This document shows, in pieces, positions 1 to 64,000 of a stretch of DNA of 64,000 bases. Location: the NCBI GenBank assembly GCA_027486795.1, contig JAIXOI010000035.1, positions 62,001-126,000 on the forward strand. The letters run 5' to 3'. How positions within the stretch are numbered: the stretch's first letter is position 1; every line of letters starts with the position of its first letter. This DNA is from Sphingobacteriales bacterium. GTDB taxonomy: Bacteria > Bacteroidota > Bacteroidia > Chitinophagales > CAIOSU01. A program made the translations under genes and the position numbers. The notes beneath the pieces were generated by a model that made no database searches, was not told the origin of the DNA, and saw only the letters and a program-made list of their open reading frames with translations.

Positions 1-2110
1 TGTGCAAGTTTATAGTATCTAACGATGCCATGAACGATAACTCGGTATTGGCAGTATCTAGATTGACCAGTCCATCAAAATCAAACTTAAGGTTCGGGTC
101 GTCGATATGGATGCTGCCATTAAACTGCATTTTGTCCATCTTACCCCCAATTGAAATATTGTGGTAGGTATATTTCATGGCCTCCACCTCGCTAATAATG
201 GCATCTATAGTGGTATGTATGCTGTCTAAAGAAAGTCCTTGCCCCTTAGCAGTAGCACTTAGGCTAATTCTTCCTAAATCTTCAGTGCCTAACAACGCTC
301 CTAACTGGAAAGTATCTAGTCTCACTTTTCCGTCATAAGTAGCTTGGGTATATGTTTCGTTAAAGTTTGCCGACAAATCAGCTTTCAATGTTCCTAGGTC
401 GCTGGATAACAGCCCCTTTAGACTCATATCAGTAATGGTACCGTCGAAAGTGCCGCTGTAGGTAACTGTACCAAGTTTAGTTAGCATTTCGGGCAAAGTA
501 TCATCCACAAAAGGCGCAATTTCTTGGCTTCTGGTTTTTAAGTAGTTTAGGTTTATGGTAAATCGAGTGCTGGCAATATCTGGCAAGCCTATTGCTCTAA
601 TATTACCTGATAAACCTGTTACCTTTTGGGTGCTCAGTACTACTTTTTTGGCGTCAATAGAATCTAAGCGACCACCAATGTCACCAGTAAGCCTAAGGGT
701 ACCAAACTTGCTTACGCCTTTTGGTATGCCAACTTCGCCAATTATCGCAAGCACATCATAGTAGTCGGTAGTTACTTGGTTTAGCTTTATTTGGAACGTG
801 GCTGTTTTGTAGTCGGGTAGGCCTTGCGCAATGCCGCTAAGCTTTACTTTGGTAATGGAGTTTGTGGTTAGTTCAACCAAATCAAGCTTTAAATCGCCTA
901 TAGTTCCGTTTGCTTTGATAGTAAGATTTATAATGGCCTCTCGTGCTTTAGGCGCCAGTATACCATCTGTCCAAAGAAAGGGTAGGAAATGTTCTAGCGC
1001 TCCTAGTTTAATGTTTGCTTTTTCTAGGTCCAGTTCAACGCCTGTGTTCGGGTCAAAAGTTAGTAGTTGGTTAAAGCTAGTGTATTGCACTTTTGCATCT
1101 AGCGCAACATCAATTCCGGTGCTTTTTAGAGCAAACCCTTGCACATTAATTCCTTTTTCGGTAATCGCTAAATCTCCAGTTAACTGCTCAATCACCGTTC
1201 CGTCGGCTGAGTTTAGCGAAATGCCTTCAATATTCACCTCTAACAAGTTGTGCTCCCAATCAACATCTTCCAGTTCGACGTTAATGTTGGATATGTCTAG
1301 ATGGTTGTAATCAAAGCCACCTATTTTGGGTTGATTGGTCTGGTCTAGTTTTACCTTTAGGTTTTCTAGCTTCACATCCTCAATGGAAAAGGCCCAACCA
1401 ACATCAGGCAGTGGAAAATCCTTGGTAGAACTCATCAAACCGACACTATCAACAGCCGTTGAATCGCTGATGCTAGTTATGAATAGTGTTACTTGGCTGT
1501 TGGATATGTTGATGTGGTCGGCAGCGATGCTTTGGTTTACCAAATCTAGCTTATCCAACTCCACATCGGCCTCACTCACATAAGTATTTAGCTTCAGGCC
1601 CTCTATGTCCAAATTAAACCGGACATTGGTGAGATGTGCCTGCCTTGCCGAAATAACCCAGTTGCTGGGTGTAGTATCAACAGTGGCTGTTGTATCGCTA
1701 AACGCATCAATAATGTATTGAAAGTTAAAATCACCTGTTTCAGGCGATTGGCTTAGGTTTCCTACGGCATCTTCTAACTCAACTGCATCAATATGAATTT
1801 CCTGCTTAAGTATCCGCCAAAGGCTAATATCAACTTCCAGCCTTTTTGCATACAACAATGTATCGCCATTGGGCTCTTCTACATACACACCCTTAAGCAA
1901 TACGTTGTCAATGAAATTAATGCGTACTTGGTTTACACTAATATGCCCACCTGTTTTTTCGGCAAGCATGGAGGTAGCCTTTTGAGCAATAAAGGTTTGC
2001 ACCACTGGCAACCGCAAGGCAATGAGCAGCACTATCAATGCCCCTAAAATACCCAAAAGGATATAGGCAGTATATTTAGCTAGTTTTTTGAGTGCTCTTT
2101 TCAAGGTCAT
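1..2110 (-). CDS. tamB: TamB-like translocation/assembly module protein (C-terminus outside window)
   Basis: An uninterrupted minus-strand frame runs from an ATG at 2108-2110 to the left edge, so at least 703 residues are visible and the C-terminus is missing. The N-terminus is a basic stretch followed by one hydrophobic segment (about residues 12-32), as in inner-membrane-anchored TamB/AsmA proteins. The rest is beta-rich, with repeated patterns such as LKGVYVEEPNGDTLLYAKRL that fit the long beta-groove of this superfamily. TamB homologues are proposed to bridge the envelope and move phospholipid or assist outer-membrane protein assembly. The diagnostic C-terminal DUF490/TamB domain lies outside the window, so an AsmA-family paralogue is possible. 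The next gene on the same strand, upstream at 2190-2720, encodes an outer-membrane protein. Confidence 0.8.
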   Translation of the reverse strand, partial: MTLKRALKKLAKYTAYILLGILGALIVLLIALRLPVVQTFIAQKATSMLAEKTGGHISVNQVRINFIDNVLLKGVYVEEPNGDTLLYAKRLEVDISLWRILKQEIHIDAVELEDAVGNLSQSPETGDFNFQYIIDAFSDTTATVDTTPSNWVISARQAHLTNVRFNLDIEGLKLNTYVSEADVELDKLDLVNQSIAADHINISNSQVTLFITSISDSTAVDSVGLMSSTKDFPLPDVGWAFSIEDVKLENLKVKLDQTNQPKIGGFDYNHLDISNINVELEDVDWEHNLLEVNIEGISLNSADGTVIEQLTGDLAITEKGINVQGFALKSTGIDVALDAKVQYTSFNQLLTFDPNTGVELDLEKANIKLGALEHFLPFLWTDGILAPKAREAIINLTIKANGTIGDLKLDLVELTTNSITKVKLSGIAQGLPDYKTATFQIKLNQVTTDYYDVLAIIGEVGIPKGVSKFGTLRLTGDIGGRLDSIDAKKVVLSTQKVTGLSGNIRAIGLPDIASTRFTINLNYLKTRSQEIAPFVDDTLPEMLTKLGTVTYSGTFDGTITDMSLKGLLSSDLGTLKADLSANFNETYTQATYDGKVRLDTFQLGALLGTEDLGRISLSATAKGQGLSLDSIHTTIDAIISEVEAMKYTYHNISIGGKMDKMQFNGSIHIDDPNLKFDFDGLVNLDTANTELSFMASLDTINLH

Positions 2111-2189
2111 CCAAATTTAACAATATGTTCTACAGTAATTGTTATACCATACAACGTTTGTTTACAGGTAACCCTTATAAATAGTCTAT

Positions 2190-2720
2190 TCAATTCAGCA
2201 CAAACCGAACCGATATAGCAAGATCGCCTCGTAGGTAGCCTACATAACTGTTCAGGGATATTGCTGGCTTATAGTCTATACCAAGATTAACTGGTGCATT
2301 TTTAAAAGTGTAGCTGCAACCAACTATTGCATCAAGCCCAACGCCAACATAAGCTTCGTCTCTTGACCAATATGGGTTTCCGCCATAAAATGGACCGCGA
2401 TCTTTACCCTTTACTGCGGGACCATAAAAACCAACGTGTGCGCCGCCGCCAAAATACAAATCAAATTCGGGCGCTTTCTTAGCAGGATAAATGTGGTACT
2501 CGTACAAACCGATTACCTCGCCGCTTCTTCCTCTAGCTCCTACAATCAACTCTAACCCAGAATGTTCATTAAACAAGTGTTTGTAGGTAATGCCAAAAGG
2601 CGAACCTACCCTTACTCCTAAAGCATTGCGATATGATTGTGCGCTTGCTAGGTTTATACATACAAATACCAAGGTGAAACAAAATGTTAAACTAAGAAAT
2701 GTGTTATTTATTTTCATCAT
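2190..2720 (-). CDS. Small secreted outer-membrane beta-barrel protein
   Basis: The 176-residue product starts with MMKINN and a clear Sec signal peptide ending near ASA-QS (about residues 26-28). The mature part alternates hydrophobic and polar residues, is rich in Gly and aromatics, and ends in ISVRFVLN, a C-terminal strand pattern typical of outer-membrane barrels. The size suits an 8-stranded barrel. A second ATG directly follows the first, so the start may be one codon later. It lies about 80 bp upstream of tamB on the same strand and could share its transcript. No specific function can be read; a structural or adhesion role is only inference. Confidence 0.7.
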   Translation of the reverse strand: MMKINNTFLSLTFCFTLVFVCINLASAQSYRNALGVRVGSPFGITYKHLFNEHSGLELIVGARGRSGEVIGLYEYHIYPAKKAPEFDLYFGGGAHVGFYGPAVKGKDRGPFYGGNPYWSRDEAYVGVGLDAIVGCSYTFKNAPVNLGIDYKPAISLNSYVGYLRGDLAISVRFVLN

Positions 2721-2912
2721 TTATGGTTTATTTTTTACAAGATACACTTTAAATACTACAAAATTTTATACAAAGCTTAATTTGTTGATTTTCAATTGAT
2801 AGTGCTATTTTACTTAAATACGAAATAAAATAAAAAATGACCACAACAGGGCGTCATAGTCATTTAACTCGGTTAGTAAATCTAATAGTCCCTCTAAATT
2901 TAAACTTCGAAA

Positions 2913-2943
2913 GTTGGTCAGTCCAACAATTGCCAATTGGCAA
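2913..2943. promoter_or_regulatory. Adjacent small hairpin and 14-bp perfect palindrome in intergenic region
   Basis: In the 292-bp gene-free stretch 2721-3012, a hairpin with arms GTTGG/CCAAC (2913-2927) is followed two bases later by the perfect palindrome TTGCCAATTGGCAA (2930-2943). It lies upstream of the minus-strand barrel gene and downstream of the minus-strand glycosyltransferase at 3013-3924. No U-tract follows, so an operator is as likely as a terminator. Nothing else is recognised in this gap. Confidence 0.3.
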
Positions 2944-3012
2944 AGCATTGTTTATTTGGCTATCCTACTTGAAGCGTAAGGTAAAAAAACATGGGTTATG
3001 ACCTTAAATAGC

Positions 3013-3924
3013 CTACCGCTTACCTAGAAACGTCCAGCGAAGCTCATTTAAATACCACTTTATCTTTTCCGCCTTGCTTTTCCCCTCCAACTCAACACTA
3101 AGCGAAGTAAAAATGGCAGGATTGAGCACCCTGCGCAGTTGTTTGCCTATCCATGAGTCGCTGGCGTAGGGTAGTTTTTGGTCGGTAAGGTATGGTTTTA
3201 GGGTTGGTAATATCGTTTTAAAAAACGTATTGCGGTTGTGCCAATACAATTCCTTTTTGCGCTCAGGCATTACCTCCATACCCAAGTGGGCTGTTAGGTG
3301 GTGGTGGTCGAGTAGCAAGTAGCTTTGGCTGTGGGCAAATACATTGTGTGCTAAAGTTGCATCAATAAAGGGTGTACCCAGTATAATATCGCTAAGCACA
3401 AATTTATTAAGCAAACTGCGATGAAACACAAAACAATCATAGCCAGGATGTGGGTTTCCGGTTTGGGCCCAAATAAGCGGCAATTGGTCGGGGCTATCAT
3501 ATATAGGCGCTATTCTGCGCCTGTTTATAATCAAGGCATCGTGTCCTTGGTTTATATAAGCTGCTACAACTTGGTAGAAATAGGGCTGCAATATTATGTC
3601 GGCATTGGTATATATCAGGTACTCTGCATCGGTGTTGGCAGCAAGTGCTTCCAAAATTTCTTTTATGAATGGTAGCTTTTTAGTGGCCTTGATACCCTTA
3701 ACATCCAAAACAGAGCGGGTGAGAAAGGGTAGGAGTGTGAAGTAGGATGGCACTACAGGTTCATCTTCAGGGAAGCAAACAGCCAACAAATCTACCCGTG
3801 CTCCATTAGCCTGAGCTTGAGCTACTTGCATTGACCGAAACACTATAGGCTGAACCCGATATAACTCAGTGCCTTGAGGGGCATTTACTGGATTGATGAT
3901 GTGCGCGAAGTGTAACAAGTGCAA
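3013..3924 (-). CDS. Putative glycosyltransferase, GT-A-like, TTG start
   Basis: This 303-residue cytosolic protein has a DxD-like metal/nucleotide-sugar motif in the context YLIYTNADIIL (about residues 101-111). A stretch rich in His and aromatics (GYDCFVFHRSLL, then LLDHHHLTAHLG) resembles the acceptor side of GT-A enzymes. No ATG is available: an in-frame stop lies just upstream and the first usable codon is TTG at 3922-3924, with another TTG two codons on. It is divergent from the glycan operon beginning at 4041, with 116 bp between them. The donor and acceptor are unknown and the family assignment rests on the short motif, so it could be a nucleotide-sugar-binding protein of another kind. 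Confidence 0.6.
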   Translation of the reverse strand: MHLLHFAHIINPVNAPQGTELYRVQPIVFRSMQVAQAQANGARVDLLAVCFPEDEPVVPSYFTLLPFLTRSVLDVKGIKATKKLPFIKEILEALAANTDAEYLIYTNADIILQPYFYQVVAAYINQGHDALIINRRRIAPIYDSPDQLPLIWAQTGNPHPGYDCFVFHRSLLNKFVLSDIILGTPFIDATLAHNVFAHSQSYLLLDHHHLTAHLGMEVMPERKKELYWHNRNTFFKTILPTLKPYLTDQKLPYASDSWIGKQLRRVLNPAIFTSLSVELEGKSKAEKIKWYLNELRWTFLGKR

Positions 3925-4040
3925 GCAGCAGCTATTTTAATGGCTATTTTACTAAATTAGCAAGAATAATAGGTATAATCGCAAAGAGCACAAAGTAAAT
4001 AAGATAGGGTGCCCTTCAGATAAAATAAATAAAAGGCTTA

Positions 4041-5222
4041 ATGGCTTTAGATACCGGTAAGTTTACACTCCCTACACCCGCTTGGCTGCAAACACTCCGG
4101 TACAATGAGTGGTGGCGGTTTAAGGTGCCGTTTTTACTCGGTGTTTATTTTTGGCAGATTGAGTTTACCAATATCCCAATGGATGCATTGTGGCTAAATG
4201 CGGCGCTATTGGTTGTTTGGATGTTCGGAGCAGCGGGTTTCGGCTATTTCGTAAACGATTGTTTCGATATTGAGCAAGATGCAGCTGCTGGTAAACCTAA
4301 TCGCTCGGGCAGTTTGAGCGTAGCTTCCCGATGGCTGGTGGCCACCGGCTTGCTAGCAATAGCCTTGTTGCCTTGGTATTGGTTGCCCACCGCCACAGCA
4401 TCGTGGTTATTAGTTGGGATACATTTGTTATCATTCTTACTTTATTCTATCCCACCTGTCCGTCTAAAAGAGCGGTATTATTTAGGCGCTATTACCGATG
4501 CATTGTATTCATACTTTTTGCCCGTATTATTGGTGGCTTACACGGCGTGGCTCATTAACAATCTTCCCCCCAACTACTATATACCAAGTACCTATCAGGC
4601 TTTAGCACTTGCAACTTGGGCTATGGCGGCGGGGTTGCGTAACATCATTCAGCATCATATATTGGATAGGCGAAAAGACCGCATTTCAGGTACGGCTAAT
4701 ATCATCAATAGGTATGGATTGCGTTTCAATGTCAATCTTTTACGTTGGCTGTTTATACCTTTGGAGATTGTGCTTTTTGCCGCTGCCGTTTACTTTAGAG
4801 GCAATTATACTACACTGTTATACAGCCTTCTAGGTTTCTTTTGCCTTTGGCAATTGTTGCCCGTAGTGCGTATCAACCTTCGGCAGCCGCACAATTTTCG
4901 GCTCGATTTAGGCCTATTTACGCTCAATGCCTTTTATGAGATATACCTGCCGTTCGGTTTTTTGATCGCCTTTGCCATAGCACAACCTTGGTATTGGGCA
5001 ACCATATTGCCTTACCATTTCCTATTCCCAAACCCACTGATATCGTTTACACTTTGGATACTGGCTTTAGTATTTCATCACCTAGTGCTTCGTTGGCTAT
5101 GGATAGTAAGGCTTATATTGAGCCGCATTGTCAATTACTCCATTCATTATACCCACGTAGCTTACCGTTATGCACGTGGCATTAAGCCATATGACCCTCG
5201 AGAGCAACATGACACCAGATAA
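4041..5222 (+). CDS. UbiA-superfamily membrane prenyltransferase
   Basis: The 393-residue product has roughly eight or nine hydrophobic segments. It carries the UbiA signature NDxxDxxxD as NDCFDIEQD (about residues 75-83) and a second Asp-rich site, LDRRKD, near residue 210, at the spacing usual for motif 2. UbiA enzymes transfer a prenyl chain from a diphosphate onto an aromatic or sugar-phosphate acceptor in the membrane. The family also includes decaprenyl-phosphate phosphoribose synthases, which make lipid-linked sugar donors. It is the first gene of a five-gene coupled run, and the next gene overlaps it by 14 bp. This context favours a lipid-sugar role over quinone synthesis, but that is inference. 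The C-terminal tail is basic and polar. Confidence 0.75.
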   Translation: MALDTGKFTLPTPAWLQTLRYNEWWRFKVPFLLGVYFWQIEFTNIPMDALWLNAALLVVWMFGAAGFGYFVNDCFDIEQDAAAGKPNRSGSLSVASRWLVATGLLAIALLPWYWLPTATASWLLVGIHLLSFLLYSIPPVRLKERYYLGAITDALYSYFLPVLLVAYTAWLINNLPPNYYIPSTYQALALATWAMAAGLRNIIQHHILDRRKDRISGTANIINRYGLRFNVNLLRWLFIPLEIVLFAAAVYFRGNYTTLLYSLLGFFCLWQLLPVVRINLRQPHNFRLDLGLFTLNAFYEIYLPFGFLIAFAIAQPWYWATILPYHFLFPNPLISFTLWILALVFHHLVLRWLWIVRLILSRIVNYSIHYTHVAYRYARGIKPYDPREQHDTR

Positions 5223-6045
5223 CCAAATAGTAAACGGCCTATGGATTGGCACACGGCTGAGCAACCTAGAGTTGCTCACCATGATGACGTTTATGGAGCA
5301 GGGCCATCGGTTTAGGCTATGGGCATATGAGCCGCTGGAAACCGCTTTGCCCGCAGGAGTGGAGGTAATGGATGCAAACGAAATTATACCCGCCGACCGC
5401 ATTTTTTTATATAAGCATGCTAATGCCTATGGGCACGGAAAGGGAAGCGTTTCGGGCTTTTCCGACATATTTAGGTATAAGCTATTGCACGACCATGGCG
5501 GTTGGTGGGTTGATATGGATGTAGCTTGCTTAAAACCATTAAACTTTACGGAGGAGTACGTTTTCCGGAACCACCATGAGCTTACCATGGTGGGTAATGT
5601 AATGAAATGTCCCAAGGGCAGTGCCTTAATGTGGGACTGCTTTACCGAAGCCACCGAGAAAGTGACGGACGAGAACCGTGATTGGCACTTGCCGATACAG
5701 ATTCTGAACGACCAGATTGAGAGCCACGGTTTGTCTTCGTTTATCAAATCGGGCATCTCAAACTACGATAAGTGGGATGAATTGAAGCGCTTTGTGCTTG
5801 GTAGGAAAACGCCGCCGAAAGGCTACTACTTTATCCATTGGATGAACGAAGAGTGGCGCAGCCGTGGTTTAGACAAGAATAAAGTAAAGGCTCGATCGTT
5901 GTTAGGGCAAATGATGATTGACAGAAGATTGATGCCAGCCTACTACTCCCTTTGGGATTTGATGCAAGAAGCCCTATATTACAGCAAGTTAGCCACTTAT
6001 TTACCTTGGCTAAAGGATAAAACGCCACAATCAATACACCGATGA
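5209..6045 (+). CDS. DxD-containing glycosyltransferase (GT32-like sugar-binding region)
   Basis: The 278-residue protein contains HGGWWVDMDVACLKPL, the GGxxxDxD arrangement of the DXD sugar-binding glycosyltransferase family (GT32/capsular-synthesis-like). This family binds a nucleotide sugar and Mn2+. ATG at 5209 (MTPDNQIVNG) was chosen because the GT-A core begins immediately after it. An ATG at 5191 would add six residues. It overlaps the UbiA-like gene by 14 bp and shares the ATGA junction with the next glycosyltransferase. It has no signal peptide or membrane segment, so it acts in the cytosol or at the membrane surface. The sugar and acceptor cannot be predicted. Confidence 0.75.
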   Translation: MTPDNQIVNGLWIGTRLSNLELLTMMTFMEQGHRFRLWAYEPLETALPAGVEVMDANEIIPADRIFLYKHANAYGHGKGSVSGFSDIFRYKLLHDHGGWWVDMDVACLKPLNFTEEYVFRNHHELTMVGNVMKCPKGSALMWDCFTEATEKVTDENRDWHLPIQILNDQIESHGLSSFIKSGISNYDKWDELKRFVLGRKTPPKGYYFIHWMNEEWRSRGLDKNKVKARSLLGQMMIDRRLMPAYYSLWDLMQEALYYSKLATYLPWLKDKTPQSIHR

Positions 6046-6881
6046 AGACATTTTGCACTGTATCTACTAGAAGCCATTTAAACCAAACCTTAGGTTTGGT
6101 TCGTTCTGTTGCGGGCTATGGTGGCCAATGGCATTTCAGGATATTGGTAGTGGAGCCCGAACAAGGTATAATAGAAGGGAATGAAGGCGATGTGAAGTAT
6201 ACTATTGAAGGCTTACACTTGCTTCGTCAGAACGAAGCTGCGGCATCGTTAATGGATCATTACCGTAAAAAACCCGACAACCTTCGATGGTCGCTGAAGC
6301 CTATTTGGATGGACTATTTGTTGGAGGAAGGCTATGAGCAGGTTATTTATGTCGATAACGACATTGTGTTTTTCAACGACCCAACCTTCCTTTTTGAAGA
6401 GATGAACACGGCTAGCATATTACTTAACCCGCACTGGCGCATAAAAGAGCCAGACGTTGATGCGGACTGGTTTATCGTTAACTTTAGAGATGGTGTATAT
6501 AATGGTGGCTTCGTTGGCGCTAGCCAAGAGGGTAGAGAGGCTCTACAATGGTGGAGTCGCTGCTGTGAGTTTGCTTGCGAAAAGGACTACAAACGCGGTT
6601 TGTTTGATGACCAAAAGTACTTAGACTTAATGCCCGCTGCTTTCGAGGACGTAAAAATTTTACAACACCGAGGCTGTAACGTGGCTTATTGGAACGAATA
6701 TGAAAACATGCGTAGCATGGTAAATGGGGAAGTAATGATAAATGAAACTTACCCAGTAATATTTGTACACTTTACCGACGACCTTATTAAGCAAATGGAC
6801 AGGGGTAATGAGGTTGAGCTAAGTAAACTATGGTTTCGCCACCAAGCCCGCAGCGTGCAACAAACCGAAAATTATGGCTAA
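6042..6881 (+). CDS. Glycosyltransferase with DxD motif (GT8-like fold)
   Basis: The 279-residue protein has the metal-binding motif YVDNDIVFF (about residues 103-111). The later signatures are YNGGFVG, FDDQKYLDLMP and HRGCNVAYWN, the order seen in bacterial GT-A enzymes related to family 8 and nucleotide-diphospho-sugar transferases. Its ATG lies inside the TGA of the preceding gene (ATGA), and its own end overlaps the next gene by 8 bp, so translation is probably coupled. The role is most likely addition of one sugar during assembly of the glycan encoded by this locus; linkage and donor are unknown. Confidence 0.72.
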   Translation: MKTFCTVSTRSHLNQTLGLVRSVAGYGGQWHFRILVVEPEQGIIEGNEGDVKYTIEGLHLLRQNEAAASLMDHYRKKPDNLRWSLKPIWMDYLLEEGYEQVIYVDNDIVFFNDPTFLFEEMNTASILLNPHWRIKEPDVDADWFIVNFRDGVYNGGFVGASQEGREALQWWSRCCEFACEKDYKRGLFDDQKYLDLMPAAFEDVKILQHRGCNVAYWNEYENMRSMVNGEVMINETYPVIFVHFTDDLIKQMDRGNEVELSKLWFRHQARSVQQTENYG

Positions 6882-7929
6882 GCGTCGGTTTATTGGCACT
6901 TGGTGGTTTTTGGTATTGTTCAATTTCGCTTTGTTTGTGCTGCTTACCGAAATAACCTTGAGGGTAATTGGCACCTACAAAAACTACGGCGAACGCAATT
7001 ACGGTCTGTTTATCGACTATTTTAAGCATCCATACCCAGGGCCACTATGCGCTTGGGCGCCTAACTCCACTCGCATTAGCGCGACTCAAGAATTTGACTA
7101 CCCTGTTACCACCAACAGTCTTGGGGTAAGGGATATTGAACACACCGTAACCAAACCGGCTGGAACTAAGCGTATTGTGGTTCTTGGGGATTCGTTTTCA
7201 GAAGGGGCAGGCGCACCTTTTGATTCGGCATGGCACCAGCGAATGGCTTGGTATATTACCCAAGATAATAGTCTAGGTAATTGGGAAATCATTAATGGAG
7301 CCGCTTCGGGCGGTGACCCATTTTATGGGTACGACATGCTTCGTAGGAAATTGCTTTTCTATGAACCTGATATAGTGATACAAGTGTTTAATGCCACCGA
7401 TTGGGATGACTATATGGCTCGTGGTGGATTGAAGCGCTTCGTAAACGATAGTACCACCCAATGGAAACCCAAAAACGAGCTGTTGCATACTGCTTACAAG
7501 TATAGCCATATTGTGCGCCTGATAGTAAAGGAGGTTCTACATTACAACGATTTTTACCAAACGCCAGCTGAACAGGAGGCAGTTAGAAGTGCCTCTATGG
7601 GGGACTATGAGCGTTTACTTTTGAAAACCGATTCATTAGCTTCGGCTAATGGTGCCGAATTGTTCGTGGTGTTTCAACCAATGAACTACGAATGTGTTCG
7701 TTTTAGCTTAGAGCCGCAAACCGATACCTTACAAAATAGACTGAAAAGCCATGGGCTTAAAACAGTTGATTTGCTGCAGCTGCTGCCCAGAGATATGCAA
7801 TTGCACATGGAAGATTATTTTTGGAGAATAGATGCACATATGAACAGCAAAGGTTATGATGCTTGGGGAAAAAGCATGTACACTTTTTTTGTAAACAACG
7901 GTACCCTAAAATCTATTGACCTGCAATGA
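6874..7929 (+). CDS. Membrane-anchored SGNH/GDSL hydrolase, possible glycan O-acyltransferase
   Basis: The 351-residue protein has one N-terminal hydrophobic anchor (about residues 7-28). A periplasm-facing SGNH domain follows: block I VLGDSFSEG with Ser107, an Asn/Gly block around NGAASGGDP, and the C-terminal block DAHMNSKGYDAWG supplying Asp320 and His322. The D-x-H-x-N-x-x-G form resembles AlgJ/AlgX-type enzymes that acetylate or deacetylate polysaccharides. It overlaps the upstream glycosyltransferase by 8 bp and shares ATGA with the following SGNH paralogue. A role in O-acylation or deacylation of the glycan made here is inferred from context; an esterase or lipase is the alternative. 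Confidence 0.75.
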   Translation: MAKRRFIGTWWFLVLFNFALFVLLTEITLRVIGTYKNYGERNYGLFIDYFKHPYPGPLCAWAPNSTRISATQEFDYPVTTNSLGVRDIEHTVTKPAGTKRIVVLGDSFSEGAGAPFDSAWHQRMAWYITQDNSLGNWEIINGAASGGDPFYGYDMLRRKLLFYEPDIVIQVFNATDWDDYMARGGLKRFVNDSTTQWKPKNELLHTAYKYSHIVRLIVKEVLHYNDFYQTPAEQEAVRSASMGDYERLLLKTDSLASANGAELFVVFQPMNYECVRFSLEPQTDTLQNRLKSHGLKTVDLLQLLPRDMQLHMEDYFWRIDAHMNSKGYDAWGKSMYTFFVNNGTLKSIDLQ

Positions 7930-8894
7930 CTAAACCTAACAACAACAAACGCTGGTTTAAGCTGATTATCGTTGCTTTTACACTGATGGCGGTATTTGTA
8001 GCCCTGAAAACATACGTTGGCCCTGAACCAGAGACGGGTAACATTTACAACTGGAACCATTACAATGATAGCTTGAACAGAGCAAATCAAAAGTTTGCTG
8101 AAGGAAATCCGCACCATTTTACTGACCGCCCTAGGAACATAGAAAAGGATAGTGGGGTTTTCCGAATTGCAGTATTGGGCGATTCATTTGTTTGGGGTGA
8201 CGGGCTGCCATATGATAGTGCTTGGAGCCATAAACTGGAGCAGAAAATACTAGCCAAATACCCAAATGTTGAAGTGATGCATTGGGGTATTAATGGCTGG
8301 TCAACAAAGGATGAATTGGCATTCTACTTAGCCGATGGAAGGAAATACAAACCCGACTTATTGATAATTGGTTTCGTGGATAATGACCCTGATATGGGAC
8401 GATTTCAGCACATGGATCCGCATTTTAGAGAAAATTACTGGTATTTATATAAAATATGGCCTGGCCTTGCAGAGAAGATTTTTTCAGATGCTTACGCCAA
8501 ATCTTATGATGCTTGGTTGAATCGCTTGTATGGAGAAGAGAATCTTACCATTTACAAGCAGCTATGGACCGGATTTATGGATACTTTAGTCAAAAACCAG
8601 CAAGATTATTTTGTGGTGCTCACGCCAGCATGCATTTTTTACTCGTGCGACAAATACTACAACATCATTGATTCTGTTTTTGCTAGTATGCCGTTCGAAT
8701 ATATTAATGTAACTGCCGCTTGCAATGAAAAACTATCAACGTATAGCTACAACGATTTATTGGCAAACCCTGCCAACTATCACCCAGGCACTAAATTGAC
8801 CAACGTATTTGCCGACGAAGTTTTAGAGTATTTGGAAAGCTCTGGCAGGTTGCCCGTGATGGTTAAAGATAGCGCTGATGCATTCCCTCAATAA
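7926..8894 (+). CDS. Second membrane-anchored SGNH hydrolase
   Basis: This 322-residue paralogue of the preceding gene has an N-terminal hydrophobic anchor (about residues 10-26). Block I is VLGDSFVWGDG with Ser87, and a GFVDNDPDM stretch could be block III. The probable catalytic His lies in NYHPGTKLTNVFADEV near the C-terminus. The spacing before that His differs from the upstream copy, so the catalytic Asp is less clear. It is the last gene of the five-gene run starting at 4041. Its 3' end overlaps by 32 bp, tail to tail, the 3' end of the minus-strand radical SAM gene at 8863-10467. Acyl transfer or removal on a surface glycan is the likely role; the substrate is unknown. Confidence 0.7.
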   Translation: MTKPNNNKRWFKLIIVAFTLMAVFVALKTYVGPEPETGNIYNWNHYNDSLNRANQKFAEGNPHHFTDRPRNIEKDSGVFRIAVLGDSFVWGDGLPYDSAWSHKLEQKILAKYPNVEVMHWGINGWSTKDELAFYLADGRKYKPDLLIIGFVDNDPDMGRFQHMDPHFRENYWYLYKIWPGLAEKIFSDAYAKSYDAWLNRLYGEENLTIYKQLWTGFMDTLVKNQQDYFVVLTPACIFYSCDKYYNIIDSVFASMPFEYINVTAACNEKLSTYSYNDLLANPANYHPGTKLTNVFADEVLEYLESSGRLPVMVKDSADAFPQ

Positions 8895-10467
8895 GTTCTT
8901 GCGCCGTATGTGTGTTCATGTGTTCCAAAACCTTAAACGGCTCTGCAAAGTTCATGTCCCGAGCAATCCATTGGGCATTATCAATTCTAACAACTACAGC
9001 TAAAACTTCCTCTATTTTGGCTTGATGGCCTTCAACTACATAAGCACCGCTATGTATCAGCGGCAAATATTTATAAGCCGCAAACAATGCAATTAAGTAC
9101 TCGTTGGGCGTATATGCTTGAAAGAGCTTATGCAAGTTCGAGAATAGCTTTTGAGTATCTATTTCCTGCTGTTTTTTGCCGCTTTCATCATCCGCATAGG
9201 GGTAAGCACTGGCATAAGTCAATATCTCGTACAATATATTCCTAACCGCGTCATTGTTATGTTCAGGTTCGATAATGCCGCTACTAACTGCTCCATCAAT
9301 ACTTTCCTTAACTTTTTTGTCACGGGTATTTATGGCATTTTCGATAATGCTGGTTTGCTCATACCAAGCTACCACGAGTTTCACCATGTCGTCGAACATG
9401 TGTTTGTTGTACTGTTCTGTCGGTGTATTGCTCGGTAGCTCAACCGACCGATAATAACCCACAATGTGCTCCAATTCGGCAGCTGGCAAGTTTACTAAGC
9501 TATACTCTTGTGGTAGGATAACGGTATTAAAAAACACTTTTATGCCTTTTTCATTGCAATACTCAACAATACCCGGCATCTCTTGCCAATTGAGTGTTAT
9601 CGGGCAAATGGCAAAACTCATTTCGGTGCCCTTGCGCTTGGTGTATTCATAAAAGTATTCGAAGTTTTCCCATACCCTGTCAAATTTGGCATTCAGCCTG
9701 ATACTCTCGTACGTTTCTTTTACTATCGAATCTATGGAAAGAATGATGGAGCATTGCAACTTTTCCAACAATGTTTTGGTACGTTGGTTTAGCACTGTGG
9801 CATTGGTGGTAATATGTATGCGGGTTTCAGGATTATGAATAACTAAGGCATCCCAAATTTGGTAATAAATATCAATCAGAAACGGCTCGCCACCTAAAAA
9901 ACGGGCATCCTTTAAGTAGGGCATAAAGGGTATCAACTGCTCCACAAAGGCGCTGTCATAAGGGTTCGTAAACGGCGATGCATTTTCACGGTTCTTGCGA
10001 ATGGAGGAGGAGAAGTAGCCGTTGCACATTACACACTCCAAATTACAAGTGTTGCTCAACTCAAACTCCATGCTGGTGGGCATGGGCTGCCACTTACCTC
10101 GGGTAAGCCCTTCCTTTATCGATTTGCCAAGTTGCACTAGTTTGCTATCCGCGCTCCAATCGTATCCACGGGCACGCATGCCTTTAAAGTTGTGGCTTAA
10201 CAATTGTTTTTTGCAAAGCGAGCAACCGCCATCTAGGTTGTTATCTTTTATATACCCGCGCAAATCATCGGCTTGCTTACTGTACCAAATGTCGATAAGG
10301 CTATCGTTGGGGTAAGTGCCCAAAACATGCGTGCGGTTGTAACAACAAGCGGTTACATTGCCATTTTGCTCGAAGTTTAGGTTCGTAAACGGCGCATGGC
10401 ACAATACACTCTTATCGGGTGTGATGCGCACGGCGTTGTAGGCTCTAATGATTTCGGGTGATAGCAT
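8863..10467 (-). CDS. Radical SAM protein with N-terminal cysteine-rich twitch-like domain (copy 1)
   Basis: The 534-residue protein has the radical SAM cluster CxxxCxxC in CNLECVMC (Cys141, Cys145, Cys148). Glu/Gly motifs follow (LGGEPFL), then a TIM-barrel pattern (IHITTNATVL, LSIDSI). Ahead of the core sits a cysteine-rich region (LCHAPF, VTACCYNR, GGCSLCKK; Cys23, 41, 42, 82, 85). It resembles a SPASM/twitch auxiliary iron-sulfur module, which more often lies after the core. ATG at 10465-10467 aligns with the paralogue upstream. The residues after about 330 are not recognised. It lies between glycosyltransferase operons and no precursor peptide was seen, so modification of a sugar or lipid-linked intermediate is as likely as peptide modification. 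Confidence 0.8.
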   Translation of the reverse strand: MLSPEIIRAYNAVRITPDKSVLCHAPFTNLNFEQNGNVTACCYNRTHVLGTYPNDSLIDIWYSKQADDLRGYIKDNNLDGGCSLCKKQLLSHNFKGMRARGYDWSADSKLVQLGKSIKEGLTRGKWQPMPTSMEFELSNTCNLECVMCNGYFSSSIRKNRENASPFTNPYDSAFVEQLIPFMPYLKDARFLGGEPFLIDIYYQIWDALVIHNPETRIHITTNATVLNQRTKTLLEKLQCSIILSIDSIVKETYESIRLNAKFDRVWENFEYFYEYTKRKGTEMSFAICPITLNWQEMPGIVEYCNEKGIKVFFNTVILPQEYSLVNLPAAELEHIVGYYRSVELPSNTPTEQYNKHMFDDMVKLVVAWYEQTSIIENAINTRDKKVKESIDGAVSSGIIEPEHNNDAVRNILYEILTYASAYPYADDESGKKQQEIDTQKLFSNLHKLFQAYTPNEYLIALFAAYKYLPLIHSGAYVVEGHQAKIEEVLAVVVRIDNAQWIARDMNFAEPFKVLEHMNTHTAQELIEGMHQRYL

Positions 10468-10479
10468 AGCTTCTATTAC

Positions 10480-10510
10480 CAAATATAGCTATTAAATAGT
10501 TCTAGGTGAA
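10480..10510 (-). promoter_or_regulatory. Bacteroidota-type promoter of radical SAM copy 1
   Basis: On the minus strand, TATATTTG (10480-10487) matches the TAnnTTTG -7 element and ends 12 bases before the ATG. The -33 position, 20 bases further upstream, reads TTC (10508-10510), one mismatch from TTG. The paralogue has the same octamer at the same distance, which supports the call. The 45 bases between the two paralogues leave room only for this promoter. Confidence 0.5.
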
Positions 10511-10512
10511 TT

Positions 10513-12129
10513 TTAGAGAATTTGTTCAAACAAACTAGCATACTTCTCAAACACCAATTCCTCTGATGGTTGTTTCAAAAAGCGAAGCTGCAAGAATGCC
10601 CCATTGGCACCAAGGTCGTAGGCCGCTTGGTCTTGTTTGGGTGTTCTTTCCAATATGGGCATTACCATGGCTATTCGGCGTTCTAATAAACCATCATTAC
10701 TAGTGCCCATCAGTTTATCCAGCACCTTCAATGCTTCCATAAAGTTCTGGATGTGCCTTAGGGGCGTTGATTGCAGTCGCATTTGAGTAATGGCTTCTGG
10801 TAGGTTAGGAGCATTTAATAAGGTCAACAATTGCTCACTTTGCTCCAATTGATTGGCAAGTTTAACGCCCTCGCCAATATGATTCATCTCAGCATACCAA
10901 CAAATGATGGTGCTGGCCAGCAGCTGTGTATCCTCATCAATAGGCAGTAAAGACTGTATGTATTCCGCATCCAGCACCACTTGCTTAAATAGCTCTAAAT
11001 CCGCCTCAGGGTTTTCCTCCTTTTCATACAGCCAATACTTCAACGTGCCAATGTATTCTTTATATACTGCCACATTGTTGGTAGCAGTTGGGTTGCTGGT
11101 AACTGCGGGTAATCCACGCTCAAAGTGATTGATGACCTCTTTTAGTCTGTCCTTATCTAAGTATTGCAACGATAAGTACTCGGGTGCCCAAACAATGTTA
11201 AAGTGCAGGTTTATGCCTTCCGCATTGGCCACTTGCAGCATGTGCGGCATCGTTTTCCAATTGGTGGCTATGGGGCATACTGCGAAGGTTAGATAAGTCT
11301 TTTTCTCTCGAGTCAGTTTTTTAAAAAACTCCAAGTTTTCCATCATCCGGTCATACTTGGCATTTAAACGGATGCCTTCGTAGGTGTCTTTATCTAATGA
11401 ATCGATGGACAGGATAATAGCCACGTTAAGCTTCTCAAGTATGTTCTTACCACGATTGTTTAGTATAGTGCCGTTGGTGGTAATATGGACTTTTATCTTT
11501 GGGTTAACCTCAATGATGCGCTCCCATATATCGTAGTATATATCAATCAAAAACGGCTCGCCACCTAAGAATTTCATATCCGTAAGGTGCGGCATAAACT
11601 CCGTAAGCTGATTCACAAAATCTGCATCGTAAGGACTTTGCAGCGCAGGTAAGTGCTCCCTGTTTTTGCGAATACTAGAGGAAAAGTGCCCTGAACACAT
11701 AGTGCACTCTAAGTTGCAAGTATTACTCAGCTCAAATTCCAAAATACGCGGGTAGCCCAAGCTGTTGATGCCCAAAAACGATTTTAGCTTATCGGTAGTA
11801 GTGGGCGCAGGGGCAAATTCATCGTAATGATATGCTTTGGTGCCTTTGTAGTTGCCTGCCAAAATCAAATCTTGGCAAGTGCTACATCCACCACCCAAAT
11901 CATTTTTCTTGATATTATCGCGTAGTTTTTCGGCGGCAGGGCTAGTCCAAGCTTCATTTATGGTTTGCTTAGGATAACTGCCCAGCACTTCTTTTCGATT
12001 ATAACAGCATGCCACCATATTGCCATTAGGCTCAAAATTGATGTTCACAAAAGGGGCATGACAAAGCAAGCTTTTGTGGGTAGTTCGGCGCGCGGCATTG
12101 TATGCCTGTAGTATATCTGGGCTAAGCAT
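10513..12129 (-). CDS. Radical SAM protein with N-terminal cysteine-rich twitch-like domain (copy 2)
   Basis: This 538-residue tandem paralogue of the gene at 8863-10467 is alignable from the first residue: both start MLSP[DE]I and share LCHAPF, ACCYNR and GGC..C. The radical SAM cysteines are in CNLECTMC (Cys138, Cys142, Cys145), followed by LGGEPFLIDIYYDIWE. The C-terminal 200 residues diverge from copy 1 and are helical and leucine-rich. The copies are separated by 45 bp, yet each has its own promoter, so two distinct but related activities, or a heteromer, are plausible. ATG at 12127-12129 is preferred over the upstream TTG because the TTG overlaps the -7 promoter element. Confidence 0.8.
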   Translation of the reverse strand: MLSPDILQAYNAARRTTHKSLLCHAPFVNINFEPNGNMVACCYNRKEVLGSYPKQTINEAWTSPAAEKLRDNIKKNDLGGGCSTCQDLILAGNYKGTKAYHYDEFAPAPTTTDKLKSFLGINSLGYPRILEFELSNTCNLECTMCSGHFSSSIRKNREHLPALQSPYDADFVNQLTEFMPHLTDMKFLGGEPFLIDIYYDIWERIIEVNPKIKVHITTNGTILNNRGKNILEKLNVAIILSIDSLDKDTYEGIRLNAKYDRMMENLEFFKKLTREKKTYLTFAVCPIATNWKTMPHMLQVANAEGINLHFNIVWAPEYLSLQYLDKDRLKEVINHFERGLPAVTSNPTATNNVAVYKEYIGTLKYWLYEKEENPEADLELFKQVVLDAEYIQSLLPIDEDTQLLASTIICWYAEMNHIGEGVKLANQLEQSEQLLTLLNAPNLPEAITQMRLQSTPLRHIQNFMEALKVLDKLMGTSNDGLLERRIAMVMPILERTPKQDQAAYDLGANGAFLQLRFLKQPSEELVFEKYASLFEQIL

Positions 12130-12141
12130 GGCTAATACATT

Positions 12142-12172
12142 CAAATATACCTATTTTTACAGGGTTCTACAA
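12142..12172 (-). promoter_or_regulatory. Bacteroidota-type promoter of radical SAM copy 2
   Basis: On the minus strand, TTG (12170-12172), 20 spacer bases and TATATTTG (12142-12149) form a complete -33/-7 pair. The octamer ends 12 bases before the ATG, exactly as for copy 1. This is the cleanest promoter of its kind in the window after the one at 34142. Confidence 0.6.
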
Positions 12173-12215
12173 TCCAATTATCCTGAATCAAGATACCCAT
12201 ATCATCATTGCATCG

Positions 12216-13271
12216 GTGCACCGCAGGGCGTTTTCAGAAACGTTTATACGCCAGCATGTGGCGCGTTTGCCGTTTAAGGTAAGCTATGCTTGGGGGGCAT
12301 ATTTGGGTTATGGGCTAAATGATACCGAGCTATTGCCCGAATGGCGAGCGAGACTGCCCTTTTTAGGAGAAAGTGCATTGCAGGACAAATGGGTAGCAAC
12401 TATCAAAAAGCAAAACGTAAAATTAGTGCTGGCAGAGTATGGCCCTGTAGGCGTAAATTGGTTGCCCGTTTGTCAAAAAGCAGGCATCCCATTACTCGTA
12501 TATTTTCATGGTTTTGATGCAACAAGGGGCGATATCGCAAAGCAATATAAATTGAAATACAAGGAGTTATTTAAATGTGCCTCAAGTATTTTTGTAGTAT
12601 CTGAACCAATGAGGCAATTGCTATTGAGTTGGGGAGCACCTGAAGCGAAACTGGTATTAAACCCTTGTGGTGCAGATGGTTCCATGTTTAGATACCAAGA
12701 GCGGGACAGTAGCCAGCAAACGTTATTATCAGTAGGTCGCTTTGCCGCCACTAAACGCCCCGATTTGGTGATTAAAGCTTTTACCCAAGTACTGAAAGAT
12801 GTGCCCAAGGCGCATTTGCGCATGGCTGGCGCAGGAGAGATGTTGAAAGAATGTAAAGCTCTGGTGAGTAAATTGGGACTTGATAACCAAGTGCATTTTA
12901 TCGGGGTAATTACCCCTGAGCAAGTAGTGCACGAAATGCACGAGGCCAACGTATTTGTGCAACATTCCATGACTACACCTGACGGTGAAACGGAAGGCGC
13001 ACCAGTGGCCATAATGGAGGCTGGTGCCGCAGGCTTACCAGTGGTAAGTACCCTACATGCAGGCATACCAGAGATAGTTGAGCACGACAAAACTGGGTAC
13101 TTAGTACCTGAAGGTGATGTAGATGGTATGGCCATGTATTTGATAAAACTGTTGCAAGACGGCCAGTTGGCGAAACAAATGGGACTTGCCGCATCCGAAA
13201 GGATTGTAGCACATTTCTCTTTAGAGCAAAATATCCGCATCTTAACACAAACCATCGAAAAGCATTTGTAG
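12216..13271 (+). CDS. GT4-type glycosyltransferase (GT-B fold)
   Basis: The 351-residue protein has the GT-B donor domain of family 4: LLSVGRFAATKRPDLVIKAF, a nucleotide-binding GAGEMLKE, and the EX7E signature as EGAPVAIME near residue 270, followed by GLPVVST. The only conventional start is GTG at 12216. However, the in-frame codons just upstream read HIIIASV, which looks like the first beta-strand of the fold, so translation may begin at a non-standard codon such as CTG at 12183. The frame is open back to 12126. It opens a three-gene operon with the amidotransferase (2-bp gap) and a GT2-like gene. It transfers an unknown sugar during surface glycan assembly. Confidence 0.8.
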   Translation: MHRRAFSETFIRQHVARLPFKVSYAWGAYLGYGLNDTELLPEWRARLPFLGESALQDKWVATIKKQNVKLVLAEYGPVGVNWLPVCQKAGIPLLVYFHGFDATRGDIAKQYKLKYKELFKCASSIFVVSEPMRQLLLSWGAPEAKLVLNPCGADGSMFRYQERDSSQQTLLSVGRFAATKRPDLVIKAFTQVLKDVPKAHLRMAGAGEMLKECKALVSKLGLDNQVHFIGVITPEQVVHEMHEANVFVQHSMTTPDGETEGAPVAIMEAGAAGLPVVSTLHAGIPEIVEHDKTGYLVPEGDVDGMAMYLIKLLQDGQLAKQMGLAASERIVAHFSLEQNIRILTQTIEKHL

Positions 13272-13273
13272 CT

Positions 13274-15118
13274 ATGTGCGGAATATTGGGCGTATTACCA
13301 ACCATTGAACAGAAGCGATTTCAATCGGCATTGGACCGATTGGCACACCGTGGACCCGATGGAGAAGGTATTTGGAAACATCCGTTGGGTAATATTACAC
13401 TAGGGCACCGCAGGTTGGCTATTATCGACCTAAAGCCTGAGGCCGCGCAGCCCATGTCTTTGGGCAATCTTAACATCACCTTCAATGGTGAGATATATAA
13501 CTATCGTGAACTTAGATTGGAATTGGAGGGGCTGGGTTCACATTTTCGCACTGAAAGCGATACTGAAGTGTTGCTGGCTGCTTACCGTCAATGGAAAGAG
13601 CGTTGTCTGGATAAGCTAAAAGGTATGTGGGCGTTTGCCATCTGGAACGATGACGACAAAACCTTGTTTTTGGCCCGCGATAGATTCGGTGAGAAGCCAT
13701 TATTCTATTCGCAAATAAACAACCAATTCGTTTTTGGCTCAGAGATGAAAGCTTTGATGGCTTTGGGTGAAGGATGGATGCCGAGTGCAAATTTCAAAAA
13801 ACTCGTCAAACAATACGATCGCTACGAAAGCAGCAGTGATACTTTGGTGGAGGGCATTAGCCGTTTCCCTGCAGGGCATTATGGGGTGTTTAAAGATGGC
13901 GAGCTGAGGTTAACCCAGTATTGGGATACTTTATCGCACTTAGTAAATGCCTCTAGCTCTTTTGAAGCACAAACCGAGCAGTACCGGCACCTTTTTGGTC
14001 ATTCAGTGGCATTGACCCTGCGTGCAGACGTGCCCGTTGGGGCGGCTATTAGTGGTGGATTAGATTCATCTTCGGTGCTTGGGGCAGCTTGCCAATTTAC
14101 GGGGAAAGATAGATTGAGTATGGCTTTTACCGCTACTTTCGCAGGTAGTAGGGTTGACGAAAGCGAGTATGCAAGGCAGCTAGCCATTGATAAACACATT
14201 CCGCTGCATGAGGTTTCCCTTGACCCATTGAAGGCTTTGGCCAACTTATCCGACGACCTCTATTGTTTTGAAGAGATATACCGTACCCCGCCTTCGCCAA
14301 TGATGGAGTTGTATAGCCATTATCGAAAGCAGCAAGTGTTCGTAAGTGTCGATGGGCATGGGCCAGATGAAATGTTCAGCGGCTATGGCAACTTTATGCT
14401 ACTAGCTTTAATTGATGCGGGAATCGACCCATTGAAATGGAAAGACATCATAAATACTTACGAAAATGCACAACCTGATAGGGGCATTGTAAAGGCGCGA
14501 AAAGCAGGTAACCATCAAGTGCTTTTGATGCAGGCTTACCGCTTTAAAGAACAATGGTTGGACGAGAAACTACCCAATACCTTCCGCGACGAACAGCTGC
14601 ATAAGGAGGCCATTAAAAAGATGGGGTACTATAATTATGCCTTGTATCAACTGTTTCATTATACTATATTTCCAACTTTACTCCGCAATTATGATAGATT
14701 CTCCATGCGCTCGGGTGTAGAGATACGGATGCCTTTTCTAGACCCTGAATTGGTAGCCTTTAGCTTCTCCATCCCTTGGCAGAGCAAAATAAAGGAAGGT
14801 TATAGCAAGGCTATTTTGCGAGAGGCCGTGCGACCATGGTTGCCACAAAGTATAGTAGAGCGGAAAGATAAGATAGGCTTTCAAGCCCCATTGGCCGATT
14901 GGCTGCGTGGCCCTTGGAAGGAGTTTTTGCAAGATACTATTGCCGCTGATAACTTTAAAACTTGCGAGTTAATTGATCCAGCTAAAACCATTCAAGTATT
15001 GGACAAAGTTTGGGCAAACGCCCAAGCTACTAATGAAGAAGCTGAAGAGGCATGGTTAGCATTGTCGCCATACCTTTGGCAACAACACTTTTTTAATAGA
15101 GCCATTCAAACTCCATGA
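13274..15118 (+). CDS. asnB: Asparagine synthase-type glutamine amidotransferase
   Basis: The 614-residue enzyme begins MCGILGV, exposing Cys2 as the class II glutaminase nucleophile. RLAHRGPDGEG, GHRRLAIIDL and FNGEIYN follow, forming the N-terminal amidotransferase (about 1-190). The synthetase half has the PP-loop SGGLDSS at 260-266 and VDGHGPDEMFSGY. The length and motifs fit AsnB. Homologues inside polysaccharide loci (WbpS/AsnB-like) often amidate sugar carboxylates rather than aspartate. Its place between two glycosyltransferases points to uronamide formation, but ordinary asparagine synthesis cannot be excluded. It starts 2 bp after the GT4 gene and shares ATGA with the next gene. Confidence 0.85.
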   Translation: MCGILGVLPTIEQKRFQSALDRLAHRGPDGEGIWKHPLGNITLGHRRLAIIDLKPEAAQPMSLGNLNITFNGEIYNYRELRLELEGLGSHFRTESDTEVLLAAYRQWKERCLDKLKGMWAFAIWNDDDKTLFLARDRFGEKPLFYSQINNQFVFGSEMKALMALGEGWMPSANFKKLVKQYDRYESSSDTLVEGISRFPAGHYGVFKDGELRLTQYWDTLSHLVNASSSFEAQTEQYRHLFGHSVALTLRADVPVGAAISGGLDSSSVLGAACQFTGKDRLSMAFTATFAGSRVDESEYARQLAIDKHIPLHEVSLDPLKALANLSDDLYCFEEIYRTPPSPMMELYSHYRKQQVFVSVDGHGPDEMFSGYGNFMLLALIDAGIDPLKWKDIINTYENAQPDRGIVKARKAGNHQVLLMQAYRFKEQWLDEKLPNTFRDEQLHKEAIKKMGYYNYALYQLFHYTIFPTLLRNYDRFSMRSGVEIRMPFLDPELVAFSFSIPWQSKIKEGYSKAILREAVRPWLPQSIVERKDKIGFQAPLADWLRGPWKEFLQDTIAADNFKTCELIDPAKTIQVLDKVWANAQATNEEAEEAWLALSPYLWQQHFFNRAIQTP

Positions 15119-16272
15119 CCCCAAATCCAGCTATAGTTGTGGTAGCCTACAATAGGCCGCAAGCGCTAAAAGGCTTGTTGGATTCGCTTATTAAAGCGGA
15201 TTACCAAGAGTTGGAAGTGCAATTGATAATATCAATTGATGGGGGAGGAGACAAGGCAGTAATAGACATGGCCAATAGTTTCGTTTGGCCGTTTGGTAAT
15301 AAGCTGGTATCAAAACAACCCGTTCGTCTCGGGCTAAAAAAACATATAGTTGCTTGTGGCTCCTTTACCAGATTGTTCAATTCGATAATTTTGCTGGAAG
15401 ACGATTTGGAGGTGGCCCCTGGCTTCTACACTTTTGCCTCACACGCTTTGAAGGCTTGTGCGAACGAGCCAATCATTGCAGGTATCTCCCTTTACAGCTA
15501 CGCCATTTCTGAGTGCACCTACGAAAGTTTTAAGACTTACCCAGATGGGCACGATACTTATTTAATGCAGTTTCCTTCATCTTGGGGGCAATTATGGACA
15601 GAACAACAATGGCATGGGTTTGTTTCTTGGCTGGATAACCACGAAAAACAATCTCATACCAATTTGCCACCTTTTGTACAACGATGGGGCCAATATTCTT
15701 GGAAAAAGCTCTTCCTGCAATATATGATAGAAGAGAGTAAGTATTTCCTTTATCCCAAGCAGTCTTTTACTACCAATAAGGGATACCCAGGCGTTCATTT
15801 TGCTCTCAGGCTCATGCTTTATGATGTACCATTACATAAAGGGAAGGAGCTTACCCAATCGTCCGTAGAAAACCTTCAACGTTTTGATGCTTATTTTGAA
15901 ATGGAACCGGAGACATTGAAACGACTTGTAGGTGAGGAGCTTGAAGATACCTTTGAGCTTAACTTGTTTGAGGCCAAAGACCCAAATGAAGTGAAAGCAA
16001 AATACTTTATCGGACACTTATCTCTATTTGAGTCGAAGCAATTACCCAGCAGTTTTACCAAGGTTATCAAATCTTTTAGCCAACTAACGGAATTGAAACT
16101 AACCCCAACCAATTATTACCAAAGCCCTCGAATAGTGCGAGTAGAAGAAGCCGAATATTATTGGCGTACCCAACGAGGAATCCATAAGCCCAGCACAATT
16201 GGTAAATGGTTTTTTATTGCTAAGTACAACGTCTTTAAGTATCTAAACGCTATTCGTCAAAGGTTCCAATAG
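15115..16272 (+). CDS. GT2-like glycosyltransferase
   Basis: The 385-residue protein starts with AIVVVAYNRPQALKGLLDSL, the typical opening strand of GT-A family 2-like enzymes. It has IISIDGGGD for nucleotide binding and ILLEDDLEVAPGF (about residues 92-104) as the DxD-type metal site. Later motifs FPSSWGQLWTEQQW and NKGYPGVHF recur in bacterial sugar transferases acting on O-antigen or capsule. The last 120 residues are not recognised. It is coupled to the amidotransferase by ATGA and ends the locus. A gap of 107 bp with a new promoter-like element separates it from the TMTC-like gene. Confidence 0.75.
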   Translation: MTPNPAIVVVAYNRPQALKGLLDSLIKADYQELEVQLIISIDGGGDKAVIDMANSFVWPFGNKLVSKQPVRLGLKKHIVACGSFTRLFNSIILLEDDLEVAPGFYTFASHALKACANEPIIAGISLYSYAISECTYESFKTYPDGHDTYLMQFPSSWGQLWTEQQWHGFVSWLDNHEKQSHTNLPPFVQRWGQYSWKKLFLQYMIEESKYFLYPKQSFTTNKGYPGVHFALRLMLYDVPLHKGKELTQSSVENLQRFDAYFEMEPETLKRLVGEELEDTFELNLFEAKDPNEVKAKYFIGHLSLFESKQLPSSFTKVIKSFSQLTELKLTPTNYYQSPRIVRVEEAEYYWRTQRGIHKPSTIGKWFFIAKYNVFKYLNAIRQRFQ

Positions 16273-16363
16273 CTGGTATTGTTCTATATCAACCGAAATT
16301 TTCATTACGCCATTATCGATATTTTAATAGCTAATAATGGTGGGTAGCTGCAACTAAAAACCC

Positions 16364-16371
16364 TATATTTG
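16364..16371 (+). promoter_or_regulatory. Possible -7 element TATATTTG before TMTC-like gene
   Basis: TATATTTG matches TAnnTTTG and ends 8 bases before the ATG at 16380, which would give an almost leaderless mRNA. No TTG is found at the right distance upstream, so only half of the promoter is supported. Confidence 0.35.
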
Positions 16372-16379
16372 TTAGGTAT

Positions 16380-19199
16380 ATGAAGGTTAAAACTACATTG
16401 GGAGAGAAACATTGGTGGATGGTGGCTCTTGTTTTAGGGTTGTTTGCCTTTGTCTTGTATGCCAACACCATTCCAAATAGCTATGCTATGGATGATGAGT
16501 TGGTTACCCGTAACCATCCGCTTACCAGCCAAGGCATAAAAGCCATTCCAGAGATATTTACTTCTTATTATTACGATAACAACATTGGTAATTACTATGA
16601 GTATAGGCCAGTAGTGCTTACCAGTTTTGCCATTGAGCACTCTCTATTTGGCGATAATGCCCACATAAGTCATGCCGTAAATGCACTATTGTATAGCATA
16701 TTGTGCATAGTATTATTCTTCGTTATTCGCTCGTTTAAGCCTGATATAAACTTTTTATATCCGGCATTAGCTACCATTATATTTGCAGCACACCCATTAC
16801 ACACCGAGGTTGTTGCCAGCATTAAAAACCGAGATGAGATGTTTAGCTTCTTGTTTGGTATTTTGGCTATGTTTTGGGGCTTAAAGTATGCTAGAAAGGG
16901 TACGGTCGTTGAATACTTACTGTTCATCTTTTTTATGCTACTCTCCGTTATGTCTAAGCGTTCGGTGCTTAGCTACACTATAATAATCCCATTAGCAGCG
17001 TGTTGGTTTTCGCAAGCTAGTTTAGTAAGGCTTGTCTCTATTTCCTTCCCGTTAATGCTGATTGTGCTGTTCTTTTCGCCAATATACGAGCAGTATATCA
17101 ACTCGCTTATTATTGGGGGTATTATTGGCTTCCCAATAGTCATTTGGGTGCTACGTACCGCAATGACTGAAGGTTGGGGCACTATTGTAAGCAAGACAAA
17201 ATTGGCATTTACTAGCATTGCGGCTAGCCCAACCGAAGAGGCTCCAAAAAATAATAGCACAGTGCAATCGTCGGCACCTTGGCTATCCCTAGCGGCACTG
17301 CTATTACTTACAGCGGGTTCATTACTTTCGCTATACCTTGATTTAAGAGTGTTAATGTATATCTGCCTTTCGCTGATATTTTTGTCCACGTTTTTATTCA
17401 AATCATCATTAAAGGGCTATCCGATAATTGCCATATTTCTCGTTATAGGATTAATCGCTGCTAACTTTCAATTTACGATTATTGCATATGCCATAGTTGG
17501 ACTGTTGGTAGGCGCATTTTTCTTCGGCGGTTTGCCATCAGCGGCCCGAATGATAACCCCAGTGGTAGCCATCGTGGTTGCTGCTGCTTACTTGTTCGGC
17601 ACGCTCAAAATCGGCGATTCTTTTATTGATATTGTAGTTCTAATAGCCATTGTAACAGCACACCATTTTATCAAGAACAAACGTATAATGCCCGCACTGT
17701 TATTGGCCATGGGTATTATGAAACTAATTGCCGAGCCCCAGTACCAGGTTATTTGGATAATGAACTTGGTGGGCGCAGTTTATCTTTTTATCCAACCAAG
17801 AATTAAGCAACCAATGGCTTTTTTCACTGGCTTAGCCACCGCAGGCCTGGTTACGGTATTTGTGCTGGTAATCTTCCCTTTTCAGCCAGTTAACCCTATT
17901 TATGAGCAAAACTTAGGTGCATATTACGAGAGTCTTCCCGACCCATATGGCGATGGTGAAAAAACAGTAACCAATGTAGTTCCGGGCGCAGGTAGGGAAG
18001 TTGATTTTATAGAGAATCCGCTAGTAAAGGAAAAGAAGTTTGCGACACGTTTAGGCACGGCGTCAAAGGTAATGGGCTATTACACATACTTAATGATAGC
18101 TCCAGTGCAGCTTAGATTTTACTATGGTTTCAATCAAATAGAAATAGTCAGGCTTACCAACCCAATAGCTATTGTTTGCCTAATTTCATTCTTGGGCTTA
18201 TTGGTGCTGGCTATTTGGCTGTATAAGCGCGATGCAATGCTAAGCTTTGCCCTACTGTACTTATTGTTTGGCTTGGTGTTTATTTCTAATCTTGGGGTAC
18301 TGCTTACGGGTATTGTTGCCGAACGTTTAGCATTTGGAACTTCATTAGGTTATTGCCTCCTACTGGCTTGGGGATTGATTGGGCTATTTAAAGTTGATGT
18401 TTATGGCGTTGTAAACTGGAAGCAGTTAAAACCTGCTTTACTAATTGTAGTAGTGGCTATAGTTGGCCTTTACGGCACTCGAACAATAATAAGAAACACC
18501 AATTGGAAGGATAAACTGACGCTATACACCCATGATGCCAACATGTCGCCCAACTCGGCAAAAGTACAACAGATGCTAGGCAATGAGTACTTAAACATGG
18601 GTATCAGAGATGAGGTTAACCAAACCAAACATTTTGGGCAGGCCGAAAAATACTTAAAAAAATCGCTTGAGGTTAACCCTAGGTTTCACTCGGCACTGCT
18701 CGATTTGGGTCACCTTTACAGCTTAAAAGAAGACTGTAGCAATGCTGTTATTTACTTAGAACGGTTTATTGCTGTATCGCCTCCGCCGCCATTAGTGCTG
18801 TTTCATTATGCTATTTGTTTAGATATGGTAGGCCGGTATACCGAAGCATTGACCTATTATGAGCGCTACATTGCCGCCGATCCGTATTACACCGCCGGAT
18901 ATTCGAACCTCAGCTATCTTTATTTTAGGTTGGGCAAAATAGATAAAGCTTTGGAAGTAAGTAAAAACGCCATTGCCCTTATGCCCAATGAACCTGATGC
19001 ATATATCAATGTGGGTAAAGTTTATTTGGAGTCAAACCAACCTTTAGAGTCTATTCCTTATTTTGAAAAGGCATATGCATTAAACCCCAATGATTTGAAT
19101 ATGGTGCTGCAATTGTGGGACCTACATACACAAATCGGCGACCCCGCGCGTGGGCAATTTATGAAGGAGCGGGCCATTGCATTGGGGCATAAATTTTAA
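16380..19199 (+). CDS. TMTC-like polytopic membrane protein with C-terminal TPR repeats (GT-C fold)
   Basis: The 939-residue protein has about 14 or more hydrophobic segments over residues 12-700, then a periplasmic TPR region of about five repeats (residues 715-935). Near the N-terminus, MDDELVTRNHPL (Asp38, Asp39) and later AAHPLHTEVVASIKNRDEMF match the layout of TMTC/GT-C proteins. These use polyprenyl-phosphate-linked sugars, with the acidic pair in the first outer loop being catalytic. The TPR part probably binds the protein acceptor. It lies just after the glycan locus and carries its own possible promoter. Protein O-glycosylation is inferred; a purely structural TPR membrane protein is the alternative. 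Confidence 0.7.
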   Translation: MKVKTTLGEKHWWMVALVLGLFAFVLYANTIPNSYAMDDELVTRNHPLTSQGIKAIPEIFTSYYYDNNIGNYYEYRPVVLTSFAIEHSLFGDNAHISHAVNALLYSILCIVLFFVIRSFKPDINFLYPALATIIFAAHPLHTEVVASIKNRDEMFSFLFGILAMFWGLKYARKGTVVEYLLFIFFMLLSVMSKRSVLSYTIIIPLAACWFSQASLVRLVSISFPLMLIVLFFSPIYEQYINSLIIGGIIGFPIVIWVLRTAMTEGWGTIVSKTKLAFTSIAASPTEEAPKNNSTVQSSAPWLSLAALLLLTAGSLLSLYLDLRVLMYICLSLIFLSTFLFKSSLKGYPIIAIFLVIGLIAANFQFTIIAYAIVGLLVGAFFFGGLPSAARMITPVVAIVVAAAYLFGTLKIGDSFIDIVVLIAIVTAHHFIKNKRIMPALLLAMGIMKLIAEPQYQVIWIMNLVGAVYLFIQPRIKQPMAFFTGLATAGLVTVFVLVIFPFQPVNPIYEQNLGAYYESLPDPYGDGEKTVTNVVPGAGREVDFIENPLVKEKKFATRLGTASKVMGYYTYLMIAPVQLRFYYGFNQIEIVRLTNPIAIVCLISFLGLLVLAIWLYKRDAMLSFALLYLLFGLVFISNLGVLLTGIVAERLAFGTSLGYCLLLAWGLIGLFKVDVYGVVNWKQLKPALLIVVVAIVGLYGTRTIIRNTNWKDKLTLYTHDANMSPNSAKVQQMLGNEYLNMGIRDEVNQTKHFGQAEKYLKKSLEVNPRFHSALLDLGHLYSLKEDCSNAVIYLERFIAVSPPPPLVLFHYAICLDMVGRYTEALTYYERYIAADPYYTAGYSNLSYLYFRLGKIDKALEVSKNAIALMPNEPDAYINVGKVYLESNQPLESIPYFEKAYALNPNDLNMVLQLWDLHTQIGDPARGQFMKERAIALGHKF

Positions 19200-19312
19200 A
19201 ACTACAAACAATAATATACTGGCAATCAATACCAATGCAACCTTTGGGGTGCTGTCGGCATCTTACTCTAGTTAGTATTATCCATTGTGAATTTAGTTTA
19301 GGCTTTCCACAA

Positions 19313-19353
19313 GAAAGGCTGCCCATTACACGCGGGCAGCCTTTCCTGTTTTA
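19313..19353 (+). terminator. Rho-independent terminator after TMTC-like gene
   Basis: A perfect 12-bp stem GAAAGGCTGCCC (19313-19324) and GGGCAGCCTTTC (19334-19345) with a 9-base loop is followed by CTGTTTTATT. The T-rich tail is on the plus strand only, so it terminates the gene ending at 19199 and protects the convergent gene at 19380. Confidence 0.8.
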
Positions 19354-19379
19354 TTCCTATTGCCAGTTTAGGAGCATGA

Positions 19380-20021
19380 TTACTTTATCACCAAACCATT
19401 TAACAAGGCTTCCATTTGCTTTTTCAATTGTTTGAATAGCGACGTCATAGTATAGGCGTGAAACTGCCAAGTGCCGCTGCTGTTAGAGTAGTAGTAAGAA
19501 TAATAGGTAGCATTAATGCCCTCTATATTGCCTTCCATTTGCATCAAAGCTACTTTCTTGCCATTTACCATTCTATATTCCTTGCTAATCACTTTAAAAT
19601 TCGGGGCACTAGATTGTGCGTTTTCAAGAGCAATTTCTAACAACGATTCTACTGGTATTTCTACTTTTTCGTAAATCATGATGCCATAAGCCACCTTTCC
19701 GTTCATTTCAAGGGCAAGTTCGGCGTCATCATTGTATTTACTGGGGTTTGCTTTTACCCATATTGATGGGTCGTACCATATTTCGTAAATACCTTTTCCG
19801 CCCGAAAGAAATTTTGTTGAGGCAGCAGGTTTGGTAAACTTGGTATCGTTAAGCAATATCTTATCTATGTTTGCGCTCGAAGAGTACTTATCTTGAAATA
19901 CCCATGTACCATCATCATTCAACAACACGGTATCGCCACCAGTAGTTATGGCCTTGGTTTGAGCATGCGCCGACAAACCAATGGCAAGAAATAAAATCGC
20001 AATTAGGAATAACCTCATCAT
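19380..20021 (-). CDS. Secreted protein of unknown function
   Basis: The 213-residue product has a Sec signal peptide (MMRLFLIAILFLAIGLSAHAQ, cleavage near residue 21). This is followed by LLNDDGTWVFQDKY, a short motif common at the start of Bacteroidota secreted proteins. The rest is a mixed alpha/beta domain with IYEIWYDPSIW and conserved-looking aromatic residues, probably one compact periplasmic domain (about residues 60-210). No catalytic motif is visible. The gene is monocistronic, convergent with the TMTC-like gene and divergent from the M16 pair starting at 20211. Confidence 0.65.
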   Translation of the reverse strand: MMRLFLIAILFLAIGLSAHAQTKAITTGGDTVLLNDDGTWVFQDKYSSSANIDKILLNDTKFTKPAASTKFLSGGKGIYEIWYDPSIWVKANPSKYNDDAELALEMNGKVAYGIMIYEKVEIPVESLLEIALENAQSSAPNFKVISKEYRMVNGKKVALMQMEGNIEGINATYYSYYYSNSSGTWQFHAYTMTSLFKQLKKQMEALLNGLVIK

Positions 20022-20210
20022 ATTTTTTTATAGAAGTAAAATTGACTCAAAATAATAAGAACCCAACAACAGATACGTCACTTTTTTGGGGTAAAAAGGA
20101 ATATTAACGTAAATAGCCAGTCTATTAATCGGGTAAGTTAGTCGATGGAGCACTATGGTTTGTGCCAAATGCTTTATTTTCGGGGTGTTAAAAACTAAAC
20201 AACGAGCATT

Positions 20211-21575
20211 ATGAATAAATTAAGTTTAATGGTGGTTGCTTTGCTTATCGCAACTGGGGTATTTGCCCAGCAAAAGCTTCCATCCAATTTCTTCTTTACC
20301 ACGCTTGACAATGGCTTACAGGTTTTGGTTATTGAAGACAACTCAGTACCTCTTGCTACTGTAGAAATATGTGTGCACAACGGGGCCTATTGCGAAAGCC
20401 CCGAGTACAATGGTCTGTCGCACTTGTACGAGCATATGTTTTTTAAAGCAAACAAAGACATTCCATCGCAGGAGGCTTTTATGAAACGAATACAGGAGCT
20501 TGGCATATCATTTAATGGCACCACCTCTACAGAGCGCGTAAACTATTTTATAACCTTGGGCAATGCCAAACTAAACGAAGGCTTGCAGTTTATGAACTCG
20601 GCTATACGCTATCCTTTGTTTTTGGAAGAGGAAATGAAAAAGGAAAACCCAGTAGTAGATGGTGAGTTTCAACGAAACGAATCGAACCCGGTATTTTTCT
20701 TGTTAAAGGATATGGACCACCGCTTATGGGGCGATTTATACAGCCGGAAAAACACTATCGGGGATCATGACATTATTATGACTGCTACGCCCGAGAAAAT
20801 GCGCATCATACAAGAAAAATATTACTATCCCAATAACTCCATTATTGTAATTGCCGGAGACGTAAACCACGAAACAGTTTTAAAGCAAGTAAATGAGATT
20901 TATGGCGATTGGAAACCATCTGATTTTGACCCTTTTGAAAAGTACCCTATACCTACTTTTGAGCCATTAAAAGGAAATCAATATTTTGTAACTGAAAACG
21001 ACAATGCCCAAGTGCCTATCATTTTACGTAGCTACTTTGGCCCCGATACCCGTGGCGATATAGCCGCTACCTATGCCGCCGACGTGTTTTCGTTTATACT
21101 AAGCCAAAAGTCGTCTAAGTTGCAACAAGACTTGGTTGATAAAGGATTGGCATTGCAAGTACAAGTAAGTTACTCTACCCAAAAGTATGTTGGCCCGATA
21201 CAAATATTCTTGGTGCCAAACCCCACAAAGGTTAAAGAAGCATACCAGGTATTGCAGCAGCACATTGAAATGTGGGACCAAGACGACTACTTTACCGATG
21301 AGCAGCTAGAAACCGCCAAAACCATGTTGGCTATACAAGATGCTTACAGCAAAGAAAGTACTTCCGATTTTGTATCAACACTTACTTATTGGTGGTCATC
21401 AGCTTCGTTAGATTATTACACCTCTTATGTTGAAAATCTACAGAAGGTAACCCGCGCCGATATTAAAGCCTATGTAAAGAACTACATTAAGGGGAAATAT
21501 TATGTGGATGGCATCTTGATGTCGTCAAAATTAAAAGAGAATACTGGTATAACTAGCTTTGAAGACATACGCTAA
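20211..21575 (+). CDS. Secreted M16-family zinc metallopeptidase, catalytic subunit
   Basis: The 454-residue protein has a signal peptide ending near VFAQQ (residue 20). It carries the inverted zinc motif HxxEH as HLYEH (His71, Glu74, His75), with a third ligand probably at Glu152 in VVDGEFQRNESNP. This is the active half of an M16B pair, as in mitochondrial processing peptidase and bacterial pitrilysin-like two-subunit proteases, which cleave short peptides in a closed chamber. The partner gene starts 13 bp downstream. The substrate is probably a periplasmic peptide. Confidence 0.88.
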   Translation: MNKLSLMVVALLIATGVFAQQKLPSNFFFTTLDNGLQVLVIEDNSVPLATVEICVHNGAYCESPEYNGLSHLYEHMFFKANKDIPSQEAFMKRIQELGISFNGTTSTERVNYFITLGNAKLNEGLQFMNSAIRYPLFLEEEMKKENPVVDGEFQRNESNPVFFLLKDMDHRLWGDLYSRKNTIGDHDIIMTATPEKMRIIQEKYYYPNNSIIVIAGDVNHETVLKQVNEIYGDWKPSDFDPFEKYPIPTFEPLKGNQYFVTENDNAQVPIILRSYFGPDTRGDIAATYAADVFSFILSQKSSKLQQDLVDKGLALQVQVSYSTQKYVGPIQIFLVPNPTKVKEAYQVLQQHIEMWDQDDYFTDEQLETAKTMLAIQDAYSKESTSDFVSTLTYWWSSASLDYYTSYVENLQKVTRADIKAYVKNYIKGKYYVDGILMSSKLKENTGITSFEDIR

Positions 21576-21588
21576 ACCCTGAAGAACC

Positions 21589-22914
21589 ATGAAATTGAGT
21601 CAATATAAATCCATCGTTTTGCTGCTTGTGGCATTATTGTCCACTGGCATGATAACTGCCCAAACCAAAGAAATAACGGTTGATGGGTTGAAGATAATTT
21701 TGAAACAAACCCCTAAAGACGTAGTAAGCGTGCGTTTGTTTATTAAAGGCGGCACTGATAACTATAGCAAAGCCAAAGAAGGGATTGATGCGCTAACATT
21801 AAGTCTAGCTGTGCAAGGTGGAACCCGCACCCGCGATGCAGTAACCTATGCCACCGAAGCAGAGAAAATTGGTTCCGTTTTGGGTGCAGATGCGCAACTT
21901 GAGTATAGCGAAATAAGTATGACCTGTGTGAAATTGTTTTGGGATAAAAGCTGGGATTTGTTTGCTGATGCAATTTTAAATCCTGCGTTTGATGCTAAAG
22001 AGTTTGGGCTAATAAAAGAGCAGTTTATGGCCAATGCCATGTCTTCAATTAGCGACCCAGACCAGCATCTTAAAAACCTTGCGCTTAGCAATGCGTTCAA
22101 AGGCACCCAATATGAGCGTATTCCTGATGGTTCGCCGAAAGGGATTGAGAGCATTACATTGGACGATGTAAAGGCCCACTACAAAAAAATATTGGGCAAG
22201 CAACGTTGCTTTTTGGTGGTGGTAGGCAACATTACCGAGGCCGATTTGGTTGCTAAAGTTAAAGCTACCTTGGCTAAAATGCCTTTTGGTACTGCATACA
22301 AACCTACCCCGAGAACTTTAATTACCAAAGGAGGTATTTTTATTGAAGACCGGGATATTGCTACCAATTACCTTCGTGGTATGATGAGTGCCCCAACCAA
22401 GGAAACAGCAGAGGGAGCTGTAATGCAACTAGGTATGTCAATTTTGGGCAGTCGCTTTTTTGTGGAGTTGCGCACCAAGCGTAGTTTGTCATATGCACCT
22501 GCAGCGTTTTATTCAGGGGGTGTATTGCTAAACCCCTACAACACAATTTACATTACCACTCAAGATCCCAAACAGAGTATACAGGTAATGACCGATATAA
22601 TTAATGAGATAAAGAAAAACGGATTTGAGCAAAGTGAGCTTAACGACCAAAAGCAGATGTTTCTTACTCAACACTATATGAGCCAGCAAACTACCAGCGA
22701 GCAAAGCCTTACACTTGGCATGTATGAAGTTTTAAGCTCTTGGAAACTTTCGGAGCAATTTCAGGTAGATGTAAGCAATACTACGTTAAATGAACTAAAT
22801 AAAGTGTTCGACAAATATACCAAAGCCATACAATGGACTTATCTTGGCAAGCAGGCTCAGGTAAAGCAAGAAGATTTTAAGCAAACCGTAGAAGAAAAGA
22901 AAAAGCCTTACTAA
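21589..22914 (+). CDS. Secreted M16-family protein, non-catalytic partner
   Basis: The 441-residue protein has a signal peptide (cleavage near MITAQT, residue 25) and the M16 fold. Where HxxEH should be, it reads GIDALTLSLA, so both histidines and the glutamate are lost. It keeps the C-terminal R/Y-type substrate-holding segment RFFVELRTKRSLSYAPAAF, as inactive M16B subunits do. Together with the gene at 20211-21575 it should form a heterodimer with one active and one structural subunit. A bidirectional terminator follows at 22938-22974. Confidence 0.85.
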   Translation: MKLSQYKSIVLLLVALLSTGMITAQTKEITVDGLKIILKQTPKDVVSVRLFIKGGTDNYSKAKEGIDALTLSLAVQGGTRTRDAVTYATEAEKIGSVLGADAQLEYSEISMTCVKLFWDKSWDLFADAILNPAFDAKEFGLIKEQFMANAMSSISDPDQHLKNLALSNAFKGTQYERIPDGSPKGIESITLDDVKAHYKKILGKQRCFLVVVGNITEADLVAKVKATLAKMPFGTAYKPTPRTLITKGGIFIEDRDIATNYLRGMMSAPTKETAEGAVMQLGMSILGSRFFVELRTKRSLSYAPAAFYSGGVLLNPYNTIYITTQDPKQSIQVMTDIINEIKKNGFEQSELNDQKQMFLTQHYMSQQTTSEQSLTLGMYEVLSSWKLSEQFQVDVSNTTLNELNKVFDKYTKAIQWTYLGKQAQVKQEDFKQTVEEKKKPY

Positions 22915-22937
22915 GCGGTTAGGTTTTTGATGAAATT

Positions 22938-22974
22938 AAAAAAGCTGTAGCCAAATAGGTTACAGCTTTTTTTT
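22938..22974. terminator. Bidirectional terminator shared by convergent M16 genes
   Basis: AAAAAGCTGTA (22939-22949) pairs with TACAGCTTTTT (22961-22971) around an 11-base loop, with T-runs on both strands. It ends the plus-strand M16 gene (stop at 22914). It also overlaps the last codons and stop of the minus-strand gene (stop at 22960-22962), so its poly-A arm encodes the terminal KKKL of that protein. Confidence 0.75.
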
Positions 22975-24705
22975 GTTGAATATTGGCGATACCGAAATTT
23001 GGTAAACTTGGTTATCGTCACCACTAAGCAAAGTACCAGTACCTTTCAGCTGTTTGGCTAGCACGCCATTGTTTAAAAGCAAAGCCATTAGCTTGGCTGT
23101 TCTGTATATATCAAGACGGTAAGTTTTGTCATCTGTTAAAATGCTATTAGGGTAAATGTAGAACCCTTCAAATTTTTTAAGCTCAAGCGCCAGTGAGTCG
23201 TCCTTTACATTCAACAACTCTGATTTGTGGGCCGTAGCATTAAGTGCAACTTGCAGGTCGCTATTTATGAGTAAGGTTTGTGTAAAAGCAACCAAAATAG
23301 AGTCGTCGGCAGTCGAAGCGAATTTTGCTGTGTTCTTTTGAAAATAAAATTTAACGCTATCAATACCAGTGTAAGTTGTAGCAAACTTGTTATAGTCGTA
23401 TGTTGCAGAGTCTGCATCGTTCAGTAGCAACAGGGTTGTATAATTTTGATTGACAACATAGTCGCCTATTGCCTTTGAAATTAGTTTTGCATCCACTATG
23501 CTGATCATATCGTTAAATGTGCCAACCCATGGCAGCGTGTTTTGCGACCAATATTGCGAAATCAGTAACATCTTTTTCGATGGGTCATTAATCAAGTTTT
23601 TATACTGTTTGATTATTTCATTTTTAGCAATTTCAATTTCACCTTCCGAAAAGAACTCTTTTTCGCTCAAGAGGAGCATCAAGGTATCGAAATTGCCATA
23701 AGCAACATGCAGGGAGTCTATTGCAGGGGTTATGTGCCAAGTTAACGACGAAGCATATTGTAACGGGTCGTAAGCGAGGCGCAATTGAGCAATTCCCAAA
23801 CTACTGCAAATGCTGTCAATTCTTTTTGATTGCAGCAGCAGTTGTTTTAAAACCAAGGTGGCTAACGAACCTTTGATATCGTATGATAGATAGGCGCCAT
23901 GATACATTTTTTGATACTTTGATGGCATGGCGTTGCCAACGCTATAAACCACTTGGCTAGATAGCTTGGGCTGCGAAAACAAGTTTGCTAACTTGGTATT
24001 GAAAAGCTCATTGGGGCACGACGACACATAGCTCAACATTTCCTGGGTTTTACTCCATACATTTCTAAAACTTTCGGGTCCGCTGTAGGCCAACAACGCA
24101 AACTCGATGCAATAACTTTGCCTGTAAAGTTTTGCAACCTTATCTATAGTGACACTGTCCGCCATAGGTATGGGGCCATAAAGACTAAAAGCTGGGGCAC
24201 GATTAGTCCATTGTCTCTCAATTAAGGTTTGCTCAGCCGGATACAGTAAGGTATTCTGAATTATTGAAAACAAGGTAGCGTTTTGGGCTATTGCTGCAGC
24301 AAAGGCTATACTATCGGGTGTTTGGGCATAATGCTGTGAAATGGCAGTTAAGGCTCGCTCAAATTGTGACGACTTAACCGTAAATCGGTAAGTACAAAGA
24401 TCGAAACCAAACCGGGCATCCACTTTAATGCCGCTGTCAAATTGTTTAAGTTGCTTTTGTATACCGTTTAAAAAGGCTGTGTGGCACACATAAGCCAAGC
24501 CATCGTTACTCTCGTCTTCAGCCATAGAACCGAAACGAAATGCCAGCTGCATATCATATTGGTTGCTGTTCGGCAATTGCGAGTAAAATAAGTGCAGTCC
24601 ATTGTTAAGGCGCTGCTGGTGCTCGTTTGGTGCAAGATATGTTTGCCCAACCGCTAATTGAGTGACGAACAAAAGAATACAGCACAAAAAGTAAATCTTT
24701 CTCAT
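22960..24705 (-). CDS. Secreted degenerate M16-like protein
   Basis: The 581-residue protein has a signal peptide (cleavage near AVGQT, residue 21). Its N-terminal sequence LNNGLHLFYSQLPNSNQYDMQLAFRFGS is typical of M16 peptidases. In the position of HxxEH it has GLAYVCHTAF: the first His is Tyr, the Glu is His and the second His is Thr, so it cannot bind zinc in the usual way. The second half is poorly conserved, with long Ser/Asp/Leu-rich helices. It is convergent with the M16 pair and may be a third, regulatory or binding, member of the same system, or a diverging paralogue. Confidence 0.65.
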   Translation of the reverse strand: MRKIYFLCCILLFVTQLAVGQTYLAPNEHQQRLNNGLHLFYSQLPNSNQYDMQLAFRFGSMAEDESNDGLAYVCHTAFLNGIQKQLKQFDSGIKVDARFGFDLCTYRFTVKSSQFERALTAISQHYAQTPDSIAFAAAIAQNATLFSIIQNTLLYPAEQTLIERQWTNRAPAFSLYGPIPMADSVTIDKVAKLYRQSYCIEFALLAYSGPESFRNVWSKTQEMLSYVSSCPNELFNTKLANLFSQPKLSSQVVYSVGNAMPSKYQKMYHGAYLSYDIKGSLATLVLKQLLLQSKRIDSICSSLGIAQLRLAYDPLQYASSLTWHITPAIDSLHVAYGNFDTLMLLLSEKEFFSEGEIEIAKNEIIKQYKNLINDPSKKMLLISQYWSQNTLPWVGTFNDMISIVDAKLISKAIGDYVVNQNYTTLLLLNDADSATYDYNKFATTYTGIDSVKFYFQKNTAKFASTADDSILVAFTQTLLINSDLQVALNATAHKSELLNVKDDSLALELKKFEGFYIYPNSILTDDKTYRLDIYRTAKLMALLLNNGVLAKQLKGTGTLLSGDDNQVYQISVSPIFNKKKL

Positions 24706-24752
24706 ACAAATACAAAGGTAAGGTTAAATGCACAGCAACAACGAATGAACTG

Positions 24753-25571
24753 CTACCAATAATATAGTTGCAGGTGCTGCGGCTGTCTTATTTCTTTCCT
24801 AAAAAACACCATGCCCATTCTATAGAAATCAAGGCTTAAGGTTACTTCCGGCCTTGCTATAATGTTCTGCCAAGCCTCTTGCATTTCGGCGCTCCAGTTA
24901 ATGTCATCAAAAACCAGAATAGTATCGTTGTGCGTATTTGGCAAAATACTTTCGTAGTAAAATATGGTTGACTGTTTGCGGTGGTCGCCATCAATAAAAA
25001 CCAAATCTACCTTGCCTATCTTTAAAAGCGCTTCAACGAGTGTTTTATTGAAATCGCCTACTATTACTTCGCTGTTTGTTAAACCTAGCTTATCTATCAT
25101 TCCATTTGCTATGGCTGCTAGTTCAGGGTTTCCTTCTAATGTTATAAACCTATTTACTGATGTGCCAGAGGCCAAATACAATGCGCTAATGCCCGTTCCG
25201 GTTCCTAGCTCCAGTATATTCGCTGTGCCAAAATAGTTGGCCGTTCGCCACAATAACTTGCCATACAAAGTAGGAATGGCAGTGGCGCGCACTTTACTGG
25301 AGACAGTTCGCAAAGATTCATCCTTTTTAGCTCCTAGGTCAAGGGATTGTATAGGTGCAGTGTTTCTCTTCAAATCAGCACGTTGTGCTTCTATTTGCAT
25401 CCAAATCGTTTCCTGCTTACTACTGCGCAATACTTTATTGATGTATTGGAACACAAAGTCGGAGTGTACATGGTAACGGCTTTTGCCGTGCCATAAATAA
25501 TTGAGTAAACTTCGGGTCCTGAATAAAATGGGCGACAATTTTTTGTTGCAAAAATAAGCTTCCGAGACCAT
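24753..25571 (-). CDS. Class I SAM-dependent methyltransferase (O-methyltransferase-like)
   Basis: The 272-residue protein contains motif I ILELGTGTGISALYLA (about residues 120-135), the acidic loop ITLEGNPELAAIA, and DLVFIDGDHRKQSTIFYYE. The last is the metal/substrate-side Asp-Gly-Asp-His segment found in caffeoyl-CoA-like and related O-methyltransferases. The N-terminal 100 residues (YLWHGKSRYHVHSDFVFQYI) are a conserved Bacteroidota-style helical lid. It has no membrane segment. It starts divergent from the outer-membrane protein gene at 25707, about 135 bp apart. The substrate is unknown. Confidence 0.8.
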   Translation of the reverse strand: MVSEAYFCNKKLSPILFRTRSLLNYLWHGKSRYHVHSDFVFQYINKVLRSSKQETIWMQIEAQRADLKRNTAPIQSLDLGAKKDESLRTVSSKVRATAIPTLYGKLLWRTANYFGTANILELGTGTGISALYLASGTSVNRFITLEGNPELAAIANGMIDKLGLTNSEVIVGDFNKTLVEALLKIGKVDLVFIDGDHRKQSTIFYYESILPNTHNDTILVFDDINWSAEMQEAWQNIIARPEVTLSLDFYRMGMVFFRKEIRQPQHLQLYYW

Positions 25572-25633
25572 GCACCCTAATTAAAAAAGCAAAAAACAGC
25601 CAACCGTCCAAACTATCGCATGATTATTATTGT

Positions 25634-25641
25634 TAATTTTG
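25634..25641 (+). promoter_or_regulatory. Possible -7 element TAATTTTG before outer-membrane protein gene
   Basis: TAATTTTG matches TAnnTTTG and lies 65 bases upstream of the ATG at 25707. No TTG occurs at the expected -33 position, so this is a partial match. Confidence 0.3.
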
Positions 25642-25706
25642 TATGCATCCTTAAGTATACTTAGGCACGGCGTTTGCTTGGTAAAAGGACACCACAACTA
25701 GACCAA

Positions 25707-26507
25707 ATGAAAAATAAGATAGCGTTTGTTGCATTATTACTGCTTTTTGGAGCCTCCACTTTTGCACAAAGAGGTTTGCACATAGGCTTTACTTTTACAC
25801 CATCATCGGTTTTCATCGTAAATCAAAATAACTTTGAAACGCTTGACCGCGTCTCAGTCATAAGCCGTTCGGAGCTTGATTATAAACTCAAATGGGGCTA
25901 CATAGCTGGATTGCAACTAGGCTTTAATTTCAATAAACATCTTGGATTGCAAACAGGTTTAGGGTACGTTCGCACTGGCCAAAACTACGAAGATACGTTT
26001 AACCCTGGTCCACCTTACCCAACGCCGTATAACGTGGTTCGTAAAGTAGATTTAAGATACATTCGGGTTCCCTTGGCATTAAGCTATAAGTTCCATTTCA
26101 ATAATACTAAATTTAAAATGTACACCTCCATTGGGCCTTACTTTGGTTGGTTGTTAAGTGCATCCGAGTCAGTTACATTAAACGACACAATAAGAACCGA
26201 CCTAACACCCGCTATTAAGAAGTTTAATTCGTACGATATTGGCATGAGTTTAGGTGTTGGTGGTGAGTATTTTATTACTAAAAATCTATACCTAAACTTG
26301 GGCTTAGCCATCGATTATGGCTTTACGGACATGAACGGCAGCGCCGTTAAAAACTTAGATTGGTTTAGCAAAAACGACGTAGGTTATAAAAAGTCGAATA
26401 ATTTTAACGCGGGACTAAGTGTAGGTGTTCATTACCTATTCAATCCAGGAGCATCCAATCCATTCAAAAAGAAAAGCAGTGGCAGCGATGTTTCCATGCA
26501 TTATTAA
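25707..26507 (+). CDS. PorT-like outer-membrane beta-barrel protein
   Basis: The 266-residue protein starts at ATG 25707 (MKNKIAF); an upstream TTG frame extension has no signal-peptide sense. The signal peptide ends near TFAQR (residue 21). The mature part contains the alternating pattern and phrases typical of the PorT/OmpW-like fold of Bacteroidota: LQLGFNFNKHLGLQTGLGYVRTG, VDLRYIRVPLALSYKF, and a GVGGEYF strand. It ends in GVHYLF followed by a short Ser/Lys tail. It is a structural barrel with about 8 strands; whether it takes part in type IX secretion (PorT role) cannot be judged here. No operon partners. Confidence 0.75.
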   Translation: MKNKIAFVALLLLFGASTFAQRGLHIGFTFTPSSVFIVNQNNFETLDRVSVISRSELDYKLKWGYIAGLQLGFNFNKHLGLQTGLGYVRTGQNYEDTFNPGPPYPTPYNVVRKVDLRYIRVPLALSYKFHFNNTKFKMYTSIGPYFGWLLSASESVTLNDTIRTDLTPAIKKFNSYDIGMSLGVGGEYFITKNLYLNLGLAIDYGFTDMNGSAVKNLDWFSKNDVGYKKSNNFNAGLSVGVHYLFNPGASNPFKKKSSGSDVSMHY

Positions 26508-26574
26508 AGCTCTTGTGCCTTTTATATAAAAAGCTCTAATTTAGTTGGTGGTATGAGCAACGTACCCCGACTAT

Positions 26575-27969
26575 ATGAGCAAAACCGTAAAAATAGCAGG
26601 CGCACAGGGTTTTTATGGCGATAGCCCGATGGCAGCCATGAACATTGTGATGGAGAATGCCGCGAACTACTTAGTTCACGACGCCTTGGCCGAGCTAACC
26701 CTATCCATTCTACAGAAAGACAAACTGCGCAACCCCGAAGAGGGCTACGCTAAAGATATTGAAGTGCTAGCCAAGGTGCTTTATCCAGCGGCATTTGCCA
26801 ACGGCATGCGCGTGGTAACCAACTCAGGCGGATTGAACCCCGAGAGTGCTGCGGAACGCGTAAAAGCCATCCTTAGCAAGGCAGGTGTAATAGGTATTAA
26901 AATTGCCACCATAACTGGCGACGATGTACTGAATAGGCTAGGGGAGCTGCAAGAGGCTGGCGAAGAGTTGTTAAATATGGATACCAACCTAGCCTATAGT
27001 AACAGCAAATACCCACCCACCCATGCAAACGTTTACATTGGCGCCCAAAAGGTAAAAGATGCACTAGACCAAGGTGCGAACCTAATACTAGCAGGCCGCG
27101 TAGCAGACCCTTGCTTAACGTTAGGTATATTGGCACACGAGTTTGGTTGGCAACTAGAAGGCAACCTTAGCCAAGAGCAACTCAACTTATTGGCCAGTGG
27201 CATTGCCATAGGGCATTTGTTGGAATGTGGCGGGCAGGCTTCGGGTGGTAATAGCTATGCCGAGTGGCCCATGGATTATAAAGTAAGCAACTTGGGCTAC
27301 CCAATTGCCGAAGTATCGGCCGATGGCTCGGCCATATTTACCAAACTAGCCAGCCAAGGCGGTAAAATGAGCCGCAATACCTTGCGCGAGCAACTGGTAT
27401 ATGAAATACACGACCCATCGCATTACATTACTCCTGATGTGATTGTGGACCTTACGAGTGTGGAGATAAAAGAACTGGCGCCCAATACGGTACTGTTCAA
27501 AGGTGCCAAAGGCAAGCCCCGCCCCGAAAAGCTAAAACTAACCATCGGGCAGATGGAAGGGTATATAACCGAGCAGTTCTTCTTCTTCTCGTGGCCGCAT
27601 GCTTATGTTAAGTCTCAGAAGTTTATTGAGGCCGTGAAAGAGATTTGGTCCAACTTGCCCGTTTCCATTGACCGCATGCAATTTGACCTAGTGGGCATTA
27701 ACGGCATACACGGTAGCGCCGCCCTCGAAGTACCCAAAGAATACCTGGATAACCTGAACGAAATAGGCATACGTGTAGCAATTAAGCATAAAGATGAACG
27801 CACTGGTAAAATGGCCATTGCCGCTATCACTTGCTTGGGCTTGAACGGCCCTCCGGGGGTAATATCTATACCGGGTTGGGGTAAAATGAACCGCGCCATG
27901 TTGAGCCTTTGGCCCACTTTGGTGCCTCGCGAATTGATTCACGAAGAACTTAAAATGCACGAAATATGA
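26575..27969 (+). CDS. AtuA-family (DUF1446) acyclic terpene utilization-like protein, large subunit
   Basis: The 464-residue protein opens KIAGAQGFYGDSPMAA and continues VVTNSGGLNPESAAERVKAI, NTDLAYSNSKYPP-like and GRVADPCLTLG. This is the conserved core of DUF1446/AtuA proteins, named after Pseudomonas acyclic terpene catabolism but widespread and biochemically poorly defined. It shares ATGA with the following 104-residue gene, which looks like the C-terminal AtuA domain of longer homologues, so the two probably act together. No acyl-CoA carboxylase or other terpene genes lie nearby, arguing for another metabolic role. Confidence 0.85.
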   Translation: MSKTVKIAGAQGFYGDSPMAAMNIVMENAANYLVHDALAELTLSILQKDKLRNPEEGYAKDIEVLAKVLYPAAFANGMRVVTNSGGLNPESAAERVKAILSKAGVIGIKIATITGDDVLNRLGELQEAGEELLNMDTNLAYSNSKYPPTHANVYIGAQKVKDALDQGANLILAGRVADPCLTLGILAHEFGWQLEGNLSQEQLNLLASGIAIGHLLECGGQASGGNSYAEWPMDYKVSNLGYPIAEVSADGSAIFTKLASQGGKMSRNTLREQLVYEIHDPSHYITPDVIVDLTSVEIKELAPNTVLFKGAKGKPRPEKLKLTIGQMEGYITEQFFFFSWPHAYVKSQKFIEAVKEIWSNLPVSIDRMQFDLVGINGIHGSAALEVPKEYLDNLNEIGIRVAIKHKDERTGKMAIAAITCLGLNGPPGVISIPGWGKMNRAMLSLWPTLVPRELIHEELKMHEI

Positions 27970-28280
27970 GCCGCATTAAACTAATTGATATTGCAAGCGC
28001 CCGCAGCGGCGACAAAAACGATGTGTGCAACATAGGAGTAATGGCCAATGACTTAACTGCATATAGCCTTCTGAAACAACATCTTACAGCCGATAAGGTA
28101 AAGCAACACTTTGGCGATATGATTAAAGGCGAAGTGGTGCGCTACGAATGGGATACCATTGAAAGCCTCAACTTTGTGTGCCACGGTGCATTGGATGGCG
28201 GTGCATCCCGCTCATTACGCATGGATATGCTGGGCAAGAACTTTAGCAGCCATTTGTTGAGGCTGGAGTTTGAGGTGTGA
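27966..28280 (+). CDS. AtuA-like C-terminal (ferredoxin-fold) small subunit
   Basis: The 104-residue protein starts LIDIASARSGDKNDVCNIGVMA, which in many AtuA proteins is the beginning of the C-terminal domain. It continues with HFGDMIKGEVVRYEWDTIESLNFVCHGALDGG and ends RLEFEV. It overlaps the large subunit by 4 bp (ATGA), so the pair is a split version of a fused protein. The function is unknown; it probably forms a stable complex with the product of 26575-27969. Confidence 0.85.
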   Translation: MSRIKLIDIASARSGDKNDVCNIGVMANDLTAYSLLKQHLTADKVKQHFGDMIKGEVVRYEWDTIESLNFVCHGALDGGASRSLRMDMLGKNFSSHLLRLEFEV

Positions 28281-28309
28281 TGCCGTATTGGGTGGTCTGG
28301 CAATTTTAA

Positions 28310-29182
28310 CTATAAACAACGCTCTATCAACCTACCATAACCCGTAATAGAAATGTTGTTTTCATCTCCAACACGAAAATCATTTATCTCCTTAGAAGGC
28401 AAACTTTGCTTTGATTCAATAACTTTAATGGTAAAGTAGTATCCGTCAATGGAATTTGGGTAGGTATCAGAAACCTCCTCAAATTCCTTCTCCAGTAATA
28501 CGCATTTTACGAAAAGCGTATCACGAAAATTTTCGGAAGAGTAATAGGAGTATAATATAACATTTTTGCCATTTTCTGACTTTTCTAAAGGGAGCTCTAG
28601 GCACATTGTATCCCCAATACAATAACGGTCAAAATTGATTTGTGCTATCCTGCAAATTGCTTGATTTTCCTTTATTATTATCTCGTTAGGCTCGATGCCT
28701 CGATTGTTCATGTCATACATAAATCCATCAAACTCTACTTTGATATTCTCATACGAATAGGCTGTGCCATTAAGATATTTATGGTAGGCCATTAAAACCG
28801 AAACTTTACGGTCAAAGGGCTTGATAATGCCAACTGAATCTAAGATGATGTTAATCTCCGTAGGAATGCTATCTAGCTGGTTAATAAATGCATCAATGTC
28901 AAATTTGCCTAGGGTACTAAGCATACAGAAAGGCTGGTCGCAAGTTTTAAACTCCGCTATTTGTTGGTTTGTAAGATTTTTACTCAAACCTTCAAAGTAA
29001 ACTTCACTTGGGCTATAAGCAACGTTGCACCCCCACCAACACATTAATACACTACCCATAAGCACAGTTATTGACGCAGCTCTTTTTATTTTCCCAACAA
29101 TCGTATAAGGCATGGGGATATTTGGCTTGTAAACTTGAATAAGGCTATTTGTTGGCATTACAAATCTAATATAACAATCCAT
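28310..29182 (-). CDS. Putative lipoprotein or secreted protein of unknown function
   Basis: The 290-residue product as called starts at ATG 29180-29182. A later ATG at 29111-29113 (MPYTIVGKIKRAASITVLMG) gives a better export signal: two basic residues, a hydrophobic run and a Cys at CWWGC, though the lipobox is atypical. The mature part is Asp/Glu/Ile-rich with several cysteines (QPFCML, CRIAQINFDRYC, DTMCLEL) that could form disulfides. No family was recognised. It is visibly more AT-rich than its neighbours and lies beside the repeat patch 29233-29526, so it may be a recent acquisition. It is convergent with the AtuA pair. Confidence 0.5.
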   Translation of the reverse strand: MDCYIRFVMPTNSLIQVYKPNIPMPYTIVGKIKRAASITVLMGSVLMCWWGCNVAYSPSEVYFEGLSKNLTNQQIAEFKTCDQPFCMLSTLGKFDIDAFINQLDSIPTEINIILDSVGIIKPFDRKVSVLMAYHKYLNGTAYSYENIKVEFDGFMYDMNNRGIEPNEIIIKENQAICRIAQINFDRYCIGDTMCLELPLEKSENGKNVILYSYYSSENFRDTLFVKCVLLEKEFEEVSDTYPNSIDGYYFTIKVIESKQSLPSKEINDFRVGDENNISITGYGRLIERCL

Positions 29183-29232
29183 ATTTAGGTAAAATCTCCC
29201 ATCGCTTTGCCTTCAATTCCCGTTTTATGTTT

Positions 29233-29337
29233 AGTGGTCGGACGAAACCCGAATTTTAGCATTTCGCAAGTTTCCCAAATTCAATCGCCGCAGGTTGATA
29301 ATCGTCAGACCACTCGATACGAGCTGTAAGGCCTTAC
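29233..29337. repeat. Structured intergenic element: inverted repeat and perfect palindrome
   Basis: AGTGGTCGGACG (29233-29244) pairs 11 of 12 with CGTCAGACCACT (29303-29314), enclosing 58 bases. The perfect palindrome GTAAGGCCTTAC follows at 29326-29337, then the run ACACAACGTATTGCTAAC. The layout of paired outer arms around imperfect inner pairs recalls folded recombination sites, but no integrase or clear RYYYAAC core is present. It sits in the 549-bp gene-free interval 29183-29731. Confidence 0.4.
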
Positions 29338-29404
29338 ACAACGTATTGCTAACGAAAACGCTATTCAAAACGGGACTTATCACATAACAAAGATACTTCG
29401 ATTG

Positions 29405-29526
29405 TGTCATGGTGAGCGGAGCCGAACCATCCATAATGTAGGTGGCATAATACATACACATTACCTAACATTGCGATGGTGTTTCGTGACCGTGTTGCGG
29501 ATGGTTCGACTCCGCTCACCATGACA
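29405..29526. repeat. 28-bp near-perfect inverted repeat pair
   Basis: The 28 bases at 29405-29432 and 29499-29526 are inverted copies differing at one position (GCC versus GTC) and separated by 66 bases. Each contains GGTTCGA[CG]TCC in one orientation, which imitates a tRNA T-arm followed by a CACCA-like end, but there is no tRNA around it. It may be a small palindromic or MITE-like element. The rest of the gap to the cysteine desulfurase at 29732 contains nothing recognisable. Confidence 0.6.
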
Positions 29527-29731
29527 CCCTTTTTGAGAGCACCACTAATACATACCGTCTTACGGCTAAATGTTATGGCTTAATTGCAATGCTTTTTATA
29601 ATTGTGCTTTTTCTTTGGCAAACTCCATCCACCTAACCCCATTTCACAACATTAAACCTTTCACAATTGCCCTTGCCCTAAAAATCCGTAACTTTACACA
29701 AGCAATTTGCCCACCCGAAAATACGGATGTG

Positions 29732-30886
29732 ATGAAAGTTTATCTGGATAATGCAGCCACCACGGCCTTGGATAGTAGTGTATTAGAAGTAATGATGCCC
29801 TACTTAACCGAACAATACGGCAATCCGTCATCAATTCACGGTTTTGGCCGCGAAACTAAGGCTGCCATTGAAAAGTCGAGAAAGGTTATTGCCAAGTATT
29901 TGAATGCATCGGTGGGCGAAATTTTCTTTACCAGCGGTGGCACCGAGAGTGCCAACTTGGTATTGAAATGTGCCGTGGAACGTTATGGCGTGAAGCACAT
30001 CATTACCAGTAAAATTGAGCACCATTGTGTAACACACCCAGTTGAAGAGCTAGAGAAAGCGGGCAAAATAAAAGCTCACTACGTACAGCTTGATGAGAAT
30101 GGTCGTGTAGTGTACGAAGATCTGGAACGTTTGGTTTACCAATATGGCAAAGATGTTTTGGTGGCTCTTATGCACGCCAACAACGAAATAGGCAACCTAT
30201 TGGATATCGAAAGGGTAGCACAGCTATGCAGCGAGCAAGGGGCTTTATTCTTTTCTGATACGGTACAGACTATTGCCCACTTCCCGTTAGACTTGCAAAA
30301 AACACCCGTGCACTTCATTAGTGGCTCAGCGCACAAGTTTCATGGCCCTAAAGGAGTTGGATTTGTCTTTATTAGGAGCGAAAAGCAACTATGCCCCTTA
30401 ATTCACGGTGGTTCGCAAGAACGTAACATGCGCGCTGGCACCGAGAATATTTATGGTATTGTGGGCTTGGCCAAAGCAATGGAGAACTCTTACAACCATA
30501 TTTTGGAGTATCATAGCTACATAAATGACCTTAAAAGTTATTTGTACACGGAGCTTAAGAATGCCATTCCGGACATTAAAGTAAATGGTGTGTATGGCGA
30601 CGAAAGCCTTTATACAGTGTTAAATGTATCGTTTCCGGCAAACGAGAACTCCGATTTTTTGATTTATAATCTCGACATCAACAACATAGCCGCATCGGCA
30701 GGTAGTGCTTGCACTTCTGGCTCCGACCAAGGTTCGCACGTGTTGCGCGAGTTGGCTATCGACCCAAGCAGGGCAAATGTGCGTTTCTCGTTCAGTCGCC
30801 ACAACACACATGAGGAGTTGGATTATGTAGTGCAGCATATGAGCAAGTTTTATGGCATTACTCAAGAACAGGGTAGTGGCCATTAA
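29732..30886 (+). CDS. Cysteine desulfurase (NifS/IscS-like, PLP-dependent)
   Basis: The 384-residue enzyme starts at ATG 29732 with MKVYLDNAATTALD, the classic opening of this family; the frame is open further upstream but that sequence is not protein-like. The PLP lysine is in SGSAHKFHGPKG (Lys202), and the persulfide cysteine is in AGSACTSGSDQ (Cys327) in the long-loop form with TSG. It moves sulfur from cysteine to acceptors for Fe-S clusters and thio-tRNA. It stands alone: no IscU, SufE or tRNA-thiolase neighbours. Housekeeping expression is likely. Confidence 0.92.
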   Translation: MKVYLDNAATTALDSSVLEVMMPYLTEQYGNPSSIHGFGRETKAAIEKSRKVIAKYLNASVGEIFFTSGGTESANLVLKCAVERYGVKHIITSKIEHHCVTHPVEELEKAGKIKAHYVQLDENGRVVYEDLERLVYQYGKDVLVALMHANNEIGNLLDIERVAQLCSEQGALFFSDTVQTIAHFPLDLQKTPVHFISGSAHKFHGPKGVGFVFIRSEKQLCPLIHGGSQERNMRAGTENIYGIVGLAKAMENSYNHILEYHSYINDLKSYLYTELKNAIPDIKVNGVYGDESLYTVLNVSFPANENSDFLIYNLDINNIAASAGSACTSGSDQGSHVLRELAIDPSRANVRFSFSRHNTHEELDYVVQHMSKFYGITQEQGSGH

Positions 30887-30969
30887 TATTTAACATACTT
30901 TATTTCATTACCCTTTTGTCATTCATTATCATTGCTTAGAGTTATTAAGCCTTATAACGCACACCTTTT

Positions 30970-33039
30970 ATGGGTAAAAGAGAGGAACAAGTAATAAACC
31001 GCGAAATCAGTTGGTTGGCATTTAATGAAAGGGTATTGATGGAAGCCGCGGACCCTAGTGTCCCGCTGATAGAGCGGCTGCGATTCCTAGGTATATTCTC
31101 TAACAACCAAGATGAGTTCTTTAGGGTTCGCTTTGCTACTATTAAGCGCATTGTGCATTTTGATATCAAAAACAGTGGCATATTGGGCGGCACACCCGTT
31201 GAGATATTGCAGCAGATAAGAGATGTAACTCGCAAACACCGTTTCCTTTTCGAAGAAACCTATGCCCAAATACGGAACGAACTAGAAAAAGAAAATATCT
31301 ATTTCGTAAACGAAAAAGAATTGACTAAGGATCAAGGAGCAGCGGTTAAGCAGTATTTCGATGATAAGGTAAGGCCAGTTATTACCCCACTAATGATCGA
31401 TCAATTGCATGATTGGCCAGTGTTTAACGAACGGCATATTTACCTAGCAGTAAAAATGACTAATAGCGACCAACCAGCCAAAGCAAAGTACGCGCTAATT
31501 GAGGTGCCTACTAACGTGCGAAGCCGTTTCTTTGTATTACCTGAGGTTGATGGTAAAAAGTACATTATGCTGCTGGATGATGTTATAAGATACAACCTAC
31601 GCCAGATTTTCTATTTGTTCGAAATGGACGATTTGAACGCTTACACCATCAAGTTTACTAAGGATGCTGAACTGGATATAGATAACGATGTTTCATCGAG
31701 CTTTATTGACCAGCTAGCCAAGGGACTTAAGAAGCGACAAGTTGCAACCACGGTAAGGTTTATTTACGATGAAGAGATACCTGCCGATTTTCTGGAGTTT
31801 TTGCGCGGTAAACTCAACTTATCGGCCGACGATAGCGTGGTGCCCGGTGGACGCTATCATAACTTCAAAGACTTTATCGATTTTCCAGATTTGGGCATGA
31901 AACACTTGCGCTACAAGCGCATTCAGCCTCTTACCCACAAATACTTAAAGCCATACACCAGCATTATTCAAACCATTGCCAAAAAGGATACACTGCTGCA
32001 CTTGCCATACCAGTCGTTTCACCATGTAACAGATTTTTTGCAAGAGGCCGCCATTGACCCAAAGGTTACCGAAATATATATTACCCTATATCGGGTGGCA
32101 CGTAGCTCGGCAGTAGCCAATGCCTTAATTAATGCCCTGCGCAACGGCAAAAAAGTGACCGTGGTGGTAGAGCTACAAGCCAGGTTTGACGAAGAGAATA
32201 ATATATATTGGGCCAATAGGTTGCAAGAAGAAGGAGCAAACTTGATTGCAGGTGTTAAAACGCTTAAGGTTCATTCAAAGATGTTGCTTGTAAAGCGAAA
32301 GGATAAAGGCAAGGAAACACTCTATGCTAACATAGCTACCGGAAACTACAATGAAAACACTGCTAAGCTTTATACCGACAAGAGCTTTTTTACTGCCGAC
32401 CCACAAATTACCCGCGAAGTAGCCAAGTTGTTTGAGTTTTTCGAGAACAACCTTAAAATTTTCCGCTACAAACACTTACTGGTATCGCCGTTCTTTTTAA
32501 GGCGGCGGTTGTATGAAATGATTAACAACGAAATAAAACTGGCCAAGCGCGGCAAACCAGGTTTAATTTGGATAAAAGTGAATGGCTTGATAGACTTTGC
32601 AATGATACAGAAGCTTTACGAAGCTAGCAGGGCAGGAGTGAAGATAAGGCTTATAGTGCGAGGCGTGTGTGCCCTAATACCCGGTGTAAAAGGCATGAGC
32701 GAAAACATTGAAGCTATAAGCGTGGTTGATAAGTTTTTGGAGCATTCGCGTATATATATATTCGGTAATGACGGGGCACCTAAGCATTACATTAGCAGTG
32801 CCGATTTGATGACTCGAAACTTGGACCATCGTATAGAGGTGGCTTGTCCTATTTATGACATTACGCTTCAGAAAGAATTGCATGACATTTTCGACCTACA
32901 ATGGAAGGACAACACCAAAGCTAGGTTGCATAACGGTGCCCAGAGTCATCAATATAAGAAAAAGGGAAGAGGACAAAAGAGCACCCGTGAGCAAGAAGAT
33001 ATTTACAATTATTTAAAGGCACGACATACCAGTGGCTAA
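30970..33039 (+). CDS. ppk1: Polyphosphate kinase 1
   Basis: The 689-residue protein begins with the N-terminal motif INREISWLAFNERVL and IFSNNQDEFFRVR. It carries the phospho-acceptor His in LKVHSKM (His435) and the second catalytic His in LEHSRIYIF (His592), both at the positions known from E. coli PPK1. It polymerises the gamma phosphate of ATP into polyphosphate at the inner membrane. The exopolyphosphatase gene follows 38 bp downstream, so synthesis and breakdown are co-transcribed. The C-terminal tail is Lys/Arg-rich. Confidence 0.96.
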   Translation: MGKREEQVINREISWLAFNERVLMEAADPSVPLIERLRFLGIFSNNQDEFFRVRFATIKRIVHFDIKNSGILGGTPVEILQQIRDVTRKHRFLFEETYAQIRNELEKENIYFVNEKELTKDQGAAVKQYFDDKVRPVITPLMIDQLHDWPVFNERHIYLAVKMTNSDQPAKAKYALIEVPTNVRSRFFVLPEVDGKKYIMLLDDVIRYNLRQIFYLFEMDDLNAYTIKFTKDAELDIDNDVSSSFIDQLAKGLKKRQVATTVRFIYDEEIPADFLEFLRGKLNLSADDSVVPGGRYHNFKDFIDFPDLGMKHLRYKRIQPLTHKYLKPYTSIIQTIAKKDTLLHLPYQSFHHVTDFLQEAAIDPKVTEIYITLYRVARSSAVANALINALRNGKKVTVVVELQARFDEENNIYWANRLQEEGANLIAGVKTLKVHSKMLLVKRKDKGKETLYANIATGNYNENTAKLYTDKSFFTADPQITREVAKLFEFFENNLKIFRYKHLLVSPFFLRRRLYEMINNEIKLAKRGKPGLIWIKVNGLIDFAMIQKLYEASRAGVKIRLIVRGVCALIPGVKGMSENIEAISVVDKFLEHSRIYIFGNDGAPKHYISSADLMTRNLDHRIEVACPIYDITLQKELHDIFDLQWKDNTKARLHNGAQSHQYKKKGRGQKSTREQEDIYNYLKARHTSG

Positions 33040-33077
33040 CACTTAATCATTATGTTTGCCCACCTATAAACACACGG

Positions 33078-33968
33078 ATGAGATTTGCAGCAATAGATAT
33101 AGGATCGAATGCATTGAGGTTGTTAACCATGAACGTGTTTGCGAACAATGGCAACCCAATTTTCAAGAAAGAATCATTGATACGTATACCACTCCGCCTT
33201 GGTGAAGAGGCTTTTATGGATGGCGTAATATCGGATGCCAAAGTAAAGAAGTTATCAGGCGTAATGCAGGCTTTCAAAAACCTGATGGACGCAAACGATG
33301 TATTGCAATATCGGGCCTGCGCTACTGCAGCTATGCGTGAGGCCAGCAACGGCCCCGAAATAATTGAAAAAATATTTGCCGAAACCGGCGTGCAAATTGA
33401 AATTGTGGATGGTAGCCGCGAGGCGCAGCTTATATACAGCAATCAGATTGCGGAAACCATGGAAGCCGACAAGTACTACCTGTATATTGATGTTGGCGGC
33501 GGCAGCACAGAGATAAGCCTTATTACAGCAGGCAAAATACTATTCTCCCAATCATTCCCCATCGGAACACTGAAAATATTGAACAATCAAGTGAATGATG
33601 CTGATTGGCAGCCATTATTGAAAGCGCTGAAAGGCTTCCGAAAAGAACATAAGAGTATTACAGGTATTGGCTCTGGTGGCAATATTAATAAAATATTCAA
33701 GCTATACGGCGACATAGAAAAAGGTACTTTAACTCAAAAGCAACTGGTTGAAGCTTGGACGCACCTCAATGGCTACAGCTATGCCGAGCGTGTAACCGTG
33801 CTGGGCCTGAAACCCGACCGCGCAGATGTGATTCTACCTGCTACCGAAATATTCTTGTTTATCTCGCGCTATGCGGGTATTAAGAACTTCTTAGTACCTA
33901 AAATCGGATTGTCGGATGGCATTATACACCAGTTGTTTGCCGAGTACCAAGCGGCATTGGTTAAATAG
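33078..33968 (+). CDS. ppx: Ppx/GppA-family exopolyphosphatase
   Basis: The 296-residue protein starts MRFAAIDIGSNALRLL, the phosphate-1 loop of the ASKHA fold. It continues with CATAAMREASNG and YLYIDVGGGSTEISLI (phosphate-2 loop) and ends with ADVILPATEIFLFI. This is the short, single-core form without the C-terminal HD domain of E. coli Ppx. It should release phosphate from polyphosphate or remove the 5'-phosphate of pppGpp. Placement after ppk1 favours polyphosphate turnover. Confidence 0.9.
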   Translation: MRFAAIDIGSNALRLLTMNVFANNGNPIFKKESLIRIPLRLGEEAFMDGVISDAKVKKLSGVMQAFKNLMDANDVLQYRACATAAMREASNGPEIIEKIFAETGVQIEIVDGSREAQLIYSNQIAETMEADKYYLYIDVGGGSTEISLITAGKILFSQSFPIGTLKILNNQVNDADWQPLLKALKGFRKEHKSITGIGSGGNINKIFKLYGDIEKGTLTQKQLVEAWTHLNGYSYAERVTVLGLKPDRADVILPATEIFLFISRYAGIKNFLVPKIGLSDGIIHQLFAEYQAALVK

Positions 33969-34141
33969 TGTGCTGCACCAATCAAAATATTTAAGTCAAT
34001 CTCCCACAACGAGAGGGGCTAGAACTTGTGCCCGCCGAATGATTACTGCAAATGCAAATCACTTCCCGAATTGCGAAATAATGCAATGGCTTGGTGCATG
34101 CAAACCAATCAACCAATAACAAATCAACGAATCCCACTCTT

Positions 34142-34172
34142 TTGCAAAACCCCTCAAAAACGGCTACTTTTG
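34142..34172 (+). promoter_or_regulatory. Complete Bacteroidota-type promoter before E2 gene
   Basis: TTG (34142-34144), exactly 20 bases and TACTTTTG (34165-34172) form a full -33/-7 pair about 60 bases upstream of the ATG at 34232. It lies in the 263-bp gap after ppx; the remainder of that gap (33969-34141) shows nothing else. Confidence 0.6.
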
Positions 34173-34231
34173 CAATAGCTGCCATGCGAGGCAGTTGCTA
34201 TAATGTTACCCGCAAATAAAAACTATACGCG

Positions 34232-35557
34232 ATGCCAGTTGTAGAGCTGATAATGCCGAAAATGGGAGAGAGTATCATGGAAGCAACCATCTTAAAATGG
34301 TTGAAGAAAGAAGGCGATACCGTAGAGGCCGATGAATCGGTGCTGGAAATTGCGACCGATAAAGTAGACTCTGAAGTACCCGCCAGCCTAGGTGGTGTTA
34401 TAACCAAAATACTGTTTAACGAAGGCGATGTGGTAGCCGTTGGCAAGGCTGTAGCCCTTATTGATACTGGCGGTGCTGGTAGTACCCCTCAACCTGCCCA
34501 AGAAACCGAAACCAAAGCCCCTTTGCAAGCAGAACCTATTTTAGCAGCTAAAGTTGCTGAACCGGTATTGGCACAAACGCAAGAATACAGCAGCAATGGC
34601 AGCGATAGGTTTTACTCTCCGTTGGTAATGAGCATTGCCCGCGAAGAGAAAATATCAATGTCGGAGCTTGAAAAAGTACCTGGCAGCGGAAAAGACCAAC
34701 GTGTAACTAAAGCCGATATATTGGCCTATGTACAAAATCGTGGTAACCAACCGGCCGCCGCACTTGCAATTCAGCCTGCAGTGCAATCTGTGCCAGCTGC
34801 TCAGCCAGAAACCATTAAAGCTACTGCAGCACCTATATCGGTTAGCGGCAATGTAGAAATAGTGGAGATGGACCGCATGCGCAAGTTAATTGCCGACCAC
34901 ATGGTGCGTTCTAAACATACGTCGCCACACGTTACCTCTTTTGTTGAAGCCGACGTTACAGAATTGGTGTTGTGGCGCAATAAAGTAAAAGATGGTTTCC
35001 AGAAACGCGAAGGTGAGAAAATTACCTTTACTCCAATATTTATTGAGGCGGTAGCTAAAGCACTTAAAGAGTTTCCGTATGTGAACTCATCTGTTGATGG
35101 TACCAAGATTATTGTTCGCAAAGACCTAAATATTGGTATGGCCACTGCATTGCCTTCGGGTAACTTGATTGTGCCGGTAATTAAAGGAGCAGACCAATTG
35201 AGCCTTACGGGCATCACCAAGCAAGTAAACCGCTTAGCTGATACCGCACGCAAAGGAAAATTGAAGCCTGAGGATATTGATGGTGGGACGTTTACCATCA
35301 GTAACGTAGGTACTTTTGGCAACTTGATGGGCACACCTATTATTAATCAACCACAAGTAGCTATTTTGGCAACAGGTGTGGTTAAGAAGAAGCCTGTAGT
35401 GCTCGAAACCCCGTCGGGCGACGTTATAGCCATTCGCCATATGATGTTCCTATCCTTGTCTTATGATCACCGTATAGTTGATGGTGCTATGGGTGGAAGC
35501 TTTTTGCGTAGGGTTGCTGATTTGTTAGAGCAATTTGATGGCTCAAGAGAAATTTAA
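34232..35557 (+). CDS. 2-oxoacid dehydrogenase E2 (dihydrolipoamide acyltransferase)
   Basis: The 441-residue protein has a lipoyl domain with the modified lysine in EIATDKVDSE (Lys44), then an Ala/Gln/Pro-rich linker. A peripheral-subunit-binding domain follows (YSPLVMSIAREEKISM to ADILAYVQ, about 127-170), and then the catalytic domain with SYDHRIVDGA (His413, Asp417). It carries acyl groups from E1 to CoA in the pyruvate, 2-oxoglutarate or branched-chain complex. E1 and E3 are not adjacent. The short form with one lipoyl domain and the sequence GAMGGSFL favour a branched-chain or generic 2-oxoacid type, but this cannot be settled by eye. Confidence 0.93.
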   Translation: MPVVELIMPKMGESIMEATILKWLKKEGDTVEADESVLEIATDKVDSEVPASLGGVITKILFNEGDVVAVGKAVALIDTGGAGSTPQPAQETETKAPLQAEPILAAKVAEPVLAQTQEYSSNGSDRFYSPLVMSIAREEKISMSELEKVPGSGKDQRVTKADILAYVQNRGNQPAAALAIQPAVQSVPAAQPETIKATAAPISVSGNVEIVEMDRMRKLIADHMVRSKHTSPHVTSFVEADVTELVLWRNKVKDGFQKREGEKITFTPIFIEAVAKALKEFPYVNSSVDGTKIIVRKDLNIGMATALPSGNLIVPVIKGADQLSLTGITKQVNRLADTARKGKLKPEDIDGGTFTISNVGTFGNLMGTPIINQPQVAILATGVVKKKPVVLETPSGDVIAIRHMMFLSLSYDHRIVDGAMGGSFLRRVADLLEQFDGSREI

Positions 35558-35622
35558 CTAATCTAAAATGTACCAGAAGTACCCGTTAACCGTTGAATAT
35601 CAGAAGTATCTGCTTATTGCTT

Positions 35623-35630
35623 TAATTTTG
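35623..35630 (+). promoter_or_regulatory. Possible -7 element TAATTTTG before MORN/TPR gene
   Basis: TAATTTTG matches TAnnTTTG 25 bases upstream of the ATG at 35656. The nearest TTG (35593-35595) is 27 bases further up, longer than the usual spacing. Confidence 0.3.
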
Positions 35631-35655
35631 CAGGCTGTTAACTTGCCCCTTTTTA

Positions 35656-37509
35656 ATGCATACTCGTTTTATTAGTCTATTCGGTCTTCATTTGCTATTT
35701 CAGCTTCTTTTTTTCTCAGCTACGGCACAAGAGAAGAAAGGCTGTGTGGCAGGCGATTGCCAAAACGGCAAAGGCACTTATGTTTTTGAAGACGGTAACA
35801 AATTTGAAGGTGCCTTCTTAAACAGCCAACCACAAAACGGCACTTTGTTTTTAGCCAATGGCGAAAAATATGTAGGTAGTTTAATTGATGGGCAGCCAAA
35901 CGGAACAGGCACCTATACTTGGCCTTCAGGGCAGAAATACGAAGGTCACTTTAGTTATGGTAAAAAAACAGGCCCAGGCAAATATCTTTTCCCTAATGGC
36001 GATGTGTATGAGGGCAATCTGTTAAATGGCGCATTTCATGGCATAGGCATATACACTTGGCAAAACGGGGAGCGCTACCAAGGCGAGTATCAGAACAACG
36101 TGAAGCATGGAATGGGCAATATGCGTTTTAGCACAGGCGACATATACGAAGGTGAGTACGATAACGGAGTAAGAAAAGGAATGGGTACAATGTACTACAC
36201 TACTGGCGATACAGCAACCGGGCGCTGGGATACCGCTGCTTGCAATTGTGTAATGCGCTATAAAAACGGGGATAAGTATACAGGGTTGATAGGTGGCGGT
36301 TTTAGAGAAGAGCATGGTATATTGTACCTTGCCAATGGCGATGAAATTGAAGGCGTATGGGCAGGCGATATGCTAGAGAAAGGTATAATTAGATATGCCA
36401 ATGGTAATGTTTTTAAAGGCGGTATCTCAGAGTCGCTATACCCAGAAGGTGCTGGGTCGATGGAATTGCGTTACGGTGCAAAGGCTAAGGGCGATTTTTA
36501 TATGCTCGGCGGGAGCGGGGTAATTGAATATGAAAATGGAGATGTGTATTCTGGCAATTGGAATGCAAACATCATGCCTAGTGGCAAAGGCACCATGGAA
36601 TACATTAATGGCGATAAGTACGAAGGCGACTGGTTGCTGGGTATGCAACATGGGCTGGGTAAACTCACTTATAAAAATGGTGAAATACGCACTGGCCGAT
36701 GGGCAGAGGGCCGAGCGGTAAGTGAAGCGCCCATATTGGAGGCTGATGTGCTTTTGGCTGAAGAGTTGTACCAAAAAGCGATAACAAAGTGGAATGGTAA
36801 AGACAGACAAGGAGCTTTGAGCTTGCTAAACGAAGCCATACTTAAAAACCCCTCCTTTGCCGATGCCTTTGCATATAGGGGCAAATTGAAGGTGGAAATG
36901 CAAAACAATCAAGGTGCTATTGACGATTACCTTGCAGCCCTTAAGATAAAACCCGACTGGCCGGAGGTAGAATATGAACTAGGGAACATATATTATAACC
37001 AAGGCCAATTGGCCAGTGCGCTTATTCACTTTAGAAGTATAATTAATTTGTTGCCATCTAAGCCCGATGGGTACTTGTATGCCGGCATAGTGAGCTACGA
37101 CCTGATGCATTATGACGAGGCTTTGAAGTATTATAATAAAGCCATCGACCTAGGCCCAGCGGCTCCATTGGCCTATTATTATCGTGGTGAGTTGCATGCC
37201 AGCCAAGGCCATTTCGAGGCGGCATTGACAGATTTTAATCAGTGTATAGCCCTCGACCCCAACAACACGGAGGCTTATCTAGAGCGAGCATTGGTTTATG
37301 TTAAGCAGCATGAGTATAATAAGGCAATGAGTGAGTATAACATTATTATCAATAGCTTTCCAGAGGCTGGAGTAACTTACAAGCATAGGGGCGATCTTTA
37401 CCTTTTACAAGATGAGCAATTGCAGGCTTGTGCCGATTGGCAGAAAGCTAAAAGCTTGGGTATTGAGGGTTTGGAAGAATTGATTAAAAAAAACTGCGGT
37501 AATGAGTAA
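35656..37509 (+). CDS. Secreted MORN-repeat protein with C-terminal TPR repeats
   Basis: The 617-residue protein has a signal peptide ending near SATAQE (residue 25). About a dozen MORN repeats follow (pattern YxGxxxNGxxxGxGxYxxxNGxxYxG, about residues 35-355), then five or six TPR motifs (about 370-610, for example AIDDYLAALKIKPDWPEVEY). MORN repeats form an elongated beta-sheet that binds lipid or protein, and TPRs bind peptides. The combination suggests a periplasmic scaffold. It overlaps the following DoxX-like gene by 8 bp. No enzyme motif is seen. Confidence 0.85.
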   Translation: MHTRFISLFGLHLLFQLLFFSATAQEKKGCVAGDCQNGKGTYVFEDGNKFEGAFLNSQPQNGTLFLANGEKYVGSLIDGQPNGTGTYTWPSGQKYEGHFSYGKKTGPGKYLFPNGDVYEGNLLNGAFHGIGIYTWQNGERYQGEYQNNVKHGMGNMRFSTGDIYEGEYDNGVRKGMGTMYYTTGDTATGRWDTAACNCVMRYKNGDKYTGLIGGGFREEHGILYLANGDEIEGVWAGDMLEKGIIRYANGNVFKGGISESLYPEGAGSMELRYGAKAKGDFYMLGGSGVIEYENGDVYSGNWNANIMPSGKGTMEYINGDKYEGDWLLGMQHGLGKLTYKNGEIRTGRWAEGRAVSEAPILEADVLLAEELYQKAITKWNGKDRQGALSLLNEAILKNPSFADAFAYRGKLKVEMQNNQGAIDDYLAALKIKPDWPEVEYELGNIYYNQGQLASALIHFRSIINLLPSKPDGYLYAGIVSYDLMHYDEALKYYNKAIDLGPAAPLAYYYRGELHASQGHFEAALTDFNQCIALDPNNTEAYLERALVYVKQHEYNKAMSEYNIIINSFPEAGVTYKHRGDLYLLQDEQLQACADWQKAKSLGIEGLEELIKKNCGNE

Positions 37510-37924
37510 GATAAAAATCATAAGCCTTTACCTTCTGGGCATACTTTTGATACTAGCCGGCATCAACCATTTCATAATGGCAGAGGAGGTTTACCTGAAA
37601 ATTATGCCCCCATACTTGGGTTGGCACAAAGAATTGGTTTTTTTGAGCGGTCTTATCGAAATAGGCCTTGGTGTGCTGCTGTTGGTGCCACAATACAGAA
37701 AAATAGCTGCTTGGGGTGTAATACTGCTGCTTATTGCCGTTTTTCCGGCGAATATTTATTTGGCACAAACCAATGGTGCTGTGCTTGGGGTTTCGCCATT
37801 GGTAGCGTGGGGCAGAATACCTTTGCAGGTATTATTCTTATTTTGGGCTTGGTGGTTTACTAAAGATGAAAAAGAGAATAAAAGCAGTGCAAAAAGCCAA
37901 ACCAAAACCAGAAAGCGCCGATAA
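37502..37924 (+). CDS. DoxX-like four-helix membrane protein
   Basis: The 140-residue protein has four hydrophobic helices. The DoxX-like features are ILLILAGINHFIMAEEVYLKIMPPYL in the first third, LSGLIEIGLGVLLLVP in helix 2 and FPANIYLA in helix 3. The C-terminus is a highly charged Lys/Ser/Arg tail, encoded by the 59 bases that also encode the start of the next gene. DoxX proteins are small inner-membrane proteins of poorly known function, some linked to redox or sulfur metabolism. It overlaps the MORN/TPR gene by 8 bp, so it is probably expressed with it. Confidence 0.8.
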   Translation: MSKIKIISLYLLGILLILAGINHFIMAEEVYLKIMPPYLGWHKELVFLSGLIEIGLGVLLLVPQYRKIAAWGVILLLIAVFPANIYLAQTNGAVLGVSPLVAWGRIPLQVLFLFWAWWFTKDEKENKSSAKSQTKTRKRR

Positions 37925-38270
37925 TTACTTCGAGCGAACAACAGATGCCGAATTGCTTGAGCTGGCTTTGGCGGTAAGAAACCTCATAAAACGCACACTT
38001 CCTGGTGTTAGCGAATGCGTAAAGTGGGATTTGCCTTTCTACACTTATCATGGTAATCTATGCTACATCAATATGCGAAAAGGTCATTTAGAGTTGGGCT
38101 TCTATCGGGGGATACACTTATCTAATAGCAGTGGGCTATTGCAAGGTAATGGAAAACTTATTAGGCACATTATATTGCACCCGCGTAACGACCTTCCTCA
38201 AGCCGGAATTGTAGAAACCTTACTTGAAGCAAGTAAGGTTAACGAAAACGGACCTCTTAGACTGAAATAA
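37866..38270 (+). CDS. DUF1801 (YdhG-like) protein
   Basis: The 134-residue protein has a basic N-terminus and then the DUF1801 core: LLELALAVRNLIKRTLPGVSECVKWDLPFYTYHGNLCYIN, LELGFYRG, and RHIILHPRNDLP near the C-terminus. The DUF1801 fold resembles small iron/ligand-binding and frataxin-like proteins, and no reaction is established. Its ATG lies inside the DoxX-like gene in another frame, a 59-bp same-strand overlap. The basic first 20 residues look like an extension forced by that overlap. No later ATG exists before the conserved core. Confidence 0.78.
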   Translation: MKKRIKAVQKAKPKPESADNYFERTTDAELLELALAVRNLIKRTLPGVSECVKWDLPFYTYHGNLCYINMRKGHLELGFYRGIHLSNSSGLLQGNGKLIRHIILHPRNDLPQAGIVETLLEASKVNENGPLRLK

Positions 38271-38384
38271 AAACCACGTTTTTTTTGCCAAACATCAAAC
38301 AACTTTAGTTGATGGCAAATTTGTTGGAGTAATTTCGCACGAAGCTTGGTTAATCTGCAGGCAGTAGGAGCGGGTCTAATATTG

Positions 38385-39686
38385 CTATTGCGCTGCTGGG
38401 CCAGGTAGCATAACCGGGTTGGCAACGTGGTCAATGGTAGGTTTCTCATAAATAATAAGGCTGCCCCGTTCGGTTTTGTTACCCCAAACTTCAATCCCCT
38501 CCCAGTTTTGGTTACAAAGGTTTGTAAGGTGCGCGCCATCTAGTATTAAAGTGCCTTTGGGTTTGATAATGATTTTAGCGCCTTTTGGCAACGAAACCCT
38601 ACACTTGATGGTCAATGTGGCACCGTTCTGAATGATTATATCCCCCTCCAAATCCTTAGCACCGCTCCATACTTCGGCAGAGGAAGTAATTGCCATACTG
38701 GCTTCTTTTTTATACTCACACCAAACAGGCACCAAGTATTTGCGCTGTGCCCTGCCCAATGTAGAAAAGTTGAAATGGATAATACCCAACTGGCAAGGGG
38801 TAAACGAGTTTTGGCGATTGTTGTAGTCCATTACATTGTTGGAGTATATGCCATCTGGGCATTTTTCTGAATTTCGGTCCCAACAATTGGGGTTATCAGG
38901 TGTATCATCGCAATTGTCGCCAGCCCATGTATGCATTAGCCCAAACGAGTGCCCCGTTTCGTGCAAAATAATGCCCATCCTATGGCCAGTTACCTCTTTG
39001 GTTCCATCGGGCAATATCTTGGTTTCCAAAAACTGTTTAGCCCCAACTACCTTCACCCAATTGGTAAACCCTGTGCCTGTTGATTTAGCTGAGTATGTAG
39101 GCGACTTAATACTATCCGGGTGATGCTCTTGCATGACCATCGTTAACACCTCATCCTTATGCTTAGCATATTTTTCGTAAGCGCGCTTATCATAAGAACC
39201 ACTAACCCCGCTCTTAATATCGAAGTAGGCCAACAAACTGTCCGTAGCAAAGTCTATCCCAATGTCGTCTAAATTGGCAGGGTCGTGGTGCAATTCAAAC
39301 CTATAGCTAGTGGGTAGGGCAGGGGTTTCATTGCCAACAGGCAGCGTCATTGGGGCATTTACGCTTAGGCGTTCATTTACAAGTTCCAGCAATCGCTTTA
39401 CGTATGCTGGCGCTTCTTCTTCCGATAAGGTGTTTGGGTCGTTGGCAATGCCCTGCATGATCAAAAAACGAACCCTTATAAAGCGCATCGGTGTATGCTC
39501 TGGGTAATATTGGCTAGGCGCGTAGTTTATGGTTTGGTTGCATAGGTTGGTTTTAGAGGTTTCAATAGGCTCTAAATAAACTGCTTCGGGGCCACTTATA
39601 AATGCCTGCCAGGTTTTCGCAGAGCAAGCTACCATAAACATTAACCCAAACAAGGCAACCGTTAGAAGTTTTTTATCAGCTTTCAT
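38385..39686 (-). CDS. Lipoprotein zinc metalloprotease (metzincin, M43-like)
   Basis: The 433-residue protein has a lipoprotein signal FGLMFMVAC with lipidated Cys21. It carries the metzincin motif HETGHSFGLMH (His242, Glu243, His246, His252) and a downstream Met-turn in NVMDYNNRQ. Between them, DNCDDTPDNPNCW resembles the cysteine-containing loop of pappalysin-type M43 peptidases. The last 100 residues form beta-rich repeats (IIQNGATLTIKC, IIIKPKGTLILDGAHL), like a short beta-helix. It is anchored in the periplasm or outer membrane and cleaves unknown proteins. It is convergent with the DUF1801 gene and divergent from the TPR lipoprotein at 39741. Confidence 0.82.
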   Translation of the reverse strand: MKADKKLLTVALFGLMFMVACSAKTWQAFISGPEAVYLEPIETSKTNLCNQTINYAPSQYYPEHTPMRFIRVRFLIMQGIANDPNTLSEEEAPAYVKRLLELVNERLSVNAPMTLPVGNETPALPTSYRFELHHDPANLDDIGIDFATDSLLAYFDIKSGVSGSYDKRAYEKYAKHKDEVLTMVMQEHHPDSIKSPTYSAKSTGTGFTNWVKVVGAKQFLETKILPDGTKEVTGHRMGIILHETGHSFGLMHTWAGDNCDDTPDNPNCWDRNSEKCPDGIYSNNVMDYNNRQNSFTPCQLGIIHFNFSTLGRAQRKYLVPVWCEYKKEASMAITSSAEVWSGAKDLEGDIIIQNGATLTIKCRVSLPKGAKIIIKPKGTLILDGAHLTNLCNQNWEGIEVWGNKTERGSLIIYEKPTIDHVANPVMLPGPAAQ

Positions 39687-39740
39687 CAGTATCGTACGAA
39701 ATATTAGTAAATTTACTGCGCTTTAAAACAGCGTTAAACC

Positions 39741-40298
39741 ATGAAATACTACTTAGCATTATCACTTGCCCTATTTCTTGTATCATGCGGCGCCAATCGC
39801 GAACAATCTTTGCAAGATATTAAACAGGCAGAAAACAATTTGTATGCCAATGATGGAGCTTTTCTTTTTAATGACTCTTTGGCCAATATCACCCTTGAGG
39901 CATACCTAGATTTTGTGAGTAGCTTTCCTAAAGATAGCCTATCAGCTGATTATTTGTTCAAGGCAGCCGATTTATACCGCGCCAAGCATGAGTTTGATAA
40001 AGCCATAGCCACATTCGACCGCGTAGCTAAAGATTACCCAGACTACGAAAAAGTACCGCAAACGGTATTTTTGCAAGGCTTCATTTACGAAAATGATTTG
40101 AAGGATTTACCAAAAGCAAAAGAACGCTACGAATACTTTATTCAGCAATATCCGCAACACCAACTGGCCCGCGATGTGCAGTTTTCCTTGAACAACCTTG
40201 GCAAAACGCCTGAGCAAATCATCCAAGAATTCCAACAAAACCAAATGTTGCAAGATAGTCTGAGTAGCTTGGTTGATAGCACTAGTTCTGCTAAATAA
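39741..40298 (+). CDS. Small TPR lipoprotein
   Basis: The 185-residue protein has a lipobox in LALFLVSCGANREQ (Cys about residue 17). Two or three TPR-like helix pairs follow (SADYLFKAADLYRAKHEFDKAIATFDRV, then LFLQGFIYENDLKDLPKAKERYEYFI-like), similar in size to YbgF/BamD-type proteins. It is probably anchored in the periplasmic leaflet and acts as a protein-binding adaptor. A terminator follows at 40321. Confidence 0.8.
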   Translation: MKYYLALSLALFLVSCGANREQSLQDIKQAENNLYANDGAFLFNDSLANITLEAYLDFVSSFPKDSLSADYLFKAADLYRAKHEFDKAIATFDRVAKDYPDYEKVPQTVFLQGFIYENDLKDLPKAKERYEYFIQQYPQHQLARDVQFSLNNLGKTPEQIIQEFQQNQMLQDSLSSLVDSTSSAK

Positions 40299-40320
40299 TA
40301 GCTCAATGTAAGAACATCGA

Positions 40321-40359
40321 AAAAGCCTCATGTCGGAAACGATGTGAGGCTTTCTTTTT
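40321..40359 (+). terminator. Terminator after TPR lipoprotein
   Basis: AAAGCCTCA (40322-40330) pairs with TGAGGCTTT (40345-40353) over a 14-base loop and is followed by CTTTTTG, a plus-strand U-tract. Confidence 0.75.
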
Positions 40360-40502
40360 GGGAATGTTTAGCCATGCAATAAGCCGGCAAATTAAACCCT
40401 TGAATGCACCGTAAAATTGCCGCATATTAAAGATGCGTTAAGAAGTGGCTAAGTAGTAGCGTTTATGCTGAACACTATTTACATTTAGGTGGTTGTAAGT
40501 TT

Positions 40503-41015
40503 ATGCGTGTTCGCTCCCTTAAATATGATTTGTTGGAATGGCTATATCAAGCCTACCAGAATGACCCACTTGCTAAGTGGGATGTGGGTCCGTTTATGGA
40601 AGAACATGGCATTAGCGCTGTTAGCAGCATTATTGAGTTTGGTAATGCCTTGAAAAAATCTGGGCATCTGAGGGAGTTTAATGGACAAGGCTATGAGTCG
40701 TTCCAAGCATCCATCAGCATTCTGGGAATCGATTTGATATCGGAGGATGTAAAAAGCGAAATACAACAGCTGTTGGAAGGCATTAAAAACGACTTTGATC
40801 ACTTTTACCCAGTGGTAAACCACTTGCAATTCTTGCCTAAAACCTTTGAAGTAGCTGCCGAAATTAGCCACTACATGCAAAACAATGGACTTATCTTCTC
40901 GCGCATCGAAACCGACGATGTATTCATCAAAATTACCGAGAAAGGCATTGAATACCTGAACCACCCTGGTGGCCCTTATAACATGAGCGGCTCGCCATTG
41001 AGAAAGATTGCTTAA
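40503..41015 (+). CDS. Conserved-looking cytosolic protein of unknown function
   Basis: This 170-residue soluble protein is not recognised. The first 65 residues (LKYDLLEWLYQAYQNDPLAKWDVGPFMEEHGISAVSSII) have a helical pattern resembling a winged-helix domain of the kind used in DNA or protein binding. The middle is an amphipathic helical segment (VKSEIQQLLEGIKNDFDHFY). The C-terminus IKITEKGIEYL resembles the final helix-strand of a wing. A regulator role is a guess from this shape. It stands alone between two gaps of about 200 and 60 bases. Confidence 0.55.
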   Translation: MRVRSLKYDLLEWLYQAYQNDPLAKWDVGPFMEEHGISAVSSIIEFGNALKKSGHLREFNGQGYESFQASISILGIDLISEDVKSEIQQLLEGIKNDFDHFYPVVNHLQFLPKTFEVAAEISHYMQNNGLIFSRIETDDVFIKITEKGIEYLNHPGGPYNMSGSPLRKIA

Positions 41016-41078
41016 CCTTTGTTGTATCCCAGCCTTACCAAATAATTCCTATCTTTCCTGCCGTAACAGCTTTATTGA

Positions 41079-41576
41079 ATGAAGGATTCGCATACACGGA
41101 GTTTTGTGAAGGGGATAAGTTGGCGCGTAATAGGCACCATCGATACTATTGTCATTTCCTTCTTCGTAACCGGCACGCTAGGTAAAGCGCTAACCATTGG
41201 CATGACAGAGGTGATTACCAAAATCATCTTATTCTATTTCCACGAGCGACTATGGCAGATTTTCGGCCATAAAATGTCTGAAGGAAGCAAAAAGGCCATT
41301 ATTAAAGCGATTAGCTGGCGTATCACAGGCACGCTTGATACTATTTTCCTGTCGTTTATGATAATCACTTTCGGCAGCGAAACGGGCAATACAGCCCATC
41401 CCTTTGCGCAGGCAACTACTATTGGAGGCATTGAACTCATAACTAAGATAACGCTTTTCTATTTCCATGAGCAGATATGGAACCGTTTGATTAAATGGGG
41501 TAGAGTGCCTATTGAATTAAATAACCTCGGCAACAACGAAAACGCTACCCCCAACAAAAACAAGCTCGCTAACTAA
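41079..41576 (+). CDS. Tandem DUF2061 membrane protein
   Basis: The 165-residue protein is two copies of one 70-residue DUF2061 unit: KGISWRVIGTIDTIVISFF with ITKIILFYFHERLW, then KAISWRITGTLDTIFLSFM with ITKITLFYFHEQIW. Each unit has two membrane helices, so four in all. Most DUF2061 proteins have one unit, so this is an internal duplication. Its function is unknown. Its 3' end overlaps the folC gene on the opposite strand by 60 bp. Confidence 0.82.
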   Translation: MKDSHTRSFVKGISWRVIGTIDTIVISFFVTGTLGKALTIGMTEVITKIILFYFHERLWQIFGHKMSEGSKKAIIKAISWRITGTLDTIFLSFMIITFGSETGNTAHPFAQATTIGGIELITKITLFYFHEQIWNRLIKWGRVPIELNNLGNNENATPNKNKLAN

Positions 41577-42803
41577 GGCCGCACTTAATGCCGCCTTGTA
41601 GGCATCCTGCACGCTCGGATAACTTTGTCCCCTTAAATCGTATTTAACAGATTCAATGCGCAACTCTTCGGCGTCTCTTCCCCTTGGTATATCGGGTCGG
41701 CAGAAGTAGTAGGTGGCCCCTTTTGGCAACAAGGGCAGCATTTTGGTAAGGTCTTTGTCGTTTACTGTACCTATTACTATATGTAAACCTGGGAAAGCCA
41801 GCTCAGCTATCAAGCCAAAAATCTCTTTGAATCCAGCTTCGTTGTGGCCGCTATCTACCAGTACTAGTGGGTCACGTTGTAAGACTTGTGCTCTACCCAT
41901 AAAAGTACTGATTTCCTTTATGTTAGATAGTGATTTGCGAAGTATTACTTCATCTATATTATAGCCTTGTACTTGCAATTGCTCCACTGCACCAAATACC
42001 GTAGCGAGGTTCTTTAATTGGTAATTACCGTATAAGTCGGTCTGCAAATTTTCTAGATAAGGTATGCCATCTTTAAGCACATTTACCGTCATGCCGCCAA
42101 TGGCCCTATCGGTGCGCACCACGCGGTAATGTTGGTCGGCATAGCTAATTGGGCTGTTGCGATCTTTAGCCGCTTGGTTAAACACAGGTTGTGTTTCTGG
42201 TTGTGTTTCGCCAATAACAACGGGTACTTTGGGTTTAATAATGCCTGCCTTCTCAAACGCAATCAAGGGTAAGGTATCGCCCAGAAACTGCGTATGGTCG
42301 TAGCCAATATTGGTAATGATAGATAGTTTGGGTATGATTACGTTCGTAGAATCGAACCTGCCGCCCATGCCCGTTTCAATAATGGCAATATCAACCTTGT
42401 GGCGGGCAAAATGATCAAAAGCCATGGCTACTGTCATTTCGAAGAAGCTTGGCTGTATGGATATAAAATCTTGTTGGTACTTTGCCACAAAATCGACTAC
42501 TTCACCTTCGCTAATGTATTGCCCATCAATTTTGATACGCTCCCTAAAGTCTTTATAGTGCGGCGATATGTACAGGCCTGTTTTGTAGCCCGCTGTTGTA
42601 AAGATGGCCGCCAAAGTATGTGCCGTGGTACCTTTGCCGTTGGTGCCCGCTATATGGACACTTTTAAACTGGCGCTGTGGCTCTTGCAGCAAAGCCATCA
42701 GCTTAAGGGTATTGGTAAGGTCTTTCTTAAAAGCGGACGCACCCACGCGCTGGAACATAGGCAACTGGTCAAATAGCCACAGCACCGTTTCTGCATAATT
42801 CAT
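41517..42803 (-). CDS. folC: Bifunctional dihydrofolate synthase / folylpolyglutamate synthase
   Basis: The 428-residue enzyme has the Mur-ligase type ATP loop AGTNGKGTTAHTLAAI (about residues 51-66), preceded by KSVHI, and then GLYISPHYKDFRERI. Its central part IIETGMGGRFDSTNVI binds the folate side, and DSGHNEAGF marks the C-terminal domain. It joins dihydropteroate with glutamate and extends folate polyglutamate chains. ATG at 42801-42803 has its own -7 element just upstream and lies 21 bp downstream of the TonB-like gene on the same strand, so it may be expressed both alone and with that gene. Confidence 0.92.
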   Translation of the reverse strand: MNYAETVLWLFDQLPMFQRVGASAFKKDLTNTLKLMALLQEPQRQFKSVHIAGTNGKGTTAHTLAAIFTTAGYKTGLYISPHYKDFRERIKIDGQYISEGEVVDFVAKYQQDFISIQPSFFEMTVAMAFDHFARHKVDIAIIETGMGGRFDSTNVIIPKLSIITNIGYDHTQFLGDTLPLIAFEKAGIIKPKVPVVIGETQPETQPVFNQAAKDRNSPISYADQHYRVVRTDRAIGGMTVNVLKDGIPYLENLQTDLYGNYQLKNLATVFGAVEQLQVQGYNIDEVILRKSLSNIKEISTFMGRAQVLQRDPLVLVDSGHNEAGFKEIFGLIAELAFPGLHIVIGTVNDKDLTKMLPLLPKGATYYFCRPDIPRGRDAEELRIESVKYDLRGQSYPSVQDAYKAALSAALVSELVFVGGSVFVVAEVI

Positions 42804-42807
42804 GCGA

Positions 42808-42815
42808 CAAAGTTA
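42808..42815 (-). promoter_or_regulatory. Possible -7 element TAACTTTG before folC
   Basis: On the minus strand TAACTTTG ends 4 bases before the folC ATG, again suggesting an almost leaderless transcript. No TTG occurs at the expected -33 position. Confidence 0.35.
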
Positions 42816-42824
42816 ATACGATTG

Positions 42825-43832
42825 TTATTGCGCAGTATATTTAAAGTCGATATAGCCGATTTGCTCTGGGCGGTTTTGCGGGTCGGGGCTCCATTCCCAT
42901 TTCAAGGCTGCCTCTTTAGCCTTGGCCACCAAGTAGCTATCAGTAGTAGTAGAGCCACTGGCACTATATACAGCACTGATAACTTTACCTAGGCTGTTTA
43001 CAGATATCTTGATGCGCACAGTACCAAATTTACTTTGATCGCTTACGGGGGTTATTTGCTTAGTTGGCTTGCGGTTGCCAAGCGAGTACCCGGTACCACC
43101 ACCTGTGCCGCCACCACTTCCAGGGCCGCTACCTGGTCCATCTCCAATGCCTGATCCAGGTCCATTTCCACTACCACTACCACCGCCAGTGCCTGGGCCA
43201 TCGCCACCATCGCCACCACCAGTGCCACTGTTACCAGTGCCAGTACCATTTGGGTTACCTTGGTTGCCCAAGCCACCACCAGTGCCCTTACCACCCCCTT
43301 TTGGGAAAGTAGAGCCGGGTATTACCGTAGGTTCAGCGGGTTTCGAGGGTGCAGGTTTCGGGGTCTCAGCAGGTTTTGGAGTAGGCTTAGGTGTTTCAAC
43401 TGGTTTGGTAGGGGTTGGGGTAGGTTTTGGTGTTTCCACTGGTTTTACCGGTGGGGTTGGAGTAGGTTTTGGCTTGTTGGCGTCTGCAATTACGGGTGCT
43501 TCCTCGTGGCTTTGGGTTACCACATCATTGTTATCAGCAGTTAATGGTGCAGCAGCTGGTTCGCTCTCTGGCGGCGGCATAGCCGCATTGTCCGTCGTAG
43601 CGGTCGACATATCCATTGCCACCACCTCGCCAGTACCGGCATCAATAGCACCGAACATAATACCAACCTCGCCGTTGCCGCCACCTCCACCGCCGCCGCT
43701 TTCGCCTTGGTTTAAGAAATACAACAGTAGTAGTAAAATCAACATAATGGTGGTGGTAATAATGCGCGATGCACGGCGGTTTTCGCGCTCGTACTCGTAT
43801 TCCTCATGGTATTTAAGGTCCATTGTGCTCAT
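42825..43832 (-). CDS. TonB-like energy-transducing protein with Pro/Lys and Gly-rich linker
   Basis: The 335-residue protein has an N-terminal cytoplasmic stub, one membrane helix (IITTTIMLILLLLLYFL, about residues 24-40), and a Gly-rich spacer. A proline-rich KPTPTP/KPVETPKPTPKP linker (about 118-170) and a long Gly/Asn/Thr/Ser repeat (about 180-250) follow. The C-terminal domain is TonB-like: FGTVRIKISVNSLGKVISAVYSASGSTTT to WEWSPDPQNRPEQIGYIDFKYTAQ. This suits a periplasm-spanning energy transducer. A MotA/TolQ/ExbB-type channel gene lies upstream on the same strand, but no ExbD is present. Confidence 0.78.
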   Translation of the reverse strand: MSTMDLKYHEEYEYERENRRASRIITTTIMLILLLLLYFLNQGESGGGGGGGNGEVGIMFGAIDAGTGEVVAMDMSTATTDNAAMPPPESEPAAAPLTADNNDVVTQSHEEAPVIADANKPKPTPTPPVKPVETPKPTPTPTKPVETPKPTPKPAETPKPAPSKPAEPTVIPGSTFPKGGGKGTGGGLGNQGNPNGTGTGNSGTGGGDGGDGPGTGGGSGSGNGPGSGIGDGPGSGPGSGGGTGGGTGYSLGNRKPTKQITPVSDQSKFGTVRIKISVNSLGKVISAVYSASGSTTTDSYLVAKAKEAALKWEWSPDPQNRPEQIGYIDFKYTAQ

Positions 43833-44005
43833 AGCGTAACAATTAGTCTAGTTGCTTTAGTAGTGCCATTTTTAGTATGATGCAGGCGGTTCTTGTTTTC
43901 CACAAAATCCGTAACCCTTTCTTTAAATTTTTCTCCATCACACCTTCCAATAATCCTACCAAGTTTTAAATAAACGGTTATTTCGTTGTTTCTGGTATAT
44001 GGCTA

Positions 44006-44677
44006 TCACGCAGGTTCTTGAAGCATGTCAATAAATGCTACTGCCGAAACATCCATTTGGTGGGCTGCGTTGCCTACCATGAGGCTAAGCACCGTATATC
44101 CAATGTATGCTGTTATGCCCACCACCAAGCCCGCAAATAAGGGAACCAGCGCTTCATACAGCTCATTTGCAAACATTCCCAAATCAAGTGGGACAACCGC
44201 ATTGCTCATGGCAAACAATACCATTATTAAGCCCATTACGGTACCCAGCGCACCTACAAGCGGTGCCGCTCTGCTAATGGCAGCCAACGAAGCTAGCCCC
44301 TGCTTTAAGCGGTGCACCTCCATGCGCGCCACATTACGAATGGCCAAATCAATCTGCTCTATCGGCTTGCCAATTTTGGTAATGCCCTTATCCATCATGC
44401 GCGCCACTGGCGTATTGGTCTTTTTGCAAAGGTCTCGCGCAGCCACAATCTTACCCGATACAAGCAAATCCTTAATGTTGTGCATAAAATGCTGCTCCAC
44501 ATTTGCCGCCTTGCCTATACTTAAGTACCGTTCTATGCATAGGTACAGCGCCGCTAAAAACAACAGCGCAATAGGTATCATAGCCCAACCTCCCTTCAAC
44601 ATCAAGGCGATAACCGAAATTTTGTTGTGTGCCTCTATGGGAGTTCCCACGGTGGTTTGCAAAAACAGCATATCCAT
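44006..44677 (-). CDS. exbB: ExbB/TolQ/MotA-family proton-channel subunit
   Basis: The protein has 223 residues from ATG 44675-44677 (MDMLFLQTTVG). Upstream in-frame codons add only a short, uncharacteristic extension. Three hydrophobic helices are visible (MIPIALLFLAALYL; AAPLVGALGTVMGLIMVLFAM; ALVPLFAGLVVGITAYIGYTVLS), with the family signature RAAPLVGALGTVMGLI. It forms the pentameric channel that uses the proton gradient to drive a TonB/TolA-like protein. The TonB-like gene lies 173 bp downstream on the same strand. Its normal partner ExbD/TolR is not encoded here and must be elsewhere. Confidence 0.85.
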   Translation of the reverse strand: MDMLFLQTTVGTPIEAHNKISVIALMLKGGWAMIPIALLFLAALYLCIERYLSIGKAANVEQHFMHNIKDLLVSGKIVAARDLCKKTNTPVARMMDKGITKIGKPIEQIDLAIRNVARMEVHRLKQGLASLAAISRAAPLVGALGTVMGLIMVLFAMSNAVVPLDLGMFANELYEALVPLFAGLVVGITAYIGYTVLSLMVGNAAHQMDVSAVAFIDMLQEPA

Positions 44678-44912
44678 AGTACAGATGTATAGCTTTACGT
44701 AAAATAATGATGCCAAAAGACACTTTAACAATGTAAAGCTAACGCTATACGCCGCATTTGCATTATGGTTTATATACCGTGGGGCGGGGGAGGTGTAGGG
44801 GATTTTGGACGGAGGTTGGTTGTTAATTTTAGGTGTTTAGTTAATGTAACTAGTAATAGGTACATTATAAACGCCTGTTGATAACCATAACACATAGTTC
44901 ATGCAGAATGGT

Positions 44913-44920
44913 TATTTTTG
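44913..44920 (+). promoter_or_regulatory. Possible -7 element TATTTTTG before gyrA
   Basis: TATTTTTG matches TAnnTTTG 39 bases upstream of the gyrA ATG. The -33 TTG is not found at standard spacing. The 228-bp gap 44732-44959 also contains a G-rich run near 44780 but nothing recognisable. Confidence 0.35.
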
Positions 44921-44959
44921 TAAACTGTGTGAATACCAGTTTAACTTGACTTAAATACT

Positions 44960-47617
44960 ATGGCAGAGGAAGAAGACATTATTCCGATAGGAGGAAGTGG
45001 GGGCAGCATTATCCCCATTAACATTGAAGAGGAAATGAAAACGGCTTACATTGATTATTCAATGTCAGTTATCGTATCGCGTGCCATCCCTGATGTACGT
45101 GATGGCTTCAAGCCCGTTCACCGTCGCGTGTTGCATGGCATGAACGAGTTGGGTGTGGCTAGCAACAAACCACATAAGAAATCGGCCCGTATAGTGGGTG
45201 AGGTACTCGGTAAGTTTCACCCGCATGGTGACTCATCGGTTTACGATACTATGGTGCGTATGGCCCAGCCTTGGAGTCTGCGATATCCACTAGTGGATGG
45301 CCAAGGTAACTTTGGCTCGGTAGATGGCGACTCGCCAGCTGCCATGCGATACACCGAAGTGCGCTTGCAGAAAATAGCTGAAGAGATGTTGCAAGACATC
45401 GATATGGATACTGTAGACATGCAGTACAACTTCGATGATACACTGAAAGAACCAACCGTATTACCTACCCGTATACCCAATTTGCTAATGAATGGCTCTT
45501 CGGGTATTGCAGTAGGTATGGCTACCAACATATTGCCCCATAACCTTACTGAGGTTATTAACGGCATTATGGCCTACATCGACAATAACGAGATTACTAT
45601 TGCCGAATTGATGGAGCATGTTACCGCTCCTGATTTTCCTACGGGTGGCACTATCTATGGCTACGAAGGCGTTCGCCAGGCTTTTGAAACCGGCCGAGGC
45701 AAAGTGGTGGTGCGTGCAGTTGCCGAAATGGAGGAGCACAACAACCATGAGCGTATCATCATAACCGAGATACCTTATCAGGTAAACAAAGCCACGCTGA
45801 TTGCCCGTATTGCCGAGTTGGTAAACGACCATAAGATTGATGGTATTAGCGATATCCGCGATGAATCGGATAGAACGGGTATGCGCATAGTTATTGAACT
45901 TAGGCGCGATGCTAATGCAAGCGTGGTGCTTAACATGTTATACAAGAACACCTCGCTGCAAACTTCTTATGGTGTAAACAATATTGCACTAGTAGGTGGT
46001 AGGCCTAAGTTGCTGAACTTGAAGGACATGATTGTTCACTTCGTCGACTTCCGTCACGATGTAATCGTTCGCCGTACCAAGTTTGAGCTTAACGAAGCTG
46101 AAAAGCGTGCCCATATTTTAGAGGGCTTATTGATAGCCATCGATCACTTGGATGAGGTAATTAAGCTAATTCGTGCCTCTCAAACTGTTGAGATTGCTCG
46201 CGAAGGCTTAATGAGTAGCTTCAGTTTGTCGGAACTTCAAGCCCGCGCCATTCTTGACCTACGATTGCAAAAGCTTACAGGCCTTGAGCGCGATAAGATT
46301 AAGCAAGAGTATGATGAACTAATGGAGCGTATTGCTTACTTAAAATCCATTTTGGAAGAAGGTAACCTGGCCCTGCGAATGAGCATAATTAAAGATGAGT
46401 TGCAAGAAGTGTTGAAGAAGTATGGCGATGCACGCCGCACCACTATTGTATACTCTGGCGAAGATATTGACATTGAGGATTTGATATCGAATGACAAGGT
46501 GGTAGTTACCATTTCGCATTTGGGATATATTAAGCGTACTAACTCATCTGAGTTTAGGGTACAAGGCAGGGGAGGACGTGGCTCACGTGGCGGCGCTACT
46601 CGCGAAGAGGACTTTATTGAGTACATCTTTAGTGCTGATATGCACAACTATATCTTGTTCTTTACAGAGCAAGGTAAGTGCTTCTGGTTGAAGGTTTATG
46701 AGTTGCCAGAAGGCACCAAAACCAGCAAAGGCCGTGCGATACAGAACATCATTAATATTGACAAGGACGACAAAGTAAAGGCCTTTATCAATGTTTATGA
46801 CCTGAAGAGCGAAGAAGCCCTGAACAACCAATACATAGTGCTTTGTACTAAAGGTGGTATTATTAAGAAAACCACCTTGGAGGCCTACTCACGCCCACGC
46901 ACCAATGGTATTATTGCCCTTACGGTTCGCGAAGGCGATACACTATTGGAAGCCAAATTGACGGATGGCACATCAGACATTATGATGGCCGTGCGCAGTG
47001 GCAAATGTATCCGTTTCAACGAAAGCAATGTGCGCCCAATGGGCCGCGGTGCATCAGGTGTTACCGGAATACGTTTTGATAGTGCAACCGATGAAGTTAT
47101 TGGCATGATTTGTGTTTCTCAGGAGTCGTTGAAGCATGCAGAAGCAACCAATGTAGCCTTGGAGGCCTTTATAGCCGAGAACGGAGATGAGGCTGAATTG
47201 CCAGAAGCATTGGCCAATGACGTTAAAACGAAGAAAACCATCTTGGTAGTTTCGGAAAACGGCTATGGCAAACGTTCTGACTTTGAAGAGTACCGATTTA
47301 CCAATCGCGGCGCTAAGGGTGTTAAAACCATTAACGTAACCGAAAAAACCGGTGACTTGATTGCCATTAAGGATGTGAATAACGAAGACGATTTGATGAT
47401 TATCAATAAGTCGGGCATCACCATCCGCATGGGCGTTGATGAATTGAGGGTAATGGGCCGCGCTACACAAGGCGTAAGGTTGATTAAACTTGATGCAAAA
47501 GATTCGATAGCAGCGGTTACCAAAATACAAGCATTGCCAGAGGAAATAGAATTGACCGAAGGCGATGAGGGCATAGCATCACCTGGTGAGGTTGGCCCGG
47601 TAACGGAAGGCGAATAA
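44960..47617 (+). CDS. gyrA: DNA gyrase subunit A
   Basis: The 885-residue protein has the breakage-reunion domain with the catalytic tyrosine in AAMRYTE (Tyr131). The quinolone-determining region [15 protein letters not shown] has Ser92 and Asp96 at the positions of E. coli Ser83 and Asp87, the wild-type residues. The GyrA-box is in [11 protein letters not shown], and the C-terminal beta-pinwheel repeats follow (for example [26 protein letters not shown]), with an acidic tail. With GyrB it introduces negative supercoils. The GyrA-box supports gyrase over topoisomerase IV ParC. GyrB is not nearby. Confidence 0.97.
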
Positions 47618-47626
47618 TTAATGTTA

Positions 47627-47659
47627 AGCCAACATCAGTCAATTTGGCGGATGTTGGCT
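47627..47659 (+). terminator. Stem-loop after gyrA
   Basis: AGCCAACATC (47627-47636) pairs perfectly with GATGTTGGCT (47650-47659) across a 13-base loop, ten bases after the gyrA stop. There is no T-run after the stem, so it may be a mRNA-stabilising or leader structure for the TPR gene at 47707 rather than a terminator. Confidence 0.45.
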
Positions 47660-47706
47660 ATACCTTAACCATAATATTAAGCAAACCCAAAACCCCTGAA
47701 TACGGT

Positions 47707-48918
47707 ATGAAAAATTTGTTTACTTTGCTATGCTTTATGGCGCTGTCAGTAAGTTTGATGGCCCAAAGCATGAATACCATTGGAGCATTTAACAATTTTA
47801 GCACTTATGAGCAAACCGGTGGCACTGATAAGGCTGCACTGAGAACCGCCTACGATTTTATCAAAAAGGCGGAAGTACATGAGACAACCATTGGCGATGC
47901 GAAAACTTGGTATTACAGTGCCTACATTAGTCTGCTCATTAACGAAGATGTAGAGTTGAAGAAAGACTATCCGGAGGTAATTTATGAGGCGACCAAAGCG
48001 CTTAGAAATGTAGTAACACTAGGGGAGGCGTCGGGCCAAAAGAAACCTAGGTTTATGGAAGAGGCCCAAGAAAAACTGGGTATCACAACGGTCATTTTAT
48101 ATAACAAAGCTGTAGATTTTGGCCAAGCTGGCAGGGAAGGAGAGGCTTATAAAGCTTTTAAAGAAACCTACGAGGTAAGTATGTTTATTAAAGAACATGG
48201 TTTTGAGGCCAAAAACAAGTTGCCAGAAGTTAAAGAGGCCAAATACTACACTGCTATGTATGCCTCCAAATTGGGAAAAACCGAAGAAGCAAAAAAGCTT
48301 TTTGATGAGTTGATTAATGAAGGTTACAACAGCGCTAACCTTTATCAGGGCTTAGCAATGATGCAAAAGAATGCAGGTAAAAATGATGAGGCTGTTGCTA
48401 CTTTGCAAAAAGGCATGAAAGTATTCCCGAATGAATTGGCTCTGGTAATTGACATGATTAACATTTACCTAGAGACTGGCCGCGAAACAGAGGCTATTGA
48501 TGCGATGTTGAAAGCCATTGAGCTAGACCCAAAAAACCACCAACTATATTTTGTGACTGGGGTAGCCTATGCCAAAATCAAAAACAATGACAAGGCACTA
48601 GAATACTACAATAAAGCTCTAGAAGTAAAACCTGATTACTCTGATGCATATAACAACATTGGTGCGATATATTTAGAATTTGCTAACGAACAAATTAATA
48701 AAATGGGCGAACCTAACGTTAGCGATGCTCAGTACAAGCAATATGATGCAAAGCGTTTAGAATTTCTAGGTAAGGCTTTACCAGCTTTGGAAAAGTCAAA
48801 CGAATTGAATCCTAATAACATTGAAACTATGGACGTACTTAGAACCATTTATGCTAAGCTTGGACAGTATGATAAGTCTGCTGAGATGAAGAAGAAGATA
48901 GCGGAGTTACAGAAATAA
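47707..48918 (+). CDS. Secreted TPR protein
   Basis: The protein has 403 residues from ATG 47707 (MKNLFTLLC); upstream codons in frame lack sense. A signal peptide ends near LMAQS (residue 18). The mature part has six to eight TPR-like helix pairs with the canonical spacing (for example NHQLYFVTGVAYAKIKNNDKALEYYNKALEVKP-type repeats, about residues 245-330). It is a periplasmic protein-interaction scaffold with no catalytic motif. It follows gyrA by 89 bp across the stem-loop, so co-transcription is possible. A weak terminator follows. Confidence 0.82.
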   Translation: MKNLFTLLCFMALSVSLMAQSMNTIGAFNNFSTYEQTGGTDKAALRTAYDFIKKAEVHETTIGDAKTWYYSAYISLLINEDVELKKDYPEVIYEATKALRNVVTLGEASGQKKPRFMEEAQEKLGITTVILYNKAVDFGQAGREGEAYKAFKETYEVSMFIKEHGFEAKNKLPEVKEAKYYTAMYASKLGKTEEAKKLFDELINEGYNSANLYQGLAMMQKNAGKNDEAVATLQKGMKVFPNELALVIDMINIYLETGRETEAIDAMLKAIELDPKNHQLYFVTGVAYAKIKNNDKALEYYNKALEVKPDYSDAYNNIGAIYLEFANEQINKMGEPNVSDAQYKQYDAKRLEFLGKALPALEKSNELNPNNIETMDVLRTIYAKLGQYDKSAEMKKKIAELQK

Positions 48919-48920
48919 AA

Positions 48921-48956
48921 AGTGGGGCTGTTCTTGTAGCGGCCCTTTCTTTTTGA
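48921..48956 (+). terminator. Terminator after secreted TPR gene
   Basis: GGGCTG (48925-48930) pairs with CGGCCC (48940-48945), one U-G pair included, flanked by an A-run before and CTTTTTG after. It is a short but properly placed terminator. Confidence 0.55.
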
Positions 48957-49067
48957 AAATCGACTTTACATAATGTAAATTATAGGCTGATTTATTGTTG
49001 AAACAAAACCTGCTTTCCGGCAATGCTTTTACGGACATTTCGGTATCCGCACATGTTCATTTGTAGC

Positions 49068-49219
49068 GCTGCAGACCGCATCAAATAACAATTCGTGGAC
49101 GACAAAACTGACCAGAACTTGCAAAAATTACGAATTGTAGAATTATGGTTTGTCCAGAGACTTTACAAAGTAATCATGCTGCAGACCGCATCAAATAACA
49201 ATTCGTGGACGACAAAACT
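49068..49219. repeat. Two perfect 42-bp direct repeats
   Basis: The 42 bases at 49068-49109 occur again without change at 49178-49219, with 68 bases of unique sequence between them. Each copy contains ACAATTCGT, and the spacer contains its complement ACGAATTGT (49130-49138), so the first copy can form a hairpin with the spacer. No ORF, direct-repeat array of three or more, or transposase is present. The 385-bp interval 48919-49303 otherwise contains only the two terminators. Confidence 0.85.
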
Positions 49220-49248
49220 ATTGACTGTACACGAAGTAATAGCAAGAA

Positions 49249-49279
49249 AAAGGGACGCGCAATAGTTGCGCGGCCCTTT
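49249..49279 (-). terminator. Terminator after ABC-F gene
   Basis: AAAGGG and CGCGCAA (49249-49262) pair with TTGCGCG and CCCTTT (49266-49279) around a 3-base loop with one internal mismatch. On the minus strand a TTTTTC tail follows, so it ends the ABC-F gene whose stop is at 49304. Confidence 0.75.
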
Positions 49280-49303
49280 AAACTTAAAAGAGCAGATAGC
49301 AGA

Positions 49304-51178
49304 TTATGCGAAAGCTGCTAACGCTAACCAACGTTCGGTTTTGGTCTCTATAACTACCATTAACTCAGTCAATTCATTACTTACTTCTTGAATTTGATGA
49401 TTAGAGAGATTACCTGTGCTGAGTTGGTTGCTCAGGGCGGCTTTCTTTTCTTCCAATTTAGGAATTTCGGCATCTAGGTCTTCAAACTCCTTTTGCTCTT
49501 TGTAGCTCAGCTTTTTCTTCTCTTCAGGCTTAGTATCTTTTACCGCCTCAGCTTTAGGCTTTTCAACGTTACGTTTGCTTTCGCGTAGCTCTTCGAGTGC
49601 TAAATCCTGCACAGCACGCCAATGCGAATAATTGCCGTTAAAATCCTTGATTTTACCTTCGCCTTCAAACACAAACAAGTGGTCAACCAGCTTGTCCATA
49701 AAGTGTCTATCGTGGCTCACCATCAATAAGCAACCGCGATAGCTCTGTAAGAAATCCTCTAAAACGTTCAAGGTAAGAATGTCCAAGTCATTTGTTGGCT
49801 CATCCAGAATCAAGAAGTTCGGGTTCTTCATTAAAATGGTCATCAAAAAGAGCCTGCGCTTTTCGCCACCGCTAAGCTTCGAAACTGGCGTGTACTGCTG
49901 CTCCGGTGGAAACAGGAACCGCTCCAGAAACTGCGATGCTGAAATAGTCTTACCTTTTTCAACGGGGATAAACTCTGCAATATCTTTCACCACCTCAATC
50001 ACACGCTTGTCCTCGGGCAACTTCATGCCACCTTGCGAGTAATAACCAAAAACTACGGTTTCGCCTACAACTACCTTACCAGCATCGGGTTGCTCCTTCC
50101 CCATCAGCATATCCAAAAATGTGGTTTTGCCTACACCGTTGCGGCCGATAATGCCAACCCGCTCTCCTTCTCTGAACTTGTAATTAAAGCCATCTAGTAT
50201 CTTCAAATCGCCAAACGATTTACCCAAATGGTGCAGCTCCAATACTTTGCCACCCAATCGGTTCATCTTTATATTGAGGGTCATTTCGTCCTTCTTCACC
50301 TCGCTATTGGCCACGTTCTGTAAGTCGTAAAAGGCATCTACCCTGCTTTTAGCTTTGGTGCCCCTAGCCTTCGGCTGGCGGCGCATCCATTCCAACTCTT
50401 TGCGCATTAGGTTTTGAGCCTTACCAATGGTTTGCGACTCGTTAAACTCGCGCTCGGCCTTTTTCTCCAAGTATTTGGAGTAGTTGCCCTTGCTGCGGAA
50501 TATTTGGCCCCTATCCAGTTCCATTATCTCATTGCAAACGCTCTCTAGGAAGTACCTGTCGTGGGTTACCATCAATATGGTCATATTGGCGCGGCTCAGG
50601 TATTCCTCTAGCCACTCAATCATATCTAAGTCTAAGTGGTTGGTAGGCTCATCCAGAATCAAAAAGTCCGGCTCGTCAATCAAAACCTTGGCCAATGCCA
50701 AGCGCTTTACTTGTCCACCGGAAAGCACATCCACTTTACGGTCCATTGGGCCCACTTTAAGCAAACTCAAAATGGTCTGCGAGCGGCTTTCAAAGTCCCA
50801 AGCTTGGGTGCTGTCCATCATCGAAAAGGCATTTTGCATGCGTTCTTCGTCTTCAGGATGCAATAGGCTTTCTTCGTATTCTTTAATGGCCTTCATTACC
50901 GGCTTGGTACTATCAAAAATAGCATCCAAAATAGTATCGCCAGCCTTAAACTGTGGGTCTTGCCCCAAATAGCCCAAGGCAATATCCTTGTGTACTTTGG
51001 CCATACCCTGCTCAGGACTCTCCAAGCCAGCAATAATGCGCAACATGGTAGTTTTACCCGTGCCATTTTGCGCCACAAAAGCCACCTTTTGTCCTTTATC
51101 AATATAGAAGGTAATGTCTTGGAAAAGGATCTTTTCCGTATACGATTTCTTTAGGTTCTCTACCGTTAAATAATTCAT
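49304..51178 (-). CDS. ABC-F family ATPase (Uup/EttA-like, translation-associated)
   Basis: The 624-residue protein starts at ATG 51176-51178 (MNYLTVENLKKSY), where an ABC domain begins. It has two nucleotide-binding domains (QNGTGKTT and GRNGVGKTT for Walker A; LSGGQVKRL and LSGGEKRRL signatures; LILDEPTNHLDL and LILDEPTNDLDI for Walker B) and an inter-domain linker rich in Arg/Lys/Glu. The C-terminal coiled-coil tail (about 540-620) is of the Uup type. It has no membrane segments. It binds the ribosome or DNA junctions and hydrolyses ATP; the Uup-like tail supports that subgroup. It is preceded by a TATCTTTG promoter element. Confidence 0.88.
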   Translation of the reverse strand: MNYLTVENLKKSYTEKILFQDITFYIDKGQKVAFVAQNGTGKTTMLRIIAGLESPEQGMAKVHKDIALGYLGQDPQFKAGDTILDAIFDSTKPVMKAIKEYEESLLHPEDEERMQNAFSMMDSTQAWDFESRSQTILSLLKVGPMDRKVDVLSGGQVKRLALAKVLIDEPDFLILDEPTNHLDLDMIEWLEEYLSRANMTILMVTHDRYFLESVCNEIMELDRGQIFRSKGNYSKYLEKKAEREFNESQTIGKAQNLMRKELEWMRRQPKARGTKAKSRVDAFYDLQNVANSEVKKDEMTLNIKMNRLGGKVLELHHLGKSFGDLKILDGFNYKFREGERVGIIGRNGVGKTTFLDMLMGKEQPDAGKVVVGETVVFGYYSQGGMKLPEDKRVIEVVKDIAEFIPVEKGKTISASQFLERFLFPPEQQYTPVSKLSGGEKRRLFLMTILMKNPNFLILDEPTNDLDILTLNVLEDFLQSYRGCLLMVSHDRHFMDKLVDHLFVFEGEGKIKDFNGNYSHWRAVQDLALEELRESKRNVEKPKAEAVKDTKPEEKKKLSYKEQKEFEDLDAEIPKLEEKKAALSNQLSTGNLSNHQIQEVSNELTELMVVIETKTERWLALAAFA

Positions 51179-51182
51179 GGCG

Positions 51183-51211
51183 CAAAGATAGCTTTTGTTT
51201 GCAAGACACAA
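51183..51211 (-). promoter_or_regulatory. Bacteroidota-type promoter of ABC-F gene
   Basis: On the minus strand, TTG (51209-51211), 18 bases and TATCTTTG (51183-51190) lie just upstream of the ATG, four bases away. Spacing is slightly short of the usual 19-21. Confidence 0.45.
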
Positions 51212-51218
51212 GACACAA

Positions 51219-51234
51219 CCTGCCGGCAGGCAGG
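51219..51234. repeat. Short palindromic element CCTGCCGGCAGG with extra CAGG
   Basis: CCTGCCGGCAGG is a perfect 12-bp palindrome with a trailing CAGG (51219-51234), flanked by the GACACA-rich copies in AAGACACAAGACACAA and GGACACAAG. It lies between the divergent ABC-F and photolyase genes and may be a recognition site or a common Bacteroidota intergenic repeat. Confidence 0.5.
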
Positions 51235-51295
51235 GACACAAGATTAGCAAAAGAAAAATCGACAAACTATTTACCTCACTGTTTGTTGGGTAAAC

Positions 51296-52843
51296 ATGCC
51301 AACAACCCACCATCCAATCGTCCGGTTCATCCTAGGCGACCAATTGAATAATCAGCATTCTTGGTTCTCACAGCGCGACAATAATGTACTGTATGTATTG
51401 ATGGAAATGCGCCAGGAAACGGACTATGTAACCCATCACATACAAAAGGTAGTTGGCTTTTTTGCAGCCATGCGGGCCTTTGCGCAGTGGTTGGAGGCTG
51501 AAGGGCATCAAGTGCTATACTTAAAGTTGAACGACCAACGCAACCTGCAAAGCCTGCCCGACAACCTCCAGTGGATAATCGAAAAACATGGATGTAGAAA
51601 ACTGCAATACCTGTTGCCCGACGAATATAGGCTCGACGAGCAAATAAGGCAAATGCATAAAACACTTGGCATTGAGGTGGATGGGAGCGATACAGAACAT
51701 TTCCTTACGACAAGAACAGAGTTGGTGGAGTTTTTTAAAGGGAAGAAAACCTACCTTATGGAAAGCTTCTACCGCCAAATGCGCCGAAAGCACGGCATTA
51801 TGATGAATGGGAAGGACCCTGTTACAGGCCAATGGAACTATGATGCCGATAATAGGAAAAGCCTGCCCGATAATGCAACCGTTACCCCTCCCCTAGTTTG
51901 GAAACATGATGTGCAACACCTTGTTGAAATGATAAACCAACATGGCGTTAAAACCATTGGTAGTATTGATGCTATGGCTTTCCCTTGGCCCATTGACCGA
52001 GAGCAAAGTTTAGCACTGCTTTATCATTTTGTAAGTCAGTGTTTGCCATATTTTGGCACCTACGAAGATGCCATGCACAGCAAACATTGGTCAGTGTTCC
52101 ATTCTCGGTTGTCGTTTAGCATGAACGTAAAGATGCTATCTCCATTGGAGGTGGTGCATGCCGCAATAAAAGCCTGGGAACAACGCCCTGATAAGATTTC
52201 GATAGCGCAAATTGAGGGCTTTGTACGCCAGATTATCGGTTGGCGAGAGTATATGCGGGGCATTTATTGGGCGCACATGCCAAGCTTTGCTAAAGAGAAC
52301 TTTTTCAATCATCATAACGCATTGCCTAAATGGTACTGGACTGGTGAAACTAAGATGCGGTGCATGCAATTTTGCGTAGGCCAAAGTTTGGACAAAGCCT
52401 ATGCGCACCATATACAGCGGCTGATGGTTACGGGTAATTTTGCCCTATTGGCGGGCGTGCACCCCGATGAAGTAGACCAATGGTACTTGGGCATATATAT
52501 TGATGCCATTGAGTGGGTAGAGATAACCAACACCCGCGGCATGAGCCAGTTTGCCGATGGTGGCATAGTGGGCACCAAGCCTTATGTGAGCAGTGCTAAC
52601 TACATTAACAAAATGAGCAACTACTGCAAAGGCTGCCATTACGACCACAAGAGCAAAACCGGCGAAAAGGCTTGTCCATTCAATAGCCTTTACTGGCACT
52701 TTTACCACCGCCACCGAGACTTATTGGAAAGAAACCCACGCATAGGCATGATGTACCGGGTGTGGGATAAAATGGATTCCAAAGACCAAAAAGCCATCAT
52801 CGCGCAAGCGGAGTATTATTTGGGGCGATTGGATGAGTTGTAA
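51296..52843 (+). CDS. Deoxyribodipyrimidine photolyase-related protein (FeS-BCP / PhrB-like)
   Basis: The 515-residue protein starts FILGDQLNNQHSWF, the opening of bacterial photolyase-related cryptochromes, and its C-terminal half resembles the FAD domain. Cys356, Cys444, Cys447 and Cys460 (the last three in CKGCHYDHKSKTGEKAC) have the 88-3-13 spacing that I recall for the 4Fe-4S ligands of Agrobacterium PhrB (6-4 photolyase). A (6-4) photoproduct repair or light-sensing role is likely, with light absorbed by FAD and a lumazine-type antenna. It lies alone between the divergent ABC-F gene and a repeat element. Confidence 0.88.
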   Translation: MPTTHHPIVRFILGDQLNNQHSWFSQRDNNVLYVLMEMRQETDYVTHHIQKVVGFFAAMRAFAQWLEAEGHQVLYLKLNDQRNLQSLPDNLQWIIEKHGCRKLQYLLPDEYRLDEQIRQMHKTLGIEVDGSDTEHFLTTRTELVEFFKGKKTYLMESFYRQMRRKHGIMMNGKDPVTGQWNYDADNRKSLPDNATVTPPLVWKHDVQHLVEMINQHGVKTIGSIDAMAFPWPIDREQSLALLYHFVSQCLPYFGTYEDAMHSKHWSVFHSRLSFSMNVKMLSPLEVVHAAIKAWEQRPDKISIAQIEGFVRQIIGWREYMRGIYWAHMPSFAKENFFNHHNALPKWYWTGETKMRCMQFCVGQSLDKAYAHHIQRLMVTGNFALLAGVHPDEVDQWYLGIYIDAIEWVEITNTRGMSQFADGGIVGTKPYVSSANYINKMSNYCKGCHYDHKSKTGEKACPFNSLYWHFYHRHRDLLERNPRIGMMYRVWDKMDSKDQKAIIAQAEYYLGRLDEL

Positions 52844-52863
52844 CTGTGGGCCGCCCGATAAAA

Positions 52864-53007
52864 TAGCCCATGGTTTCAACCATGGGTAAATGAGAATATT
52901 ATTCATATTTAACCGTTTCAACGGTTTTACGAACGGCCTAAAAGAAAACCGTTAAAACGGTTGGGTGCATTTCGGCTTTTGAAACCCACGATTGAAATCG
53001 TGGGCTA
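52864..53007. repeat. Composite REP-like hairpin element
   Basis: Four hairpins occur in a row: CCCATGG...CCATGGG (52867-52886), AACCGTTTCAACGGTT (52911-52926), AACCGTTAAAACGGTT (52947-52962) and CCCACGAT..ATCGTGGG (52985-53004). Outer ends TAGCCCA (52864) and TGGGCTA (53001-53007) are inverted, so the whole block is a near-symmetrical element: two outer hairpins of one type flank two inner ones of another. Such motifs are scattered in Bacteroidota genomes near RAYT-type transposases, none of which is present here. It ends in the stop codon of the gene at 53005. Confidence 0.75.
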
Positions 53008-53418
53008 AATTTTGGCACTAAACTTCAAGCACAAACGCAAATCCCTAGCCGACTTTAGCAACTTTCGCTCAAGCTTATTATCAGCAGTAAATTTTGAGAA
53101 GTATTCATTATTTAAAGCAACCTCATCACTACTGACTTTTAGCGAAATTTGTTCGTTACATTTGTTTAAATGTATGGTTCTAGTTTTATCGTCATAATTA
53201 GGTAGCTTACCCCACCAACTCAAACGAAAAATCACCACTTGAAAGTAATCGGCAATATTCTCATATGAAATCGAAATGACTTTGCCATTCCCTTTATACC
53301 TTACATCATAGAATGCATTCCCCAAAACCTTTTCTTCGATAAGGCTGAAACCAAATTCAGTTACTAGGTAATTAAAGTAAGTTTTTACTTTTTCTATATA
53401 GTCTTCGCCTGTTATCAA
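53005..53418 (-). CDS. Small protein of unknown function, TTG start
   Basis: This 137-residue AT-rich protein starts at TTG 53416-53418, because an in-frame stop lies two codons upstream and no ATG is available. It is soluble, with a mixed alpha/beta pattern (VISISYENIADYFQVVIFRLSWWG) and a Lys-rich C-terminal helix (LERKLLKSARDLRLCLKF). No family is recognised. It begins 22 bp after recN and reads in the same direction. Its stop codon TAG is part of the terminal TAGCCCA of the hairpin element, so the C-terminus may have been cut by insertion of that element. Confidence 0.4.
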   Translation of the reverse strand: MITGEDYIEKVKTYFNYLVTEFGFSLIEEKVLGNAFYDVRYKGNGKVISISYENIADYFQVVIFRLSWWGKLPNYDDKTRTIHLNKCNEQISLKVSSDEVALNNEYFSKFTADNKLERKLLKSARDLRLCLKFSAKI

Positions 53419-53440
53419 ACCTTAACACAACATTTTAATT

Positions 53441-55105
53441 CTAGAATCTTTCAGCCCCCAACAACTCCCGCGCATTCTCCAATGCGGCCTCGGTAACCTT
53501 ATCGCCACCCAGCATTTTGGCTATTTCGCTGGCGCGCTCGGTGTGGGTTAGGGTGCGAATGCGGGTTACGGTGCGGTCGTTTTCCAACCCTTTGTAAACA
53601 AATAGGTGGCTCGGGCCCTTGCTGGCTATTTGCGGCAGGTGGGTTATGGCTATTACTTGGTGCCCTTGGGCGAGCTGTTCCATTACCACGCCTGCCTTGT
53701 GTGCTACCTCGCCACTGATGCCAGTATCTATTTCATCAAAGATTAAGGTAGGCAAAGCCATATTATTAGCTATCAACGATTTAAGCACGAGCATTAACCT
53801 TGAAAGCTCACCGCCTGATGCTACTTTACGTAACTCGTCCATCTTGCCGCCTCTATTCGCAGAGAACAAGAACCGAACCCGGTCGGCACCATCGGGACCA
53901 GGCTCTAATAAGGGCTCAATGGATATTTTAAATTGGGTATTCTCCATACCCACGTAAGCCAGCTTGGCAATTACTTGTTGCTCAATAGTTGGAGCTACTT
54001 TGTTCCGGCTGGCGGTAATCTGGCTGCCCGTTTTCTTTAAGTCCAGCAATAGCTGCACTTCCTGCTTTTGTAGTTTATCAATATCACCTCTCAAGGCATC
54101 AAACGCCCCTATCCTACCCTCTAGGTCGTTTTGCAGGGCTACTAACTCGGCAACCGATGCAAAATGGTGCTTGGCCAATAGTCGGTTTATGGTATTTTGG
54201 CGTTCTTGAAGCGTGGCAATGCGCTCTGGGTCAAAGTTCAGCCCCTCCTCTAGTCGCTCCATTTCTTGCGAAATGTCCTCTAGTTCAATGGTGGCGCTAT
54301 CTAAGCGTTCTGCCAACCCGTTCACTTGGTCGTTGTATTTACTAATACTTTGCAACAATCCCCGAAGCTCGTTCAAAGTATCAACTACCGAGCCATCGGC
54401 ATTGCTCAGTGCCATTACCGAGCGGCTCAGGTTACCTTTTATCTCCTCCGCATTCTCCAATGAGCTAAGCTCCTGCTCCAGTTGCTCAAATTCATCAGCA
54501 TCCAGTTCGGCTTCGGTTAGTTCGCTCAATTGGTAGTTTAGGTAGTCAATATCGCCAATGTCTTGTTTCGAGCGCTCCAACAGGTCTTGAAGGGTGCGCT
54601 TGGTCTTGCTCCAAAGTGCGTATTGGGTGCCGTATTGCTGCAGTAGCGCCTCATGGTGTGCCACAGCATCAACCAATTGCAACTGGAAACTGGCACTGCT
54701 CAAGGCAAGGGTTTCGTGCTGACTATGCAGGTTTATAAGTTGCGCACCAAGCTCTTTAAGCACCTCCAAAGTAACGGGCGTATCGTTTACAAAAGCCCTT
54801 GATTTACCCGCGGTGGTTAGTTCGCGCCTAATAATCAATCCTTCTTCGTAGTCTAGGTCGTTTTGCTGAAAGAACTCCTGTAAGCGATAGCCTTTCAGCG
54901 AAAAGTAGCCCTCGACGTAGCACTTGCGGCTGTCGTCAAATAGCACTTTGCTTTCGGCTCTAGCACCCAATATCAGCGATAAGGCACCAAGTAAAATAGA
55001 TTTACCCGCACCTGTCTCACCGGTAATAATATTCAGCGAGCCGCCGAACTCCACCTCAATATGATCGATAATGGCATAATTGCTTACCACTAGTTTTTGC
55101 AACAT
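53441..55105 (-). CDS. recN: DNA repair protein RecN
   Basis: The 554-residue SMC-like ATPase has Walker A GETGAGKSILLGALSLILGA (about residues 29-48), then two long coiled-coil arms (about 150-370) rich in Glu/Leu/Gln. The C-terminal half contains ASGGELSRLMLVLKSL (signature), LIFDEIDTGISG (Walker B) and VIAITHLPQIAS. It joins or bridges DNA at double-strand breaks before RecA-mediated repair. Its start MLQKLVVSNYAIIDHIEVEF is the normal RecN opening. The small gene at 53005 follows it. Confidence 0.95.
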   Translation of the reverse strand: MLQKLVVSNYAIIDHIEVEFGGSLNIITGETGAGKSILLGALSLILGARAESKVLFDDSRKCYVEGYFSLKGYRLQEFFQQNDLDYEEGLIIRRELTTAGKSRAFVNDTPVTLEVLKELGAQLINLHSQHETLALSSASFQLQLVDAVAHHEALLQQYGTQYALWSKTKRTLQDLLERSKQDIGDIDYLNYQLSELTEAELDADEFEQLEQELSSLENAEEIKGNLSRSVMALSNADGSVVDTLNELRGLLQSISKYNDQVNGLAERLDSATIELEDISQEMERLEEGLNFDPERIATLQERQNTINRLLAKHHFASVAELVALQNDLEGRIGAFDALRGDIDKLQKQEVQLLLDLKKTGSQITASRNKVAPTIEQQVIAKLAYVGMENTQFKISIEPLLEPGPDGADRVRFLFSANRGGKMDELRKVASGGELSRLMLVLKSLIANNMALPTLIFDEIDTGISGEVAHKAGVVMEQLAQGHQVIAITHLPQIASKGPSHLFVYKGLENDRTVTRIRTLTHTERASEIAKMLGGDKVTEAALENARELLGAERF

Positions 55106-55556
55106 AACACCGCAGGCTTTGATGTAAAATTAGGGGTTTTGTGGGAAGTAAAATGAAGGCTGTAAAATCTTATTCTTTAAGTAAGCAAAACCATCTAGTA
55201 CTTTTCTAAACCTTCAGACTTCAACCAACCTTGAATGATGACCGCCTTTGAGAGCAGTATAAGGTAATTAATTGCTCCAAGCCCTTTTTTACGATGATTT
55301 ACTAGTAGAGGTATGGCAATAAAAACAACAAAATGCGCCTAAGTTGACATTAGGAATGAAAAAATAAGGTATTCACAACTCAATAATCCTTTTAGGCCTC
55401 TAGTAACATTCTGATTGTATCATGGTATGTTAATAAAAAATCGTGTTGTATTTCAATTACTAATCAGCAATTGCCAGATTTCTAGAATCGAACTGGCCAA
55501 TGCGGAAAGTTGATTGCAGTTCTGGTTGCGTCATTTATTAGGCTTATATTTACAGT
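55106..55556. other. 451-bp gap with possible decayed ORF remnant at 55195-55338
   Basis: The gap between recN and aroB is AT-rich. On the minus strand, 55195-55338 gives 47 sense codons with a protein-like pattern (VVFIAIPLLVNHRKKGLGAI) but without an ATG, and it is preceded by stops in all frames. It could be the tail of a decayed membrane-protein gene. No RNA gene, hairpin or repeat is apparent. A possible aroB promoter, TATATTTA at 55545-55552 with TTG at 55526, lies at the right edge. Confidence 0.3.
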
Positions 55557-56630
55557 ATGTTACCTGTTATCACATTCGGTACTTATAAGGTCCATTTTAT
55601 TGATGAACTACCTGCTTTGGTAGACATGTTTCCATGGGCAACTTATAGTAGTATCTATGTACTTGTAGATGCCAATACCCGCGCATACTGCCTTCCCATG
55701 TTGCTGGAAATTGATGCGTTCAAGAATGCTACTATACTTGAAATTCCGGCAGGCGAGTCGTACAAAACTATTGATACCTGCGAGCATATTTGGGAAGTAT
55801 TGCTAAATGAGCAAGCCGACAGGAATGCACTAATAGTTAACCTTGGTGGCGGACTAGTAAGCGATCTAGGTGGTTTTATAGCCGGTACCTACAAGCGTGG
55901 AATCGACTTTGTAAATATACCTACTACCCTATTAGCGATGGTTGACGCGACAGTTGGCGCCAAAACGGGTATAAACCTAAGCGGTATAAAGAATACGATA
56001 GGGCTATTTAACGAGCCCAAGGCCATTTTTATCCATTTGCCATTTTTAAGCACATTGGATGATAACGAACTGTTAAGCGGCTACGCAGAAATGCTAAAAC
56101 ATGCGTTATTATCCGGCCAACCGCATTGGGATGCACTTACTGCCATCGGACCGAAAGCATTACCAACTAGCCCAACTCTAATAGCTCAATCGCTGCTTGT
56201 AAAAAAGGCTATTGTAGAGCAAGACCCAAATGAACAAGGGTTGCGCAAGGTGCTCAATTTGGGCCACTCTATTGGGCATGCCATCGAAACGGAATGTCTT
56301 CGCATGGGTCAGCCAATACTGCATGGTCATGCGGTAGCATTGGGTATGGTAGCCGAGTTGCGGCTATCAGTGCGATTGCAAGGTTTTCCACAGTCAGAAT
56401 TTGAAACTGTCAGTAACTATTTACTAGGTTTGTATGGGTCTTTTTTGAATATTGACTTATCTCTTGATAATTTAGCCAAATTGGTTGGCAACGATAAAAA
56501 AAACCGCTCCAAGCAATTATTATTCAGCTTATTACGCCACGTTGGTCAGCCAGAATATGATTGCCTTGTGAGCCAGGAAATGTTGCTGGAAGCATTAGTT
56601 TATTTGAGGGGGGAAACCTATGAAGTATAA
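55557..56630 (+). CDS. aroB: 3-dehydroquinate synthase
   Basis: The 357-residue enzyme has the NAD-binding glycine-rich loop NLGGGLVSDLGGFIAGTYKRG and the substrate motif PTTLLAMVDATVGAKTGIN. The zinc/substrate ligands are in YAEMLKHALL and LNLGHSIGHAIE, with HGHAVALGM later. It converts DAHP to 3-dehydroquinate in the shikimate pathway. It overlaps aroA by 11 bp, so two shikimate steps are coupled in one operon. The other aro genes are not nearby. Confidence 0.95.
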   Translation: MLPVITFGTYKVHFIDELPALVDMFPWATYSSIYVLVDANTRAYCLPMLLEIDAFKNATILEIPAGESYKTIDTCEHIWEVLLNEQADRNALIVNLGGGLVSDLGGFIAGTYKRGIDFVNIPTTLLAMVDATVGAKTGINLSGIKNTIGLFNEPKAIFIHLPFLSTLDDNELLSGYAEMLKHALLSGQPHWDALTAIGPKALPTSPTLIAQSLLVKKAIVEQDPNEQGLRKVLNLGHSIGHAIETECLRMGQPILHGHAVALGMVAELRLSVRLQGFPQSEFETVSNYLLGLYGSFLNIDLSLDNLAKLVGNDKKNRSKQLLFSLLRHVGQPEYDCLVSQEMLLEALVYLRGETYEV

Positions 56631-57846
56631 GATTACCAAGCGAGATAAGAAATTGGTTGGAACCGTTACACTGGAAGGTTCTAAGAGCATCACCAACAGG
56701 GTGATTATTATAAAAGCATTGTGCCACGAGTTTTTTGAGATAAACAACTTTTCAATTTCAGAAGACTCGGAAACATTAGTTGAACTACTAAACAGTACGG
56801 AGCGTGTGTTAGATGCCCGGGACGGGGGTACAACATTCCGCTTCCTTACTGCTTTTTTGGCTGTGCACGAAGGCGATGTGATACTAACAGGCAGTGAGCG
56901 CTTGCAAAAGCGCCCTGTTGGCCCATTAGTTGACGCATTGCGCAGCCTTGGTGCTGAAATTGACTATACCGACGAGGAGGGCTACCCTCCCCTGCGCATA
57001 CGTGGCAAGAAGTTAAAAGGCAACCGTATTGAAATTGATGCAGCAGTAAGCAGCCAGTTTGTATCGGCATTGTTGTTGATAGCGCCACTATTGAAAGATG
57101 GTCTTATTGTGCGCATGAAAGGCGAGCCAGTTAGCCGCCCATACATACAAATGACGCTTAGTGTAATGAAGCACTTTGGTATTCACCACGAGTGGACTCA
57201 GAGCGTTATCTCTATACCACACCAAGAGTATGTGGGTCGTAAGTATAACGTTGAAGGAGACTGGACCGCAGCATCCTATTACTATGCTATGGCCGCTCTG
57301 GCCGACGAGGTGGATTTGAAGGTAATGGGTCTCAATAAATTTAGCTATCAAGGCGATTTTGCTATTGCCGGCTTGATGAGTCAATTTGGTGTTACCACTA
57401 CTCATATTGAGGGCGGCATACACCTTACCAAAAACGAGAACCAAACCCGTTCGGTAGAAGTTGATTTTAGGGACTATCCTGATCTAGCACAAAGCCTGTT
57501 AGTGTGCGCCGCAGCCAAAGGCATTACGGTAAAGGCACGGGGTATGGAGACCTTAGAGATAAAAGAGACCAACCGTATTGAAGCACTCGATAAAGAACTT
57601 CAGAAAATTGGCCTAAAAATAATACCGCTTGGTGCTACCTGGAACCTTGGCGCAAGGCCTAACACCCCACTCACAGAACCCCTAGAAATTGCTACATACA
57701 AAGACCACCGAATGGCTATGGCGTTTACGCCACTTGCCCTTACGTTTAGCGAGGTAATTGTTGACGACCCAGCCGTGGTAACCAAGAGCTATGCTGGCTT
57801 TTGGGAAGATATTGCTACCCTTGGTTTTGAAATCGAATCGGTATAG
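56620..57846 (+). CDS. aroA: 5-enolpyruvylshikimate-3-phosphate synthase
   Basis: The 408-residue enzyme has the two-domain EPSP synthase fold. LEGSKSITNRVIII is the N-terminal substrate loop, ARDGGTTFRFLTAFLA and QKRPVGPLVDALRSLG follow, and the conserved ETNRIEAL and TYKDHRMAMAF mark the C-terminal domain. It transfers enolpyruvyl from PEP to shikimate-3-phosphate. The GDGGTTFRF-type loop lacks the usual alanine of NAGT (it reads DGGT), a variant that is found in class-II-like sequences and may alter glyphosate binding. Overlap with aroB is 11 bp. Confidence 0.93.
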   Translation: MKYKITKRDKKLVGTVTLEGSKSITNRVIIIKALCHEFFEINNFSISEDSETLVELLNSTERVLDARDGGTTFRFLTAFLAVHEGDVILTGSERLQKRPVGPLVDALRSLGAEIDYTDEEGYPPLRIRGKKLKGNRIEIDAAVSSQFVSALLLIAPLLKDGLIVRMKGEPVSRPYIQMTLSVMKHFGIHHEWTQSVISIPHQEYVGRKYNVEGDWTAASYYYAMAALADEVDLKVMGLNKFSYQGDFAIAGLMSQFGVTTTHIEGGIHLTKNENQTRSVEVDFRDYPDLAQSLLVCAAAKGITVKARGMETLEIKETNRIEALDKELQKIGLKIIPLGATWNLGARPNTPLTEPLEIATYKDHRMAMAFTPLALTFSEVIVDDPAVVTKSYAGFWEDIATLGFEIESV

Positions 57847-57940
57847 TTAGGATGATGTTTTTTCCTAATTAATGTTAAATGCTTGTGCTAGATAATAACT
57901 ATCCATAATAGTTAGTTATCTTTCTTTAAAGAGCACAACT

Positions 57941-58858
57941 ATGAACCAATTCAACTTTCGTAGGGCTATTATAGGCCTAGCTTTCGGTTTTTCGTTATTG
58001 TTTGTTTTGCGCTTAGGCTATGGCTATTATCGGTGGCCCAATGGCGTTAAAACAGTTGCTGGCGCCAACCAACAAATGCATGGCAATGCCTATGAAAATG
58101 ACAATACTGACTTAGGCAGCAGTTATGGTAGTAAGCGCAATTATGCATCAACTAAGTATGTAAATACGGTAACTAGCAATGCCGCCCCAACCGAAATACC
58201 TGCCTACGACCAGAAGTACGAAAAAGTAGCCACTATGAGCAGCCGCTCAACCGATTTTGATAAAGAGGTCGCTACCGTAAAGGCCATCATCAAAAAGCAA
58301 GAAGGGCTGATACAATATGAGCAGCAAAGTGGCCTTAAAAACAATCGCTACTTACATTTGGCTATTGGCATTCCGCCCGATAATTTTGACAATGCCGTAG
58401 ATGCGCTTAAGGTTATCGGCACGCTTACCAACATCCGCATTGACAAAACCGACAAAACCAACGATTTCCAGAAACTAAAGGCTAGCAGGGCTGCATTGCA
58501 AGCCCAATTAGAATCGTTAATGAAGCTTAAAACCCATCAGGGTAAAATTGAAGAGTTGATGGACTTGGAAGAAAAGATATTAAGCATTAATACCCAATTG
58601 CAGAACCTTGGCGTTAGCCTTGGTGAATTTGACAGCCAGAATGAGTTTTGTACCGTTAAATTCACCCTTACCGAGCAGGTTAAACCCAAAGAAAGCATCA
58701 GCCATACGCCATTATTCAATAGGCTTTACGTGGCTTTTTCATGGACGGTTAAATTTTACACCCTCCTTATGTTTGCCTTTGCCGCAGGTTGTATAGGTTT
58801 GTTTGTAGCCCATAAAGTTTGGAGGAGTTTTATGGCCACGTTTAAGCAGTCTGAGTAA
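57941..58858 (+). CDS. DUF4349 membrane protein
   Basis: The 305-residue protein has an N-terminal membrane helix (about residues 9-26) and a C-terminal one (YTLLMFAFAAGCIGLFVAH, about 270-292). Between them is a periplasmic alpha/beta DUF4349 domain with a long coiled coil (about 95-240; FQKLKASRAALQAQLESLMKLKT). DUF4349 proteins are envelope proteins of unknown function, often lipoproteins; this one is instead anchored at both ends. No operon partner overlaps it; the next gene starts 77 bp downstream. Confidence 0.75.
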   Translation: MNQFNFRRAIIGLAFGFSLLFVLRLGYGYYRWPNGVKTVAGANQQMHGNAYENDNTDLGSSYGSKRNYASTKYVNTVTSNAAPTEIPAYDQKYEKVATMSSRSTDFDKEVATVKAIIKKQEGLIQYEQQSGLKNNRYLHLAIGIPPDNFDNAVDALKVIGTLTNIRIDKTDKTNDFQKLKASRAALQAQLESLMKLKTHQGKIEELMDLEEKILSINTQLQNLGVSLGEFDSQNEFCTVKFTLTEQVKPKESISHTPLFNRLYVAFSWTVKFYTLLMFAFAAGCIGLFVAHKVWRSFMATFKQSE

Positions 58859-58935
58859 TCAATACCCAAAGGAGGTGTGCATAAGTGCTTTTTCACCCAT
58901 AAACCTTTTCGCTATTTTGGCTACAAATTATTATA

Positions 58936-59472
58936 ATGAGAGCTAAGCGTATGGGTTTTCTTTGGATGGCATTGTTGTTGGCTTTTTCTTCGTGTAACCA
59001 GTTTCAAAGGCTGGACAAGCGTTCTAAGCTGATAGCAGCCAGCAAAGAGGGTGTTATTCGTGGGGTCAATTTTGATATTTCGCCCGATTCGGTAAAAAAG
59101 CTAGAAACCTTAACCCCAGATATTGACCAAGATGGGTTTTTGAGTTACTCATTGATACCCAAAGATTTCCCTAATGATACCCTTAAAGTAGACTATATGT
59201 TCAATAGGGATAACCAATTGGACATCATTGCTATAGACTACAAGACAAACGACCAAGAAGGAATTAAGGAAATAACTGAAAACCTAAGGGAGTTTTTCCA
59301 GAAACGATATGGCGAAGGGCGCCAAGATGAACTTGGTTGGAACACTTGGGATTTTAAGGATACCACCACCGCAATACCGGGCACTATCGAAATAGTATTG
59401 CTTATCGAAAACGATCCCGACTACCAAGGGGTAAAGTTGGAGCTGGTGAAGTATTTTGAGGACGAACAATAA
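58936..59472 (+). CDS. Small lipoprotein of unknown function
   Basis: The 178-residue protein has a basic start and a lipobox in LLLAFSSCNQF (lipidated Cys about residue 18). The rest is a mixed alpha/beta domain with Asp/Glu-rich turns (DQDGFLSYSLIPKDF, VDYMFNRDNQLDIIAIDY). It resembles a compact periplasmic binding module, but no family is recognised. It lies between the DUF4349 gene and the sirtuin, 65 bp upstream of the latter. Confidence 0.65.
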   Translation: MRAKRMGFLWMALLLAFSSCNQFQRLDKRSKLIAASKEGVIRGVNFDISPDSVKKLETLTPDIDQDGFLSYSLIPKDFPNDTLKVDYMFNRDNQLDIIAIDYKTNDQEGIKEITENLREFFQKRYGEGRQDELGWNTWDFKDTTTAIPGTIEIVLLIENDPDYQGVKLELVKYFEDEQ

Positions 59473-59537
59473 TCGTTGAATATTTAATCTCACTGCCCAT
59501 TATTGTCAATGCCTGGTAAATGGGCAAATAACGGCTC

Positions 59538-60224
59538 ATGAAAAAGTTAGTAGTACTTACAGGTGCCGGCATTAGTGCCGAAAGCGGTATCCGCACGTTT
59601 CGCGATGCGGGCGGGCTATGGGAAGGATACCGTATTGAAGATGTAGCCACCCCTGAAGCCTGGCGTAAAGACCCGGTATTGGTTACCCGTTTCTATAACG
59701 AGCGCAGACGCAATGTACTAGATGCGCAACCTAATGCTGGACACTTGGGCCTGGTTGAGCTGGAGAAGCATTTTGATGTACAGATAATAACCCAGAATGT
59801 GGATGACCTGCACGAACGCGCCGGCTCATCTAACATCATTCATCTACACGGCGAGCTATTGAAGGTGCGAAGCAGCGTGGTTGAGGAGTTGGTATACGAC
59901 CGCACCACTGATGTAAATATTGGCGACAAATGTGAGAAGGGCCATCAACTACGCCCACATATTGTTTGGTTTGGCGAGGCGGTGCCCATGATGGACAAAG
60001 CCCTGCAAGCCACCATGGATGCCGATGTGTTTGTAGTAGTGGGCACTTCGTTGGTGGTATACCCAGCTGCTAGTTTGGTTAACTACGTGCGCAAGGGCAG
60101 GCCCATTTATATAGTAGACCCCAAGCGGCCCGATGTATCGCTGCCCAGCCATATTCATTTTATAGAAAAAACGGCTACCGAAGGCGTAACCGAATTAATA
60201 AATTTACTTTTGCAGGATGAGTAA
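59538..60224 (+). CDS. cobB: NAD-dependent protein deacylase (class III sirtuin-like)
   Basis: The 228-residue enzyme has GAGISAESGIRTFRDAGGLW for NAD binding, TQNVDDLHERAG, and the catalytic His in HLHGE (His104). The Tyr53-x-x-Arg56 pair in RFYNERR is the acyl-selectivity motif of SIRT5/CobB-type enzymes, which favour succinyl or malonyl groups. The zinc-ribbon cysteines are missing: only one Cys is present in the relevant region (GDKCEKGHQ). It removes acyl groups from lysines, making O-acyl-ADP-ribose. It overlaps the NUDIX gene by 8 bp. Confidence 0.92.
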   Translation: MKKLVVLTGAGISAESGIRTFRDAGGLWEGYRIEDVATPEAWRKDPVLVTRFYNERRRNVLDAQPNAGHLGLVELEKHFDVQIITQNVDDLHERAGSSNIIHLHGELLKVRSSVVEELVYDRTTDVNIGDKCEKGHQLRPHIVWFGEAVPMMDKALQATMDADVFVVVGTSLVVYPAASLVNYVRKGRPIYIVDPKRPDVSLPSHIHFIEKTATEGVTELINLLLQDE

Positions 60225-60795
60225 GAGTAAAGTTGAACTTCAAGACGAAGAAAACCCATGGACATTGTTGGGTTCGAATGTAGTGTACGACAACCCATGG
60301 ATTAAGGTAAGGCAAGATGATGTGCTTGACCCCAGCGGCAAAGAAACCATATACGGCGTAGTATCGGCAAAGCACTTGGCCATAGGCATATTGCCACTCG
60401 ATGATGAATACAATACCTGGTTGGTAGGTCAATACCGTTACCCGCTAGAGCGTTATAGCTGGGAGATTGTGGAAGGTGGCGGCAAGTTTGATGTTGACCC
60501 TGTCATTTCGGGCAAGCGCGAGTTGTTGGAAGAAACGGGCATTACTGCCGAGCATTGGCAACACATAATGACTATACACACCAGCAATTGCATAGCCGAC
60601 GAAACTGCTTATCTATATGTTGCCAAAGGCCTTACTTTCGGCCAATCTCAGCCAGATAGTAACGAAAAACTACAAGTAGCCAAAGTGCCTTTTGCCGAAG
60701 TTTACCAAATGGTATTAGATGGGCGCATAACCGATAGCATGTCCGTTACGACCATTCTTCGTGCCCACATATTGATACAGGAAGGCAAACTATAA
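60217..60795 (+). CDS. NUDIX hydrolase, ADP-ribose pyrophosphatase-like
   Basis: The 192-residue protein has the Nudix box RELLEETGI (about residues 108-116) preceded by EIVEGGGKFDVDP, close to the ADP-ribose type. The first Glu of the G-x5-E part is replaced by Val, which weakens the canonical match. It hydrolyses nucleoside diphosphate derivatives such as ADP-ribose. The start overlaps the sirtuin by 8 bp, which makes an ADP-ribose or O-acyl-ADP-ribose substrate attractive. The alternative is GDP-sugar hydrolysis. Confidence 0.85.
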   Translation: MSKSKVELQDEENPWTLLGSNVVYDNPWIKVRQDDVLDPSGKETIYGVVSAKHLAIGILPLDDEYNTWLVGQYRYPLERYSWEIVEGGGKFDVDPVISGKRELLEETGITAEHWQHIMTIHTSNCIADETAYLYVAKGLTFGQSQPDSNEKLQVAKVPFAEVYQMVLDGRITDSMSVTTILRAHILIQEGKL

Positions 60796-61067
60796 ATTTT
60801 ACCTAAACAACGGCATATAGCATGTTAAGCTCCTAAAGAGTTGCAAAAGTCCCATTGGGATTGGTCATCTGTCGCTTTGTAGCACAATACATAACACTGC
60901 TCCGTAGATGGGCAATATTCGTAACGCCCCTCTCTATACTCGCCTAATCACCCTCCATATTTATTATTATCCCGCTCGTTTCTCGGAAACGTTGACCCCA
61001 CAATATCTGTAATACTTTTACGCATACAATCGCAAATAATGTGATACTATTACTTGTTTTCCGTTAG

Positions 61068-61080
61068 AATACTAAGTATT
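61068..61080. promoter_or_regulatory. 13-bp palindrome upstream of dinB, possible operator
   Basis: AATACTAAGTATT is a perfect palindrome (six bases, one centre, six bases) 25 bases before the dinB ATG. A near -7 element TAAAATTG (61087-61094) follows it, so a repressor bound here would block the promoter. A partial copy, AGTATT, appears again just before the start. The rest of the 310-bp gap 60796-61105 has no gene, no hairpin and no recognisable site. Confidence 0.4.
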
Positions 61081-61105
61081 TTAGGCTAAAATTGTTAGTA
61101 TTAAA

Positions 61106-62332
61106 ATGGGAGATAACAATAAAAGAGCCATAGTGCATTTAGACCTCGATACGTTTTTTGTGTCGGTAGAGCGGCTGTTGGATAGCCGACTGAACAACAA
61201 GCCCGTAATGGTAGGCGGTATTACCGACCGGGGCGTGGTAGCATCTTGCAGCTACGAGGCTCGGGCTTTTGGTATACACTCGGGCATGGCCATGAAAATA
61301 GCCCGCAGGCTGTGCCCCGAAGGTATGGTGGTAAAAGGCGATTCGGGTAAGTACAGCAAGTACTCGGCCATGGTAACCGAAATATTAAAGGAGAATGTGC
61401 CCTTGCTGGAAAAGGCATCGGTAGATGAGTTTTATGTGGACATGACGGGCATGGACAAGGTATTCGGCATAGCCCAATATACGGCAGAGCTGCGCCAGAA
61501 AATAATCCGCGAAACAGGCTTGCCTATCTCCATGGGCCAATCGGAAAACAAGACCGTATCGAAGGTGGCCACTGGCGAATCGAAACCGAATGGGAAGATG
61601 TTTGTGCAATATGGCCACGAGAAGGACTTTCTGGCCCCATTGCCCGTGCGCCGCTTGCCCATGGTGGGCGGCGAAACCACTAAAGTGCTGCACGAGTTGG
61701 GCATTAAAACCATACACACCCTGCAGCAAATGCCCAAACCCGCACTAGAAAAGGTATTTGGTAAAAACGGCCACACCATCTGGATGCGGGCGCAAGGCAT
61801 TGATAACACGCCTGTAAAACCCTACTTTGAGCAGGAATCATTGTCCATGGAGCGCACCTTTGATAAGGATACCATTGATGTGATAAAGCTCAAGAACATA
61901 CTGCGTGCCATGGCCGAGGGGCTGGCCTTCCAGTTGCGGTTGGGCAACAAACTTACGGCCTGCATTGGCGTAAAGGTGCGATACTCTGATATGCAGACCT
62001 ATAGCAGGCAAGAGCGCATACCTTACACCTCGTGCGACCATATCATTATAGCCAAGGTGCTGGAACTGTTCCAAAAACTATTCGAACGGCGGCAGCTCAT
62101 CCGTACCATTGGCATTAAATGCAGCAACCTGGTTGGTGGTGGACACCAGATAAACCTACTGGAAGATTCGGTGGAACTGATACAGCTTTACCAAGAAATG
62201 GACTACCTGCGCAAAAAATACAAGGATAGCCGCATTGTAACCCGAGCCTCAATTCTGGACCAAGAAAATATTGGCGTATGGAACCCATGGACGGGTGAGC
62301 GCCCCACTCCCCCAGCCCACAGGCACGCCTAA
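61106..62332 (+). CDS. dinB: Y-family DNA polymerase (DinB/Pol IV-like)
   Basis: The 408-residue enzyme has HLDLDTFFVSVERLLD with metal ligand Asp13 and aromatic gate Phe18, VMVGGITDRGVVASCSYEAR, and the second metal site SVDEFYVDMTG (Asp107, Glu108). The little-finger domain follows (about 235-345). All catalytic residues are present, unlike the inactive ImuB type. It copies damaged DNA with low fidelity. A DnaE-type polymerase gene starts 13 bp downstream, making a mutasome-like operon. The palindrome upstream could be the damage-response operator. Confidence 0.93.
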   Translation: MGDNNKRAIVHLDLDTFFVSVERLLDSRLNNKPVMVGGITDRGVVASCSYEARAFGIHSGMAMKIARRLCPEGMVVKGDSGKYSKYSAMVTEILKENVPLLEKASVDEFYVDMTGMDKVFGIAQYTAELRQKIIRETGLPISMGQSENKTVSKVATGESKPNGKMFVQYGHEKDFLAPLPVRRLPMVGGETTKVLHELGIKTIHTLQQMPKPALEKVFGKNGHTIWMRAQGIDNTPVKPYFEQESLSMERTFDKDTIDVIKLKNILRAMAEGLAFQLRLGNKLTACIGVKVRYSDMQTYSRQERIPYTSCDHIIIAKVLELFQKLFERRQLIRTIGIKCSNLVGGGHQINLLEDSVELIQLYQEMDYLRKKYKDSRIVTRASILDQENIGVWNPWTGERPTPPAHRHA

Positions 62333-62345
62333 AACAAGCAACGGT

Positions 62346-64000
62346 ATGTATCTCAATTGTCATAGCTATTATAGTTTCAACTATGGGGTAATGTCCGTAG
62401 AAGACCTATTACGTTATGGTCACGCCATGGGTGCCACACATTTGGCCCTTACCGACATTAACAATACCTCCGGCTGTCTTGATTTTCTGCGGTTGGCGCC
62501 CAACTATGGCATCCAGCCCATCATCGGCATCGATTTTAGGAATGGCAACACCCAACTATACATAGGCATTGCATTCAGTAATTTGGGGTTTAGGCATTTA
62601 AACGAATACCTCTCCAAATACAAAATGGCCAAGCAAGACTTGCCATTAATGGCGCCGGTATTGGAGGGTGTGGTTTTTATCTATCCTTGGGTTAGGGGCA
62701 TGAAAACCGCCTTGCTCGAAGGGCATTATATCGGCGTAAAGCCACACGAGCTTACACACTTTCGGCTATACGGCAAAAAACACCCGCCTGGTAAGGTAGT
62801 AATATTGAATACCGTTTCGTTTAGGCACAAAACCGATTTCAACACCCACCGCCTGTTGTGCGCTATTGGCAACAATGCCCTGCTAAGCAAGCTGGAACCC
62901 TCACTGCACGGCACCGAAACGGATGTATTGATACCGCAGGCTAAACTGCTAACCCTGTATGCCGAGTTGCCCCAAGCAGCCAACAATACCTTAACCATAA
63001 CCGAAACGGCACAAGTCTATTTTGAGTTTGGCAAAAGCAAAAACAAGAAAACCTACCTGGGCAACGAAGCCGACGACTATGCCCTACTAGCCAAACTAGC
63101 CAAAGATGGGCTTGATTATCGCTACCCGCAGCAAACGGATAAGGTAAAGCAACGCTTAGCCCATGAGTTGGAAACGATAGGTAAACTAGGCTTTACGCCC
63201 TATTTTTTGATTAACTGGGATATGGTACGTTTTGCTAGTTCGCAGGGCTTTTTTCATGTGGGCAGGGGCAGTGGTGCCAATAGTTTGGTGGCCTATTGCA
63301 TGGGCATAACCGATGTAGACCCCATGGAGCTAGATCTGTATTTTGAGCGCTTTATCAACCCTTCGCGCAAAAACCCACCCGACTTCGACATCGACTTTTC
63401 ACATACCGATAGGGATACCGTAAGGCGCTATCTGTTTGATAAATACCCTGGCCACACCGCTTTGGTGGGGGCATACAGTACCTTCGAGCACAAGGCCGCC
63501 ATTCGTGAGATTGGTAAGGTATTCGGCCTACCCCCACACGAAATTGACCAACTACAGGCCGACCGCAAAACCGCATCGCCACAGCAAGACCAATATGGCA
63601 AACTGATAATGCACTATGCCGCCCACATACACGGGCTGCCCAACTTGCTTACGGTGCATGCCTGCGGGGTGCTTATTTCCGAGGAGCCTATAACTTGCTA
63701 CTCGGCATTGGAGCTGCCGCCCGTGGGGTTTCCGGTTACGCAGTACTCTATGTTGGAGGCCGAAGATGTGGGGCTGTATAAATATGATGTACTGAGCCAG
63801 CGTGGCCTGGGGCACATTAAAGATGCGGTGGGTTTTATCAAAACCAACCAAGGCATTGATATAGACATACACGACATCAAGGCCTTTAAAGAGGATTTGC
63901 GCATTAAGCAAATGCTAAAAACGGGCGATACCATTGGCTGCTTTTATGTGGAGTCGCCTGCTATGAGGCAGTTAATGCGCAAGTTGATGGTGGATGACTA
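62346..64000 (+). CDS. DnaE-type DNA polymerase III alpha subunit, likely error-prone (C-terminus outside window)
   Basis: The frame is open from ATG 62346 to the right edge, 551 codons. The N-terminal PHP domain starts MYLNCHSYYSFNYG and reads LALTDINNTSG where functional PHP domains have TDH, so one metal ligand is lost. The polymerase core shows HVGRGSGANSLVAYCMGITDVDP and the catalytic PDFDIDF (Asp346, Asp348, Asp350), followed by QYSMLEAEDVGLYKYDVL. Co-transcription with dinB points to the DnaE2/ImuC-like lesion-bypass type rather than the replicative one. Length and the C-terminal domains cannot be judged here. Confidence 0.88.
   Translation, partial: MYLNCHSYYSFNYGVMSVEDLLRYGHAMGATHLALTDINNTSGCLDFLRLAPNYGIQPIIGIDFRNGNTQLYIGIAFSNLGFRHLNEYLSKYKMAKQDLPLMAPVLEGVVFIYPWVRGMKTALLEGHYIGVKPHELTHFRLYGKKHPPGKVVILNTVSFRHKTDFNTHRLLCAIGNNALLSKLEPSLHGTETDVLIPQAKLLTLYAELPQAANNTLTITETAQVYFEFGKSKNKKTYLGNEADDYALLAKLAKDGLDYRYPQQTDKVKQRLAHELETIGKLGFTPYFLINWDMVRFASSQGFFHVGRGSGANSLVAYCMGITDVDPMELDLYFERFINPSRKNPPDFDIDFSHTDRDTVRRYLFDKYPGHTALVGAYSTFEHKAAIREIGKVFGLPPHEIDQLQADRKTASPQQDQYGKLIMHYAAHIHGLPNLLTVHACGVLISEEPITCYSALELPPVGFPVTQYSMLEAEDVGLYKYDVLSQRGLGHIKDAVGFIKTNQGIDIDIHDIKAFKEDLRIKQMLKTGDTIGCFYVESPAMRQLMRKLMVDD

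Follow-up and report, generated by a model that had tools for sequence, protein, structure and literature searches.

Bacteroidota of lakes and soils share a recurring set of genes in which a UbiA-superfamily membrane prenyltransferase is found together with glycosyltransferases, N-twitch radical SAM (rSAM) proteins, SGNH proteins and an asparagine-synthase-type amidotransferase (AsnB). This set probably serves a dedicated surface-glycan or glycolipid pathway that is split over two loci in the genus studied here, the window (the whole stretch of 64,000 nucleotides analysed, from Sphingobacteriales bacterium contig JAIXOI010000035.1) holding the chain-building half, and the product is best read as a heavily tailored glycan or glycolipid exported by an ABC transporter. 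The analysis builds on computed gene content, co-occurrence, linkage, gene fusions and the split of the locus, as well as on the fold and motifs of UbiA, the binding domain of Wzt and the cluster cysteines of the rSAM proteins. UbiA enzymes make quinones, chlorophyll and archaeal lipids, with one branch leading to pentose donors, and to our knowledge glycan pathways normally do without a membrane enzyme that transfers prenyl groups. Open-access full text on UbiA/O-antigen/radical SAM/PhyH combinations and on N-terminal twitch proteins yielded no account of the set, and the pathway is apparently undescribed so far.

Table 1 Genes of the window locus and the gene adjoining it.
Feature	Position	Strand	Remarks
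GTa, conserved protein, possible GT-A glycosyltransferase (unproven)	3013..3924	-	divergent from UbiA
UbiA-superfamily membrane prenyltransferase	4041..5222	+	46.3 bits, cut-off 34.2; both Asp motifs
GT32/Caps_synth glycosyltransferase	5170..6045	+	above curated cut-off; DXD (WWVDMD)
GT8/Nucleotid_trans-like glycosyltransferase	6042..6881	+	under Pfam cut-off
SGNH/GDSL protein 1 (SGNH1)	6874..7929	+	N-terminal membrane segment; GDS and C-terminal DxH
SGNH/GDSL protein 2 (SGNH2)	7926..8894	+	GDS kept
N-twitch radical SAM protein 1	8863..10482	-	NF033640; CxxxCxxC and four auxiliary-cluster Cys
N-twitch radical SAM protein 2	10513..12144	-	NF033640
GT4 glycosyltransferase	12216..13271	+	above curated cut-off
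Asparagine-synthase-type glutamine amidotransferase (AsnB)	13274..15118	+	TIGR01536, 419 bits; Cys2 present
GT2/GNT-I-like glycosyltransferase	15115..16272	+	under Pfam cut-off
TMTC-like GT-C membrane protein with TPRs	16380..19199	+	directly after the preceding gene

The original prediction had named a UbiA protein, an SGNH pair, an amidotransferase and a radical SAM pair, each of which was found in its place (Table 1). Its count of five glycosyltransferases is firm for the GT32 and GT4 enzymes, but the GT8-like and GT2-like proteins score below their cut-offs and GTa gave no usable glycosyltransferase match. The sole Pfam match of GTa above cut-off was a doubtful ParBc_2, the PDB profile search returned matches at noise level only, and hhalign aligned just a TNADI-like stretch of the kind typical of GT-A proteins; the protein is kept across the genus and again in another genus of the same family. 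A ParB-like role was rejected and GTa left unassigned, the weak Pfam match occurring in three of six homologues and covering only the C-terminal part, beside the TNADI stretch. Both SGNH proteins are of the GDSL type, one of the two genes scoring above cut-off, and the Asp of the C-terminal DxxH was not found in SGNH2. The end of the locus had been set one gene short, as the adjoining TMTC-like GT-C protein is conserved beside the locus in the genus (and present in 8 of 42 UbiA loci). The reported lack of Wzx, Wzy, Wza and an initiating transferase holds inside the locus as scanned, with no Wzx match (PF01943) in the window and no Wzy among the locus genes in Pfam scans, but such genes exist elsewhere in the genome: the initiating-transferase family PF02397 has a match on contig C28, Wzx-like proteins (PF01943) lie on C5, C40, C41 and C53, and Wzm genes on C5 and C11.

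A recurring neighbourhood of UbiA, N-twitch rSAM and SGNH genes had been defined beforehand as the test for a distinct system, and the outcome was positive, with very strong co-occurrence, close linkage and fusions between members. Across 298 Chitinophagales genomes, the UbiA subfamily was present in 58, N-twitch rSAM in 47 and both in 45 (p = 6e-39), while a methyltransferase (MT) family occurred in 49, every one of them with UbiA (p = 2e-47). As these genomes are related, the genus-level tests give the safer figures, with UbiA in 15 of the 17 rSAM genera (p = 9e-15) and in 15 of 15 MT genera. Where UbiA and rSAM shared a contig, they lay within about 6 kb of each other in at least 27 of 29 genomes among the matches listed; the contig scan, which was not exhaustive, used a 4-row UbiA alignment, a 14-row one being too diverse. 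We further collected 42 loci via their UbiA gene, so that the neighbour counts apply to UbiA loci only, and assigned gene families with per-family HMMs, single-linkage clustering having merged families via fusion proteins. These loci contained MT (30), PhyH (27), rSAM (23), GT32 (20), SGNH (17), Wzt (16) and AsnB (14), and the immediate neighbours of UbiA included MT in 20, AsnB in 12 and GT32 in 10. Fusions joined UbiA to GT4 and SGNH (L052, L053), UbiA to GT4 (L097), UbiA to GT32 (L098) and GT32 to SGNH (L060). The partners fused to UbiA in these other genomes are gene types that are also present in the window. Gene order of the window locus is conserved among genomes down to 76% UbiA identity, and tailoring genes vary greatly from locus to locus. 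Some UbiA loci have no rSAM, AsnB or transporter nearby, and the core of the system may thus be smaller than the full set, consisting of UbiA and MT.

The Asp motifs of the window UbiA read N72xxxD76xxxD80 and H205-H206xxD209xxxD213; motif 1 and the H(Q/H)xxDxxxD motif are each present in 50 of 50 locus UbiAs, and the second motif aligns with motif 2 of AfUbiA and MjDGGGPS. Its predicted model (pLDDT 80) has the UbiA fold, a nine-helix bundle, with a Foldseek match to 4tq3 (E = 4e-6) and, against 4od4, a VIA Z of 21.4 and an rmsd of 3.5 over 263 residues. The PDB profile search matched chlorophyll synthase, AfUbiA and DGGGP synthase, with Rv3806c absent, and both sequence profile and fold place the protein closest to DGGGP-synthase-type enzymes. 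The DPPRS model PRK12324 scored 14 bits against a cut-off of 207, and the PPPRS/DPPRS signatures RPxxWxKN and KR-x-E were not found in the window UbiA. None of nine Bacteroidota PPPRS proteins has the second Asp motif, KR-x-E standing at that place in eight of them; a single one of the 50 locus UbiAs has KR-x-E, and it has the Asp motif too. In the tree, the PPPRS proteins form a clade apart from the locus UbiAs. From its sequence, the enzyme is predicted to be a prenyl-diphosphate-type prenyltransferase and not a polyprenyl-phosphoribose synthase.

Against NF033640 (N_Twi_rSAM; cut-off 170), the two radical SAM proteins scored 183.6 and 196.0 bits. The cluster cysteines C28, C46, C87 and C90, together with C146, C150 and C153, are invariant in 66 of 66, the auxiliary four lying N-terminal to CxxxCxxC. 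The auxiliary-cluster domain, and that domain only, has a profile match (E = 1e-11) to 4m7t, the structure of BtrN, an aminocyclitol dehydrogenase and the twitch radical SAM enzyme of butirosin biosynthesis (PMC9012708). Fold searches with the rSAM model bore out the radical SAM fold and returned viperin, BlsE, MoaA and peptide maturases with similar scores, SkfB and SuiB matching as well and BtrN not being among the matches listed; since these proteins rank together, the fold match is silent on the substrate.

The assembly route, described originally as not obvious, is largely accounted for by a second locus of the same genome on contig C5, which combines an ABC-2 glycan exporter with capping and tailoring enzymes. 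Its genes encode Wzm, PhyH, an MT-PhyH-PhyH fusion, PhyH, Wzt, a NodU-like carbamoyltransferase, a WbuX-like amidotransferase and a nitrilase-like protein, with four PhyH domains in total, and the locus is kept in genome G003 and partly in G001. Because the export genes reside there, the export route may seem absent from the window alone. MT and UbiA are both present in the genus, on separate contigs, while in other families the two halves are contiguous and in other genera Wzm/Wzt lie inside the UbiA locus; from this co-inheritance and contiguity we infer that the C5 and window loci form one pathway. The tail of the C5 Wzt has a profile match (E = 1e-8) to the carbohydrate-binding domain of the ABC transporter structures 6o14/7k2t/8dky, and Pfam Wzt_C is above cut-off in one L061 copy. 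In ABC-exported O antigens, domains of this type read the mark at the end of the chain (PMC11231755). MT, a candidate chain terminator, is about as similar to sugar methyltransferases as to those of quinones and lipids. The recurrence of the set, its fused members and this second locus with exporter and tailoring enzymes support the earlier suggestion of a specially modified glycan or glycolipid.

For the pathway as a whole, we infer all of the chemistry, as well as what the glycan is, which acceptor UbiA uses and which group acts as export signal. The GT32, GT4, GT2-like and GT8-like cytoplasmic glycosyltransferases would assemble an oligo- or polysaccharide, in which AsnB would amidate a carboxyl (uronamide-type) and the two N-twitch rSAM proteins, by H-atom abstraction, would oxidise or epimerise sugar hydroxyls, their auxiliary cluster possibly serving as an electron relay as in BtrN. 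The C5 products would then act on the chain, the PhyH proteins hydroxylating, MT O-methylating and the NodU-like protein carbamoylating it, with the WbuX-like protein and the nitrilase-family amide hydrolase contributing to amidation. A methyl or other terminal mark would be recognised by the carbohydrate-binding domain of Wzt, followed by Wzm/Wzt export, and on the outer side the SGNH proteins may edit acyl groups. With a prenyl diphosphate as donor, UbiA would transfer the prenyl group to a polar acceptor, probably giving the lipid anchor or primer of the glycan, or else prenylating the glycan itself. One feature fits awkwardly inside a single pathway, namely that PhyH enzymes require O2 and radical SAM enzymes avoid it.

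Bacterial surface glycans usually start with an undecaprenyl-diphosphate sugar phosphotransferase step. More tentatively, and with doubts outweighing confidence, UbiA and its obligate MT partner could make a dedicated prenyl-linked primer or anchor for the glycan; such a primer, if real, would replace this step and yield a prenylated glycolipid, and priming or anchoring of a glycan by UbiA would be new initiation chemistry. Were the acceptor the glycan or its carrier, this would likewise be new lipid-glycan chemistry. What is constant in this glycan pathway is a prenyl-diphosphate-type UbiA, the tailoring enzymes being variable. The large N-twitch radical SAM family, to which no function has been assigned, is now placed among partner genes and linked to an export step, so that its substrate can be put to the test.

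Several other readings were weighed. The locus could be a common O-antigen or capsule locus that changes quickly, its UbiA, SGNH and rSAM genes being passengers swapped between strains. This reading would agree with the variable tailoring genes and with the ordinary O-antigen-like genes elsewhere in the genome, but we regard it as unlikely given the conserved gene order, the UbiA fusions to GT4, SGNH and GT32, and the fact that MT never occurs without UbiA in the 298 genomes, unlinked cases included. A secreted prenyl phosphoglycolipid resembling moenomycin, in place of a cell-bound polysaccharide, is a quite improbable product of the two loci. In that scheme UbiA would supply a prenyl ether lipid, the glycosyltransferases an oligosaccharide, AsnB uronamides and the NodU-like protein a carbamoyl group, and the enzyme classes do match (prenyltransferase, amidotransferases, carbamoyltransferase, radical SAM, methyltransferase, ABC transporter), as does the proximity of UbiA to DGGGP-synthase-type enzymes; however, polysaccharide export is where a Wzm/Wzt pair with a carbohydrate-binding tail is typically found, a MoeO5/GGGPS-like gene was not recognised in either locus, and MoeK5 is a radical SAM enzyme of the B12 type, not N-twitch.

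UbiA could also act as a PPPRS/DPPRS whose lipid-linked pentofuranose is used by the TMTC-like GT-C protein, as in Citrobacter O antigens or mycobacterial arabinan. Enzymes of this type are the sole UbiA-family members for which we found a glycan role in the literature (PMC11127046, PMC10994848), and a GT-C-like protein does lie near UbiA in the window and some other loci. We rejected this role on HMM score, PDB profile, Asp motif and clade, and as the window locus yielded no phosphoribose phosphatase, MATE flippase or epimerase it is very improbable. Least credible of all, and likewise rejected, is a peptide natural-product (RiPP) cluster: radical SAM and asparagine-synthase-type maturases both occur in such clusters, and the matches to SkfB and SuiB fit, but the presence of five candidate glycosyltransferases, of Wzm/Wzt and of WbuX-like partners speaks for sugars. 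Moreover, the genes of the window locus overlap or abut and so leave no space for a precursor gene except in two short gaps, 3925-4040 and 12145-12215.

The dedicated glycan pathway favoured here resembles several known systems in part. With Wzm/Wzt O-antigen assembly and capping of the WbdD type (Klebsiella O7, PMC11231755) it has in common the exporter, the carbohydrate-binding tail of Wzt, a methyltransferase in the module and cytoplasmic glycosyltransferases, but here no kinase was recognised, UbiA is a constant partner, PhyH and N-twitch radical SAM enzymes are many and the genus has two loci. The pentofuranose three-component systems (PPPRS, MATE and GT136; PMC11127046) also feature a UbiA-fold enzyme in a glycan locus and a possible GT-C, whereas the present enzyme has the second Asp motif in place of PPPRS signatures, and phosphatase, flippase and epimerase were not found. 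BtrN (PMC9012708) likewise joins one auxiliary four-Cys cluster domain to a CxxxCxxC radical SAM domain. The cluster domain is C-terminal in BtrN and N-terminal in the locus rSAM proteins, which have about 150 extra C-terminal residues. DGGGP synthase, AfUbiA and chlorophyll synthase share with the locus UbiA the fold, both Mg-binding Asp motifs and the RxxI...DxxxD arrangement, but identity is about 13-18%, and the locus enzyme differs by an additional conserved H(Q/H) preceding motif 2, by a C-terminal extension and by its glycan gene context. The moenomycin pathway comprises a prenyltransferase, an amidotransferase, a carbamoyltransferase, a radical SAM enzyme, glycosyltransferases and an ABC transporter; in comparison, the system described here has UbiA for MoeO5, N-twitch for the B12 radical SAM, a Wzm/Wzt exporter and PhyH enzymes.

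The uncultured Bacteroidota genome containing the window (as C33:62001-126000) is 3.9 Mb in size, and the named relatives closest to it are metagenome-assembled genomes from lakes and ponds, labelled Chitinophagales or Sphingobacteriales. The original prediction of a glycan locus combining UbiA, SGNH, N-twitch radical SAM (rSAM) and AsnB genes stands overall and most gene assignments hold, but some of its glycosyltransferase (GT) calls are weak, namely GTa, GTc and the GT2-like gene, the latter two being sub-cut-off matches. Scans of the genes flanking 3013-19199 found no glycan function.

Features of the window locus and of related genes in the same genome (window positions unless a contig or locus is named)
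Feature	Position	Strand	Remark
GTa, possible GT-A	3013-3924	-	first gene of the 3013-19199 locus; no usable GT match
UbiA	4041-5222	+	after GTa; UbiA to SGNH2 consecutive, overlapping or abutting
GT32		+	
GTc, GT8-like	6042-6881	+	
SGNH1		+	
SGNH2		+	
N-twitch rSAM pair	one at 8863-10482	-	after SGNH2
GT4		+	after rSAM pair
AsnB		+	
GT2-like		+	
TMTC-like GT-C/TPR gene		+	locus end, 19199
M16-type zinc peptidase-like genes, two neighbouring	20211-22914		HLYEH in first
Third N-twitch rSAM (L104)	C28:226067-227161		single gene
Export locus	contig C5		Wzm, PhyH, MT-PhyH-PhyH fusion, PhyH, Wzt; then carbamoyltransferase, WbuX-like N-acetyl sugar amidotransferase, nitrilase-like protein
EPS-like cluster	contig C5, L121:9558-17126		~10 kb from export locus; Wzc-sized membrane protein, GT4, second AsnB-like gene

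The recurrence proposed as a check on this gene set was borne out. The entire gene order is conserved within the genus, and elsewhere in the order, loci of other families combine UbiA with GT32, AsnB, SGNH and one or more N-twitch rSAM genes. Among 298 genomes of the order, 58 carry UbiA, 47 the rSAM and 45 both (Fisher p = 6e-39; at genus level 15/17, p = 9e-15). Among the matches listed, a single contig holds both in 29 genomes, and in 27 of these they are no more than about 6 kb apart. Across the phylum the UbiA family is rare (6/296 sampled genomes, including the window genome), and it is also found in Crocinitomicaceae, Neomarinimicrobiota, Chthonomonas and Thermoflexales records.

The tighter partner of UbiA is a methyltransferase (MT), present in 49/298 order genomes, all with UbiA (p = 2e-47; genera 15/15). 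MT adjoins UbiA in most loci outside the window, many of which also hold PhyH dioxygenases and a Wzm/Wzt ABC transporter; the window locus has none of these three. They are found on contig C5, where the fusion protein has 850 residues. Genome G003 has the same arrangement at 94-99% identity and G001 its Wzm-to-Wzt portion at 67-91%, and in G000 (the window genome) to G003 UbiA and MT lie on separate contigs. Since C5-type genes share a single locus with UbiA in other families, the pathway is split in the window genome, which explains why the original prediction saw no exporter. The tail of Wzt is a match to the carbohydrate-binding domain in an ABC transporter of known structure; because such domains recognise a terminal mark on finished chains (PMC11231755), MT is a candidate cap enzyme. 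Three loci (L038, L061, L099) hold two UbiA and two MT copies close together, as though UbiA and MT had undergone duplication as one unit. Contig C11 carries a second Wzm/Wzt pair; its locus resembles an ordinary O-antigen one and includes dehydratase and aminotransferase genes of the GDP-sugar type.

The UbiA model has the UbiA fold, with archaeal prenyltransferases as best matches (Z 21.4 and 19.8) and a mycobacterial phosphoribosyltransferase lower (Z 15.7). Both Asp motifs occur in 50/50 locus UbiAs. Bacteroidota polyprenyl-phosphoribose synthases form a clade of their own; the second motif is found in 0/9, and 8/9 have KR-x-E, agreeing with the described R366/E369 loop (PMC11127046) and with a report that Rv3806c lacks a second Mg site (PMC10994848). 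By anatomy, the locus UbiA is thus a prenyl-diphosphate-type enzyme. A putative anchor or primer role would be consistent with how constant UbiA is and with its being fused to GT4.

The SAM-cluster and four auxiliary cysteines are kept in 66/66 rSAM homologues, and the auxiliary domain matches BtrN, which oxidises an aminocyclitol hydroxyl (PMC9012708). The C28 copy neighbours nucleotidyltransferase, sugar 4,6-dehydratase-like, FdtA-like and GT2 genes, a nucleotide-sugar-type setting. The most likely reaction is sugar dehydrogenation or epimerisation; a fold search with the rSAM model did not narrow the substrate. Residues ~380-539 of the 8863-10482 protein form a well-predicted helical C-terminal domain, scarcely covered by that search.

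Besides the MT fusion on C5, fusions elsewhere join four gene families of the window to one another: UbiA-GT4-SGNH (L052, L053), UbiA-GT4 (L097), UbiA-GT32 (L098) and GT32-SGNH (L060). These fusions, the one on C5 included, are evidence that the joined families may act together. The tailoring set differs in L052 and L053 (Crocinitomicaceae), L097 and L100, whose UbiA loci lack rSAM genes and encode an HTTM-domain protein together with 2-oxoglutarate oxygenases of WelO5-like type and numerous ones of the PhyH type.

Recurrence, MT-UbiA co-occurrence, the split locus and the fusions together support the proposal of a specially modified glycan or glycolipid. We found no published description of this gene set in the open-access literature searched. 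The system probably operates in the manner of capped, ABC-transporter-dependent glycan assembly, which it resembles in its exporter and binding domain, but from which it differs in the constant UbiA-MT pair and in rSAM and PhyH tailoring.
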